Source: Medicago truncatula
Taxonomy: Eukaryota; Streptophyta; Magnoliopsida; Fabales; Fabaceae
NCBI RefSeq assembly: GCF_003473485.1
Contig: NC_053048.1
Span: 7,439,501 to 7,503,500, forward strand
DNA: 64,000 nucleotides
Direction of reading: 5' to 3'
Each line of letters starts with the position of its first letter. The first letter of the stretch is position 1. Of this stretch, positions 1 through 64,000 are shown piece by piece. The position numbers were made by a program, and so were the translations under genes. The notes below the pieces were generated by a model, which made no database searches, was not told the origin of the DNA, and saw only the letters and a list, made by a program, of their open reading frames with translations.

Positions 1-2703
1 TATGGATTAGAGGGATTCATGTTTTATTTCTTTTTGTTTACGGGCACTAAGCATTATTTTATCAATTAATTTCTGACCGTTCTTGTCCAATATGATTTAT
101 TGTTTTTCGATTATTTCAATTTAGTGCCTTGTGTGTTTGCTGGTTGCGAGATACAAAACAGCCTTATGGTGTGATATCTTACGTCGTATGCTTGTGGTTC
201 AGCATTCTGTAACGGTTCAGATATCTTACACCAATAACAAAATGAGTCTCAAACACTATTCACTAGTATAAATGATTAGAACAAGGAAAAAATGGCTGAA
301 TTGAGAAATACAAATACTGATGACCAATGTAATAGTAGAATTTATGGAAGGGAAAAATACTGAAAGTAAGATAGAGAGCCTATGATTGCCAATCCTCACT
401 CCTTTAATATCAGTCAAAAGGGAATATTATGCGTGTAGAACTCAATTTAGGCGAGCCGACGCTAATTTGATGCGATGATAAGAGAGTTAGTGTCTTAGTG
501 ACATTGTCGAATTTGGGATTTTGACAGGTGCAAACTTGCAGTTTAGAATGTAGATTCTAAATTTAGGATCGTGTTTTGACGGTTGCCATTTGTCTCATTG
601 CAGAAACTGATTCTGTTTTGCTAATCGTATTTCCACTTGTGCTATTATGAATCGTAACATTCCCCATTAGATTTCATTTCTTCATGTTCCTTTCTGTTCT
701 TTTGAAGAAACACTAGATTAACATGTCTCTCTACTACTCTTCCGAACTTCACATTTCTCTTATCGGGTGAAATTCATGTGGATCCCACAATTTTAGAAAT
801 GTTCCCCACTTAAAGTGATCAGACCGACATTAATTTGATCCGATAAGAGAGTTAGTGTTGGAATTTGGAAAGAGATGTTAGACTAAGTGTTACTAGCATT
901 ACTCTCAACATTTTGCGCATTGGACATGTCAAATTTGGGATTTTGACAGGTTCAAACTTACAATTTAGAATGTTGATTTTAAATGGAAATATAAGGTTTC
1001 ACTTGTATACAGTTTTATTGAATTTGTGTTTAGGTGTGAGATTTGAGACTAACCTCTGACATTTACCTAGTGCTAGATTAACTTCTATGGCATTTATCTT
1101 AGTCATGTTGAGCTGGTTTTGGAGATGCTATACTATCTCTTGCGCTAGTTGATATGAGTCAAAATGAAAGAACATGTTAACTATGAATTAGTAGGATGAG
1201 AAGGCGATTTATGTCCTTGTAGTGAGTCAGAATGGAAGGACCTTTTAATTAACATTAGAATTCTTTTCTTTAGTTGAGGATGATAAAATCTTGAATATGA
1301 TTATAAATCAAATATTTATGAAAAATTAATATTACAATTACTGTCTTTCCCTTAGCCAGTGTATCATGAATTATGGTGTGGTGTGATGCCTGATACCTGT
1401 ACAAGTATGTGATATATTAGGGTCAAAACTTGTGTAGAATTGAATTTTTATGTATAAGCTGAAAATATAGTATGAAGCAGTGAATAAATATCATGACTAA
1501 GACCATTAGTATGTCTTATAAAACGAGGTGGGTAATGTCAATAACTTTGATACATGACAGTGTTTAAATTTTTGCAAGAAAAGCTATGAGAGAGTACGGT
1601 GAGAAACTGAGGAATATGAAAATTTCACAGAAAGGGTGTCATGAGGGACATAGTCTGCTGTTGGAAAGGAATAAGCTACTCCATTCTCTGTTTGAAACCA
1701 AAGTTCTGAATCTAAGAGCTGTTACTCGTATAGTTGAACATTTTTTAACATCTTGAGGCGTAAAGGATTACGGATTAGAGGGATTCATGTTTTATTTCTT
1801 TTGTCATCTGAAGAGTGTTCTATCTTCTAATTTTTTTGAACTCTGTTTTGTACTTATTTCTGGAGTTCAACATGTATCCCACATTATCGATAATTGACAA
1901 AGTGTTTAGCTTGTTTATAATGCTTGTTTAAATGTGTTATCTGCTTTCATACACTTTATAAACACGCAACCAAACATAATACGGATGAAGAGAAAATAAT
2001 TCAGCTCCGTTTGTGTTCTTCCATGCTTGTACTGTATATGAGAGTAGGCTTGTTTGTAAAATGTTCCTTGTTCTTGCCTTAAGTTTGTTATTGTTGGTTA
2101 ATGATAAAAATCAGTACTCACTTTTCCTTTTTATTAATGAGTGGTAATCTATTTTCACTAATGTTAATTATTACATTATGTATTTTCACTTATGTTAGCC
2201 ATTACATCACATTATGTATACACCAATGTTGCATATGCAGTTACTATTATATGTGCTCATCACTGCCTAGCAGTACTCACCCTGTAGTTTTTGAATTAGA
2301 GAAGTTCTTGCGATATAATATCTTCTAATTTTTGGCCTCCAATTCATGTCTGCAGATAAGATTATTTTATTGATCATTTGATCATTTTTTGAATTTCAGA
2401 TATTGTGAAAAAATTGATGTATTTATGTTATGTTTCAAATTTTTGTTCTCACTACTCATCCTTAATATTATACTTAAGTTCATTAATATCATTTCTTAGA
2501 TGAAAATGCCGATACATAATCTGCAATTAGATTTTGTGTACTATTATATGTGCTCATCACCGCCTAGTAAATGTACTTCTCTTTCAGAAAAGGAAAGTAG
2601 AAACAAATCAAATCAGTTTTAAAATTTTGATAGCTTATTTATGTAGAAGCCTGAACAGTTTTATTTATTTTAATTATATTCTGCTTTAATAATTTTGTGA
2701 CAG
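1..2703 (+). other. Intron of the FBD F-box gene (3' part)
   Basis: No supportable coding sequence lies here, and the short open frames are not domain-like. The sequence is the 3' portion of the long intron seen complete in the later copies. Its 420-1795 part is a diverged copy of the block found upstream in segment B (29025-30538), so the full intron contains an internal tandem duplication. Confidence 0.7.
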
Positions 2704-2988
2704 GATTCTAGGCAGATGGAAGAAGGAGAGGAAAATGTGGATAATTGGATCAATCCAATAATTGTTCCAGTGTGCTTAACCAATCAGCTCAAATCATGCT
2801 TTCTTCACGGTTACAAAAGCACAACATGTCAGGACCGCTTTGTGAGATATGTTATGCTTAATTCCAACAGCTTGAAGACCATTTCCATAAAATGTCTTCC
2901 TTCTACCGATACAACCGTCAAGTATGGATGGTTAAAGAAACTAGCTTCATGGAGGAGGTCATCCACTACCTCGCTTCTCTTTGATTGA
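2704..2988 (+). CDS. Terminal FBD-domain exon of an F-box/LRR gene (5' part outside window)
   Basis: An intron acceptor (gtgacag) at 2697-2703 opens a 95-codon exon ending in TGA. Its product begins DSRQMEEGEENVDNW and continues with the FBD pattern: W.NP..VPVCL, LK.C.LHGYK, RFVRYVMLNS, LKT.SIKC, then KKLASWRRSSTTSLLFD. FBD domains are plant-specific C-terminal modules of F-box/LRR proteins, thought to be substrate-recognition parts of SCF ubiquitin ligases. The intron to its left (1-2703) runs off the window, and its F-box exon should lie about 2.3 kb further left if the unit structure of 28162-33492 holds. The protein is identical to the exon at 33208-33492. Confidence 0.75.
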   Translation, partial: DSRQMEEGEENVDNWINPIIVPVCLTNQLKSCFLHGYKSTTCQDRFVRYVMLNSNSLKTISIKCLPSTDTTVKYGWLKKLASWRRSSTTSLLFD

Positions 2989-4473
2989 TGATTGATACAG
3001 TTTGTAGTTGATCTATGTTGGGCGACTGTTGATTACTCAAGATTTGGTTTGGTGGTTTGTAGTAGATTCTATGGTATTTTGAAACTTTAGTGTCAAGTTT
3101 AAGTAGATAATCGCATTATGGAACTCCGGTGTCGAGTTTAAGTAGAAAACTGGTTTTCATTTCTTCTCTTTTTGGATCAAATGCTTATTTGTTGAATATG
3201 TAGTCGTGTTTTTTTATTTTTAACTGTATGCTTATACCATGTGAGATAGGCTTCTTAGCTAGGTATTAGGGATTTATTATCAATTAGCAACCGTGTGTGA
3301 GATTAGATTCTTGCATTCAACCCAATTATGTACTCAGTCTCCCAAAAATAGAAGGCCACAAGCTGACTGTTCCTTTGAACACCAATAATTTGGTGCAGCT
3401 AGAATCCCTAACAAGGATTATATAAGTCCTCCTATCAGCCTTATGTCCAAAGCAGTCTGCACCAGAAAATCCCAGCAGGATTACTACCTTCTGTTTTCCT
3501 TTACATGGGAATAACAACCATACATTTAGATTCTTTTAAGTACCCTATTATTCTTTTGGCATCCATCAGGTGAGACCTTCTTGTTAGTCTGCACCACAAA
3601 CCCCATGCTTGCCCCAAAAGTAAGCCAATCTACGTAGGTCCATACAAAGCCTCATTCAATTTGTACACCGTGTATTTCCTTATTTAAAAACTAATCCACT
3701 CCTTCAAGTAGTAAGTACATAATGTTAAAATAACAAGAAATTAGCCAAGCATATTTCTACCCTTCGACCAATTAGGAGGATATCTTGAAGGTTCAATAAG
3801 CTTTTCTCACTTAATAAAGAGTTAATGCAAGACAAAACCATACCTAAACACCTTTAAATGAATGTGATTTTAGATACCAAAGTTGTAAAGGAAAAAATTG
3901 TAGGGAGTATACACTTTTATGCTACAGTCTTCTTTAGGCTCTCGCTGGGTCATGTCATGGCTTTACCTTCTGCTTGAGTTTGTAATTTCTTAACAAGAGG
4001 ATCCAAATAGTACAAAATTTTATTTCAAAGGATTCTAAGATGTGAGGAAGACCATGAATCCCAACGTGTTTTGGAGTTTTCAACATTAATTAATTAGGAA
4101 AGAATGTAAGAAGGGCAAGAGTACCATATACCATCAATGGATCAATATAGTGAAAAGAAGAAAACCATTTCGTACTTTTTATATTTTGGAAAAACATTAG
4201 AATCGGTCTCCACGAACGTAACTCATTTTGGATAATACATAATATGTGCAGGGGTTAGAGTTCAACCCTCAGACACCTCATTTATTCATCCATAAATAGA
4301 ATAAAACATTACACGTCATTCAAAAATAGCAATAACCAATAATGTAAGTTCAAATTTTACAAGTACTTAAAGATAAAATAACTTGGTGTTCGAAAAATAA
4401 AATGTAACTTATGTAAGTTCAATATAGTATTGTAAATTTCATTTGGGGATGCATTACTTGTGCCTAGTTATTT

Positions 4474-4690
4474 TAAGGCTTAATTGATCTGTCAGTCCCT
4501 TAACTTATTTCTTTTATTCAATTTGATCTCATAAGTCTTAACTTTATCAAACATGTCCCTTAGCTTATTTCTTTTATTCAATTTGGTCCAATTTTGATAA
4601 TTTTAATCCATTAAAAAAAAAAGACCGTTGGATTACGGAGGTCTATAAGATTTTATAGTGTATCACCAACACCTAATTTATTTACTTTAT
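4474..4690. repeat. Terminal part of a dispersed repeat (ggcttaattg... type)
   Basis: The stretch starts with a ggcttaattgatctg-like end, followed by two copies of a motif containing cccttaacttatttctttt / cccttagcttatttctttt. A related sequence lies in the opposite orientation at about 50215-50283 in segment A copy 3. Such ends are common in plant dispersed repeats. The element cannot be closed, because no matching opposite end was found in this copy, and its class is undetermined. The same sequence recurs at about 34978-35194. Confidence 0.45.
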
Positions 4691-5640
4691 TCATCTTCTT
4701 CTCTCATCTTCATCTTCATCCACGTTCATCATCTTCATTCAACCTTCATCATAAAATAAAATTAAACCCATTTTTTATAAATAAATCATTACACAAATTT
4801 TTCTGCTCCTAATTTTTTCCATAATCATCTAACTCAATTCAATCATCTTCAACCACACAACACACCATAATTCACACGATGGTGCCTGATTTTTGTGTGA
4901 ATTCACACGATGTTGTATACTTGTATTGATTGTATTCACAAATCTAAAACGAAATCCTATGATGCAATGCACTATACATGGTTGTGGATTCCAACCCTGA
5001 CCTTCAAATTCATACTTGTGTGGTTTCTTTTTCTTGTTCTTTTCATAAATAACTTCTAAAACTTCCATAGTTCTGTAGAAACATAGTATACCCAGAAACA
5101 TAAAAATGAAGAGAAAAAAAAACTCTTAAAATTCATACAGAAACATCATACCCAAAATCAAACCCAATTTCATATATCTTGTTAATTTATCATCCAAATC
5201 GTTATAATCCCTAATCCAAACCAATGAAATTGCAAGCAAAAATTTCTGAAAACAAACACATGAATCAGTATAAACCAAATTCAAAATAATGCAGAGTTGG
5301 TTATTTTTTGATTTGATATAGTGTTGCGTACGTTGCAGCACCGATGGTTGAACACGGCATGTTCATGGTCGTTGCAGGGTCATGAAGTGGATGGAGTTTT
5401 TTCTTCTTTTTTTCTTTTCTCAAAGGGGTTGTGGTCGATTGAAGGGGTTATGATTATGTAGATTGGTGTTGTTGGAATTCTAAGAATTTTAAATAGAATT
5501 AGAAAAATGGGAGGAGGTTTAGTGTTGTTGATGATGAATTAGAGAAGTGAGAAATGATTTTTCAGATCGTAACCATGGAGGGTTTTTGAAGAAGTGGATG
5601 GAATGATTTTCAGATTCGAATGTCTGGGTTGAAGGTAGAG

Positions 5641-5979
5641 AAGTTGGAAAACATCTCGACTCGCTATATGCCAAGGTAAATATTCATATGCCAGGAGTAG
5701 GGTGTACAGTGTGAAATGGGGATTAGAAAATTAACAAGTGATTTTGCACCCGAAAAGTAAATGTCTACCCACTATTATAGGTCATTTAGCAAGGACCATG
5801 GGTGAACCTTAAAGAAAGAGGTCCATAATTCTATATATTCATGCTTACAGATTTTAGTAAATAAACATGAAGAAAAGTGAAATATAAGTAAGATACTCAT
5901 TGAATAATAAGATGCATAAAATGTCCACCAAAATAAGATGCATAAAATGCAAGTTGGAAAACATCTCGACTCGCTATAT
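5641..5979. repeat. 29-bp direct repeat flanking 281 bp
   Basis: A 29-bp sequence containing ggaaaacatctcgactcgct occurs at 5641-5669 and again at 5951-5979 in the same orientation. The spacer has no recognisable coding content. It may be the trace of a replication slip or of a recombined insertion. The same pair is present in segment A copy 2. Confidence 0.75.
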
Positions 5980-7249
5980 AATTTGATTTAAAATACAAAA
6001 CCATTTTATATTTTTAAACTTCTAACAAACCCATATTTTAATTGTTCTAATTTTAAAGTCATCCCAAGTGAACTATGAGATTGATTTTCTCATATTAGTC
6101 GACTCTTAGGTCAGATACCGAGTTTAAAAAAAAAAAAAATTCCAAAAAGTGTTTAATGATTATATCCATGCATTTTTTTCTTCATATTGTTACTCAATTC
6201 AATATAAATATTTCATCAAACATTAAAAATAAACTAAGTAATTGAACGATTTTGTTTCAAACTATGACAGAATAGTGCACGTATGAATTATAGGTTTGAA
6301 CGTGAACTTATAACTTAGCAATAAACGTCTACATAAGTACTTTTTAACTGATTTTAATGAAAAGAGAGTACAGGTGCATAAACTAAAAAAACAACTAATA
6401 TGAATAATATGATACAAGCGTCAAACTTAGAAGACCCCAAAATACATACATTTGTCTTTTTAATACATCAACATCTCTTAATATACAAATAAAAAGACAA
6501 TGTTGACAGAATGATTTATTTAAAAACTAATCCACTCCTTCAAGTAGTACAGCCCCCAACCCAAACATATATTAGCACCCTAATGAGTAAGCAGTCGCAT
6601 CAGTTTTGATCTCAGAATCAAAGCAGCCATCATCACTAATGAGATTTTCCCTTGACACAAAAACACAGACCAACTACCATACCAAGTTGAATACTAATAC
6701 CATCTAAACTTTAACCATTTCAACATAAACTCAACTATAATTTGATCATCTTAAGTAAGATCTTTAAAACTTGCCCACAACACACCAAGATTAAAGAACC
6801 ACTTCTATTCAACTACTACTACATTCATTGCAAAATATGCTCTCTTGACAGTAATTCATAAATTTAAGCAACTTTCCAACATTCATATGTTATTTATGTC
6901 ATTGTACTAACTTCTTCACAGTATCTTAAAATTCATTCATTCTTGAATAAAAGCTCACAGTCTAATGTCACTACTGCTCGTTCTTGACAGGTCTACACAA
7001 TTTCCGCTCCACAGCTCCATAACCTACATTCACCTCTATTCATACGCACTTTGTTTTCTTTATTTACTTGTCCAAACAGTCCTTACATATGTGCTTCTGA
7101 TCTACACCTCAACTCCTACACACCCCAGTATTATCCTTTCATGCATGTGGAAACAAAATGCAGACTGGAGTATTCATACAGGAATTGCAGATTTGCACTA
7201 GTTTGAATAATGCCTTCTTTCACCTCTGTCTTATATCATATCCAAATCC

Positions 7250-7460
7250 CATAATAATTTTGAGATTCAACCAGCTCCGCACCATCAGTTTTACCTTTTT
7301 TCACACGCCTCTCAACTTCCGCATCTTGATTTTGGATAATCATGTTATTCCTTACCTTCCATATAACGAAGCCATCACCCGTTGCTCTGCTCCATTGTCT
7401 TTCCAGCTTTTACCGATCCTGCAAACTGTTTTATCATTTCATTACAATCATTTGAGAGTG
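7250..7460 (-). pseudogene. Possible LINE reverse-transcriptase C-terminal remnant
   Basis: The minus strand encodes a degenerate stretch resembling the WKxRNNMI...EVE segment found near the C-terminus of plant non-LTR retrotransposon polyproteins. In segment A copy 4 (56357-56617, -) it reads IIWKARNNMIIRNQDAEVE, followed after a frameshift by KVKLMVQSWLNVK. No zinc-binding cysteines or reverse-transcriptase motifs are visible. Copies occur at about 37756-37966, 52015-52200 and 56455-56620. The assignment is weak and rests on short similarity recalled from the family. Confidence 0.3.
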
Positions 7461-8342
7461 AAGACTCGATTACAAGCCAGTGCAGTTGCTCTATTTATGC
7501 ATCAGAGTGTACAAACTTACATATTCCATCCTAATATCATCTCTAACAACCTAAACTACCCTCTCACTAACTAACTGCCTAATTTCCCCTAATCAATTTC
7601 CCTTCTATCTTATCCTAACACCCAGCAGCTAGCAGTATTCATACCTAACTCGTACACAAGTTGGGCATGGTGGATATCTATTTAGTTAGCATTCACCATC
7701 TTGAGGGATGTTTATTTTTTGCCATGGAAGAAAGAGGAGGAGGAGGATATCGCCGCTTACCTCACTCCATGCCACATCCTAACATAAATTTCCAAAGGGG
7801 TGGGATACAAAGTTTGAGCCCAGAATTGGGTCCGAACAAAAGTTGTCCAATTGCTTGAATTATGATAAAATCCAAATTATCTAACTACTGAATTAGAATC
7901 AAATTTTTGTCGCAATTTTTGTCCATTTGTATTTTCCATGTTTTCATGTAAATAAATCAACAATTATGTTGTAGCACAGTAAGAGTGAGAAAGAGTATCA
8001 TCTGTTCTCGAAATAAAATAAACCTGATCGCTAAAAAATTATAACATGCAACGGTGTTATCGTTAAAATCATGTAGAATAGATACACACAAAGAATATTA
8101 AGTAGCACAATCAAATAATTAATATTGTGAAAAAGAGATTACAATAAATAATCATCATAAGCATACATAGCAAGAGCAGCAATAAATAAGAAAAGTAAAG
8201 ATTGAAAACAGAAGTAATAAATAGTTAATTATTATAGGATAAAGAAGATAAAAAAATAAAAAAAAACCAATAAAAAGCAGCATCAGCAGCAGCTAAGGAA
8301 GGAAGGGATAGGCCTTGTTGAGATTTGTAGTTCTTCCATCCA

Positions 8343-9742
8343 CTAGATCCATTCAAAATGAAGTTGGTGGGTAACGGAATCCTCTTTCTTCTCCTTTTGA
8401 CAGTAGTGTAATTCTTTGATGATTTGAAGGTCCTTGGGTGGATTTGAAGAGGTATTTCTGTAGATGGTGACGTTGCGCAAGAGAGTTGCATTTTGGACAA
8501 CATATTTGGTGAATTGAAGCTCGCTTAGGTTGCCTCCATAATTAATAAAAGAGAACATTTGTAGATGTGATGAAATGCATTGGGGGACAAATTGTGGATG
8601 CGGCCAGTTATTGTGATCATCATTACTTAATAATCCATAGCCTCCTCCAATCTTGCGAATGGTGAGAGTTTGAAGAGAGGGGCAGGCGCATATGAATTTG
8701 ATTAGGGAAATCCAGTAATATCCATGATCAAAGCTAAGGTCCAAATGAGTTAAACTGAGAAACTGAGTGTCTTGTTGTTCCTCTAGTGTTTGTAGTTGAG
8801 AGCGTAGAAAATGGACATTATAAAAGAGTTTGAGGGGCAGTAAAAGAGGAGAAATACAAGAGTCAGAAATGTCTGCTCTAAGCAGTTTGGGGAAAGGTTT
8901 CAAAGCAGCAGCATCATCCTGAGCAAGAGTATTGTCTGTAACTTGTAAATCTTTCAAGAGAAGATCCTCAAGAAGCGGAGACATGGAGAGAATCTTGATG
9001 AGAAATTTAAGCTTTAGAAAATGAACTTGGGTCAAGTGGAGGATTTTAAGGGAAGGCAAATTAGTAGAAGATCTATGAACATAGTCTATAGTCAAGGCAT
9101 TCAACTTCAAAACAACGAGAGCTGTGGAAGTTAGAACCTTATATGGTACACAAAGGCAAAGGGTGGCGGAAGAAGTTACATCGAGATGTTGAACTTTGAG
9201 ACAATTAAGCCATAAAGGTAACGGATTAAAGAAGGGAGATGCAGAGAGAATAGTAACAGTTTTCATGATAGGATGATGGATTTTCATTTCAAACAAAAAC
9301 AAGGCGATGACATGATAATATCTGTCATAGGCATCGCGGTCATGGATATAGCTAGTGTCATCAATGTTGATTTCCGTCATTCTTGGACGGAGTGATCTCC
9401 AGCGCCTTGAGAGAAGGGATGTGACCATGATTTGTTTTGCAGGCAAAAGAGATAGGATGCGACATAGCAGTTCATCAGGTAAAATACTGATTCTATCTGC
9501 ATTTGGCATCCCTAGCCAGACTCGCCTCCATCGCTTTGAGAGAAGGCTTGTGCTCGGGATTTCCTCTGAGGGTAAAAATGACAGAATTTGACATAGCAAT
9601 TCATCGGGTAAACCACTCATCCTATCTTCTTCTGCCATCATAGTTTGATTACTTGATCAAATAACAAAACAAAAAGAATAAACTTTTGTTAGTTACCTTT
9701 GGGATTGGGATTGGGATTGGGATTCCGATATGCTATGCGCAT
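8343..9742 (-). CDS. Double-F-box / LRR / FBD protein, copy 1
   Basis: The 432-codon frame from ATGATG at 9641 to the stop at 8343 encodes two successive F-box motifs, at about residues 7-45 ([18 protein letters not shown]) and 50-88 ([18 protein letters not shown]), each ending in LLS(K/R)RWR. Leucine-rich segments follow to about residue 340, then an FBD-like domain ([35 protein letters not shown]). The usual family has one F-box, which binds Skp1 in SCF ubiquitin ligases. An upstream coding exon is possible: 9742-9697 reads [15 protein letters not shown] and ends at a GTAACT donor; a 65-nt intron to GGCAG at 9632 would join it in frame to EEDRMSG, removing the ATGATG. N-terminal NPNP stretches of this kind occur in related legume F-box proteins. 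Convergent to the FBD exon on its left. Confidence 0.85.
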
Positions 9743-9842
9743 GCGGCTAGGGTTGAAGGAAGTAGAGGAAGAAGAAGATGAATGATTGACTTTGTTATGT
9801 ATTTCTGGATTTATTTATTGGCCTTTTCTCTCTTGGGCTGGG

Positions 9843-9862
9843 CCGGCCGCCGGCCTATCTTA
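9843..9862. other. GC-rich palindromic motif upstream of the double-F-box gene
   Basis: A ggccggccgccggcc run stands out in AT-rich DNA about 100 bp upstream of the F-box leader. Copy 2 has one extra C here. Copies 3 and 4 carry a reduced version (gggcctgtggcc / gggcctgcggcc). It may be a promoter element, since GGCCCA/TGGGCC-type motifs are common in plant promoters; no direct evidence for function. Confidence 0.4.
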
Positions 9863-9957
9863 TCTTATTGTTTTCACAAGACAATTGCTTTTGAAACCCT
9901 CTCTTCAACCAGAGGCATATTTTATGTTTTTAAACGTTTATTTTATTTTGTTAAGAT

Positions 9958-10076
9958 AAATGCCAGCAACCCACATTTTAACCAAATTTATATGGGATCC
10001 ACATAATTTGGTAGGACTTATGTGAATTTTAACCAATCAAAGAGAGTGTATTGAAAAATGTGTGTTGCTAGCATTT
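9958..10076. mobile_element. MITE with about 23-bp imperfect terminal inverted repeats
   Basis: The left end aaatgccagcaacccacatt is matched in inverse by the right end, which reads aaatgctagcaacacacatt on the other strand. The 119-bp element has no coding capacity. The target duplication is not clear, so the superfamily is not assigned. The copy in segment A2 lies at about 40464-40582. Confidence 0.7.
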
Positions 10077-10160
10077 CTCATTTTTTTTTAATGTTATTCT
10101 TCAAGATAGAGAGTAAGCATCAAAATTTTCAGTCATAATTTCTTTTCCACTTGTCTCACC

Positions 10161-10570
10161 CATTCGAAAAAAGAATTGCTTCATGATCACTCTATGAAAG
10201 TATGGGTATACTTTCTTAAACATAAGTCAGACACATTTGAGGATTGTGAGAATTGGAAAGCCATGGGAGAAAATGAGACAAAGTTAACGATTAAAAAAAA
10301 ACTCAAAACCAACAATGGTTGTGAATATCAAAACACCAAATTCAACAAGGTTTCCTATGAGCATGGGATCAAAATGGAAAGAATCGTGTCATCATGTACG
10401 CCTCGACAAGGTAATGTATATAAACTTATGAATTGATCGTTAACTAAGAGAGCCAAAAGCTTCTGTGTGTAGTCATGCTTACCGAAACATTTCTTGGCAT
10501 AATAAGTCAACATAACATCTTACTTCTCAAACATCTTCTCTATACTAAGTTAAGCTTTATACAAATTATG
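10161..10570 (+). pseudogene. Copia retrotransposon integrase remnant
   Basis: The plus strand encodes HDHSMKVWVYFLKHKSDTF, then WKAMGENETKLTIKKKLKT, NNGCEYQNTKFN and HGIKMERIVSSCTPRQ. This follows the order of the Copia integrase core (DD(Y/H)SR-VWVYFLK, then the second-Asp DNG block, which here reads NNG, then the HGI..TPQQNG block). After 10436 the frame is broken by stops, but the LTKRAKSFCV and CLPKHFLA pieces still follow the family. The catalytic DNG is lost and several stops are present, so it is dead. The copy in A2 lies at about 40667-41076. Confidence 0.8.
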
Positions 10571-11389
10571 TTTTCTATTCAATTATCTCTACATCTATTA
10601 TTATTAAGAAATTGCACATGTGTAATCCCAACGTTCTATGTTCGACACACAACCAAGAATCGTTATTATAATGGAAAGAGACGATAGGTAAGGCGGAAAC
10701 ACAACATAATTAGATAATGTATCTCTAATGGAGCGGTTAGAGTTGATTTTGTACGTACTAATAAAAACTTAGGGTATCCTTTGACGAAATGACTAAATAG
10801 AGAGAAAGCCTGAGAAACATCTAGTAGGATGGGACTAATGTCTATAGCTTATTGAGTGATGGTAACCCGACCTACATGAATGGAGATCCCAAGACTTAGG
10901 TTCAACGGGTAATAATGAGTCATGAAGTGATAGAACATGTTATGAGAAAAAGGATATAGAAAGCATGATCTTTGCAGCTAAAGAAGGAAGATATAATAGC
11001 AACTCTTAATGAGATCTATACTCTATGTTGAGTAGGGTACATAGCTACAGGAGTACTCTTGATAGATTCATCTATACGAATGTGGAACTGAGGTCGGTTC
11101 TATAGAATTTTGAGGCAGAATTTCTAGAGCGTTCGTTAAAACTGGGATAGACGTGCAGGGCCATAAATGCACGGGCTTTTAGAATACACCTTAGAAAAGG
11201 TTGAAGTAGATAAAATAGTCACAAGGAAGGGGGGTTTGAATTGTGACCCTTTAAAAATTATCCTGAAACTTAAAAGTGATTCTCAAGTAGTTTACTTGGA
11301 ATAGTTAAGGTAATATTCTGACTTCAGAGCGTTCTGAATAAAGTAAATGTGTAAGTGTGTGTTGTGTATACTGTAATTAAAGAGTATAG

Positions 11390-11425
<36 letters not shown>

Positions 11426-12117
11426 ACATAAAGATTTATAGTGGTTCACCCAATGTGGGTTAGTCCACTCCTCACAATCTTGTGAAGGTTTCCACTATGA
11501 TGTTTGAGATAACCTCTCAAATCCTGCACCTTACAATCTTTGTTCACCTCAACAATTACAACTCTGCATTCTCTAAGCCTCAACAGTCTTGCACCTTATT
11601 GCTAAGTTAACTATTTAGACTTTTACAACCTTTTCTCAAACTAACATTTTAGTACCCCTAAAGCTAGATGTGATTCTGTTTACAATTTGTAAGAGGTTTA
11701 AATGTTTGAAAATCAAACAGAAGAGGAGGAAGAAGAAGTTATCTTTAAGAGAGATAACAAGAAGAGAATTGATTTACACTACAAAGAAGGTAAAAAGAGC
11801 CTTCAGTGATGATCAATTCAAATTGCAAGAGCTTCAAACAATTTCAGTTGTTTTTTTGTATGCTTTGAAATGGTGCAAGTTTTGTTAAGGCCATGATCTC
11901 TATTTATAGATTCTTTGGGCTCATATAGCCGTTGTAGGGTGTCCAATTGTGTAATGCCATGTGTCCTGGGTCGCACAAGCTTTTACTTGAAATTCTGGGC
12001 AAACATTATGATCTCTAATGAACATTAGAATGTTGTTGTGTTCATGATGATCTTCATCTGGGTTCATCATGTATGAATGAACACATGAAGTTATGGGCAT
12101 GTCATATGCTTTTCATA
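10571..12117. other. Retroelement-derived non-coding DNA with AG microsatellite
   Basis: This continues the Copia remnant without recognisable reading frames. At about 11430-11600 it contains a block (tagtggttcacccaatgtgg and following) of the kind seen in plant retroelement leaders. The AG dinucleotide tract at 11393-11423 is 31 bp here and 35 bp in copy 2 (41899-41933), the largest length difference between the two copies. Confidence 0.5.
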
Positions 12118-12463
12118 TGAGTTTCTGGGCAATAACCAAAGTATGGGTTTTTCCACATACATCAGAAAGTTACTTTCCCAGATTTGCCTTGGGACTGGTG
12201 CAGGAGAGATAAAGTGGATTATGCATCTTCATGTCAATGCTTTGAGGGATTGTGTGGTCCTTGTACTGTACCAACTATCATGCGTGTCTATCTCTTGTTG
12301 AACAAGATAGATTTGCTTTGCTTTTGCTTTTTGCTTTTCACCCACTGTACTGTTCATAAAGTAAGCATGTGCTGAGCTGAACATTCTGACCATCAGAATG
12401 TTCCATCTATTTCACTTAGGATAATTTGTTAGACTACCATTTGATGTAATCAAATCCTTATAG
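12118..12463. other. Unassigned spacer, probably truncated intron of the receptor kinase gene
   Basis: No gene is supported here. The left part looks like a continuation of the retroelement-like DNA. The right end (caaatccttatag) makes a plausible intron acceptor for the LRR exon at 12464, so part of it may be a receptor-kinase intron. Confidence 0.4.
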
Positions 12464-12955
12464 TGGAATTCAATGAACTAAGTGGAGAGCTACCAATGGA
12501 GCTAGGAAAGCTTCAAAATCTTCTTGCTGTGAATATATCACATAACAGCCTCACAGGAAAGCTTCTAATTGGTAGCATATTTCAAAACTTGGACAAAAGT
12601 TCTTTGGAAGGAAACTATGGTCTTTGTTCGCCCTTGTTGACAGGTCCATGCAAAATGAATGTACCAAAACCTCTAGTACTTGATCCACATGGCTATAACG
12701 ATCAAATGGATCCTCGAATCCCAAGAAATGAATCATCTGAGTCTAGTAGTCCAATTCATCACCACAGGTTCCTTAGTATTTCAGCTATTATAGCGATTTC
12801 AGCTTCTATTGTCATTGTAATAGGAGTGATTGCTATTAGTCTGGTAAATGCTTCTGTAAGGAGAAAGCTAGCATTTGTGGAAAATGCTTTGGAAAGCATG
12901 TGTTCAAGCTCTTCTAGATAGGATCACCAGCCAGAGGTAAACACATTCTTTTTTA
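12464..12955 (+). pseudogene. Receptor-like kinase, last LRR / transmembrane / juxtamembrane part
   Basis: After an acceptor at 12463 the frame encodes the end of an LRR ectodomain (EFNELSGELPMELGKLQNLL, NISHNSLTGKL), a cysteine pair (YGLCSPLLTGPC), and VPKPLVLDP. A hydrophobic membrane span (AIIAISASIVIVIGVIAISL) and juxtamembrane ASVRRKLAFVENALESM follow. Order and wording match Arabidopsis At3g28040, an LRR receptor-like protein kinase described as probably inactive. A 2-base loss creates a stop at 12919-12921; in the shifted frame GSPARGKHILF continues the homology to 12955, where a Helitron interrupts it. The reading resumes at 22100. All upstream LRR exons are missing. Confidence 0.88.
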
Positions 12956-12983
12956 CTAGTATAATGACCCGTGCTAACACGGG
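12956..12983 (-). other. Helitron 3' terminus: hairpin plus CTAG
   Basis: The minus strand has a 6-bp stem with a 4-nt loop (12968-12983), then tcattata, then CTAG, then host T. This is the terminator-like 3' end needed for rolling-circle termination in this transposon class. Confidence 0.88.
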
Positions 12984-13689
12984 GAAATAAAAAACTTTTT
13001 TAATCAAATGTATAGATTTTAAATTCGATATGAAAAAAATATCATCTTAATTTTGTATATATTTTGAAATATCTAAACATTTCATATAACGATAAAAATA
13101 TTTGGATTATTATACTTGTACTAATTATTTGTAGTATAAGATGCATTCATTGTTAAAATTAGCATATGTAATTTTCTTGCAAAAATACGCCGACGTACTG
13201 TGTAATAATATTTGTTGGCAAAATGTATTTTATTAATCATAAAAACTAAAAAATATGTATTTTTTTTATATAATAGTCATTGTCACATGCATACACGTAG
13301 TAGGTAAATGCAAACGTTTAATTTTTTTTACGGGTGTGTATAAATATAGTTTGGGCTACAGAAACGCCGATTGTTATTTGTTTTTAATTTTTACAAAACA
13401 AATGGTCTAATGTAAATATTGTATTTTAGGGTAACAACGATGTAAACAAAATAAAAAAATAAAAAAAAAGGTTTCACGGATTGTTAAACCTGAAAAGTGC
13501 ATGAATTAATAGTCAATGACAGGAGGATCTACTTATATAGAAATTGCATGTCTATAATGACCAGTACGCCTTACAAAGAAATTAAAAATAAAACGACTTC
13601 CAAACAATAGGCAACTTTAGTTTTATAAATTATAGCAACAACAATTCTAAAACATAACCAATGATCATACTTTTTGAAAAACTTCACGA
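12984..13689. other. Helitron 3' non-coding region
   Basis: AT-rich DNA between the Helitron terminus and the end of the helicase remnant. No reading frame, repeat or RNA is supported. Confidence 0.6.
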
Positions 13690-15310
13690 TACACAACATT
13701 TGTGGTCTCCTTACAAACATTATTATCTTCATCCATGATGAGCAGCTTCAGACCTTTTCTTGAAGTTACTTGAGAGACAGCGACATAAAGTTGTCCATGC
13801 GTGAGCACAGGCTTAGGAAGATAACCCCCACTCGAGATAAAGATTGACCCTGACTTTTATTTATTGTCATTGCAAAACAAAGCGTCAGTGGAAATTGCCT
13901 GCGCCTGAATTTGAACGGTAGTTCTGGATCACTCGGAATAAGATTCATCCTGGGAATGAATACTCTAGTACCTGCCCTTTTTCATGTAATTACGGTAGCA
14001 GCTATCGTGCTCTTCCCTAGACGTGTAATTGTCAGCCTAGTACCATTACACAGTCCATTGCCTTGATCGATGTTTCTCATCAGCATAACCGGACATCCCA
14101 CCTTTAGTTTCAACCTGTGATTTGGAATTCCAAAGCTCTTAATACCATTAAGAAATTCTGGTGTGAACCACTCGCTTTGGACATCAGAATTTTCACCCGA
14201 TCTAAAAATAGAATCAGAGGTTAAATACTCTTTCTCTTCACCTGGAATCAGCGACATCATAAATTCGTTAACATGCTCAACTGAATCAAGCGTTGGTGCG
14301 AGTATTCCCCTTTCTTGGAAAAGTAGTTGGTCACCAAGGTTATCATTCAGATCGGGATACACAAAGTCTATAAGTGACATCAACGGATTTGTTGTGTCTG
14401 ATATCAGCGAATCTTCAGGAATTTCTACCTTCATTTCACCATTGTCACCCGAAGCATCGTTGCCGTCTCCAATTGAGAGTATCCACTTGCAAAAATTAGC
14501 AATTTCTTCTTGCTCTGCAGGTACCGAAGATGCACCCAATCTCATATTAACAGTAAGCCTCAACACATTACAATAAGCCTATATCTTTGACGAATTGACC
14601 GAGGCATCAACAATATCCGGCCTCGTTCCTCCTCGGACAACAGGCAATATCTGCCTAAAATCACCACCTAAAACTACTGTCATTCCACCAAAAGGTTTAA
14701 GTGCGTTTAAGGGATCATTCTTGAACATGATATCACGTAATGATCGGTCAACTACCTCAAAACACCATTGGTGCATCATTGGAGCCTCACCCCAAATTAT
14801 CAACTTTGCAGCATGCATTAGGTCTGCCCTAGGACTATCCTTTTCCATCGTAAGCGATGACGCCTCATTAATCTCAATAGGGACTGTCGGCGTGGAGTGT
14901 GCGGTTCTTCCACCTGGTAATAGAAGAGCCGTTATACCGTTTGATGCAACATTCAATACAATTAACCCCTTCGATCTAACAACAGCCGACAATCTTTTCC
15001 ATATAAAGGTTTTTCCAGTACCGCCGTAACCATATAAGAAAAAGAAACCACTATCGTCAGAACCAACAGACTCCATGATCTTGTCATGCACACATCTTTG
15101 TTCATCTGTCAGCATCAGTAACATATCAGCGTGTGTCTTTTCCAATTCAACTTTGCTGTAATTTAGCTCATCAATGATAAGTCTGTTTGTGAAAGTTGGC
15201 ATGTCTGCCGCGTTTGGCCTAGGCATAGATTTGAAGTCAGTAAGCGACGTCCGTTTTCCTGAAGCAACATTTCAATTTCAATCAAACACATGTTCTTCAA
15301 GTCATCGCCA
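13690..15310 (-). pseudogene. Helitron PIF1-like helicase (C-terminal half), degenerate
   Basis: On the minus strand the motifs run in order. A segment near 15300-15240 (SGDDLKNMCLIEIEMLLQ) is followed by TDEQRCVHDKIMESV, Walker A GYGGTGKTF, LNVASNGITALLLPGGRTAHS, a Walker B region IIWGEAPM, and VLGGDFRQILPVV. After a TAG at about 14581 come LRLTVNMRL, ILAPTLDSVEHVN, LKLKVGCPVMLMRNID, LCNGTRLTITRLGKSTI. After a TGA at about 13982 come [22 protein letters not shown] and a frameshift before the last block. This is the SF1 PIF1-type helicase of Helitron RepHel proteins, which unwinds DNA during rolling-circle transposition. The Walker B acidic residue (normally DEAPM) is Gly here, so it is inactive by sequence. 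Confidence 0.9.
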
Positions 15311-15929
15311 CTGATACGCATATCTACATATTAAATGTAAAGTCACGAAATTAATATGAACACCTAAAGAAAAATGATAGTAAAAGAATATATGCAATGC
15401 AACAGAAAAAATGATATTAAAGTCACGACTCAATTCTTAATCGAAAAAGCTTATTTCAGCTTAACTCAAACTAAAAAAATAAGTTTATTTGTAAAGGATT
15501 TCCCAAGCCATTATTTATTTAAAGCGAAAATAAATAGATATAGGAACTGCTATAAAATGATGTCATGAATGCTCACTAATCTAGATAACGTGAAAAAGTA
15601 ATCAATTAAAAAACAGAAAATGTGAACAAATTAATCAAGATATACATGGTGGAAAGCTATATATGACAGTTTTGTGGCGTTGACAGTAGATAAATATATT
15701 TATTTAATAGTGTATAATCAAATTAATAGTGTATTTGTTTTTTTTTTTTTTGAAAGAATATTGTATTTGTTTATTATCACTACTTAAATAGATAAATATA
15801 TTTATTGAGATAGGCATACAATACTTTGAACAGGACTATGTTAACCAATTTTCTAAAATGTGCCTTTTTAGACAGAGAAAAAAAATGCAAAAATTAGATC
15901 GTAAACAAAACAAAAAATGGTGCATAGAT
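15311..15929. other. AT-rich gap within the Helitron helicase gene
   Basis: It separates the helicase core from its upstream part and may include a degenerated intron or later insertion. Nothing further is recognisable. Confidence 0.5.
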
Positions 15930-16480
15930 TTAGTAATAAGTACAATAAACATTACCCAAAATATTCAGACGCTTCCTACGTTCAAATAAGATATCATTGG
16001 ACAGTAACTGCCATGCCGCATCCCATACTATATCAGGGCTCGTCATTGTCCTAATGGTTAAGAGATGCACAAACAACCAACACAATTGATGGCCCGAACC
16101 TAACTCACCATTTTCCGTAATACCATCTATAAACTCTGTCGTCATCAAGTAATCCTAAAGCAGAGCGTGCTTCCTGGAACGTGTCATAGGTATGTCCATT
16201 AATCGTTTTTCATCTATATCTCATGCAGCCCTTCTTAACAGTCAATAGTATCCTCATGTAGTACAACTCAACGATCAATAGTATCCTCATGTAGTACAAC
16301 TCCCATATACCAGGCGGCGTGTAATGAAGCCTTCCAATTTGATATCCTAGTTTACGTGGCTGCCACTGTTTGTCCTTCTTCTCATAAGTAAATCTTGTTA
16401 GAAATTCAGCATATGTTAGATCGCGATCGCCTACATACTGACGATTTGCTTCAAACCACACGAGAAACATGGTCTATGCT
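15930..16480 (-). pseudogene. Helitron RepHel linker region upstream of the helicase, degenerate
   Basis: Minus-strand pieces read MFLVWFEANRQYVGDRDLTYAEF, then PRKLGYQIGRLHYTPPG, LYYMRILL, KKGC, TYDTFQEARSALGLLDDD. After a frameshift come EFIDGITENGELGSGHQLCWL, RTMTSPDIVWDAAWQLLS and DILFERRKRL. These match the conserved region just N-terminal of the helicase in plant Helitron proteins. A 33-bp tandem duplication repeats LYYMRILL at about 16230-16300, adding in-frame residues. The N-terminal Rep nuclease motifs are not seen upstream. Confidence 0.85.
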
Positions 16481-16549
16481 TCCTTGTTATACATCACCAC
16501 GTCCTCGATGTCTCTTTTGCTGCTTTGTTAATCTCATATGTCATCTTGT

Positions 16550-17575
16550 TTCACATATCATTTTCGCTTCTATGTAGTTTTGCACAACCTTCCTTTAAAA
16601 TCTTTTGTAAGAAAACACTATATTTTTCATCCTTTAAATTCCACCACTTGATCCTTGTATCCCAATCACGACATCTCATCTTTGGTCTTCTCTTAACCCT
16701 TACATCCATAACCAATATTATATGTTGGATAATCAAACTCTCTCCAAGTAAATCTTTAAGTCCAAACAAATATTTATGTCAGAATTCCCAATAAGAAATA
16801 AATCTATCTGAGAACATGATATCTCACTCTTGTATGTAATAATATTCCCTTTTCTTTTCCTAAAGTAAGATTAAAAGACAACAAAAAATCTAGGATGGAT
16901 TTACCGAATGCTTTTTTCTTCCCAAGGCTATACCCTCATTCACGCCTTCAAAAGTTATGAAGCACTCCTTACATGCTCATTTAGATCCCCTCCTAGAAAA
17001 ATATTCTTATTGTGGTATATCTTTAATTAAGCCTTTCAAATCCTTCCAAAATTTTACTTTAGGGTATTCTTTCAAACCTATCCAATGTGAGTAAACACTA
17101 ATAACATTAAAGATGTCTTATTTCCTTTCAAAAAAATAAATTAAAGATGTCTTATGAAACTACAAATTTGTGGGCTACAATCCAATCTCCTGTCCTCTTT
17201 ACATTCAAAATATCTTTTTTCCATTCCTTATCCTCAATAATGGCTACACCATTTCTCGATCTAACTATTCCAGTTTACCAATGCTTAAATACTGAACTAT
17301 CTAATTCTTTCGCATTTTCACCCACCCACTTAGTTTCTTGTTGGCACATAAATTAATCTTCCTCCAACTCATAACGTCAATCATTTTCATATATGTTCAA
17401 GTAAGGGTGCCTTTTTCCATGTTCAAAAACATATCCTACTATCATGAACTAACTTCTTTACCCACACTTGTTCACAAAGATGTGGGACCCTTGCTTATTT
17501 TTTTACTTCATTCAGGCATCGGTGTATCCACCTTTTCTCATTTAACATTGTACTTGAGCTATACAACCCGTTTCT
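16550..17575 (-). pseudogene. LINE-type endonuclease (EEP) remnant
   Basis: The minus strand reads, with stops and frameshifts, QETKWVGENAKELDSS, RSRNGVAIIEDKEWKKDI, RTGDWIVAHKFVV, and near the left end ESLIIQHIILVMDVRVKRRPKM with DTRIKWWNLK. This follows the endonuclease/exonuclease/phosphatase domain of plant LINE-like sequences, often auto-annotated as craniofacial development protein 2-like. At least three stops are visible. It lies within the Helitron on the same strand as the helicase, so it was either captured or inserted afterwards. Confidence 0.8.
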
Positions 17576-17726
17576 TCTAGGCACTATCCTAATGTTCACA
17601 CTATTATATACTTGGTCCATGCCATAGAGATTCAAAGTGTTTCAATTAATTCAAGTGATCAAATTTTAAACAGTAAAATATAGTCCAAGTCTTGAGTTTT
17701 TTATAATATATAATTTCATTTAATTA

Positions 17727-17910
17727 AAGGGTTTTTATATCATGTGCAAATTTGCACATGTTAAGAAGTTTAAAGTACTATGTTTGATTTGGAACTTGTG
17801 TATTTTCTATTAATATATAAATTTTTAATAAATAATTGTTGTTTTCCAATAAATAGTTGCCGCTTTTAGTTACTTTAACATATGCAATTTTGCAAATGTT
17901 AGACAAACCC

Positions 17911-17912
<2 letters not shown>
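17727..17912. mobile_element. 186-bp MITE with long inverted ends and a 6-bp flanking repeat
   Basis: The ends AAGGGTTT and AAACCCTT are flanked by taatta on both sides (17721-17726 and 17913-17918). The inverted similarity extends about 40 bp inward through gtgcaaatttgcacatgttaa / ttaacatatgcaattttgca. It has no coding capacity and is nested inside the Helitron. Confidence 0.75.

Positions 17913-17918
<6 letters not shown>

Positions 17919-17960
<42 letters not shown>
17919..17960. repeat. TA dinucleotide microsatellite
   Basis: A run of about 20 TA units sits between the MITE and the Mutator-like element. It may obscure the target duplication of the latter. Confidence 0.95.
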
Positions 17961-17963
<3 letters not shown>

Positions 17964-18842
17964 GATGTATCATATGAGAATGGTATGTATATGTGAGAAT
18001 GATGAGAATGAATGTGAGTCATCAGATTAAAAACAAATGGTTAACATTAAAAAACTTAACATGTGCCAAACTCCCACTACTCTCACGCGTTCATTGTTCT
18101 TCATCTGCATTCCAACCAGATTCTTCCTCTTCCTCTCCCACAGACCACAACACATCAGCTTCCTTTTCCGGTGCTCAAACGTTGTTCCCAACAAAAGGGT
18201 CGTCGGAACCAGCCAAGCTTTCCAACAACCACGAGGTTATCGTTCGCAAAACCCCCAGACCCCACCACCACAAGGATCGCTCCCCTTTCCCAGATCCGTT
18301 GTATTTACAGTGAGCCATAGTCACCGGCGCCGAGTGCCGGCAGGTCGTTAGTGTGCCAATAATTGATTGCGGATTATTGTTTGTGTTAATTTGAATTGAA
18401 AAAAAAATATTGTTAAGGGGTTAGAAAAAAAATTGATAAGAGGTCTCGTAATTTTTTTACGATAATTGCCAAAACAAATCCATTAATGAAATTTTTTGGA
18501 AGGATTCAAACTTTTGATTTATTTTCAACTATAGTTTACCTTTATTCATAACTCATGAAACTTCAAGGCCTCATGAATTTTCTTAATAAAATGAAATAGA
18601 ATATTGTTGGTGATTCATCAGAGATAACTTAATGTTGGGTGCTAAAGCATAGAGAGTTGGGTGGCCGACAATGGTGGTGTGTGGCTAGAAGAAGAAGATG
18701 AGAATGATAGGATCAAGTGAGAATGCGTGAAAGGAGTTTGTGAGTTTGGCACATGTTAAGTTGTTTTAATCTTAACCCTTTGTTTTGAATCTGATGTTTC
18801 TCATTCATTCTCACATATACATACCATTCTCATAAGATAGCC
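17961..18842. mobile_element. Mutator-like element with about 125-bp terminal inverted repeats
   Basis: The left end (17961-18090) and the reverse complement of the right end (18720-18842) share tatgagaatggtatgtatat, then gtgagaat, catcagatt, acttaacatgtgccaaactc and ctttcacgc-like segments. Long TIRs of this size are typical of Mutator-like elements. The interior holds a GC-richer stretch (18080-18350) with three overlapping open frames. Its composition differs from its surroundings, which suggests captured gene sequence (Pack-MULE style), but no protein family is recognised. A 9-bp target duplication cannot be shown because of the TA run on the left. Confidence 0.75.
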
Positions 18843-20651
18843 CTGATTGGAGCATGTCAAAGTTTCAACAAATTATTTATAATTAATACAATTAAAGTAT
18901 GTGTTTTATTTTTAAAGAACAAAATAGAATTTTTTTTTTATATGCTTATTTAAAGATTATTCAGAGGTACTTCCTAACAATTTTTTATATCGTATTCACG
19001 ACTAATAACAATCATTTGAACTATTTTATTTCTCCCAATTAGTCTTTGGAAGTAAGTGTCGTGAAACAGAGAGAAAAATAGATAGCCTATTTAGAAGGTT
19101 TGTACCAAATTAATTTCATTCAAAATATTACAAACTACTATGTTTTAGTTTTCTTAATAAGTGTGTTTTTTTTTTTTTGCTTATAAGATGAGACGGAGGG
19201 AGTATATAGATTTCAAGCACATCGCCGTGAATGCTAAAATATTTATTTACTTTGCTCTTAAAAACTTAATATGATGAAATTGATTTATAAAATTAACATG
19301 AATCATTCTTATATTATAGATAGATGATCACTTGTTTTACAAATGTAGCTTTGTTGTAAGGATTTGGGACAATAATTTTAAATGGAAAGGAACAGTGGTG
19401 ATTTTACCCGGCAATATTTTTTCACTCCTTGACTATTTTCCATCATCTTTTGAAGAAGAAAAAAATCCAATCAAATATAATGCAATATAATTTGGATCAA
19501 TATTTACATATCCAAAATAAAGTAAAAGAAAACTCTTTTAATGTTAATAATATAAAGGAACAATAGATTAATAGGTTTGATAAAAAAAAATAGATTAAAC
19601 TAATAAGTATTATTAAAAAAAGTTGGAAACCCTTTTCATTTCATTTTATCACAAGTTGATAAAATTTGACACACACACACTCATGAGAGTAAGCTGAAGT
19701 ATCACAAAAAATTAAAATTAGAAACTAATAGATTAACGTAATAAATTTGTAAAAGTTTAGTATAGAGGTAAAAAGACATATCTTAAATATTAAAGACATA
19801 TAACCAAATTAAATCAACTTGGATAAAATGAAATTGACTGCTTTTCCAAAAAAGGTTAATATAATTATTTTTAAAATGTCTTTAGGTTTAAATTTTTTAA
19901 AAAAGATCAAAGTATTTTTATTCATAAATATTTCATTATTTTTTTATGAAAAAGTTAGTAAACAAATTAATCAATTTATTCATAAAAAATTAAATACATT
20001 ATACATAACAATTATTATTAAAATTTGTCATTAATGATAATCTTTTCATTAAAGCTAATTATTATTTGAAATCTGATAATAAAATGACTTATTTGAAGAT
20101 ATCATTATTCATTAAGGAAAATATTCTCATAAAAATTAATGTTTATTCAAAATATTACAATTTGATGACTTGTTTAGGAAGTTTGTATCACGTTAATATT
20201 TTTTTTTTTGTTACAAAGGGAAATATCGCATTAATATATTTTATTAAATAATTATATTTTTATTTTTACTTTTTTACTTGTATTTCTTTGATTGGTTGTA
20301 TATAACTCTTTTTTTAAAAATATATTGGTTGTATATAACTATTAATTATTATGTGAGAGTTCACCTTAGAATTTCTTACGTGAAAAGTGTTACCGAGGGT
20401 GTTGATAAAAACTCGTGAAAAATAATCTAAATTCATGCACATGTATTAATATACTTGTATTATTCATGTAATATACTTGTATTATTCATGTACATGTGAT
20501 ATACAATAAATTAATAATTACAAATCATGAAGAAAAATGGGCATTCACGACACGCAACACTAAAATTTCCAATATAATAAATACAATCTTCAATTTCTTT
20601 GTCATTCTTGTATTTGAAAAAAAAAAAATTAAAGAAATAGTGCACTATTTC
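18843..20651. other. Very AT-rich Helitron interior without genes
   Basis: Open frames here are low-complexity Lys/Ile/Phe strings. A solitary gacggagggagtat end at about 19191-19204 resembles the terminus of a Stowaway-like MITE, but no matching partner was found nearby. Confidence 0.55.
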
Positions 20652-20777
20652 TTAATACACTAAATTCAAACGCCTCATTATCAATGTCTTTTGCAATGCT
20701 CCATCATATGACTCTTCTTCCTCATAAACGACTTTTTGTGCGTCACAATTTCGAATCACTTTGTCTCCCTGTCTAAA
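20652..20777 (-). pseudogene. Terminal-exon-like fragment of unidentified gene, inside the Helitron
   Basis: On the minus strand a good acceptor (attgttttttag) precedes a 41-codon open exon ending TAA: FRQGDKVIRNCDAQKVVYEE, then EESYDGALQKTLIMRRLNLV and a final Y. Its base composition is coding-like within very AT-rich DNA. It may be a captured host exon or part of a retroelement gag. No family is assigned. Confidence 0.4.
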
Positions 20778-22078
20778 CTAAAAAACAATAAAAGATATAA
20801 AAATAAAAGCTTTATGTAATCTAAATTAAAAATGAAAACGACAATATATGTTAATGAGAATGAGAGATTAACATTTTTCAATCACATATAAACCAAAGTC
20901 TAAAAACAAAAACAATGAAAATTGAAATGATTATTCAAATAGGAGTCATAGAAAATAATATGAAAATAAGAAAACAAAGAACAATTCAACAAAAAATTTG
21001 AGTTTATAGAGACTTTCAGAAAATTTGTGTTGCATTTTCCATGTGATGTAAAACTTGTGAGTATCGTAAACAATATTTATAGGAAAAATCATCAAAGTAA
21101 TCACAATAATCACTCCCTTGATTTCTTCAAAAAAAAAAAAAATCACTCCCTTGATTTACGGATAAAATAAATGTGAAAAATATCCATTAATTTTCAAAAA
21201 GTCACACATTTGAAATCAGAAACAAAATCATATTATGTTAATCATATTAGTGCATTTTAATGATTTTTTTATTATTCCTTTATTTGTTTGAAAGTCAACA
21301 AAGTTAATTATGGTATATTTTTGTTCTTCCAAAAATTTGAATATTTTTAATTTAATAATTTTTTGTGGTAATTTTCTTTGGCTAATGAGGAATTACATGA
21401 ATATATATTTTTCGTAACATTAATAATAAATATATGCTAGTACTATTTGTTTTTAAGGAATAATATATGTTAGTACTATTTGTAATCCAACAAATTAAAA
21501 AACAATTTATTAATCTTCTCATTAATAATATATTAATTAGTACTATTTTCTTTCTTTGCAAAATTCTAATATATTAGTATTATTTTATGAAATCCAATAA
21601 TTTATAGACGTCATTCATAATGAAAACAATAATAATATTACTACTATTATCTCGATAGTTAATTATTATATTATTAAAAAAAATATATGCACAATATTAG
21701 GCCTATTCTTTTTATTTTTGAAGAGATAATAGGCCTATTCTAAAAAGTAGTATATAGAATCATGCATATTGGTGTACAAATTTAATTTGAAACTACAATT
21801 CCTATTCTGGTTACTATCATAATAACGTTTTTATCTAAAAAATAATAATCATAATAATGTTTTTTTAGGAATATTAATATTGCAATTTATTCATAATATC
21901 AAAATCAAAAATATAAATGGTTATAAAAATTAATTTGGGATAGCATTAAATATGAAATGCATGAGAGAAGAGTGCCACATATTGAGACTTGGAGCAAATG
22001 CAAATGCTTGAGGAAGAGTGCCACGTGTCAACACCAAGAGAAGAAAAAATTACTTCCATATTAGGACTTGAAATAGGT
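20778..22078. other. AT-rich Helitron 5' half without genes
   Basis: No supported coding sequence was found; the minus-strand frame at 20946-21146 is low complexity. This should be the transposon's 5' region, where the Rep domain would normally be encoded, but none of its His/Tyr motifs was recognised. Confidence 0.5.
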
Positions 22079-22099
22079 CCTAAATTTATATTATATAGA
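22079..22099 (-). other. Helitron 5' terminus
   Basis: Minus strand: host A, then TCTATATAATATAAATTTAG. The 5'-TC followed by an AT-rich run agrees with plant Helitron starts, and the host T at 22100 completes the A|T target. Confidence 0.85.
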
Positions 22100-22728
22100 T
22101 TCTCAATCCACACTGGATTGGATCAGCAATCCAGAAAACTTGCTCAACAAGGCATCTGAAATCGGTGAAGGAGTGTTTGGAACAGTTTTCAAAGTTCCAT
22201 TGGGATCACAACAAGGAAGAAATGTTGCAATCAAGAAACTTATCACATCAAACATTCTTCAATATCCAGAAGACTTCGACAGGGAAGTTAGAATTATAGG
22301 AAACGCCAGACATCCAAATTTGATTGCGTTGAAAGGATACTATTGGACTCCTCAACTACAGCTTTTAGCATCTGAATTTGCACCAAATGGTAACTTGCAA
22401 TCCAAGTTACATGAAAAGCTTCCTTCAAGTCCACCACTTTCTTGGCCAAATAGATTCAAGATTTTACTTGGAACAGCAAAGGGACTTGCACATTTGCATC
22501 ATTCATTCAGGCCACCAATAATTCACTGCAACATAAAACCAAGCAACATCTTACTTGATGAAAACTTCAACGCTAAGATATCAGATTTCGGATTAGCTAG
22601 GCTATTATCAAAGCTAGACAAGCATGTGATGAGTAACAGGTTTCAAAGTGCATTAGGCTATGTAGCACCTGAACTAGCTTGTCAGAGCTTAAGGGTCAAT
22701 GAGAAATGTGATGTGTATGGCTTTGGCG
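22100..22728 (+). pseudogene. Receptor-like kinase domain, copy 1 (continues 12464-12955; 3' truncated)
   Basis: Reading resumes after the Helitron with SQSTLDWISNPENLLNKASE, then a glycine loop (GEGVFGTVFK), VAIKK, EDFDREVRI, GNARHPNLIALKGYYWTPQL, ASEFAPNGNLQSKLHEK, LLGTAKGLAHLHHSFRPPII, HCNIKPSNILLDENF, KISDFGLARLL, SALGYVAPELACQ and NEKCDVYGFG. The catalytic-loop HRD is HCN, lacking the proton-acceptor Asp, as expected for the probably inactive At3g28040 family. The C-lobe is missing: after GFG at about 22728 the sequence becomes an APC2 fragment. The open frame ends with a stop at 22779-22781 in the fused part. Confidence 0.9.
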
Positions 22729-23247
22729 CATCAACCAATGATATATATTACACCAATATGTTTCAACTATTAAAACCCTAAGGACAATAGATCATGCAGG
22801 TGTTTTCCTTGAGGCAGTTGGTGAACCAATAAAATGCATAGTTACCATGCTGACAGATGGTACAATATGGAAATCCCGGAAATAGCCTTCTTCAAGAGTT
22901 GAATAGAGATGAAGAAATTCAAGAAAATTTTGGTATTGATGATGATTTTGACACTGATGATAGGCAAGCATGGATCAATGCCACACGGTATATTTATACA
23001 ATGGTTTTTCATTCGCATTGCCACATTGTGTTAAATTGATGTTTCTTCTAAATGGGATTTTCCAAGCAGATGGCAACCTGATCCTGTGGAAGCCGATCCA
23101 TCGAAGGGAAGCAGACACCAAAGGAAGGTTGACGTGCTTGGGATGATTGTTGGCATAATTGGTTCGACAGATCACTTAGTTCTCGATTATTAAACTATGC
23201 TTGTTGAGAAGCTTTTAAATAAATCTTATTATGATATTGACTCAGAG
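22727..23247 (+). pseudogene. APC2: Anaphase-promoting complex subunit 2 (APC2) gene fragment
   Basis: The fused stretch encodes ASTNDIYYTNMFQLLKP, LRTIDHAGVFLEAVGEPIKC, IVTMLTDGT. After a frameshift come GNPGNSLLQELNRDEEIQEN, FGIDDDFDTDDRQAWINATR. A 82-nt intron (22988-23069, GT..AG) follows, then WQPDPVEADPSKGSRHQRKV, DVLGMIVGIIGSTDHLV. A TAA follows, then MLVEKLLNKSYYDIDSE, ending at a natural donor (gag|gtt). This matches the central part of plant APC2, the cullin-like scaffold of the APC/C ubiquitin ligase. A retained intron shows genomic rather than mRNA-derived capture. Frameshift and stop make it a pseudogene. Confidence 0.88.
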
Positions 23248-23278
23248 GTTAATTATCTGATTCTTTTTATAGCTGCAG

Positions 23279-23373
23279 ATGGTTTGCATTGCTGATCCCC
23301 CTTATGACAAGTCACTCCAACAACCACAAAGCATTTTATCTAGTCTAGTCTCTGAGGAGAAGTTAGAACTTCG
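23279..23373 (+). pseudogene. Unidentified exon fragment fused behind the APC2 piece
   Basis: A 95-nt open stretch is bounded by an acceptor (tagctgcag) and donor (cg|gtatgg). It encodes MVCIADPPYDKSLQQPQSIL and then SSLVSEEKLELR. Only 31 nt of intron-like DNA separate it from the APC2 exon, too short for a normal plant intron, and it does not match the next APC2 exon (IRTLELLKI in the family). It looks like an exon from a third gene; its source is not recognised. Confidence 0.55.
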
Positions 23374-23690
23374 GTATGGATTGTACAGTCTTAAGTAGTG
23401 AGCTAATGGAACTAAAATAATCCTTTTGGCCATAGTTTTAAGCAAAAAGGATACATATGTTCTTCAGAACCTGAATATCTTGAAAGTCTCATTTTTGTTT
23501 GTTTGTATAGTCCTTAACCGATTCCACAAATTTCAATCATCGCATCCGTGATGACTATCCTTGTCTTCATTGATTATTGTTATCATACTTTTGGACTTAA
23601 ATAAACAGATTATGATCTGAAAATTTGTTGATAAACAGCAACTTCTGCTCCCTTTTGGGCTTAAGATATGATTCCTTATTCTTTTTGCAG
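23374..23690 (+). other. Intron-like DNA before kinase copy 2
   Basis: No coding content. It ends with a pyrimidine-rich tract and TTTTTGCAG, a good acceptor directly before kinase copy 2. Confidence 0.55.
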
Positions 23691-24589
23691 ATTGGATCAG
23701 CAATCCAGAAAACTCGCTAAACAAGGCATCTGAAATTGGTGAAGGAGTGTTTCGAACAATTTTCAAAGTTCCGTTAGGATCACAACAAGGAAGAAATGTT
23801 GCAATCAAGAAACTTATCACATCAAACATACTTCAATATCTAGAAGACTTCGACAGGGAAGTTAGAATTCTAGGCAACGCCAGACATCCAAATTTGATAG
23901 CGTCGAAAGGATACTATTGGAATCCTCAACTACAGCTTTTAGCATCTGAATTTGCACCAAATAGTAACTTGCAATCCAAGTTACATGAAAATCTTCCTTC
24001 AAGTCCACCACTTTCTTGGCCTAATAGATTCAAGATTTTACTTGGAACAGCAAAGGGACTTGCACATTTGCATCATTCATTCAGACCACCAATCATTCAC
24101 TACAACATAAAACCAAGCAACATCTTACTTGACGAAAACTTCAACGCAAAGATATCAGATTTCGGGTTAGCTAGGCTATTAACAAAGCTAGACAAGCATG
24201 TGATGAGTAACAGGTTTCAAAGTGCTTTAGGTTATGTAGCACCAGAACTAGCCTGTCAAATCTTAAGGGTCAATGAGAAATGTGATGTGTATGGTTTTGG
24301 TGTGATGATACTTGAAATAGTGACAGGTAAGAGGCCGGTGGAGTATGGTGAAGATAATGTGTTGATATTGAATGATCATGTGAGGGTTTTGCTTGAACAT
24401 GGTAATGCTTTGGAGTGTGTTGATCCAAGTTTGATGAGCGAATATCCCGAGGATGAGGTTTTACCTGTTTTGAAGCTGGCTATGGTCTGTACATCTCAAA
24501 TTCCATCTAGTAGGCCTACTATGGCAGAAGTTGTGCAAATATTGCAGGTCATTAAAACTTCTGTTCCTCAAAGGATGGAAGTATTTTGA
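23691..24589 (+). pseudogene. Receptor-like kinase domain, copy 2 (complete C-lobe)
   Basis: After the acceptor at 23689-23690 the frame runs open for about 298 codons to a TGA. The product starts WISNPENSLNKASEIGEG and includes VAIKK, HYNIKPSNILLD, DFGLARLLTK, GYVAPELACQ, VYGFGVMILEIVTGKRPVEY, LECVDPSL, PVLKLAMVCTSQIPSSRPTM and ends VPQRMEVF. It matches the complete kinase of the At3g28040 family. The second glycine of the P-loop is Arg (GEGVFRTIF) and HRD is HYN, so ATP binding and catalysis look impaired. It lacks the LRR and membrane parts and its own start codon, so it is probably an orphan fragment, though translation from an internal start cannot be excluded. Confidence 0.85.
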
Positions 24590-25669
24590 TGACACTAATA
24601 CGCATATATGTTTAGCTATTTTCAGTGGTTTTAAACTGCGGTCACAATTACACATTGAACCTTTGTACTTCTGAGAAACACAGTAGATTCAACCACAATT
24701 GTAGTTTTGTTGTCATTGCAGTTATCTTAAAAACTGTTACTTGTGGCTTCGAGTACATAAAGTATTCTGTATTATCAAGATTATTGCATTTTTCTATTTT
24801 GTTTCCTTCATATTGTGTATCCTTTTTAACTATAATTCAGTTTATGTGGATTCTAGTTCATTGCGTATAAATATGTAATTATCAACTCCAAGTTTCCCTT
24901 TTATCAATAACATCAATTTATTAATGAGTGTATTTATTCCTAGTTAGGAGAGGTATCCACATCCAATGTGCCTCGAAAAGGAATACCTCAAACTAGTAAT
25001 TTGTTAAAAAAAAAAGGTAAGACATAACTTTTTCATGATATAAATAAACAAGAGTATTGTAAACAAAACAAAATTTGGGTGCAGGACTAACTAAAACGGA
25101 CAATCTTCATAGTTGTGTTCTAGGTCGCAGTTTGCGGGTAAGATCGAGTTAGTGACTAAAGAATGAGTACAATGTAAAACAAACTTTGAGAGAGGTGGAA
25201 TCTTTCTACAAAGTTTTTAATCCTATATAAAATAAAATTCAATTGACGGTAACTTTAATAGTTGCTTAGCTTACTTCAATGGGGCCAAATATATTATGGT
25301 TTTATAGTTCGTATGAAAAATGTCCTACATGTATGTTGAACATCATTGTCAGATTGCAATTTTTGAATTTTTCTTTAAGTTTTGAGCTCAGCATTTTGAT
25401 GTCTCTGAATGTTGAGACTCGAAATAATTCTACCTCTTATTATTATGATTTATAACCTTTCTAATTCTAACATCATATAATTCTTTGCAACTTGAGAAAG
25501 TATCAACATATTATCTCAAAACATGTTATGTAAAGTTCTGCTAAAAATGCCTCTAGGAATGATCAGCATTTTACAAATCCCATAACCACCAAGATGGTAT
25601 GTTAGAATGAAGCTTCGTGGTGATTGCTTGGTACTCCTTTTCAAGAGTCAGTTCAACCTCCAATATAAT
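24590..25669. other. 3' flank and spacer after kinase copy 2
   Basis: Presumed 3' UTR followed by AT-rich DNA. No gene, RNA or clear repeat is supported. Confidence 0.5.
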
Positions 25670-27266
25670 TAGAGTGATAGTAATAAAAATAAGGAGTAAT
25701 ATGGTGAATCTAAATAATGAAAAAAGAATCTAGTGTCCCAAAAATAGCCAATATGTTATGTGTTAAAAGTTATAAGTCTCGCATAGAATAGTTTTATGAG
25801 CTTATCACATCAAACATACTTCAATTTCTAGAAGTCTTTGACACTGAAGTTAGAATTCCAGGCAAAGCCAAACACCAAAGTTTGACAGCATTGAAAGATT
25901 ACTATTGGACGCCACAACTACAACTTTTAGTATTTGAATTTGCTCCAAATGGTAACTTGCAATCCAAGTTACATGAAAAGCTTCCTTCAAATCCTTCACT
26001 TTCTTGCACACCAAACAATAATTTACTACAACAATTGCGGTTGTGTTGCCATCAGGGGCGGTTTCACCGCCCGGCGACCCCGGGCGGTCGCCCGGGCTCG
26101 ATCGACGATTTTTCTACATTACACCCAACCCAAAAGCCAATTAACACACATACAAAAATAAAAATTTGGACAATCTAAAAATTCTCACACGCAAATAGGT
26201 CACGGAATTTTATTTAGCACACTATTGACGGGTTCATCTCTCTTATTTTAACGGGTTAATTGTTCAAATTGATCCTGTAATATACATAATGTCTGAAAAA
26301 TGACCCTTCAAAATACAAAACATATACTATAGCATTGTAACTTGAATTTCTTCTTATTTTTGACTACCCTGTAATATATGTGTAGTCTAAAAAAGTGACC
26401 TACATGTTGAATTTTTTCATTATTTTTTTCATACATGTTTAGCACGTTAAAATATAGTTTTACATAAAAAATTAAATTTCTTCGACCAGGGATAAATTAA
26501 TTATGAATTTTTATTCCCACATAATTATGAATTTCTTAAACAATTTATAATTAATTTGTATATCGTTTAAAGACTACAAAATTTCATTGTGAAGGTTCTT
26601 ATCATGTTCTAGTCATGCCTACAAAATTAGGGAACTAAACTTGACTTGTTAGTATACGCTTACACGGAACAAAATTTCAATTTTGCACGTTTTGGTATTC
26701 GATTTATAGGTCGAGATTTCCTTTGTTTTGTTTTTTTTTTAGCTTTTGACACTTTAAAAGTTCATAATTAATTTGTCGTTTGTCGAAAATTTATAAATTT
26801 TTTGTGTAAAGCCATATTTTAACGTTCTTAAATCACCTCTAACAAATCATGAAAAAAATAATCTATCGGTTGCTTTTTTGGACTTCGCGTATATTACAGG
26901 GTTATAAATAATAAAAATATCGAATTACATGGTCAGAATATATGTTATTTAATTATAGGGTCAATTTTCAGACTTCACGTATATTACATGGTCAATTTCA
27001 ATTAATAATCATATTTTAAATTGTACTTTTGTTGACAAAATGATAAACCTCTTTTATTTCGATTTTTTAATTAAAATTAAAATTAAAAAAAAAATCGATT
27101 TATGAATGTTGATATATTATATCACATGTGAATTTGAGAATTTTTTTTTGCCCGGGCTCCATAAATTTCCTGACTCCGCCACTGGTTGCCATTATAAAAA
27201 TCTCGAAAACAGTTATATTGCGACGTAGTTTAGAACTATGACTTCAAGTACAAAAAATCTTCTTTA
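25670..27266 (+). pseudogene. Short kinase-gene fragment, tandem unit 1, interrupted by a hAT element
   Basis: The plus strand encodes LITSNILQFLEVFD, then LTALKDYYWTPQLQLLVFEF, APNGNLQSKLHEKLPSNPSL, matching the N-lobe to hinge part of the nearby kinase copies (about 25796-26010). Homology stops abruptly after SLS. Units 1 and 2 are direct repeats joined at tctttagta/attagag; without its 1.1-kb hAT insertion unit 1 equals the 467-bp unit 2. Confidence 0.85.
26053..27184. mobile_element. Non-autonomous hAT element, 1,132 bp, with 8-bp target duplication
   Basis: The ends are CAGGGGCGG and, inverted, CAGTGGCGG. The element is flanked on both sides by gttgccat (26045-26052 and 27185-27192). 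The paralogous unit 2 holds the empty site, with a single gttgccat at about 27651-27658. CAG-type ends with an 8-bp duplication define hAT. It has a GC-rich left end (cccggcgaccccgggcgg) and no transposase frame. Confidence 0.93.
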
Positions 27267-27733
27267 GTAATTAGAGTGATAGTAATAAAAATAAGGAGTA
27301 ATATGGTGAATCTAAACAATGAAAAAAGAATCTAGTGTCCCAAAAATAGCCAATATGTTATGTGTTAAAAGTTATAAGTCTCGCATATATAGAATAGTTT
27401 TATGAGCTTATCACATCAAACATACTTCAATTTCTAGAAGTCTTTGACAATGAAGTTAGAATTCTAGGCAAAGCCAGACACCAAAGTTTGACAGCATTGA
27501 AAGATTACTATTGGACACCACAACTACAACTTTTAGTATCTGAATTTGCTCCAAATGGTAACTTGCAATCCAAGTTACATGAAAAGCTTCCTTCAAATCC
27601 TTCACTTTCTTGCACACCAAACAATAATTTACTACAACAATTGCGGTTGTGTTGCCATTATAAAAATCTCGAAAACAGTTATATTGCAACGTAGTTTAGA
27701 ACTATGACTTCAAGTACATAAAATCTTCTTTAG
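27267..27733 (+). pseudogene. Short kinase-gene fragment, tandem unit 2
   Basis: A 467-bp direct repeat of unit 1 without the hAT insertion. The kinase-like part (about 27408-27615) reads LITSNILQFLEVFD, LTALKDYYWTPQLQLLVSEF, APNGNLQSKLHEKLPSNP. Flanking similarity includes the upstream segment starting attagagtgatag. It lies 430 bp upstream of the FBD F-box start codon and is part of the 15.4-kb duplicated unit. Confidence 0.85.
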
Positions 27734-28029
27734 TATCAAGATTATTATTGTCTTTTATTTTATTTTTTCCCTTCATGTCGTGTATCCTTTTTACCATTGA
27801 AATTGACATAATTAATCATTTTTGTAAAAATTGTACACAAACCTAAAACAACGGTTATTTTAAAATAGAGGAAGTATTTTATTTTCAAGATATACATTTA
27901 CATTTTTATCTAACATTAAAAAATGGATGTTTATTGATAAAAGGGAAAATGAGAGTTAAATGTAGAAAAAGTGCGGGGTGATTAAAATAAAATAAAATTG
28001 AGGAAAACAAAAAAAGAAATGAAAAGAAA

Positions 28030-28161
28030 AGAAAAGGAGAATTGAAAACGTAACAAGTAACAACACACTCATTCCTCTCAGTCTCTCACTCACTCACACA
28101 CACTCGTTCCTCTCAGTCTCTCACTTGTTCTCTCTTTCCCTCAAACCCTAACTTGTTGAAC
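28030..28161 (+). promoter_or_regulatory. CT-rich leader of FBD F-box gene 1
   Basis: Two imperfect tandem copies of cctctcagtctctcact precede the start codon, in a pyrimidine-rich stretch typical of plant 5' UTRs; the transcript start is not determinable. An identical leader is at 43391-43522. Confidence 0.55.
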
Positions 28162-31100
28162 ATGGCTGAAGAAGAAGAAGACGGTGAAGATCGCATCAGT
28201 TCCTTATCAGATGATTTGCTTGTTCGTATTCTGTCAAACCTTCACACTCGCGAATCTGTAAGCACTTGTGTTCTGTCAAAGAGATGGGTTCACGTTTTCA
28301 AAGCTCTTACTTGTCTGAGATTAGATGATGAAAATGGTTCATTGCTTGATGCTTTGGATGAGATGAGACATCGAACTGACCTGACGAGTTTCGATTTGAG
28401 CATTTTTACTCGGCGAAGTGGAGATATCGTCACGGTTGCTGAAAAAGCTGTTCGTAACATAGTGCGTTTGAATCTTAGCTTGAACTCTCTCTCAATCTAT
28501 GGTATATTGAATATGTATCTTACTCGTCCTGTCTTCAATTCCCGTACTTTGGTGGAGTTGAAACTTCACCGTGTATGTATAGCTGAGACTCTATCCGTTG
28601 CCTCTTTGCCTTCACTAAAGGTGCTTTCTCTGTCTCGGGTTCAATTTGACACCAAATCGGTTTTCCTTTCTCTGCTATCTGCTGTGTCGAGGGTTTTGGA
28701 GGAATTGCGGATTTCGTCTCCCACTTTTTCGGCTCCGATCTGCGACCGTGAAGCTGACCTTTTTCCTTGTCTCCGTGGTGCCTTTCTACACAAGCTACCT
28801 TGGGAAATGCTTGTCTTGTTCATCAGTGTTTCACATCTCCTAACAACCCTTGAGTTTACTCCTATGGTAATCTATCATTAATCATTACATCATGTATATC
28901 CTAATTTAATATGTCTATGTTATATACTATACTCCCGTGTTTCACTTATATTTATATATGCTAATTAAGTTAAATGAGAATTTAATCCGAATAATATATA
29001 TTGGTTTTGTGATGGTGTGTCATTATGCGTGTAGAACTCAATTTAGGATTGTGTGTGTAGTACTCAATTTAGGCGAGGCCGACATTAATTTGATGCAATG
29101 ATAAGAGAGTTAGTGTTTTAGTGACATTGTCGAATTTGGGATTTTGACAGCTGCAAACTTGCAGTTTAGAATGTAGATTCTAAATTTAGGATCATGTTTT
29201 GACAGTTGCCATTTGTCTCATTTCAGAAACTGATTCTGTTTTGCTAATCGTATTTCCACTTGTGCTATTATGAATCATAACATTCCCCATTAAATTTCAT
29301 TTCTTCATGTTCCTTTCGTTTCTTTTAAAGAAACTCTAGATTAACATGTCTCTCTAATACTCTTCCGAAATTCACATTTCTCTTATCGGGTGAAATTCAT
29401 GTGGATCCCACTATTTTAGAAATGTTCCCCACTTAAAGTGATCAGACCGACATTAATTTGATCCGATAAGAGAGTTGGTGTTGGACTTTGGAAAGAGAGG
29501 TTAGACTAAGTGTTACTAGCACTACTCTTAACATGTTTGCGCATTGGACATGTCAAATTTGGAATTTTTACAAGTTCAAACTTACAATTTAGAATGTAGA
29601 TTCTAAATGGAATTTTTACAAGTTCAAACTTACAATTTAGAATGTAGAAGATTCTAAATGGAAATACAAGGTTTCACTTGTATACAATTTTATTGAATTT
29701 GTGTTTAGGTGTGAGATTTGAGACCATGACATTTACCTAGTGCTAGACTAACTTCTATGGCATTTATAATAGTCATGTTGAGCTGGTTTTGGAGATGCTA
29801 TACTATCTCTTGTGCTAGTTGATGTGAGTCAAAATGAAAGAACATGTTAACTTTGAATTAGTAGGATGAGAAGGCGATTAATGTGCTTGTAGTGAGTCAG
29901 AATGGAAGGACCTTTTAATTAACATTGGAATTTCTTTTCTTTAGTTGTGGATGATAAAATCTTGAATATGATTATAAATTCAAATTTTTATGAAAAATTA
30001 ATATTACAATTACGGTCTTCCCCTTTGGCCAGTGTATCATGAATTATGGTGTGGTGCGATGCCCTGTACAAGTATGTGATACATTAGGGTCAAAATTTGT
30101 GTAGAATTGGATTTTTATGCATAAGCTGAAAATATAGTATGAAGCATTGAATGAATATCATGACTAGGACAATTAGTATGTCTTATAAAACGAGGGGGAT
30201 AATGTCAATAACTTTGACACATGACAGTGGTTGAATTTTTGCAAGAAATGCTAAGAGAGAGTACGGTGAGAAACTGAGGAATATGAAAATTTCTCAAGCC
30301 CTTTGAGAAAATTTCACAAAAGGGGTGTTATGAGGGACGTAGTCTGCTGTTGGAAAGGAATAAGCTACTCCATTCTCTGTTTGAAACCAAAGTTCTGAAT
30401 CTAAGAGATGCACAATGTTTTCTATTTCTCGCACTCGTAAAGTTGAACAGTTTTTAGCATCTCGGGTTGCACATGCTTGCTGCCCAACGTGAGGCGTAAA
30501 GGATTATGGATTAGAGGGATTCATGTTTTATTTCTTTTTGTTTACGGGCACTAAGCATTATTTTATCAATTAATTTCTGACCGTTCTTGTCCAATATGAT
30601 TTATTGTTTTTCGATTATTTCAATTTAGTGCCTTGTGTGTTTGCTGGTTGCGAGATACAAAACAGCCTTATGGTGTGATATCTTACGTCGTATGCTTGTG
30701 GTTCAGCATTCTGTAACGGTTCAGATATCTTACACCAATAACAAAATGAGTCTCAAACACTATTCACTAGTATAAATGATTAGAACAAGGAAAAAATGGC
30801 TGAATTGAGAAATACAAATACTGATGACCAATGTAATAGTAGAATTTATGGAAGGGAAAAATACTGAAAGTAAGATAGAGAGCCTATGATTGCCAATCCT
30901 CACTCCTTTAATATCAGTCAAAAGGGAATATTATGCGTGTAGAACTCAATTTAGGCGAGCCGACGCTAATTTGATGCGATGATAAGAGAGTTAGTGTCTT
31001 AGTGACATTGTCGAATTTGGGATTTTGACAGGTGCAAACTTGCAGTTTAGAATGTAGATTCTAAATTTAGGATCGTGTTTTGACGGTTGCCATTTGTCTC

Positions 31101-33492
31101 ATTGCAGAAACTGATTCTGTTTTGCTAATCGTATTTCCACTTGTGCTATTATGAATCGTAACATTCCCCATTAGATTTCATTTCTTCATGTTCCTTTCTG
31201 TTCTTTTGAAGAAACACTAGATTAACATGTCTCTCTACTACTCTTCCGAACTTCACATTTCTCTTATCGGGTGAAATTCATGTGGATCCCACAATTTTAG
31301 AAATGTTCCCCACTTAAAGTGATCAGACCGACATTAATTTGATCCGATAAGAGAGTTAGTGTTGGAATTTGGAAAGAGATGTTAGACTAAGTGTTACTAG
31401 CATTACTCTCAACATTTTGCGCATTGGACATGTCAAATTTGGGATTTTGACAGGTTCAAACTTACAATTTAGAATGTTGATTTTAAATGGAAATATAAGG
31501 TTTCACTTGTATACAGTTTTATTGAATTTGTGTTTAGGTGTGAGATTTGAGACTAACCTCTGACATTTACCTAGTGCTAGATTAACTTCTATGGCATTTA
31601 TCTTAGTCATGTTGAGCTGGTTTTGGAGATGCTATACTATCTCTTGCGCTAGTTGATATGAGTCAAAATGAAAGAACATGTTAACTATGAATTAGTAGGA
31701 TGAGAAGGCGATTTATGTCCTTGTAGTGAGTCAGAATGGAAGGACCTTTTAATTAACATTAGAATTCTTTTCTTTAGTTGAGGATGATAAAATCTTGAAT
31801 ATGATTATAAATCAAATATTTATGAAAAATTAATATTACAATTACTGTCTTTCCCTTAGCCAGTGTATCATGAATTATGGTGTGGTGTGATGCCTGATAC
31901 CTGTACAAGTATGTGATATATTAGGGTCAAAACTTGTGTAGAATTGAATTTTTATGTATAAGCTGAAAATATAGTATGAAGCAGTGAATAAATATCATGA
32001 CTAAGACCATTAGTATGTCTTATAAAACGAGGTGGGTAATGTCAATAACTTTGATACATGACAGTGTTTAAATTTTTGCAAGAAAAGCTATGAGAGAGTA
32101 CGGTGAGAAACTGAGGAATATGAAAATTTCACAGAAAGGGTGTCATGAGGGACATAGTCTGCTGTTGGAAAGGAATAAGCTACTCCATTCTCTGTTTGAA
32201 ACCAAAGTTCTGAATCTAAGAGCTGTTACTCGTATAGTTGAACATTTTTTAACATCTTGAGGCGTAAAGGATTACGGATTAGAGGGATTCATGTTTTATT
32301 TCTTTTGTCATCTGAAGAGTGTTCTATCTTCTAATTTTTTTGAACTCTGTTTTGTACTTATTTCTGGAGTTCAACATGTATCCCACATTATCGATAATTG
32401 ACAAAGTGTTTAGCTTGTTTATAATGCTTGTTTAAATGTGTTATCTGCTTTCATACACTTTATAAACACGCAACCAAACATAATACGGATGAAGAGAAAA
32501 TAATTCAGCTCCGTTTGTGTTCTTCCATGCTTGTACTGTATATGAGAGTAGGCTTGTTTGTAAAATGTTCCTTGTTCTTGCCTTAAGTTTGTTATTGTTG
32601 GTTAATGATAAAAATCAGTACTCACTTTTCCTTTTTATTAATGAGTGGTAATCTATTTTCACTAATGTTAATTATTACATTATGTATTTTCACTTATGTT
32701 AGCCATTACATCACATTATGTATACACCAATGTTGCATATGCAGTTACTATTATATGTGCTCATCACTGCCTAGCAGTACTCACCCTGTAGTTTTTGAAT
32801 TAGAGAAGTTCTTGCGATATAATATCTTCTAATTTTTGGCCTCCAATTCATGTCTGCAGATAAGATTATTTTATTGATCATTTGATCATTTTTTGAATTT
32901 CAGATATTGTGAAAAAATTGATGTATTTATGTTATGTTTCAAATTTTTGTTCTCACTACTCATCCTTAATATTATACTTAAGTTCATTAATATCATTTCT
33001 TAGATGAAAATGCCGATACATAATCTGCAATTAGATTTTGTGTACTATTATATGTGCTCATCACCGCCTAGTAAATGTACTTCTCTTTCAGAAAAGGAAA
33101 GTAGAAACAAATCAAATCAGTTTTAAAATTTTGATAGCTTATTTATGTAGAAGCCTGAACAGTTTTATTTATTTTAATTATATTCTGCTTTAATAATTTT
33201 GTGACAGGATTCTAGGCAGATGGAAGAAGGAGAGGAAAATGTGGATAATTGGATCAATCCAATAATTGTTCCAGTGTGCTTAACCAATCAGCTCAAATCA
33301 TGCTTTCTTCACGGTTACAAAAGCACAACATGTCAGGACCGCTTTGTGAGATATGTTATGCTTAATTCCAACAGCTTGAAGACCATTTCCATAAAATGTC
33401 TTCCTTCTACCGATACAACCGTCAAGTATGGATGGTTAAAGAAACTAGCTTCATGGAGGAGGTCATCCACTACCTCGCTTCTCTTTGATTGA
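28162..33492 (+). CDS. F-box/LRR/FBD protein, gene 1 (two-exon model)
   Basis: Exon 1 (28162-28866) starts at ATG in good context (aacATGgct) and encodes an F-box at residues 10-50 (DRISSLSDDLLVRILSNLHT ... CVLSKRW), then LRR-like strands (LVELKLHRVCI, LPSLKVLSLSRVQF, VLEELRIS). It ends at a donor (cctatg|gtaatc). A 4,341-nt intron leads to exon 2 (33208-33492), encoding the FBD domain (W.NP..VPVCL, RFVRYVMLNS, RSSTTSLLFD). The exons join in phase 0 for a protein of about 329 residues, shorter than the usual 400 or so. The strand between LRR and FBD (family pattern F.NL..LEL) is not seen, so a middle exon may be missing or undetected. Reading through the donor instead gives a stop at 28879-28881. 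Predicted SCF ubiquitin-ligase substrate receptor. Confidence 0.78.
28867..33207 (+). other. Long intron of FBD gene 1 with internal duplication
   Basis: Two related blocks of about 1.4-1.5 kb lie in tandem: 29025-30538 and 30928-32303. They share the same order of landmarks, from atgcgtgtagaactcaattt to ggattagagggattcatg. The first also contains a local tandem repeat of about 50 bp at 29562-29660. No coding exon was found between the two assigned exons. Confidence 0.75.
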
Positions 33493-36400
33493 TGATTGAT
33501 ACAGTTTGTAGTTGATCTATGTTGGGCGACTGTTGATTACTCAAGATTTGGTTTGGTGGTTTGTAGTAGATTCTATGGTATTTTGAAACTTTAGTGTCAA
33601 GTTTAAGTAGATAATCGCATTATGGAACTCCGGTGTCGAGTTTAAGTAGAAAACTGGTTTTCATTTCTTCTCTTTTTGGATCAAATGCTTATTTGTTGAA
33701 TATGTAGTCGTGTTTTTTTATTTTTAACTGTATGCTTATACCATGTGAGATAGGCTTCTTAGCTAGGTATTAGGGATTTATTATCAATTAGCAACCGTGT
33801 GTGAGATTAGATTCTTGCATTCAACCCAATTATGTACTCAGTCTCCCAAAAATAGAAGGCCACAAGCTGACTGTTCCTTTGAACACCAATAATTTGGTGC
33901 AGCTAGAATCCCTAACAAGGATTATATAAGTCCTCCTATCAGCCTTATGTCCAAAGCAGTCTGCACCAGAAAATCCCAGCAGGATTACTACCTTCTGTTT
34001 TCCTTTACATGGGAATAACAACCATACATTTAGATTCTTTTAAGTACCCTATTATTCTTTTGGCATCCATCAGGTGAGACCTTCTTGTTAGTCTGCACCA
34101 CAAACCCCATGCTTGCCCCAAAAGTAAGCCAATCTACGTAGGTCCATACAAAGCCTCATTCAATTTGTACACCGTGTATTTCCTTATTTAAAAACTAATC
34201 CACTCCTTCAAGTAGTAAGTACATAATGTTAAAATAACAAGAAATTAGCCAAGCATATTTCTACCCTTCGACCAATTAGGAGGATATCTTGAAGGTTCAA
34301 TAAGCTTTTCTCACTTAATAAAGAGTTAATGCAAGACAAAACCATACCTAAACACCTTTAAATGAATGTGATTTTAGATACCAAAGTTGTAAAGGAAAAA
34401 ATTGTAGGGAGTATACACTTTTATGCTACAGTCTTCTTTAGGCTCTCGCTGGGTCATGTCATGGCTTTACCTTCTGCTTGAGTTTGTAATTTCTTAACAA
34501 GAGGATCCAAATAGTACAAAATTTTATTTCAAAGGATTCTAAGATGTGAGGAAGACCATGAATCCCAACGTGTTTTGGAGTTTTCAACATTAATTAATTA
34601 GGAAAGAATGTAAGAAGGGCAAGAGTACCATATACCATCAATGGATCAATATAGTGAAAAGAAGAAAACCATTTCGTACTTTTTATATTTTGGAAAAACA
34701 TTAGAATCGGTCTCCACGAACGTAACTCATTTTGGATAATACATAATATGTGCAGGGGTTAGAGTTCAACCCTCAGACACCTCATTTATTCATCCATAAA
34801 TAGAATAAAACATTACACGTCATTCAAAAATAGCAATAACCAATAATGTAAGTTCAAATTTTACAAGTACTTAAAGATAAAATAACTTGGTGTTCGAAAA
34901 ATAAAATGTAACTTATGTAAGTTCAATATAGTATTGTAAATTTCATTTGGGGATGCATTACTTGTGCCTAGTTATTTTAAGGCTTAATTGATCTGTCAGT
35001 CCCTTAACTTATTTCTTTTATTCAATTTGATCTCATAAGTCTTAACTTTATCAAACATGTCCCTTAGCTTATTTCTTTTATTCAATTTGGTCCAATTTTG
35101 ATAATTTTAATCCATTAAAAAAAAAAGACCGTTGGATTACGGAGGTCTATAAGATTTTATAGTGTATCACCAACACCTAATTTATTTACTTTATTCATCT
35201 TCTTCTCTCATCTTCATCTTCATCCACGTTCATCATCTTCATTCAACCTTCATCATAAAATAAAATTAAACCCATTTTTTATAAATAAATCATTACACAA
35301 ATTTTTCTGCTCCTAATTTTTTCCATAATCATCTAACTCAATTCAATCATCTTCAACCACACAACACACCATAATTCACACGATGGTGCCTGATTTTTGT
35401 GTGAATTCACACGATGTTGTATACTTGTATTGATTGTATTCACAAATCTAAAACGAAATCCTATGATGCAATGCACTATACATGGTTGTGGATTCCAACC
35501 CTGACCTTCAAATTCATACTTGTGTGGTTTCTTTTTCTTGTTCTTTTCATAAATAACTTCTAAAACTTCCATAGTTCTGTAGAAACATAGTATACCCAGA
35601 AACATAAAAATGAAGAGAAAAAAAAACTCTTAAAATTCATACAGAAACATCATACCCAAAATCAAACCCAATTTCATATATCTTGTTAATTTATCATCCA
35701 AATCGTTATAATCCCTAATCCAAACCAATGAAATTGCAAGCAAAAATTTCTGAAAACAAACACATGAATCAGTATAAACCAAATTCAAAATAATGCAGAG
35801 TTGGTTATTTTTTGATTTGATATAGTGTTGCGTACGTTGCAGCACCGATGGTTGAACACGGCATGTTCATGGTCGTTGCAGGGTCATGAAGTGGATGGAG
35901 TTTTTTCTTCTTTTTTTCTTTTCTCAAAGGGGTTGTGGTCGATTGAAGGGGTTATGATTATGTAGATTGGTGTTGTTGGAATTCTAAGAATTTTAAATAG
36001 AATTAGAAAAATGGGAGGAGGTTTAGTGTTGTTGATGATGAATTAGAGAAGTGAGAAATGATTTTTCAGATCGTAACCATGGAGGGTTTTTGAAGAAGTG
36101 GATGGAATGATTTTCAGATTCGAATGTCTGGGTTGAAGGTAGAGAAGTTGGAAAACATCTCGACTCGCTATATGCCAAGGTAAATATTCATATGCCAGGA
36201 GTAGGGTGTACAGTGTGAAATGGGGATTAGAAAATTAACAAGTGATTTTGCACCCGAAAAGTAAATGTCTACCCACTATTATAGGTCATTTAGCAAGGAC
36301 CATGGGTGAACCTTAAAGAAAGAGGTCCATAATTCTATATATTCATGCTTACAGATTTTAGTAAATAAACATGAAGAAAAGTGAAATATAAGTAAGATAC

Positions 36401-38847
36401 TCATTGAATAATAAGATGCATAAAATGTCCACCAAAATAAGATGCATAAAATGCAAGTTGGAAAACATCTCGACTCGCTATATAATTTGATTTAAAATAC
36501 AAAACCATTTTATATTTTTAAACTTCTAACAAACCCATATTTTAATTGTTCTAATTTTAAAGTCATCCCAAGTGAACTATGAGATTGATTTTCTCATATT
36601 AGTCGACTCTTAGGTCAGATACCGAGTTTAAAAAAAAAAAAAAATTCCAAAAAGTGTTTAATGATTATATCCATGCATTTTTTTTCTTCATATTGTTACT
36701 CAATTCAATATAAATATTTCATCAAACATTAAAAATAAACTAAGTAATTGAACGATTTTGTTTCAAACTATGACAGAATAGTGCACGTATGAATTATAGG
36801 TTTGAACGTGAACTTATAACTTAGCAATAAACGTCTACATAAGTACTTTTTAACTGATTTTAATGAAAAGAGAGTACAGGTGCATAAACTAAAAAAACAA
36901 CTAATATGAATAATATGATACAAGCGTCAAACTTAGAAGACCCCAAAATACATACATTTGTCTTTTTAATACATCAACATCTCTTAATATACAAATAAAA
37001 AGACAATGTTGACAGAATGATTTATTTAAAAACTAATCCACTCCTTCAAGTAGTACAGCCCCCAACCCAAACATATATTAGCACCCTAATGAGTAAGCAG
37101 TCGCATCAGTTTTGATCTCAGAATCAAAGCAGCCATCATCACTAATGAGATTTTCCCTTGACACAAAAACACAGACCAACTACCATACCAAGTTGAATAC
37201 TAATACCATCTAAACTTTAACCATTCCAACATAAACTCAACTATAATTTGATCATCTTAAGTAAGATCTTTAAAACTTGCCCACAACACACCAAGATTAA
37301 AGAACCACTTCTATTCAACTACTACTACATTCATTGCAAAATATGCTCTCTTGACAGTAATTCATAAATTTAAGCAACTTTCCAACATTCATATGTTATT
37401 TATGTCATTGTACTAACTTCTTCACAGTATCTTAAAATTCATTCATTCTTGAATAAAAGCTCACAGTCTAATGTCACTACTGCTCGTTCTTGACAGGTCT
37501 ACACAATTTCCGCTCCACAGCTCCATAACCTACATTCACCTCTATTCATACGCACTTTGTTTTCTTTATTTACTTGTCCAAACAGTCCTTACATATGTGC
37601 TTCTGATCTACACCTCAACTCCTACACACCCCAGTATTATCCTTTCATGCATGTGGAAACAAAATGCAGACTGGAGTATTCATACAGGAATTGCAGATTT
37701 GCACTAGTTTGAATAATGCCTTCTTTCACCTCTGTCTTATATCATATCCAAATCCCATAATAATTTTGAGATTCAACCAGCTCCGCACCATCAGTTTTAC
37801 CTTTTTTCACACGCCTCTCAACTTCCGCATCTTGATTTTGGATAATCATGTTATTCCTTACCTTCCATATAACGAAGCCATCACCCGTTGCTCTGCTCCA
37901 TTGTCTTTCCAGCTTTTACCGATCCTGCAAACTGTTTTATCATTTCATTACAATCATTTGAGAGTGAAGACTCGATTACAAGCCAGTGCAGTTGCTCTAT
38001 TTATGCATCAGAGTGTACAAACTTACATATTCCATCCTAATATCATCTCTAACAACCTAAACTACCCTCTCACTAACTAACTGCCTAATTTCCCCTAATC
38101 AATTTCCCTTCTATCTTATCCTAACACCCAGCAGCTAGCAGTATTCATACCTAACTCGTACACAAGTTGGGCATGGTGGATATCTATTTAGTTAGCATTC
38201 ACCATCTTGAGGGATGTTTATTTTTTGCCATGGAAGAAAGAGGAGGAGGAGGATATCGCCGCTTACCTCACTCCATGCCACATCCTAACATAAATTTCCA
38301 AAGGGGTGGGATACAAAGTTTGAGCCCAGAATTGGGTCCGAACAAAAGTTGTCCAATTGCTTGAATTATGATAAAATCCAAATTATCTAACTACTGAATT
38401 AGAATCAAATTTTTGTCGCAATTTTTGTCCATTTGTATTTTCCATGTTTTCATGTAAATAAATCAACAATTATGTTGTAGCACAGTAAGAGTGAGAAAGA
38501 GTATCATCTGTTCTCGAAATAAAATAAACCTGATCGCTAAAAAATTATAACATGCAACGGTGTTATCGTTAAAATCATGTAGAATAGATACACACAAAGA
38601 ATATTAAGTAGCACAATCAAATAATTAATATTGTGAAAAAGAGATTACAATAAATAATCATCATAAGCATACATAGCAAGAGCAGCAATAAATAAGAAAA
38701 GTAAAGATTGAAAACAGAAGTAATAAATAGTTAATTATTATAGGATAAAGAAGATAAAAAAATAAAAAAAACCAATAAAAAGCAGCATCAGCAGCAGCTA
38801 AGGAAGGAAGGGATAGGCCTTGTTGAGATTTGTAGTTCTTCCATCCA
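33493..38847. other. Intergenic DNA between convergent F-box genes, segment A copy 2
   Basis: Near-identical to 2989-8342, with the same dispersed repeat end (about 34978-35194), 29-bp direct repeat (about 36145 and 36455) and possible LINE remnant. No gene is supported. Confidence 0.6.
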
Positions 38848-40247
38848 CTAGATCCATTCAAAATGAAGTTGGTGGGTAACGGAATCCTCTTTCTTCTCCT
38901 TTTGACAGTAGTGTAATTCTTTGATGATTTGAAGGTCCTTGGGTGGATTTGAAGAGGTATTTCTGTAGATGGTGACGTTGCGCAAGAGAGTTGCATTTTG
39001 GACAACATATTTGGTGAATTGAAGCTCGCTTAGGTTGCCTCCATAATTAATAAAAGAGAACATTTGTAGATGTGATGAAATGCATTGGGGGACAAATTGT
39101 GGATGCGGCCAGTTATTGTGATCATCATTACTTAATAATCCATAGCCTCCTCCAATCTTGCGAATGGTGAGAGTTTGAAGAGAGGGGCAGGCGCATATGA
39201 ATTTGATTAGGGAAATCCAGTAATATCCATGATCAAAGCTAAGGTCCAAATGAGTTAAACTGAGAAACTGAGTGTCTTGTTGTTCCTCTAGTGTTTGTAG
39301 TTGAGAGCGTAGAAAATGGACATTATAAAAGAGTTTGAGGGGCAGTAAAAGAGGAGAAATACAAGAGTCAGAAATGTCTGCTCTAAGCAGTTTGGGGAAA
39401 GGTTTCAAAGCAGCAGCATCATCCTGAGCAAGAGTATTGTCTGTAACTTGTAAATCTTTCAAGAGAAGATCCTCAAGAAGCGGAGACATGGAGAGAATCT
39501 TGATGAGAAATTTAAGCTTTAGAAAATGAACTTGGGTCAAGTGGAGGATTTTAAGGGAAGGCAAATTAGTAGAAGATCTATGAACATAGTCTATAGTCAA
39601 GGCATTCAACTTCAAAACAACGAGAGCTGTGGAAGTTAGAACCTTATATGGTACACAAAGGCAAAGGGTGGCGGAAGAAGTTACATCGAGATGTTGAACT
39701 TTGAGACAATTAAGCCATAAAGGTAACGGATTAAAGAAGGGAGATGCAGAGAGAATAGTAACAGTTTTCATGATAGGATGATGGATTTTCATTTCAAACA
39801 AAAACAAGGCGATGACATGATAATATCTGTCATAGGCATCGCGGTCATGGATATAGCTAGTGTCATCAATGTTGATTTCCGTCATTCTTGGACGGAGTGA
39901 TCTCCAGCGCCTTGAGAGAAGGGATGTGACCATGATTTGTTTTGCAGGCAAAAGAGATAGGATGCGACATAGCAGTTCATCAGGTAAAATACTGATTCTA
40001 TCTGCATTTGGCATCCCTAGCCAGACTCGCCTCCATCGCTTTGAGAGAAGGCTTGTGCTCGGGATTTCCTCTGAGGGTAAAAATGACAGAATTTGACATA
40101 GCAATTCATCGGGTAAACCACTCATCCTATCTTCTTCTGCCATCATAGTTTGATTACTTGATCAAATAACAAAACAAAAAGAATAAACTTTTGTTAGTTA
40201 CCTTTGGGATTGGGATTGGGATTGGGATTCCGATATGCTATGCGCAT
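38848..40247 (-). CDS. Double-F-box / LRR / FBD protein, copy 2
   Basis: The 432-residue main frame (ATGATG at 40146, stop at 38848) gives a protein identical to copy 1 (8343-9742): two F-boxes 43 residues apart, leucine-rich middle, C-terminal FBD-like domain. The same upstream exon is present (40247-40202, [15 protein letters not shown]) with a potential 65-nt intron. Since not one amino acid differs while homopolymers do, the duplication is too recent to judge selection. Confidence 0.85.
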
Positions 40248-40463
40248 GCGGCTAGGGTTGAAGGAAGTAGAGGAAGAAGAAGATGAATGATTGACTTTGT
40301 TATGTATTTCTGGATTTATTTATTGGCCTTTTCTCTCTTGGGCTGGGCCGGCCCGCCGGCCTATCTTATCTTATTGTTTTCACAAGACAATTGCTTTTGA
40401 AACCCTCTCTTCAACCAGAGGCATATTTTATGTTTTTAAACGTTTATTTTATTTTGTTAAGAT

Positions 40464-40582
40464 AAATGCCAGCAACCCACATTTTAACCAAATTTATATG
40501 GGATCCACATAATTTGGTAGGACTTATGTGAATTTTAACCAATCAAAGAGAGTGTATTGAAAAATGTGTGTTGCTAGCATTT
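40464..40582. mobile_element. MITE, copy in segment A2
   Basis: Duplicate of the 119-bp inverted-repeat element at 9958-10076, carried along by the segmental duplication rather than transposed anew, because flanks are also identical. Confidence 0.7.
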
Positions 40583-40666
40583 CTCATTTTTTTTTAATGT
40601 TATTCTTCAAGATAGAGAGTAAGCATCAAAATTTTCAGTCATAATTTCTTTTCCACTTGTCTCACC

Positions 40667-41076
40667 CATTCGAAAAAAGAATTGCTTCATGATCACTCTA
40701 TGAAAGTATGGGTATACTTTCTTAAACATAAGTCAGACACATTTGAGGATTGTGAGAATTGGAAAGCCATGGGAGAAAATGAGACAAAGTTAACGATTAA
40801 AAAAAAACTCAAAACCAACAATGGTTGTGAATATCAAAACACCAAATTCAACAAGGTTTCCTATGAGCATGGGATCAAAATGGAAAGAATCGTGTCATCA
40901 TGTACGCCTCGACAAGGTAATGTATATAAACTTATGAATTGATCGTTAACTAAGAGAGCCAAAAGCTTCTGTGTGTAGTCATGCTTACCGAAACATTTCT
41001 TGGCATAATAAGTCAACATAACATCTTACTTCTCAAACATCTTCTCTATACTAAGTTAAGCTTTATACAAATTATG
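40667..41076 (+). pseudogene. Copia integrase remnant, copy in segment A2
   Basis: Same sequence and same stops as at 10161-10570 (HDHSMKVWVYFLKHKSDTF and following), duplicated with the segment. Confidence 0.8.
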
Positions 41077-41895
41077 TTTTCTATTCAATTATCTCTACAT
41101 CTATTATTATTAAGAAATTGCACATGTGTAATCCCAACGTTCTATGTTCGACACACAACCAAGAATCGTTATTATAATGGAAAGAGACGATAGGTAAGGC
41201 GGAAACACAACATAATTAGATAATGTATCTCTAATGGAGCGGTTAGAGTTGATTTTGTACGTACTAATAAAAACTTAGGGTATCCTTTGACGAAATGACT
41301 AAATAGAGAGAAAGCCTGAGAAACATCTAGTAGGATGGGACTAATGTCTATAGCTTATTGAGTGATGGTAACCCGACCTACATGAATGGAGATCCCAAGA
41401 CTTAGGTTCAACGGGTAATAATGAGTCATGAAGTGATAGAACATGTTATGAGAAAAAGGATATAGAAAGCATGATCTTTGCAGCTAAAGAAGGAAGATAT
41501 AATAGCAACTCTTAATGAGATCTATACTCTATGTTGAGTAGGGTACATAGCTACAGGAGTACTCTTGATAGATTCATCTATACGAATGTGGAACTGAGGT
41601 CGGTTCTATAGAATTTTGAGGCAGAATTTCTAGAGCGTTCGTTAAAACTGGGATAGACGTGCAGGGCCATAAATGCACGGGCTTTTAGAATACACCTTAG
41701 AAAAGGTTGAAGTAGATAAAATAGTCACAAGGAAGGGGGGTTTGAATTGTGACCCTTTAAAAATTATCCTGAAACTTAAAAGTGATTCTCAAGTAGTTTA
41801 CTTGGAATAGTTAAGGTAATATTCTGACTTCAGAGCGTTCTGAATAAAGTAAATGTGTAAGTGTGTGTTGTGTATACTGTAATTAAAGAGTATAG

Positions 41896-41935
<40 letters not shown>

Positions 41936-42627
41936 ACATAAAGATTTATAGTGGTTCACCCAATGTGGGTTAGTCCACTCCTCACAATCTTGTGAAGGTT
42001 TCCACTATGATGTTTGAGATAACCTCTCAAATCCTGCACCTTACAATCTTTGTTCACCTCAACAATTACAACTCTGCATTCTCTAAGCCTCAACAGTCTT
42101 GCACCTTATTGCTAAGTTAACTATTTAGACTTTTACAACCTTTTCTCAAACTAACATTTTAGTACCCCTAAAGCTAGATGTGATTCTGTTTACAATTTGT
42201 AAGAGGTTTAAATGTTTGAAAATCAAACAGAAGAGGAGGAAGAAGAAGTTATCTTTAAGAGAGATAACAAGAAGAGAATTGATTTACACTACAAAGAAGG
42301 TAAAAAGAGCCTTCAGTGATGATCAATTCAAATTGCAAGAGCTTCAAACAATTTCAGTTGTTTTTTTGTATGCTTTGAAATGGTGCAAGTTTTGTTAAGG
42401 CCATGATCTCTATTTATAGATTCTTTGGGCTCATATAGCCGTTGTAGGGTGTCCAATTGTGTAATGCCATGTGTCCTGGGTCGCACAAGCTTTTACTTGA
42501 AATTCTGGGCAAACATTATGATCTCTAATGAACATTAGAATGTTGTTGTGTTCATGATGATCTTCATCTGGGTTCATCATGTATGAATGAACACATGAAG
42601 TTATGGGCATGTCATATGCTTTTCATA
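41077..42627. other. Retroelement-derived non-coding DNA with AG microsatellite, copy 2
   Basis: Duplicate of 10571-12117. The AG tract (41899-41933) is four bases longer. The block ends abruptly at 42627 where segment B starts, whereas copy 1 continues. Confidence 0.55.
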
Positions 42628-43094
42628 GTAATTAGAGTGATAGTAATAAAAATAAGGAGTAATATGGTGAATCTAAACAATGAAAAAAGAATCTAGTGTC
42701 CCAAAAATAGCCAATATGTTATGTGTTAAAAGTTATAAGTCTCGCATATATAGAATAGTTTTATGAGCTTATCACATCAAACATACTTCAATTTCTAGAA
42801 GTCTTTGACAATGAAGTTAGAATTCTAGGCAAAGCCAGACACCAAAGTTTGACAGCATTGAAAGATTACTATTGGACACCACAACTACAACTTTTAGTAT
42901 CTGAATTTGCTCCAAATGGTAACTTGCAATCCAAGTTACATGAAAAGCTTCCTTCAAATCCTTCACTTTCTTGCACACCAAACAATAATTTACTACAACA
43001 ATTGCGGTTGTGTTGCCATTATAAAAATCTCGAAAACAGTTATATTGCAACGTAGTTTAGAACTATGACTTCAAGTACATAAAATCTTCTTTAG
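42628..43094 (+). pseudogene. Short kinase-gene fragment, third copy
   Basis: Identical to 27267-27733, but here its left neighbour is segment A retroelement DNA instead of tandem unit 1. The kinase-like part (about 42769-42976) is again the N-lobe to hinge only. Confidence 0.85.
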
Positions 43095-46000
43095 TATCAA
43101 GATTATTATTGTCTTTTATTTTATTTTTTCCCTTCATGTCGTGTATCCTTTTTACCATTGAAATTGACATAATTAATCATTTTTGTAAAAATTGTACACA
43201 AACCTAAAACAACGGTTATTTTAAAATAGAGGAAGTATTTTATTTTCAAGATATACATTTACATTTTTATCTAACATTAAAAAATGGATGTTTATTGATA
43301 AAAGGGAAAATGAGAGTTAAATGTAGAAAAAGTGCGGGGTGATTAAAATAAAATAAAATTGAGGAAAACAAAAAAAGAAATGAAAAGAAAAGAAAAGGAG
43401 AATTGAAAACGTAACAAGTAACAACACACTCATTCCTCTCAGTCTCTCACTCACTCACACACACTCGTTCCTCTCAGTCTCTCACTTGTTCTCTCTTTCC
43501 CTCAAACCCTAACTTGTTGAACATGGCTGAAGAAGAAGAAGACGGTGAAGATCGCATCAGTTCCTTATCAGATGATTTGCTTGTTCGTATTCTGTCAAAC
43601 CTTCACACTCGCGAATCTGTAAGCACTTGTGTTCTGTCAAAGAGATGGGTTCACGTTTTCAAAGCTCTTACTTGTCTGAGATTAGATGATGAAAATGGTT
43701 CATTGCTTGATGCTTTGGATGAGATGAGACATCGAACTGACCTGACGAGTTTCGATTTGAGCATTTTTACTCGGCGAAGTGGAGATATCGTCACGGTTGC
43801 TGAAAAAGCTGTTCGTAACATAGTGCGTTTGAATCTTAGCTTGAACTCTCTCTCAATCTATGGTATATTGAATATGTATCTTACTCGTCCTGTCTTCAAT
43901 TCCCGTACTTTGGTGGAGTTGAAACTTCACCGTGTATGTATAGCTGAGACTCTATCCGTTGCCTCTTTGCCTTCACTAAAGGTGCTTTCTCTGTCTCGGG
44001 TTCAATTTGACACCAAATCGGTTTTCCTTTCTCTGCTATCTGCTGTGTCGAGGGTTTTGGAGGAATTGCGGATTTCGTCTCCCACTTTTTCGGCTCCGAT
44101 CTGCGACCGTGAAGCTGACCTTTTTCCTTGTCTCCGTGGTGCCTTTCTACACAAGCTACCTTGGGAAATGCTTGTCTTGTTCATCAGTGTTTCACATCTC
44201 CTAACAACCCTTGAGTTTACTCCTATGGTAATCTATCATTAATCATTACATCATGTATATCCTAATTTAATATGTCTATGTTATATACTATACTCCCGTG
44301 TTTCACTTATATTTATATATGCTAATTAAGTTAAATGAGAATTTAATCCGAATAATATATATTGGTTTTGTGATGGTGTGTCATTATGCGTGTAGAACTC
44401 AATTTAGGATTGTGTGTGTAGTACTCAATTTAGGCGAGGCCGACATTAATTTGATGCAATGATAAGAGAGTTAGTGTTTTAGTGACATTGTCGAATTTGG
44501 GATTTTGACAGCTGCAAACTTGCAGTTTAGAATGTAGATTCTAAATTTAGGATCATGTTTTGACAGTTGCCATTTGTCTCATTTCAGAAACTGATTCTGT
44601 TTTGCTAATCGTATTTCCACTTGTGCTATTATGAATCATAACATTCCCCATTAAATTTCATTTCTTCATGTTCCTTTCGTTTCTTTTAAAGAAACTCTAG
44701 ATTAACATGTCTCTCTAATACTCTTCCGAAATTCACATTTCTCTTATCGGGTGAAATTCATGTGGATCCCACTATTTTAGAAATGTTCCCCACTTAAAGT
44801 GATCAGACCGACATTAATTTGATCCGATAAGAGAGTTGGTGTTGGACTTTGGAAAGAGAGGTTAGACTAAGTGTTACTAGCACTACTCTTAACATGTTTG
44901 CGCATTGGACATGTCAAATTTGGAATTTTTACAAGTTCAAACTTACAATTTAGAATGTAGATTCTAAATGGAATTTTTACAAGTTCAAACTTACAATTTA
45001 GAATGTAGAAGATTCTAAATGGAAATACAAGGTTTCACTTGTATACAATTTTATTGAATTTGTGTTTAGGTGTGAGATTTGAGACCATGACATTTACCTA
45101 GTGCTAGACTAACTTCTATGGCATTTATAATAGTCATGTTGAGCTGGTTTTGGAGATGCTATACTATCTCTTGTGCTAGTTGATGTGAGTCAAAATGAAA
45201 GAACATGTTAACTTTGAATTAGTAGGATGAGAAGGCGATTAATGTGCTTGTAGTGAGTCAGAATGGAAGGACCTTTTAATTAACATTGGAATTTCTTTTC
45301 TTTAGTTGTGGATGATAAAATCTTGAATATGATTATAAATTCAAATTTTTATGAAAAATTAATATTACAATTACGGTCTTCCCCTTTGGCCAGTGTATCA
45401 TGAATTATGGTGTGGTGCGATGCCCTGTACAAGTATGTGATACATTAGGGTCAAAATTTGTGTAGAATTGGATTTTTATGCATAAGCTGAAAATATAGTA
45501 TGAAGCATTGAATGAATATCATGACTAGGACAATTAGTATGTCTTATAAAACGAGGGGGATAATGTCAATAACTTTGACACATGACAGTGGTTGAATTTT
45601 TGCAAGAAATGCTAAGAGAGAGTACGGTGAGAAACTGAGGAATATGAAAATTTCTCAAGCCCTTTGAGAAAATTTCACAAAAGGGGTGTTATGAGGGACG
45701 TAGTCTGCTGTTGGAAAGGAATAAGCTACTCCATTCTCTGTTTGAAACCAAAGTTCTGAATCTAAGAGATGCACAATGTTTTCTATTTCTCGCACTCGTA
45801 AAGTTGAACAGTTTTTAGCATCTCGGGTTGCACATGCTTGCTGCCCAACGTGAGGCGTAAAGGATTATGGATTAGAGGGATTCATGTTTTATTTCTTTTT
45901 GTTTACGGGCACTAAGCATTATTTTATCAATTAATTTCTGACCGTTCTTGTCCAATATGATTTATTGTTTTTCGATTATTTCAATTTAGTGCCTTGTGTG

Positions 46001-46385
46001 TTTGCTGGTTGCGAGATACAAAACAGCCTTATGGTGTGATATCTTACGTCGTATGCTTGTGGTTCAGCATTCTGTAACGGTTCAGATATCTTACACCAAT
46101 AACAAAATGAGTCTCAAACACTATTCACTAGTATAAATGATTAGAACAAGGAAAAAATGGCTGAATTGAGAAATACAAATACTGATGACCAATGTAATAG
46201 TAGAATTTATGGAAGGGAAAAATACTGAAAGTAAGATAGAGAGCCTATGATTGCCAATCCTCACTCCTTTAATATCAGTCAAAAGGGAATATTATGCGTG
46301 TAGAACTCAATTTAGGCGAGCCGACGCTAATTTGATGCGATGATAAGAGAGTTAGTGTCTTAGTGACATTGTCGAATTTGGGATT
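42628..46385. repeat. Second copy of segment B plus start of segment A
   Basis: I saw no difference from 27267-31024 in the stretches compared. It includes the kinase fragment, the CT-rich leader, the F-box exon and the intron start. The end of high identity near 46385 is marked by a small indel in the downstream block, after which substitutions and indels are regular. Confidence 0.9.
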
Positions 46386-48829
46386 CTGACTGACAGGTGC
46401 AAACTTGCAGTTTAGAATGTAGATTCTAAATTTAGGATCGTGTTTTGACGGTTGCCATTTGTCTAATTGCAGAAACTGATTCTGTTTTGCTAATCGTATT
46501 TCCACTTGTGCTATTATGAATCGTAACATTCCCCATTAGATTTCATTTCTTCACGGTCCTTTCTGTTCTTTTGAAGAAACACTAGATTAACATGTCTCTC
46601 TACTACTCTTCCGAAATTCACATTTCTCTTATCGGGTGAAATTCATGTGGATCCCACAATTTTAGAAATGTTCCCCACTTAAAGTGATCAGACCGACATT
46701 AATTTGATCCGATAAGAGAGTTAGTGTTGGAATTTGGAAAGAGAGGTTAGACTAAGTGTTACTAGCATTACTCTCAACATGTTTGCGCATTGGACATGTC
46801 AAATTTGGGTTTTTGACAGGTTCAAACTTACAATTTAGAATGTTGATTTTAAATGGAAATACAAGGTTTCCCTTGTATACAGTTTTATTGAATTTGTGTT
46901 TAGGTGTCAGATTTGAGACTAACCTCTGACATTTACCTAGTGCTAGACTGACTTCTATGGCATTTATCTTAGTCATGTTGAGCTGGTTTTGGAGATGCTA
47001 TACTATCTCTTGCGCTAGTTGATGTGAGTCAAAATGAAAGAACATGTTAACTATGAATTAGTAGGATGAGAAGGCGATTTATGTGTTTGTAGTGAGTCAG
47101 AATGGAAGGACCTTTTAATTAACATTAGAATTCTTTTCTTTAGTTGAGGATGATAAAATCTTGAATATGATTATAAATCAAATATTTATGAATAATTAAT
47201 ATCAGAATTACTGTCTTTCCCTTAGCCAGTGTATCATGAATTATGGTGTGGTGTGATGCCTGATACCTGTACAAGTATGTGATACATTAGGGTCAAAACT
47301 TGTGTAGAATTGAATTTTTATGCATAAGCTGAAAATATAGTATGAAGCAGTGAATAAATATCATGACTAAGACCATTAGTATGTCTTATAAAACGATGTG
47401 GGTAATGTCAATAACTTTGATACATGACAGTGTTTACATTTTTGCAAGAAAAGCTATGAGAGAGTATGGTGAGAAACTGAGGAATTTGAAAATTTCTCAA
47501 GCCCTTTGAGAAAATTTCACAGAAAGGGTTTCATGAGGGACATAGTCTGCTGTTGGAAAGGAATAAGCTACTCCATTCTCTGTTTGAAACCAAAGTTCTG
47601 AATCTAAGAGCTCTTACTCGTATAGTTGAACATTTTTTAACATCTTGAGGCGTAAAGGATTACGGATTAGAGGGATTCATGTTTTATTTCTTTTGTCATC
47701 TGAAGAGTGTTCTATCTTGTAATTTTTTTGAACCAGTGTCTGTTTTGTACTTATTTCTGGAGTTCAACATGTATCCCACATTATCGATAATTGACAAAGT
47801 GTTTAGCTTGTTTATAATGCTTGTTTAAATGTGTTATCTGCTTTCATACACTTTATAAACACGCAACCAAACATAATAAGGATGAAGAGAAAATAATTCA
47901 GCTCCATTTGTGTTCTTCCATGCTTGTACTGTATATGAGAGTAGGCTTGTTTGTAAAATGTTCCTTGTTCTTGCTTTAAGTTTGTTATTGTTGGTTAATG
48001 ATAAAAATCAGTACTCACTTTTCCTTTTTATTAATGAGTGGTAATCTATTTTCACTAATGTTAATTATTACATTATGTATTTTCACTTATGTTAGCCATT
48101 ACATTATATTATGTAATTACTATTATATGTGCTCATCACTACCTAGCAGTACTCAACCTGTATTTTTTGAATTAGAGAAGTTCTTGCGATATAATATCTT
48201 CTAATTTTTGGCCTCCAATTCATGTCTGCAGATAAGATTATTTTATTGATCATTTGATCATTTTTTGAATTTCAGATATTGTGAAAAAATTGATGTATTT
48301 ATGTTATGTTTCAAATTTTTGTTCTCACTACTCATCCTTAATATTATACTTAAGTTCATTAATATCATTTCTTAGATGAAAATGCCGATACATAATCTTC
48401 AATTAGATTTTGTGTACTTCTCTTTCAGAAAAGGAAAGTAGAAACAAATCAAATCAGTTTTAAAATTTTGATAGCTTATTTATGTAGAAGCCTGAACAAT
48501 TTTATTTTTTTTAATTATATTCTGCTTTAATGATTTTGTGACAGGATTCTAGGCAGATGGAAGAAGGAGAGGAAAATGTGGACAATTGGATCAATCCAAT
48601 AATTGTTCCAGTGTGCTTAACCAATCAGCTCAAATCATGCCTTCTTCACGGTTACAAAAGCACAACATGTCAGGACCGCTTTGTGAGATATGTTATGCTT
48701 AATTCCAACATCTTGAAGACCATTTCTATAAAATGTCTTCCTTCTACCGATACAACCGTCAAGTACAGATGGTTAAAGAAACTAGCTTCTTGGAGGAGGT
48801 CATCCACTACCTCGCTTCTCTTTGATTGA
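43523..48829 (+). CDS. F-box/LRR/FBD protein, gene 2 (two-exon model)
   Basis: Exon 1 (43523-44227) is identical to that of gene 1. A 4,317-nt intron leads to the FBD exon 48545-48829, which comes from the older segment A copy and differs in four residues (CFLHGY to CLLHGY, NSNSL to NSNIL, KYGW to KYRW among them). Gene 2 is therefore a hybrid of a young 5' half and an older 3' half. The frame joins in phase 0 to about 329 residues. Domains and caveats are as for gene 1. Confidence 0.76.
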
Positions 48830-51800
48830 TGATTGATACAGTTTGTAGTTGATCTATGCTGGGGCGATTGTTGATTACTCGAGATTTGGTTTGGTGGTTT
48901 GTAGTAGATTCTATGGTATTCTGAAACTTTGGTGTCAAGTTTAAGTAGCTAATCGCATTATGGAACTTCGGTGTCGAGTTTAAGTAGAAAACTGGTTTTC
49001 ATTTCTTCTCTTTTTGGATCAAATGCTTATTTGTTGAATATGTAGTCGTGTTTTTTTATTTTTATCTGTATGCTTATACCACGTGAGATAGGCTTCTTAG
49101 CTAGGTATTAGGGATTTATTATCAATTAGCAACCGTGTGTGAGATTAGATTCTTGCATTCAACCTAATTATGTACTCAGTATCCCAAAAAGAAGGCCACA
49201 AACTGACTGTTCCTATTAACACCAATAATTTGGTGCAGCTAGAATCCCTAACAAGGATCATAAGTCCTCCTATCAGCCTTATGTCCAAAGCAGTCTGCAC
49301 CAGAAAATCCCAGCAGTCTTACTACCTTCTGTTTTCCTTTACATGGGAATAACAACCATACTTTTAGATTCTTTTAAGTACCCAATTATTCTTTTGGCAT
49401 CCATCAGGTGAGACCTTCTTGTTAGTCTGCACCACAAACTCCATGCTTGCCCCAAAAGTAAGCCAATCTATGTAGGTCCATACAAAGCCTCATTCAATTT
49501 GTACACCGTGTATTTCCTTATTTAAAAACTAATCCACTCCTTCAAGTAGTACATAATGTTAAAATAACAAGAAATTAGCCAAGCATATTTCTACCCTTCG
49601 ACTAATTAGGAGGATATCTTGAAAGTTCAATAAGCTTTTCTCACTTAATAAAGAGTTAATGTAAGACAAAACCTTACCTAAACACCTTTAAATGAATGTG
49701 ATTTTAGATACCAAAGTTGTAAAGGAAAAAATTGTAGGAGTATACACTTTTATGCTACAGTCTTCTTTAGGCTGTCGCAGTGTCATGTCATGGCTTTACC
49801 TTCTGCTTGAGTTTGTAATTTCTCAACAAGAGGATCCAAATAGTACAAAATTTTATTTCAAAGGATTCTAAGATGTGAGGAAGACCATGAATCCCAACGT
49901 GTTTTGGAGTTTTCAACATTAATTAATTAGGAAAGAATGTAAGAAGGGCAAGAGTACCATATACCATCAATGGATCAATATAGTGAAAAGAAGAAAACCA
50001 TTTCATACTTTTTATATTTTGGAAAAACATTAGAACCTGTCTCCACGAGAGCGTAACTCATTTTGGATAATACATAATATGTGCAGGGGTTAGAGTTCAA
50101 ACCTCAGACACTCCACTTATTCATCCATAAATAAAATAAATCTCCCTTATCCAACGATCTCCTTTTGTGGGGATCACATTAATTAGCCATAGGTGAGTTG
50201 AGGGATGTGTTTGTGACGGTTAAAACTTATGGGACCAAATTGAATAAAAGAAATAAGTTAAGGGACCGGCAGATCAATTAAGCTTTATTTTAATGTAAAA
50301 AATAAAATAAAAAGGGTGCTACATTTTTTTTTTACCTTGATAAAGATGATGTCATAAACTTTTATTAGAATACTTGCGCTATAGGAAATATGATCAGTAC
50401 TTAAGTCGTGCATTTGAAATTGCAACTTGCAAGTCACTGACTTGTTTAACCAAAAACAACCCAAATTTTAATGAACAAATTAACTGATACAAGGATGCAC
50501 AAAAGGGAGAAAACCGGTGGAAGATAAAGAATCTATGGATAATTAAGTCGTGCTCAGGTGGACTTTGCAACAATTAGTTTTCAGTGCTTAGAGAGTACCT
50601 ACGTAAGTAAAACAGTGACTTTTATCATATGTGATTCGCTTTAACATATTTAAGTTGTCGAAATAAATTTTTATTTTTATTTTCATTGATTCATGTTCTC
50701 TCAATCACAATAATCATAAAATCTCAAAAAACAAAAAATTATTTTATTTTGGAATTATTATGGAATCATTAATATTTATTTTATTTAGTTTATTTAACAA
50801 AAAAAAATTATATAAAATCTCTGGTCCATACTATTTGAGTCATTGAGATTTGTTCATTTTTTCAAAATGTTGATGATTTGAATTTCATATATGGATCATT
50901 TCCAGAGTATATAATTCGAAAAGTGTAAATCACCCCGTATAAAAAGACGGCGTGGACAACCTTTTTGTTGTTCATGTAACATTTGCCAATTTAATAATCC
51001 CTCATCTCCTTACAAGAATCAAACATATACGTAATTAACACATCAAATAACACTTCTCTAGCATACTTTTTTTGAGTAGTCACAAACTCCATGCTTGCCC
51101 CAAAATGTTACCGCACTGTTACGAAACCATTTGTTATCTAATATCTGGCTCTCAAACGTTGACAGAATCATTTATTTAAAAACTAATCCACTCCTTCAAG
51201 TAGGACAACCCCCAAACTTATACTGTCAAAACCTATGAAGTATGGATACAGACACGAACACTGATACAACTAATAATTTGAAAAAATCATGTAATTCAGT
51301 GTAATTACAAGTGTTGGTGTCGTGTCGATCGGACACAACACATGTCCGACATTGACACACGCCTAATCCAAGGAGTGTCTATGGTTCAACTAAATCAAAC
51401 TCAAAGCTCTTCTAATACACAAACCAGCTACCATATGAAGTCTGTCTAATCATGAATCCTAATACAAGCTAAACTTCAACCATTCCAATATAAACTCAAA
51501 TATAATTTGATCATCTTAAGTAAGATCTTTAAAACTTGCCCACAACACACCAAGATTAAAGAAGCACTTTTATTCGACTACTACGTTGATTGCAAAATAT
51601 GCTCTCTTGACAGTAATTCATAAATTTAAGCAACTTTCCAACATTCATATGTTATTTATGTCATTGTACTAACTTCTTCACAGTATCTTAAAATTCATTC
51701 ATTCTTGAATAAAAGCTCACAGTCTAATGTCACTACTGCTCGTTCTTGACAGGTCTACACAATTTCCGCTCCACAGCTCCATAACCTACATTCACCTCTA

Positions 51801-52830
51801 TTCATACGCACTTTGTTTTCTTTATTTACTTGTCCAAACAGTCCTTACATATGTGCTTCTGATCTACACCTCAACTCCTACACACCCCAGTATTATCCTT
51901 TCATGCATGTGGAAACAAAATGCAGACTGGAGTATTCATACAGGAATTGCAGATTTGCACTAGTTTGAATAATGCCTTCTTTCACCTCTGTCTTATATCA
52001 TATCCAAATACCATAATAATTTTGAGATTCAACCTGCTCCGAACCATCAGTTTTACCTTTTTTCACACGCCTCTCAACTTCCGCATCTTGATTTTGGATA
52101 CTTCCATATTACGAAGCCATCACCTGTTGCTCTGCTCCATTGTCTTTCCACCGTTTACCTATCCTGCAAACTGTTTTATCATTTCATTACAATCATTTGA
52201 AAGTGAAGACTCAATTCCAAGCCAATGCAGTTGCTCTATTTATGCATCCGAGTGTACAGACTTACATATTCCATCCTAATTTGTGCATGATATCATCTCT
52301 AACGCTTCTCTCTTATCCTAACACTCAGAAGCTAGCAGTATTCATACTCATGCAAAGTTGGGCATGGTGGATATCTATTTAGTTAGCATTCACCATCTTG
52401 AGGGATGTTCATTTTTTGCCGTAGAAGAAAGAGGAGGAGGATATTGCCGCTTACCTCACTCTATGCCACATCCTAACATAAATTTCCAAAGGGATGGGAT
52501 ACAAAGTTTGAGCCCAGAATTGGGTCCGAACAAAAATTGTCCAATTGCTTGAATTATGATAAAATCCAAATTATCTAACTAATGAATTAGAATCAAATTT
52601 TTGTCGCAATTTTTTTCCATTTGTATTTTCCATGTTTTCATGTAAATAAATCAACAATTATGTTGTAGCACAGTAAGAGTGAGAAAGAGTATTATCTGTT
52701 CTCCAAATAAAATAAACCCTAACGCTAAATATTATAACATGAAATCGTTTACTCGTTAAAATCATGTAGAATAGATACACACAAAGAAGATCAAGTAGCA
52801 CAATCAATAATTAATATTGGGAAAAAGAGA
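48830..52830. other. Intergenic DNA, segment A copy 3
   Basis: Homologous to copies 1 and 2 at 48830-50130 and 51156-52830. The interval 50130-51155 is different: it starts with a repeat end in inverse orientation (50140-50283, reading agttaagggaccggcagatc) and continues with AT-rich DNA. At 51235-51365 lies a patch with gtgtcgtgtcgatcggacac and tgtccgacattgacaca, resembling a dispersed plant repeat. No gene. Confidence 0.55.
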
Positions 52831-54138
52831 TTACAATAAATAATCATCATAAGCATACATAGCAATAGCAGCAGTGTCATTCTTTGATCCATTCAAAATG
52901 AAGTTGGGAACGGAAGCCTCTTGTAATTCTTTGATGATTTGGAGGTCCTTGGATGGATTTGAAGAGTAGATGGTGACGTTGCGCAAGAGAGTTGCATTTT
53001 GGACAACATATTTGGTGAATTGAAGCTCGCTTAGGTTGCCTCCGTAATTAATAAAAGAGAACATTTGTAGATGTAATGAAATGCATTGAGGGACAAACTA
53101 CGGCCAATTATTATTGTGATCATCATAGTCTCCTCCAATATTGTGAATGGTGAGAGTTTGAAGAGAGGGGCAGGCACAGATGAATTTCATTAGGGAAATC
53201 CAATAATATCCGTCATGAAAGATAAGGTCCATGTGAGTTAAATTGAGAAATTGAGTGGTTGAAAAATCTTGTTCTAGTGTTTGTAGCAGCACTTGTGACC
53301 GTAGAAACTGGACATTGTAAAAGAGTTTCAAGGGCAGCAAAAACGCAGAAATAGAAGACTCAGAAACGTCGGCTCGGAGCAATTTAGGGAAGGGTTTCAA
53401 AGCAGCAGCATCATCATGAGCAAGAGTATTGTCGGTAACTTGTAAATCTTTCAAGAGCAGATCCTCAAGAAGCGGAGACATAGAGAGAATCTTGATAAGA
53501 AATTTAAGCTTTAGAAAATGCACTTGGGTCAAGTGAAGGATTTTAAGGGAAGGCAAATTAGTAGAAGATCTATGAACATAGTCTATAGTCAAGGCATTCA
53601 ACTTCAAAACAACGAGAGCTGTGGAATTTAGAACCTTATATGGTACACAAAGGCAAAGGGTGGCGGAAGAAGTTACATCGAGATGTTGAACTTGAAGACA
53701 ACCAAGCCATAAAGGTAACGGATTAAAGAAGGGAGATGCAGAGAGAATAGTAACCGTTTTCATGATAGGATGATGGATTTTCATTTCAAACAAAAACAAG
53801 GCGATGACATGATAATATCTGTCATAAGCGTCGCGGTCATGGATATAGCTAGTGTCATCAATGTTGATTTCCGTCATTCTTGGACGGAGTGATCTCCAGC
53901 GCCTTGAGAGAAGGGATGTGACCATGATTTGTTTTGCAGGCAAAAGAGATAGGATGCGACATAGCAGTTCATCAGGTAAAATACTGATTCTATCTGCATT
54001 TGGCATCCCTAGCCAGACTCGCCTCCATCGCTTTGAGAGAAGGCTTGTGCTCGGGAATTCCTCTGAGGGTAAAAATGACAGGATTTCACATAGCAATTCA
54101 TCGGGTAAACCACTCATCCTATCTTCTTCTGCCATCAT
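52831..54138 (-). pseudogene. Double-F-box / LRR / FBD gene, copy 3, with in-frame stop
   Basis: From ATGATG at 54138 the frame encodes both F-boxes and the LRR region, then meets TAG at 53098-53100 right after NNNWP, in the middle of the W.hP.FVPQC block that opens the FBD domain. Copy 4 reads on there; copy 3 has a net 6-base loss and the resulting stop. Downstream the same frame continues as [40 protein letters not shown] to 52831. The product would be a 346-residue protein without FBD. Whether the truncated protein is made is unknown. The upstream NPNP exon has no ATG in this copy. Confidence 0.82.
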
Positions 54139-54529
54139 AGTTTGATTAATTGATCAAAGAACAAAACAAAAGAAGGAATAAAACTTTGTTTGTTACCTTT
54201 GGGATTGGGATTGGGATTAGGATTGCGATTGCTATGCTGGCTAGGGTTAAAGGAAGGAAGTCGAGGAAGAAGAAGAGGAATGATTGACTTTGTTATGTAT
54301 TTCTGGATTTATTGGCCTTTTACTATTTTATTTCTCTCTTGGGACGGGCCTGTGGCCTATACAATCTTGGAAGATTTCTTTTTAGAAAATTGTTGTTCCC
54401 ACTTGAAACAAGCTAGAAAATACCAATAAATGACCTAAATATCCTTTGGTAGTTAACTTGCGGTTGTTACTGCCGTGCTGCGGAGTTAATTAGTAGTTAA
54501 CTGCCTATGCGATTTCTGCTACAAATCTC
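54139..54529. promoter_or_regulatory. Shared spacer between divergent double-F-box and small genes (unit 3)
   Basis: About 390 bp lie between the F-box start codon (minus) and the leader of the small gene (plus). It contains the untranslated or former NPNP-coding stretch with three gggatt repeats (about 54200-54218) and a gggcctgtggcc motif. It probably works as a bidirectional promoter; inferred from layout only. The unit 4 equivalent is 58623-59029. Confidence 0.4.
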
Positions 54530-55135
54530 AGGCAGAACCATTACTCTCTCATCCATTGTCACTCTCAACTCAAAATTTCTCTCAAAATCTCATCTAAATT
54601 TATTCAACAGAATCACAAGTAAGTAATCATGGTGTTATTAACCCAAATTCTAGTTGTTATAATTGTTTTTCATTTTTTTTTAATTTTAGTTTTAGGTTAA
54701 TTTAAATTTTGTTGTTTTTATTTTAAAAAAAAAAAAACAATCAAATGTTTACAAGTAAGATATTATGATTCATTTTTAGAGTAGATTTAAGTTGATTAAG
54801 TATGTTTGCAAGTTTATGTTGTAGTTTTGAGTTTTAGTGTTTATGTATAATTTGCACTCCAAGTGTTTAATGAAATGTTTGAATGAGTTTTTCATTAATT
54901 GTTTAATTTCTTATGGTGTAGATCTGAAACAACGGACAATTTGTTCAGTGCTCAAGTACGCTTCAACGGTGGAAACCCTTATTTGTCCAAGGTCCGGGTC
55001 AATGTCACGCTAAAGGATCTGAAGGAACAACTGAATGAAATCAATCAAGGCCTCAACCCTGGAGACGCAAGGAGGGTGGAGGACCTTTAGTATGCATGTC
55101 CCGGTTATTTGCAATCAGAAAAGATAATATGCAAG
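54530..55135 (+). pseudogene. Small plant-repeat gene of unknown function, copy 1, start lost
   Basis: A leader exon ends at 54618 (cacaa|gtaagt); the second exon begins after gtgtag at 54921. The coding start seen in the sister copy (ATGGACAATTTG) is ACGGAC here. The frame then reads DNLFSAQVRFNGGNPYLSKV, RVNVTLKDLKEQLNEINQGL, NPGDARRVEDL, followed by TAG where the sister has CAG. It keeps a 23-residue segment that the sister lacks. I do not recognise the family with certainty; similar short proteins are abundant in legume genomes. Both copies are broken. Confidence 0.6.
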
Positions 55136-57338
55136 TGCTTTGATTTTAAATTGTTTTTCTTTTCTTCTCTTTTTTGATCAAATGCTTGTTTGTTGAATAT
55201 GTAGTATGTTTTTTATTCTTAATTGTATGCATCTACCATGTGATAGGCTTCTTAGCTAGGTATGGGGGATTTATTATCAATTAGCAACCGTGTGTGAGAT
55301 GAGATTAAATTCTTGCAATCGACCTAATTATGTACTCAGTCTCCCAAAAAGAGAAGGCCACAACTGACTGTTTCTTTGAACACCAATAATTTGGTGCAGC
55401 TAACAAGGATCATAAGTCATCCTATCAACCTTATGTCCAAAGCAGTCTGCACCAGAAAATTCCAGCAAGCTTACAACCATAAATTTAGATTCATTTTAAG
55501 TACCCTTGTTTCTCTTTTGGCATCCATCAGTTGAGACCTTCTATTGATTTATCCAACTGTAAAACAAATATAAAGTTTGTTTATTGTATAGGTACCTTGT
55601 AGAGCCAACTACTTTCTTGACAATGTTGAAACCACCTTCTCTTTAATTGTCTTTTCAAGGTTCATGTACACATCAAATAAAATTTTGTCAACACTTCTCA
55701 AGCATAATTCTTTTGATGTTACCACGCTATTAGGAAATCATTTGTAATCTAAATATCTGGCTCTCAACTGTAGTTCTCTTTAAATGAATGTGAAATGGTG
55801 TTTTCTCCCAACTAATATGAATGATATGATACAAGCTTAAACTTAGAAGACCACAAAATACATTTGTCTTTTTAATACAACCACATCTCTTAATAAAAAA
55901 AGAGACAACGTTGACAGAATCATTTATTTAAAAACAAATCCACTCCTTCAAGTAGTACATCCCCCAAATCAAACAAGTACTGTCAAAAGTAAATCAAACT
56001 CAAAGCTCTTCTAATCATGAATACTAATACCATTTAAACTTTAACCATTCCAATATAAAATTTAAGCACTTTTATTCAACTACTACGTTCATTGCAAAAT
56101 ATGCTCTCTTGACAGTTATTCATGTCATTGTACTAACTTCTTCACAGTATCTTAAAATTCATTCATTCTTGAATAAAACCTCACATTCTAATGTCACTAC
56201 TGCTCATTCTTGACAGGTCTACACAATTTTTACTCCACAGCTCCATAGCCTCCATTCACCTCTATTCATACGCACTTTGTTTTCTTTATTTACTTGTCCA
56301 AACAGTCCTTACATATGTGCTTCTGATCTACACCTCAACTCCTATACATCCCAGTATTATCCTTTCATGCATGTGGAAACAAAAGGCAGACTAGAGTATT
56401 CATACAGGAATTGCATATTTGCACTAGTTTGATTAATGCCTTCTTTCACCTCTGAAATCCCATAATAATTTTGACATTCAACCAGCTCTGCACCATCAGT
56501 TTTACCTTTTTTGTCACGCCTCTCAACTTCCGCATCTTGATTTCGGATAATCATGTTATTCCTTGCCTTCCATATAATGAAGTCATCCCCCGTTGCTCTG
56601 CTCCATTGTCTTTCCATCGTTTACCAATCCTGCAAACTGTTTTATCATTTCATTACAATCATTTGAAAGTGAAGACTCAATTCCAAGCCAATGCAGTTGC
56701 TCTATTTATGCATCCGAGTGTACAGACTTACATATTCCATCCTAATATCATCTCTAACAACCTAAACTATCCTCTCACTAACTAACTGCCTAATTTCCCT
56801 TCTCTCTAATCCTAAAACTAAGCAGCTAGCAGTATTCATACCTAACTTGTACACAAGTTGGGCATGGTGGATATCTATTTAGTTAGCATTCACCATCTTG
56901 AGGGATGTTCATTTTTTGCCGTAGAAGAAAGAGGAGGAGGATATTGCCGCTTACCTCACTCTATGCCACATCCTAACATAAATTTCCAAAGGGATGGGAT
57001 ACAAAGTTTGAGCCCAGAATTGGGTCCGAACAAAAATTGTCCAATTGCTAGAATTATGATAAAATCCAAATTATCTAACTAATGAATTAGAATCAAATTT
57101 TTGTCGCAATTTTTTTCCATTTGTATTTTCCATGTTTTCATGTAGATAAATCAACAATTATGTTGTAGCACAGTAAGAGTGAGAAAGAGTATTATCTGTT
57201 CTCCAAATAAAATAAACCCTATCGCTAAATATTATAACATGAAATCGTTTACTCCTTAAAATCCTGTAGAATAGATACACACAAAGAAGATCAAGTAGCA
57301 CAATCAAATAATTAATATTGGGAAAAAGAGCAGCAGTG

Positions 57339-58622
57339 TCATTCTTTGATCCATTCAAAATGAAGTTGGTGGGGAATGGAATCCTCGAGTAATTCTTTGA
57401 TGATTTGGAGGTCCTTGGGTGGATTTGAAGAGGTATTTGTGTAGATGGTGACGTTGCGCAAGAGAGTTGCATTTTGGACAACATATTTGGTGAATTGAAG
57501 CTCGCTTAGGTTGCCTCCGTAATTAATAAAAGAGAACATTTGTAGATGTGATGAAATGCATTGGGGGACAAAGTGTGGATGCGGCCAATTATTATTGTGA
57601 TCATCATAGCCTCCTCCAATCTTGCCGCGAATGATGAGAGTTTGAAGAGAGGGGCAGGCACAGATGAATTTCATTACGGAAATCCAATAATATCCGTCAT
57701 GAAAGATAAGGTCCATGTGAGTTAAATTGAGAAATTGAGTGGTTGAAAAATCTTGTTCTAGTGTTTGTAGCAGCACTTGTGACCGTAGAAACTGGACATT
57801 GTAAAAGAGTTTCAAGGGCAGCAAAAAAGCAGAAATAGAAGACTCAGAAACGTCGGCTCTGAGCAATTTAGGGAAGGGTTTCAATGCAGCAGCATCATCA
57901 TGAGCAAGAGTGTTGTCTGTAACTTGTAAATCTTTCAAGAGCAGATCCTCAAGAAGCAGAGACATAGAGAGAATCTTGATGAGAAATTTAAGCTTTAGAA
58001 AATGCACTTGGGTCAAGTGAAGGATTTTAAGGGAAGGCAAATTAGTAGAAGATCTATGAACATAGTCTATAGTCAAGGCATTCAACTTCAAAACAACTAG
58101 AGCTGTGGAAGTTAGAACCTTATATGGTACACAAAGGCAAAGGGTGGCGGAAGAAGTTACATCGAGATGTTGAACTTGAAGATAATCAAGCCATAAAGGT
58201 AAGGGATTAAAGAAGGGAGATGCAGAGAGAATAGTAACCGTTTTCATGATAGTATGATGGATTTTCATTTCAAACAAAAACAAGGCGATGACATGATAAT
58301 ATCTGTCATAAGCGTCGCGGTCATGGATATAGCTAGTGTCATCAATGTTGATTTCCGTCATTCTTGGACGGAGTGATCTCCAGCGCCTTGAGAGAAGGGA
58401 TGTGACCATGATTTGTTTTGCAGGCAAAAGAGATAGGATGCGACATAGCAGTTCATCAGGTAAAATACTGATTCTATCTGCATTTGGCATCCCTAGCCAG
58501 ACTCGCCTCCATCGCTTTGAGAGAAGGCTTGTGCTCGGGATTTCCTCTGAGGGTAAAAATGACAGGATTTCACATAGCAATTCATCGGGTAAACCACTCA
58601 TCCTATCTTCTTCTGCCATCAT
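57339..58622 (-). CDS. Double-F-box / LRR / FBD protein, copy 4
   Basis: An uninterrupted 427-residue frame from ATGATG at 58622. The two F-boxes ([18 protein letters not shown] and [18 protein letters not shown]) are retained, with LRR strands such as [14 protein letters not shown] and [12 protein letters not shown]. The FBD-like block follows ([40 protein letters not shown]), with a slightly shorter tail than copies 1 and 2. The double F-box is thus conserved between old and young paralogs, which argues against a recent accident. The upstream NPNP stretch has no in-frame ATG, so the ATGATG start is the only visible one. Confidence 0.87.
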
Positions 58623-59029
58623 AGTTTGATTAATTGATCAAAGAACAAAACAAAAGAAGGAATAAAACTTTGTTTGTTACCTTTGGGATTGGGATTGGGA
58701 TTAGGATTGCGATTGCTATACTGGCTAGGGTTAAAGGAAGGAAGTCGAGGAAGAAGAAGAGGACTGATTGACTTTATTATGTATTTCTGGATTTATTTAT
58801 TGGCCTTTTACTATTTTATTTCTCTCTTGAGACGGGCCTGCGGCCTATACAATCTTGGAAGATTTCTTTTTAGAAAATTGTTGTTCACACTTGAAACAAG
58901 CTAGAAAATACCAGTAAATGACCTAAATATTCTTTGGTAGTTAACTGACGGTTGTTAATTGCTGCCGCGCTGCGGAGTTCATAGGTAGTTAACTGCCAAT
59001 GCGATTTCTGCTACAAATCTCAGCAGAAC
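58623..59029. promoter_or_regulatory. Shared spacer between divergent genes (unit 4)
   Basis: Counterpart of 54139-54529, with the gggatt repeats, gggcctgcggcc motif and a ctgccgcgctgcgg GC-rich patch (58962-58975) before the small-gene leader. A promoter role is inferred from the divergent layout. Confidence 0.4.
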
Positions 59030-59702
59030 CATTACTCTCTCATCCATTGTCACTCTCAACTCAAAATTTCTCTCAAAATCTCATCCAAATTTATTCAACA
59101 GAATCACAAGTAAGTAATCATAGTGTTATTAACACAAATTTTAGTTGTTATAATTGTTTTTCATTTTTTTTTATAATTTTAGTTTTAGGTTGATTTAAAT
59201 TTTGTTGTTTTTATTTATACAAAAAAATGAATCAAATGTTTACAAGTAAGATATTATGATTCATTTTTAGAGTAGATTTAAGTTAATTAAGTATGTTTGC
59301 AAGTTTATGTTGTAGTTTTGAGTTTTAGGGTTTATGTATAATTTGCACTCCAAGTGTTTGATGAAATGTTTGAATGAGTTTCTATTGTTTAATTTCTTAT
59401 AGTGTAGATCTGAAACAATGGACAATTTGTTCAGTGCTCAAGTACGCTTCAACGGTGGAAACCCTTCTTTGTCCAAGGTTCGAGTCAATGTTACGCTAAG
59501 GAGGGTGGAGGACCTTCAGTATGCACGTCCCGGTTATTTGCAGTCAGAAAAGATAATGCTGACAGACGATGATTGAGTGTGGAGCATGTTCTCCATATAT
59601 CGTCAGCACCGCATGTTCCTGAGGATTGAGATGGAAGCTACGTTGCTGAGATCGCCTGAATATATTCTTAAGAGCTTGATTCTGCCACAAGATTATGTTT
59701 AG
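59030..59702 (+). pseudogene. Small plant-repeat gene of unknown function, copy 2
   Basis: The leader exon ends with cacaa|gtaagt at about 59108; the second exon begins after gtgtag at 59407. The frame starts ATG at 59418: MDNLFSAQVRFNGGNPSLSK, VRVNVTLRRVEDLQYARPGY, LQSEKIMLTDDD. An in-frame TGA follows, then VWSMFSIYRQHRMFLRIEME, ATLLRSPEYILKSLILPQDY and TAG at 59700-59702. Relative to copy 1 it lacks an in-frame segment after VNVTL. Neither copy is intact, and each preserves what the other lost. Function unknown. Confidence 0.6.
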
Positions 59703-59765
59703 GTAGCATCATTATTATGTAGTGTCTTTATTTTGTTGGAATTTAAGTTTAATTCATGAAAGTTT

Positions 59766-60208
59766 GCTACAGATGTTGGTATTAAAGTGTGTTATACTAG
59801 GCGTAAAGATTTGCAGCATCCTTTGAAAAGTCAAAAGAATGAAGAGAACACAACTTGTATTTTACCAAATCAACTATATATGTTTTCACATAGTATTCCC
59901 TTGTATAATATGAGTGTGACGAAAGGGAATGTACCATTAAGATGTTGTTATGTGCGTGATCATGCTCCTCTGTCAATTGAAACTTGTCAGTTGGCAGTGC
60001 AATAGAATTAAGTTCAAAAGAATATATTGGAATACATTCCCTTTTGTTACTACTTATCTAATTATATGAGGGAATTCGACGCGGTAACCTATATATATTT
60101 TATTTGGAAGAATACATGTGTTGTGTTCTCTTCATTCTTTTAAGTTTTCAAAGTATGCTGCAAATCTCGACGCTAAGTATAAGACACTTTAATACCAACA
60201 TTTTGAGC
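59766..60208. mobile_element. Fold-back element with about 105-bp inverted arms
   Basis: The left arm (59766-59870: tgttggtattaaagtgt, gatttgcagcat, agaatgaagagaacacaac) is repeated in inverse at 60100-60208 with moderate divergence. The 230-bp centre has no recognisable protein despite an open frame across the left arm. It resembles a MITE or solo inverted-repeat transposon; target duplication not identified. A transcript would fold into a long hairpin. Confidence 0.75.
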
Positions 60209-60429
60209 AAACATTCAATAATATAATTTAAACCCAACATCATGATGATACCACATATTTAGGGAGAATATAATGTAACGTAGATGAAATTAAAATTAAA
60301 TAAAATTGTGTATTTTTTTTAATTGATTTCGTGTACTTGTGCAACTTTATTCGAATTTATTCTATATGCAACTTTATAGAAGACGGGTATCAAGAGTATT
60401 AGAGAAGAACTAATGAGAGGTATGAAGAA

Positions 60430-60670
60430 TTGAGTAGAATGTTAATGATGAGAATGCATATAATTATGATATAATAATGTTGATGAATATGATGTTTATC
60501 TTTAATGAAGTTTAAAATAATGACGTTTAAAATTATGGTGATGAGAAAGGTGATGTTTATATATATTGGTAATGATAATGGTGATGTTTAAAAATTATGG
60601 TGATGATACTGATGATGTATATTTATATTTGGTGATGAAAATGGTGACTTTTAATTATGATGATGTTCTT
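60430..60670. repeat. Degenerate ggtgatgtttaaaatta minisatellite
   Basis: Several imperfect units containing gtgatgtttaaaattatggtgatg follow each other, with the motif atggtgatga recurring. No coding role is evident. The DNA to 60960 is retroelement-like but unassigned. Confidence 0.55.
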
Positions 60671-61204
60671 CTTTCTGTCGTGATGTTGTGTATATTAGGA
60701 GAGTCTTGCATAAATAAGTGATATGTTGATGATGTGATGACATGTATTTACGAGTCGGCCTCATGCATGCATACTAGAATTGAGTCTAGGAGAAATGGTG
60801 ATGAATTGGTGATGAAAAAGTCCGATAACATACCCCTGACAACTTGGCGATGATAGGTGTGGTACCACGTTCATATAGGTCTTAGTCCATATGCATTAAA
60901 TGACAATGTTTGTACTTGAATGTTTTAAGTGTGAATTGACGAGATGGTGTGATGTATGACTTGTTGAGACAGATATAATAAATATTGATAAGACAAGTTC
61001 AAATCAACAAAATTATATTCTTTTATTAATTTTTAATAAAATTAAAAATTAAAAAAAAATCATATGTTGTTCATTTTTTTTCTCTATCATCCTCATAATT
61101 CTCTTCATCTTCATCTCCATCAACCTTCATCAAATTAAAAAAATAATTCAAAATAAAATAAAATACAATATTTAATTATTTATTCTATTAAAAATAAATA
61201 AAAC

Positions 61205-61690
61205 AAAACCTAAAAATGAAAGACAGCATTAAAAGAGGGTGTTAAAGCAATATAAATTTTCTATACGACAGAATGTTAGTAAATCAATACCGAGTATCAA
61301 AAAGTGGGAAAACGGTGGCTGAGTTACAAGTATAAACCATGTAAACAACCCCCATACAACCCACTCTTTCCAACCATTTAATATACATTACACTTTAAAA
61401 ATGAAAGACAACATTAAAAGAGGGTGTTAAAATAATATAAATTTTCTATAAGACAAAAAGTTAGTAACTCAATATTGTTGATCAAAAAGTAGGTAATTGA
61501 TTAATTTACGATGTTTAAACTATGTAATTAAACCGCTCTTTCCCACCTTATAATATTTCATTACACTTTAATATATAAAACTATAAAGTAGGAAATTGAT
61601 TCATTTACGATGTTTAAACTATGTAATTAAACCGCTCTTTCCCACCTTATGATATTTCATTACACTTTAATATATAAAGACTATAAAGGT
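61205..61690. repeat. Nested tandem repeats (about 186-bp and about 101-bp units)
   Basis: The segment starting aaaatgaaagaca at 61213 is repeated from 61399. Within the second, a unit with gtaattaaaccgctctttcc (61523 and 61624 regions) occurs twice in tandem, about 101 bp apart. Identity of the 101-bp pair is high, so the smaller duplication is the younger. No coding content. Confidence 0.75.
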
Positions 61691-61849
61691 TATTAAACTA
61701 TTCTATATGGGACATAATAATATTTAAAATGTAAAAAGCACTAAAAAAAGCACAACACATATGCTGGTTTTTAGGATACTAGATTTTATTTGCAATGCAA
61801 TATTAATCTTTAGTTTTATTATTGTCGATCTAATTATTCCTCGATCTAA

Positions 61850-61891
61850 TTTTTTTAAGCAATGCAAAAATAAGTGCATTGCTTAAAAAAA
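61850..61891. other. Perfect 17-bp inverted repeat (hairpin)
   Basis: The arms tttttttaagcaatgca (61850-61866) and its exact complement (61875-61891) flank an 8-nt spacer. It could be a fold-back terminus or a short hairpin RNA; no other evidence. Confidence 0.85.
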
Positions 61892-61916
61892 TGATTCAGT
61901 ATCTTAAGGTTTTGGA

Positions 61917-62135
61917 TTAATAAGTGGTGTTCAATTTATTTGTGTGCTTGTTGTTGGTCCAATATGAATGATTTGTCTGAGATCCTCTGGTGACCCAACT
62001 AGATCCTCTTGTGATCAAAGTTTCAAATTCTTCCCTTATCGGTGCTTTTATGACAGAGCTGAAACTTGATACTCCAGTCAAAGTTTCAAATTCTTCCCTC
62101 AAAGTTTCAAATTCTTCCTTCAAAGTTTCAAATTT
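61917..62135 (-). other. 21-bp tandem repeats encoding EEFETLR heptads
   Basis: Three to four copies of aaagtttcaaattcttccct lie at 62017-62130, two or three directly adjacent. On the minus strand they encode KEEFETLREEFETL and another REEFETL 20 residues on, heptads compatible with a coiled coil. The 68-residue frame continues with TRGSSWVTRGSQTNHSYW. No family is recognised; it could be a retroelement fragment. Confidence 0.4.
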
Positions 62136-62249
62136 ATTTTTGGCTATTTTATATTTAGTTTGTACTTGAACTATTTCTTATTCTAACATATAACTTTTAA
62201 ATCCATTGTTTTTTTTTGTAAGGTTAGATTCCATAAGTTGACACTTGTC

Positions 62250-62813
62250 TTTTGTGATCACGGACTTTATGTGAGAGTTAACTTAAAATCAGAAATCTGG
62301 AGTATCGTGCCACGATGGAGAAGCATCGCGCCACGATGGTTGAAGCAAGATTCCTGGGAAGACACTGGAAATTTCGTGCCACGATGAAGACTCATCGCGC
62401 CACGATGGTCGCGCTGAAGATAAAATAAAAACGTATTTTCAGTTAGATTTGTTTCAGTTTTTTAAGGGTTTACTTTCCACTATAAATACAGCCTTGTATC
62501 AGATGATAAAAGTGTGTAGAAAAACAAGGTTTAGACCAACAAACAAACTAGGGTTTATAGAGAATCTCTCTTGGCAACAACTCTAGGGTTGGGATTGTTT
62601 TGATTCACCTTGAACAAAACACTATTAGGATTGAGTCTCTTGGTCACGGGAAGAGGCTGGGACTTGGGTAGAATTAGGTTTGAAGACTGATTCTTGAAAC
62701 TCATTATCTCTTTGTAAAGAAACTCATTCATTATAGTGGATCGAAGAGCTGCTCTCTCCCCCAGACTAGGTCATCATTAGACCGAACTGGGTAAACAAAT
62801 ATTTTGTGTTCTT

Positions 62814-62848
<35 letters not shown>

Positions 62849-62963
62849 TCTCTTGCTGTTTTTTGTTTGGATTATTTGCTACCCGCTTGATTTGATTACT
62901 TGGTATTAATTTGCTCCACGCATCAAGTTTTATTGGTGTGGTTTTCTCTACGAATTCACAACA
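62250..62963 (+). mobile_element. 5' LTR of a Copia retrotransposon (left end approximate)
   Basis: The right end precedes a primer-binding site. It contains a TATAAATA box at 62481-62488, four copies of a cg(t/c)gccacgatg motif upstream of it, and a CT microsatellite (about 62815-62846). The left boundary is uncertain because the 3' LTR lies outside the window; tgtgatcacgg near 62254 is one candidate start. Confidence 0.65.
62304..62408 (+). promoter_or_regulatory. Four-fold repeated motif upstream of the LTR TATA box
   Basis: The motif atcg(t/c)gccacgatgg occurs at 62304-62318, 62325-62339, 62374-62386 (partial) and 62394-62408: two pairs with 20-21-bp internal spacing. The version atcgtgccacgat is nearly palindromic. 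Position resembles the repeated activator boxes of other Copia LTRs such as Tnt1; function inferred. Confidence 0.55.
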
Positions 62964-62965
62964 AT

Positions 62966-62983
62966 TGGCGCCCACCGTGGGGC
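62966..62983 (+). other. Primer-binding site of the Copia element
   Basis: tggcgcccaccgtggggc begins a few bases after the LTR end. It is of the TGGCGCC type complementary to a tRNA 3' end (probably tRNA-Lys-like), used to prime minus-strand DNA synthesis. Confidence 0.7.
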
Positions 62984-63009
62984 AAAGGTCAAGTCAATAA
63001 CCAGGTATC

Positions 63010-64000
63010 ATGGGTTCGAAGTGGGATATTGAAAAGTTCACCGGTAGTAACGACTTCGGGTTGTGGAAGGTGAAGATGAGGGCAATTTTAATTCAACAAA
63101 AGTGTGTTGAAGCTTTGAAGGGAGAAGCACAGATGTCTGCACATCTGACACCTGCTGAGAAGACGGAGATGAATGATAAGGCGGTCAGCGCTATCATTCT
63201 GTGTCTTGGGGATAAGGTGTTGAGAGAAGTATCAAGGGAGGCTACTGCTGTGTCTATGTGGAATAAGCTTGATTCATTATACATGACCAAGTCTTTGGCA
63301 CATAGGCAATGTCTGAAACAACAACTCTACTTTTATCGTATGGTGGAGTCAAAACCTATAATGGAGCAACTGACGGAGTTCAATAAGATTATTGATGATT
63401 TGGCGAACATAGATGTTAATCTGGAAGACGAGGATAAAGCCTTACACCTACTGTGTGCTTTACCTAGGTCCTTTGAGAATTTCAAGGATACTATGCTTTA
63501 TGGCAAAGAGGGCACTATCACTTTGGAGGAAGTTCAAGCGGCTTTGAGAACCAAAGAGTTAACCAAGTTCAAAGAGTTGAAGGTTGATGATAGTGGAGAA
63601 GGCTTGAATGTCTCAAGGGGGAGAAGTCAAAACAAAGGAAAAGGGAAAGGCAAGAATTCCAGGTCAAAGTCTAGGTCGAAGGGTGATGGCAATAAAACAC
63701 AGTACAAATGTTTTATTTGTCATAATCCAGGTCACTTCAAGAAGGATTGTCCGGAGAGAAAGGACAATGGAGGTGGAAGTTCATCCGTTCAGATTGCAAG
63801 CAAAGATGAAGGTTATGAGAGTGCTGGAGCACTAACTGTGACAAGTTGGGAACCTGAAAAGATCTGGGTCTTGGACTCTGGGTGCTCTTATCACATCTGT
63901 CCGAGAAAGGAGTACTTTGAAACGTTAGAGCTGAAAGAAGGTGGAGTTGTTCGCCTTGGCAACAATAAAGCTTGTAAAATTCAAGGTATTGGTACCATCC
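63010..64000 (+). CDS. Copia Gag-Pol polyprotein, N-terminal part (runs off the window)
   Basis: The frame is open from ATG at 63010 to the window end (330 codons, no stop). It begins MGSKWDIEKFTGSNDFGLWK, followed by a Tnt1-type Gag core (LCALPRSFENFKDTMLYGKE is typical), a Lys/Arg/Ser-rich stretch, and a zinc knuckle CFICHNPGHFKKDC (CX2CX4HX4C). The aspartic protease active site lies in WVLDSGCSYHICPRKEYF. Integrase and reverse transcriptase should follow outside. Open frame and clear PBS suggest a young, possibly active element. The gene was not visible as a closed frame because it has no stop here. Confidence 0.93.
   Translation, partial: MGSKWDIEKFTGSNDFGLWKVKMRAILIQQKCVEALKGEAQMSAHLTPAEKTEMNDKAVSAIILCLGDKVLREVSREATAVSMWNKLDSLYMTKSLAHRQCLKQQLYFYRMVESKPIMEQLTEFNKIIDDLANIDVNLEDEDKALHLLCALPRSFENFKDTMLYGKEGTITLEEVQAALRTKELTKFKELKVDDSGEGLNVSRGRSQNKGKGKGKNSRSKSRSKGDGNKTQYKCFICHNPGHFKKDCPERKDNGGGSSSVQIASKDEGYESAGALTVTSWEPEKIWVLDSGCSYHICPRKEYFETLELKEGGVVRLGNNKACKIQGIGTI

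Follow-up and report, generated by a model that had tools for sequence, protein, structure and literature searches.

A kinase-APC2-kinase composite in Medicago truncatula that probably arose as a pseudogene by stepwise rearrangement within a local gene cluster

On C7 of Medicago truncatula, a kinase segment runs into a piece of the gene APC2, which in turn is followed by a second kinase segment, and this arrangement raises the question of how the pieces came together and whether they encode a product. The kinase-APC2-kinase composite is present at 22100-24589 of the window, the whole stretch of 64,000 nucleotides that was analysed (C7:7439501-7503500). All coordinates refer to this window, with values below 0 or above 64000 denoting flanking C7 sequence, and DNA searches covered the whole assembly (429,922,655 bases in 42 contigs). 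We found relatives of every gene part within ~103 kb on the same chromosome. The best full relative, here called K, is an LRR receptor kinase with open exons located ~54 kb downstream (78086-82100, minus strand). Both of its open stretches give matches, to LRR families and to Pkinase, and we take its layout to resemble that of Arabidopsis At3g28040. An APC2 gene, here called the C7 APC2 gene, lies 41-43 kb upstream of the composite. The parts of the locus, including two kinase copies (C and B) and the two copies of a duplicated block (D1 and D2), are as follows.

1..12117, plus strand: right-hand portion of D1 (upstream copy in a 19.2-kb duplication; 99.927% to 23413-42627)
12118..12467, no strand given: piece of a high-copy dispersed repeat (at least 40 matches, from the best 40 of 436 candidates scored)
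12466..12955, plus strand: left part of kinase copy C, K-derived, with a 1-nt deletion (97.0% to K in 502 aligned sites, a few of them repeat bases at the left edge)
12956..22099, minus strand: Helitron of 9,144 bp (termini, dispersed copies, helicase frames)
22100..22726, plus strand: right part of kinase copy C, ending at GFG (98.25% to K in 629 sites, the count beginning at 22098; Pkinase E 1.9e-34)
22725..23247, plus strand: APC2 fragment with exon end, intron and part of the next exon, frame broken (93.8% identity to the C7 APC2 gene over 518 ungapped sites)
23248..23278, plus strand: remnant (31 nt) of the last APC2 intron (aligned to C7 and C4 APC2)
23279..23398, plus strand: last exon of APC2 (collinear with the C7 and C4 genes; C4 homologue matches PF08672)
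23399..23676, plus strand: APC2 3' flank (collinearity with C7 as far as 23652)
23679..24880, plus strand: kinase copy B with its 3' flank (59 differences in 1191 sites against K; Pkinase E 2.6e-37)
23413..42627, plus strand: D2 (downstream copy in the 19.2-kb duplication), which starts within the APC2 3' flank

The two halves of copy C, 12466-12955 and 22100-22726, adjoin in K. An earlier note on this DNA had described a kinase part fused at GFG to APC2, and alignment confirms this: the kinase open frame 22077-22781 runs into the APC2 stretch, and the joint at 22726 reads ...VYGFG/ASTNDI... in frame, with GG common to both sides. At the joints between gene parts, the alignments leave 0-2 shared bases. 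After the kinase-APC2 joint, however, a 2-nt insertion relative to APC2 is followed by a stop at 22779-22781, 17 residues past GFG, so that the frame is discontinuous across the joint, contrary to what a functional fusion gene would need. Copy C also lacks the LRR exon and carries a 1-nt deletion and the 9.1-kb insertion upstream. These lesions give no support to a chimeric protein, and in our reading the composite codes no chimeric product. With copy B as the outgroup, 5 changes fall on the copy C branch and 3 on the K branch in 611 sites.

The similarity of the central part to APC2, also proposed in the earlier note, holds in protein searches: the corresponding exon of a C4 APC2 copy, with which the window DNA can be aligned, matches ANAPC2 chains in PDB (7 sequences at E <= 0.001, best 2.4e-23) and Pfam TPR_ANAPC2 (E 1.8e-28). 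The fragment keeps its own intron, as had been noticed, with GT and AG ends in place and a length 28 bases shorter than that of the C7 gene's intron, and the 31-nt intron remnant described before the next exon (23248-23278) can likewise be aligned to the APC2 genes. The exon behind this remnant had been assigned to a third gene. We ruled this out, as it is the last exon of APC2 itself: the C4 homologue matches Pfam PF08672 (ANAPC2, E 8.6e-10), and the window stretch aligns with the C7 gene through exon, acceptor and 3' flank and is collinear also in both C4 copies. A PDB search with this 40-aa exon returned nothing at E values up to 1. The composite lacks the 2,463 bases that separate its two APC2 stretches in the C7 gene (-20056 and -17593). 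The retention of the intron, the intron remnant and the 3' flank supports an arrival of the pieces as genomic DNA, in agreement with the earlier note; the intron and the intron remnant exclude a processed (mRNA-derived) chimera or retro-copy.

The APC2 fragment has accumulated 22 changes in 518 sites on its own branch, as opposed to 8 on that of the C7 gene (2 ambiguous), and for the right APC2 piece the corresponding numbers are 16 and 12 of 291 sites (6 ambiguous). Exon changes comprise 5 synonymous and 18 nonsynonymous on the fragment branch, whereas the C7 APC2 branch has 9 and 4, respectively, and this difference indicates that the fragment is decaying neutrally. Plants usually carry one APC2 gene, and we observed three APC2 loci in this genome, one on C7 (-23235 to -17444) and two on C4, the latter being 98.4% alike and ~64 kb apart. 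We also observed an inverted, older kinase remnant (~80%) at -12281 to -11540, ~5 kb beyond the C7 APC2 gene, and therefore APC2 and this kinase family would have been neighbours earlier.

Between APC2 and copy B lies a short linker. Homology of the APC2 flank with the C7 copy extends to 23652, and 23658-23676 matches the two C4 flanks at 19/19 and 18/19 bases, collinear and ~130 bp further along; this match replaced an origin ~1 kb down the APC2 flank that we had considered for the linker. From ~23679 the linker reads LILF like K, a 10-base match aligned by eye, and 15 nt are then absent before GATTGGATC; clear homology to K begins at 23690. The T-rich run and the CAG probably arose within kinase coding sequence. 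Thus, what had been taken for a good acceptor, TTATTCTTTTTGCAG, is on this by-eye alignment probably kinase coding sequence minus 15 nt, as opposed to the end of an inherited intron. Behind it, a second kinase copy is present as had been described, and corresponds to copy B (Pkinase E 2.6e-37).

Copy B contains an open frame of 299 codons (23690-24586) and differs from K at 34 of 897 coding sites, 21 of the differences being synonymous and 13 nonsynonymous. Under neutrality a mean of 9 synonymous differences would be expected (95% range 4-14), and none of 5000 simulations with random placement reached 21; an open frame alone is expected in 29% of simulations. This synonymous excess (21 against 9 expected) indicates that constraint acted on copy B during most of its divergence. 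In addition, nonsynonymous change is rarer in copy B (13 in ~690 sites) than in the APC2 fragment (18 in ~421; p 0.024), a comparison in which the site numbers are approximate and the copy B figure sums two lineages. The 3' flank differs from K at 25 of 294 sites. Copy B derives from an LRR receptor kinase type whose HRD motif reads HYN. Three features speak against function: it lacks the LRR part, its open frame has no ATG before the HVMSNRF stretch, and one glycine of the GxGxFG loop is R. The simplest reading would be a recently truncated gene, which may or may not produce protein today. Alternatively, copy B could be a working free-standing kinase domain with an APC2-derived transcript leader, maintained by selection and copied recently as part of the 19.2-kb block, which we regard as improbable. 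If copy B is active, local rearrangement would have separated a receptor kinase domain from the receptor to which it belonged.

The 9.1-kb element that splits copy C lies on the minus strand and ends one base before 22100. Its 5' end, TCTATATAAT, is at 22099, and at 12956 a 3' hairpin is followed by CTAG. The hairpin has a folding energy of -8.4 kcal/mol (z -4.73), which none of 200 shuffles equalled, the folded stretch stopping just short of CTAG. A query with the 5' end, for which 40 of 123 candidates were scored, gave at least 47 matches; leaving aside the element itself, 33 of 46 begin at query bases 10-12, and the T of the TC end is base 12. The 3' end, with 40 of 152 candidates scored, yielded at least 40 matches, and of the 39 besides the element's own, 27 stop at query base 246, which is the flanking T. 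An A precedes TC in all five sites read at four other loci, while a fifth locus lacks the exact motif. The insertion lies between A and T, and K displays the empty site. Broken, decayed minus-strand frames show similarity to PIF1 (E 2.2e-67) and Pif1_2B (E 9.6e-23); no Rep domain turned up in the Helitron frames scanned. Plant Helitrons carry a PIF1-type helicase, and like them this element combines TC and CTRR ends, a 3' hairpin, an insertion target between A and T, dispersed copies and PIF1-like frames, from which we conclude that it is a Helitron. Since it splits copy C and the intact site is seen in K, it inserted after copy C had formed and was not the carrier of the composite. Within the element, open frames at 17978-18420 might represent a captured gene piece; the one that was scanned had no Pfam match.

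The right side of the composite belongs to the 19.2-kb duplication. D1 (-7091 to 12117) and D2 (23413 to 42627) align across 19,216 columns at 99.927% identity, with 6 substitutions and 8 gap columns; some of these differences fall within homopolymers or a short tandem repeat, and there is none in the last 700 bases before 12117. On the left, D2 continues into APC2, its older context, whereas D1 abuts a truncated copia-type reverse transcriptase. This sequence (RVT_2, -8000 to -7092) is cut off where D1 starts. On the right, D1 continues into the dispersed repeat, which runs unbroken across 12117 in 7 of 7 other copies aligned, and the right context of D1 is therefore the older one. D2 meets another repeat unit there (27265-34809 and 42626-50140, 97.6%). 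With the older left context in D2 and the older right context in D1, the edges are hard to reconcile with a single, simple tandem duplication. Unequal crossing-over between dispersed repeats was considered as its cause, but the final 700 bases before 12117, identical in D1 and D2, give no sign for or against it. The 7.5-kb direct repeat 27265-34809/42626-50140 predates the 19.2-kb duplication, and its stretch holds an F-box-like open frame at 28054-28881, recognized by eye.

To look for another locus with the same order, as the earlier note had proposed, we searched the whole genome with 22729-23690. All eight matches were scored: the window itself, the C7 APC2 gene (2 matches), two C4 APC2 copies (2 each) and a local duplicate that shares only bases 685-962 of the query, that is, its right part. 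Among these 8/8 scored candidates, no second locus with the kinase-APC2-kinase order was found in the assembly, an absence that is not proof.

The local relatives in matching order, together with the lack of any other such order in the assembly, argue for local rearrangement, and we consider it likely that the composite is a pseudogene built by stepwise local duplication, deletion and end joining in a gene cluster. From the observed parts, their local relatives, the joints, the Helitron and the duplication we infer the following sequence of steps and repair pathway. A copy of APC2 would have decayed, losing internal exons and part of its flank, and the remnant would have come to lie directly before kinase copy B, which was already without its LRR part. 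A 1.1-kb piece of the neighbouring K may then have been inverted and joined between the dispersed repeat and the APC2 remnant, giving rise to copy C, into which the Helitron would subsequently have inserted. Later than copy C, and perhaps also later than the Helitron insertion, a 19.2-kb stretch beginning inside the APC2 remnant would have been duplicated. The order of APC2 decay, copy C formation and duplication is suggested by the branch lengths (22/518 against 5/611 against 6 substitutions in 19.2 kb), and the joints could have been made by end joining or template switching with little homology. Two observations count against this scheme: the 299 open codons and 21 synonymous differences do not fit a long decay of copy B, and the D1 and D2 edges do not agree with one simple tandem event.

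How do other explanations compare? The fusion could be a single tandem-duplication joint, the end of one repeat unit meeting the start of the next at a spacing of 30,504 bp. In keeping with this, D1 is followed by the repeat and copy C, APC2 precedes D2, the direction is the same and two bases are shared at 22726. Copy C and K, however, differ at 11 of 629 sites, whereas D1 and D2 differ by only 6 substitutions in 19.2 kb; moreover, copy C, with its 1.1 kb, is foreign to this place and broken on either side, and two further losses would be required. We therefore give this possibility a low probability, about as low as that of a working copy B. Less probable still is an assembly artefact in which the joint or the 19.2-kb duplication was misassembled: assembly is difficult where 19.2-kb copies are almost identical and similar kinase pieces numerous, and D1/D2 differences in homopolymers or a short tandem repeat would be in line with such an error, but divergence varies between the pieces, which also have mutations of their own, the 22726 joint lies outside the near-identical copies, and D1 and D2 do differ by 6 substitutions.

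The earlier note had favoured Helitron-like capture or break repair. Helitrons can carry gene pieces as genomic DNA, and a rolling-circle element could have taken up kinase and APC2 pieces and deposited them here; in its favour, a real Helitron does end at 22099, next to the composite. Yet the termini at 12956 and 22099 leave the APC2 pieces and copy B outside, copy C was split by the element, which thus arrived later, and the relatives of the parts are local. The note had proposed a search for Helitron termini around 22729-23690; the stretch 22727-23689 does not begin with TC or finish with CTRR, and no Helitron ends were found at the gene junctions. Capture by the element present was rejected on its termini and because no second locus was found among the matches scored, and Helitron capture in general is the least probable of the explanations, very unlikely in our view. 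The break-repair half of the proposal has fared better, as the joints with 0-2 shared bases are of a break-repair type. By its position the Helitron looks guilty; it is a bystander, which cautions against calling Helitron capture from proximity. Unlike a gene-capturing Helitron, it was inserted into the composite and did not carry it.

Returning to stepwise local rearrangement, the composite looks like ordinary decay within a gene cluster, in which one kinase piece keeps a mark of past selection. The Medicago pan-genome paper describes clusters of RLK, kinase and F-box genes with duplication, copy-number change and decay, as well as an unexpressed tandem NBS-LRR duplicate (PMC5369179). Like the birth-and-death pseudogenes of those RLK and F-box families, the composite sits in a decaying gene cluster; it differs from the clusters described there in that pieces of two unrelated genes were joined and a 19.2-kb block was copied afterwards (PMC5369179). 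In Drosophila yakuba, tandem duplications are reported to yield chimeric gene structures, with expression changes measured (PMC5460883). Gene pieces are joined at duplication edges in both cases, but in the Medicago composite the fused frame is broken and the joint predates the duplication (PMC5460883). A title search of the literature, with most subscription papers outside it, returned no published description of the locus. It offers a well-resolved case of clustered plant genes that were cut and rejoined, every part being traced to a neighbour within ~103 kb.

Relatives of copy B are mostly local too: a query with this copy gave 14 matches, 10 on C7 within ~91 kb and 4 weak ones elsewhere. 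Three more short kinase copies (206 bp, 86-88%) were observed at 25801-26006, 27407-27612 and 42768-42973, each inside a 391-bp repeated block.
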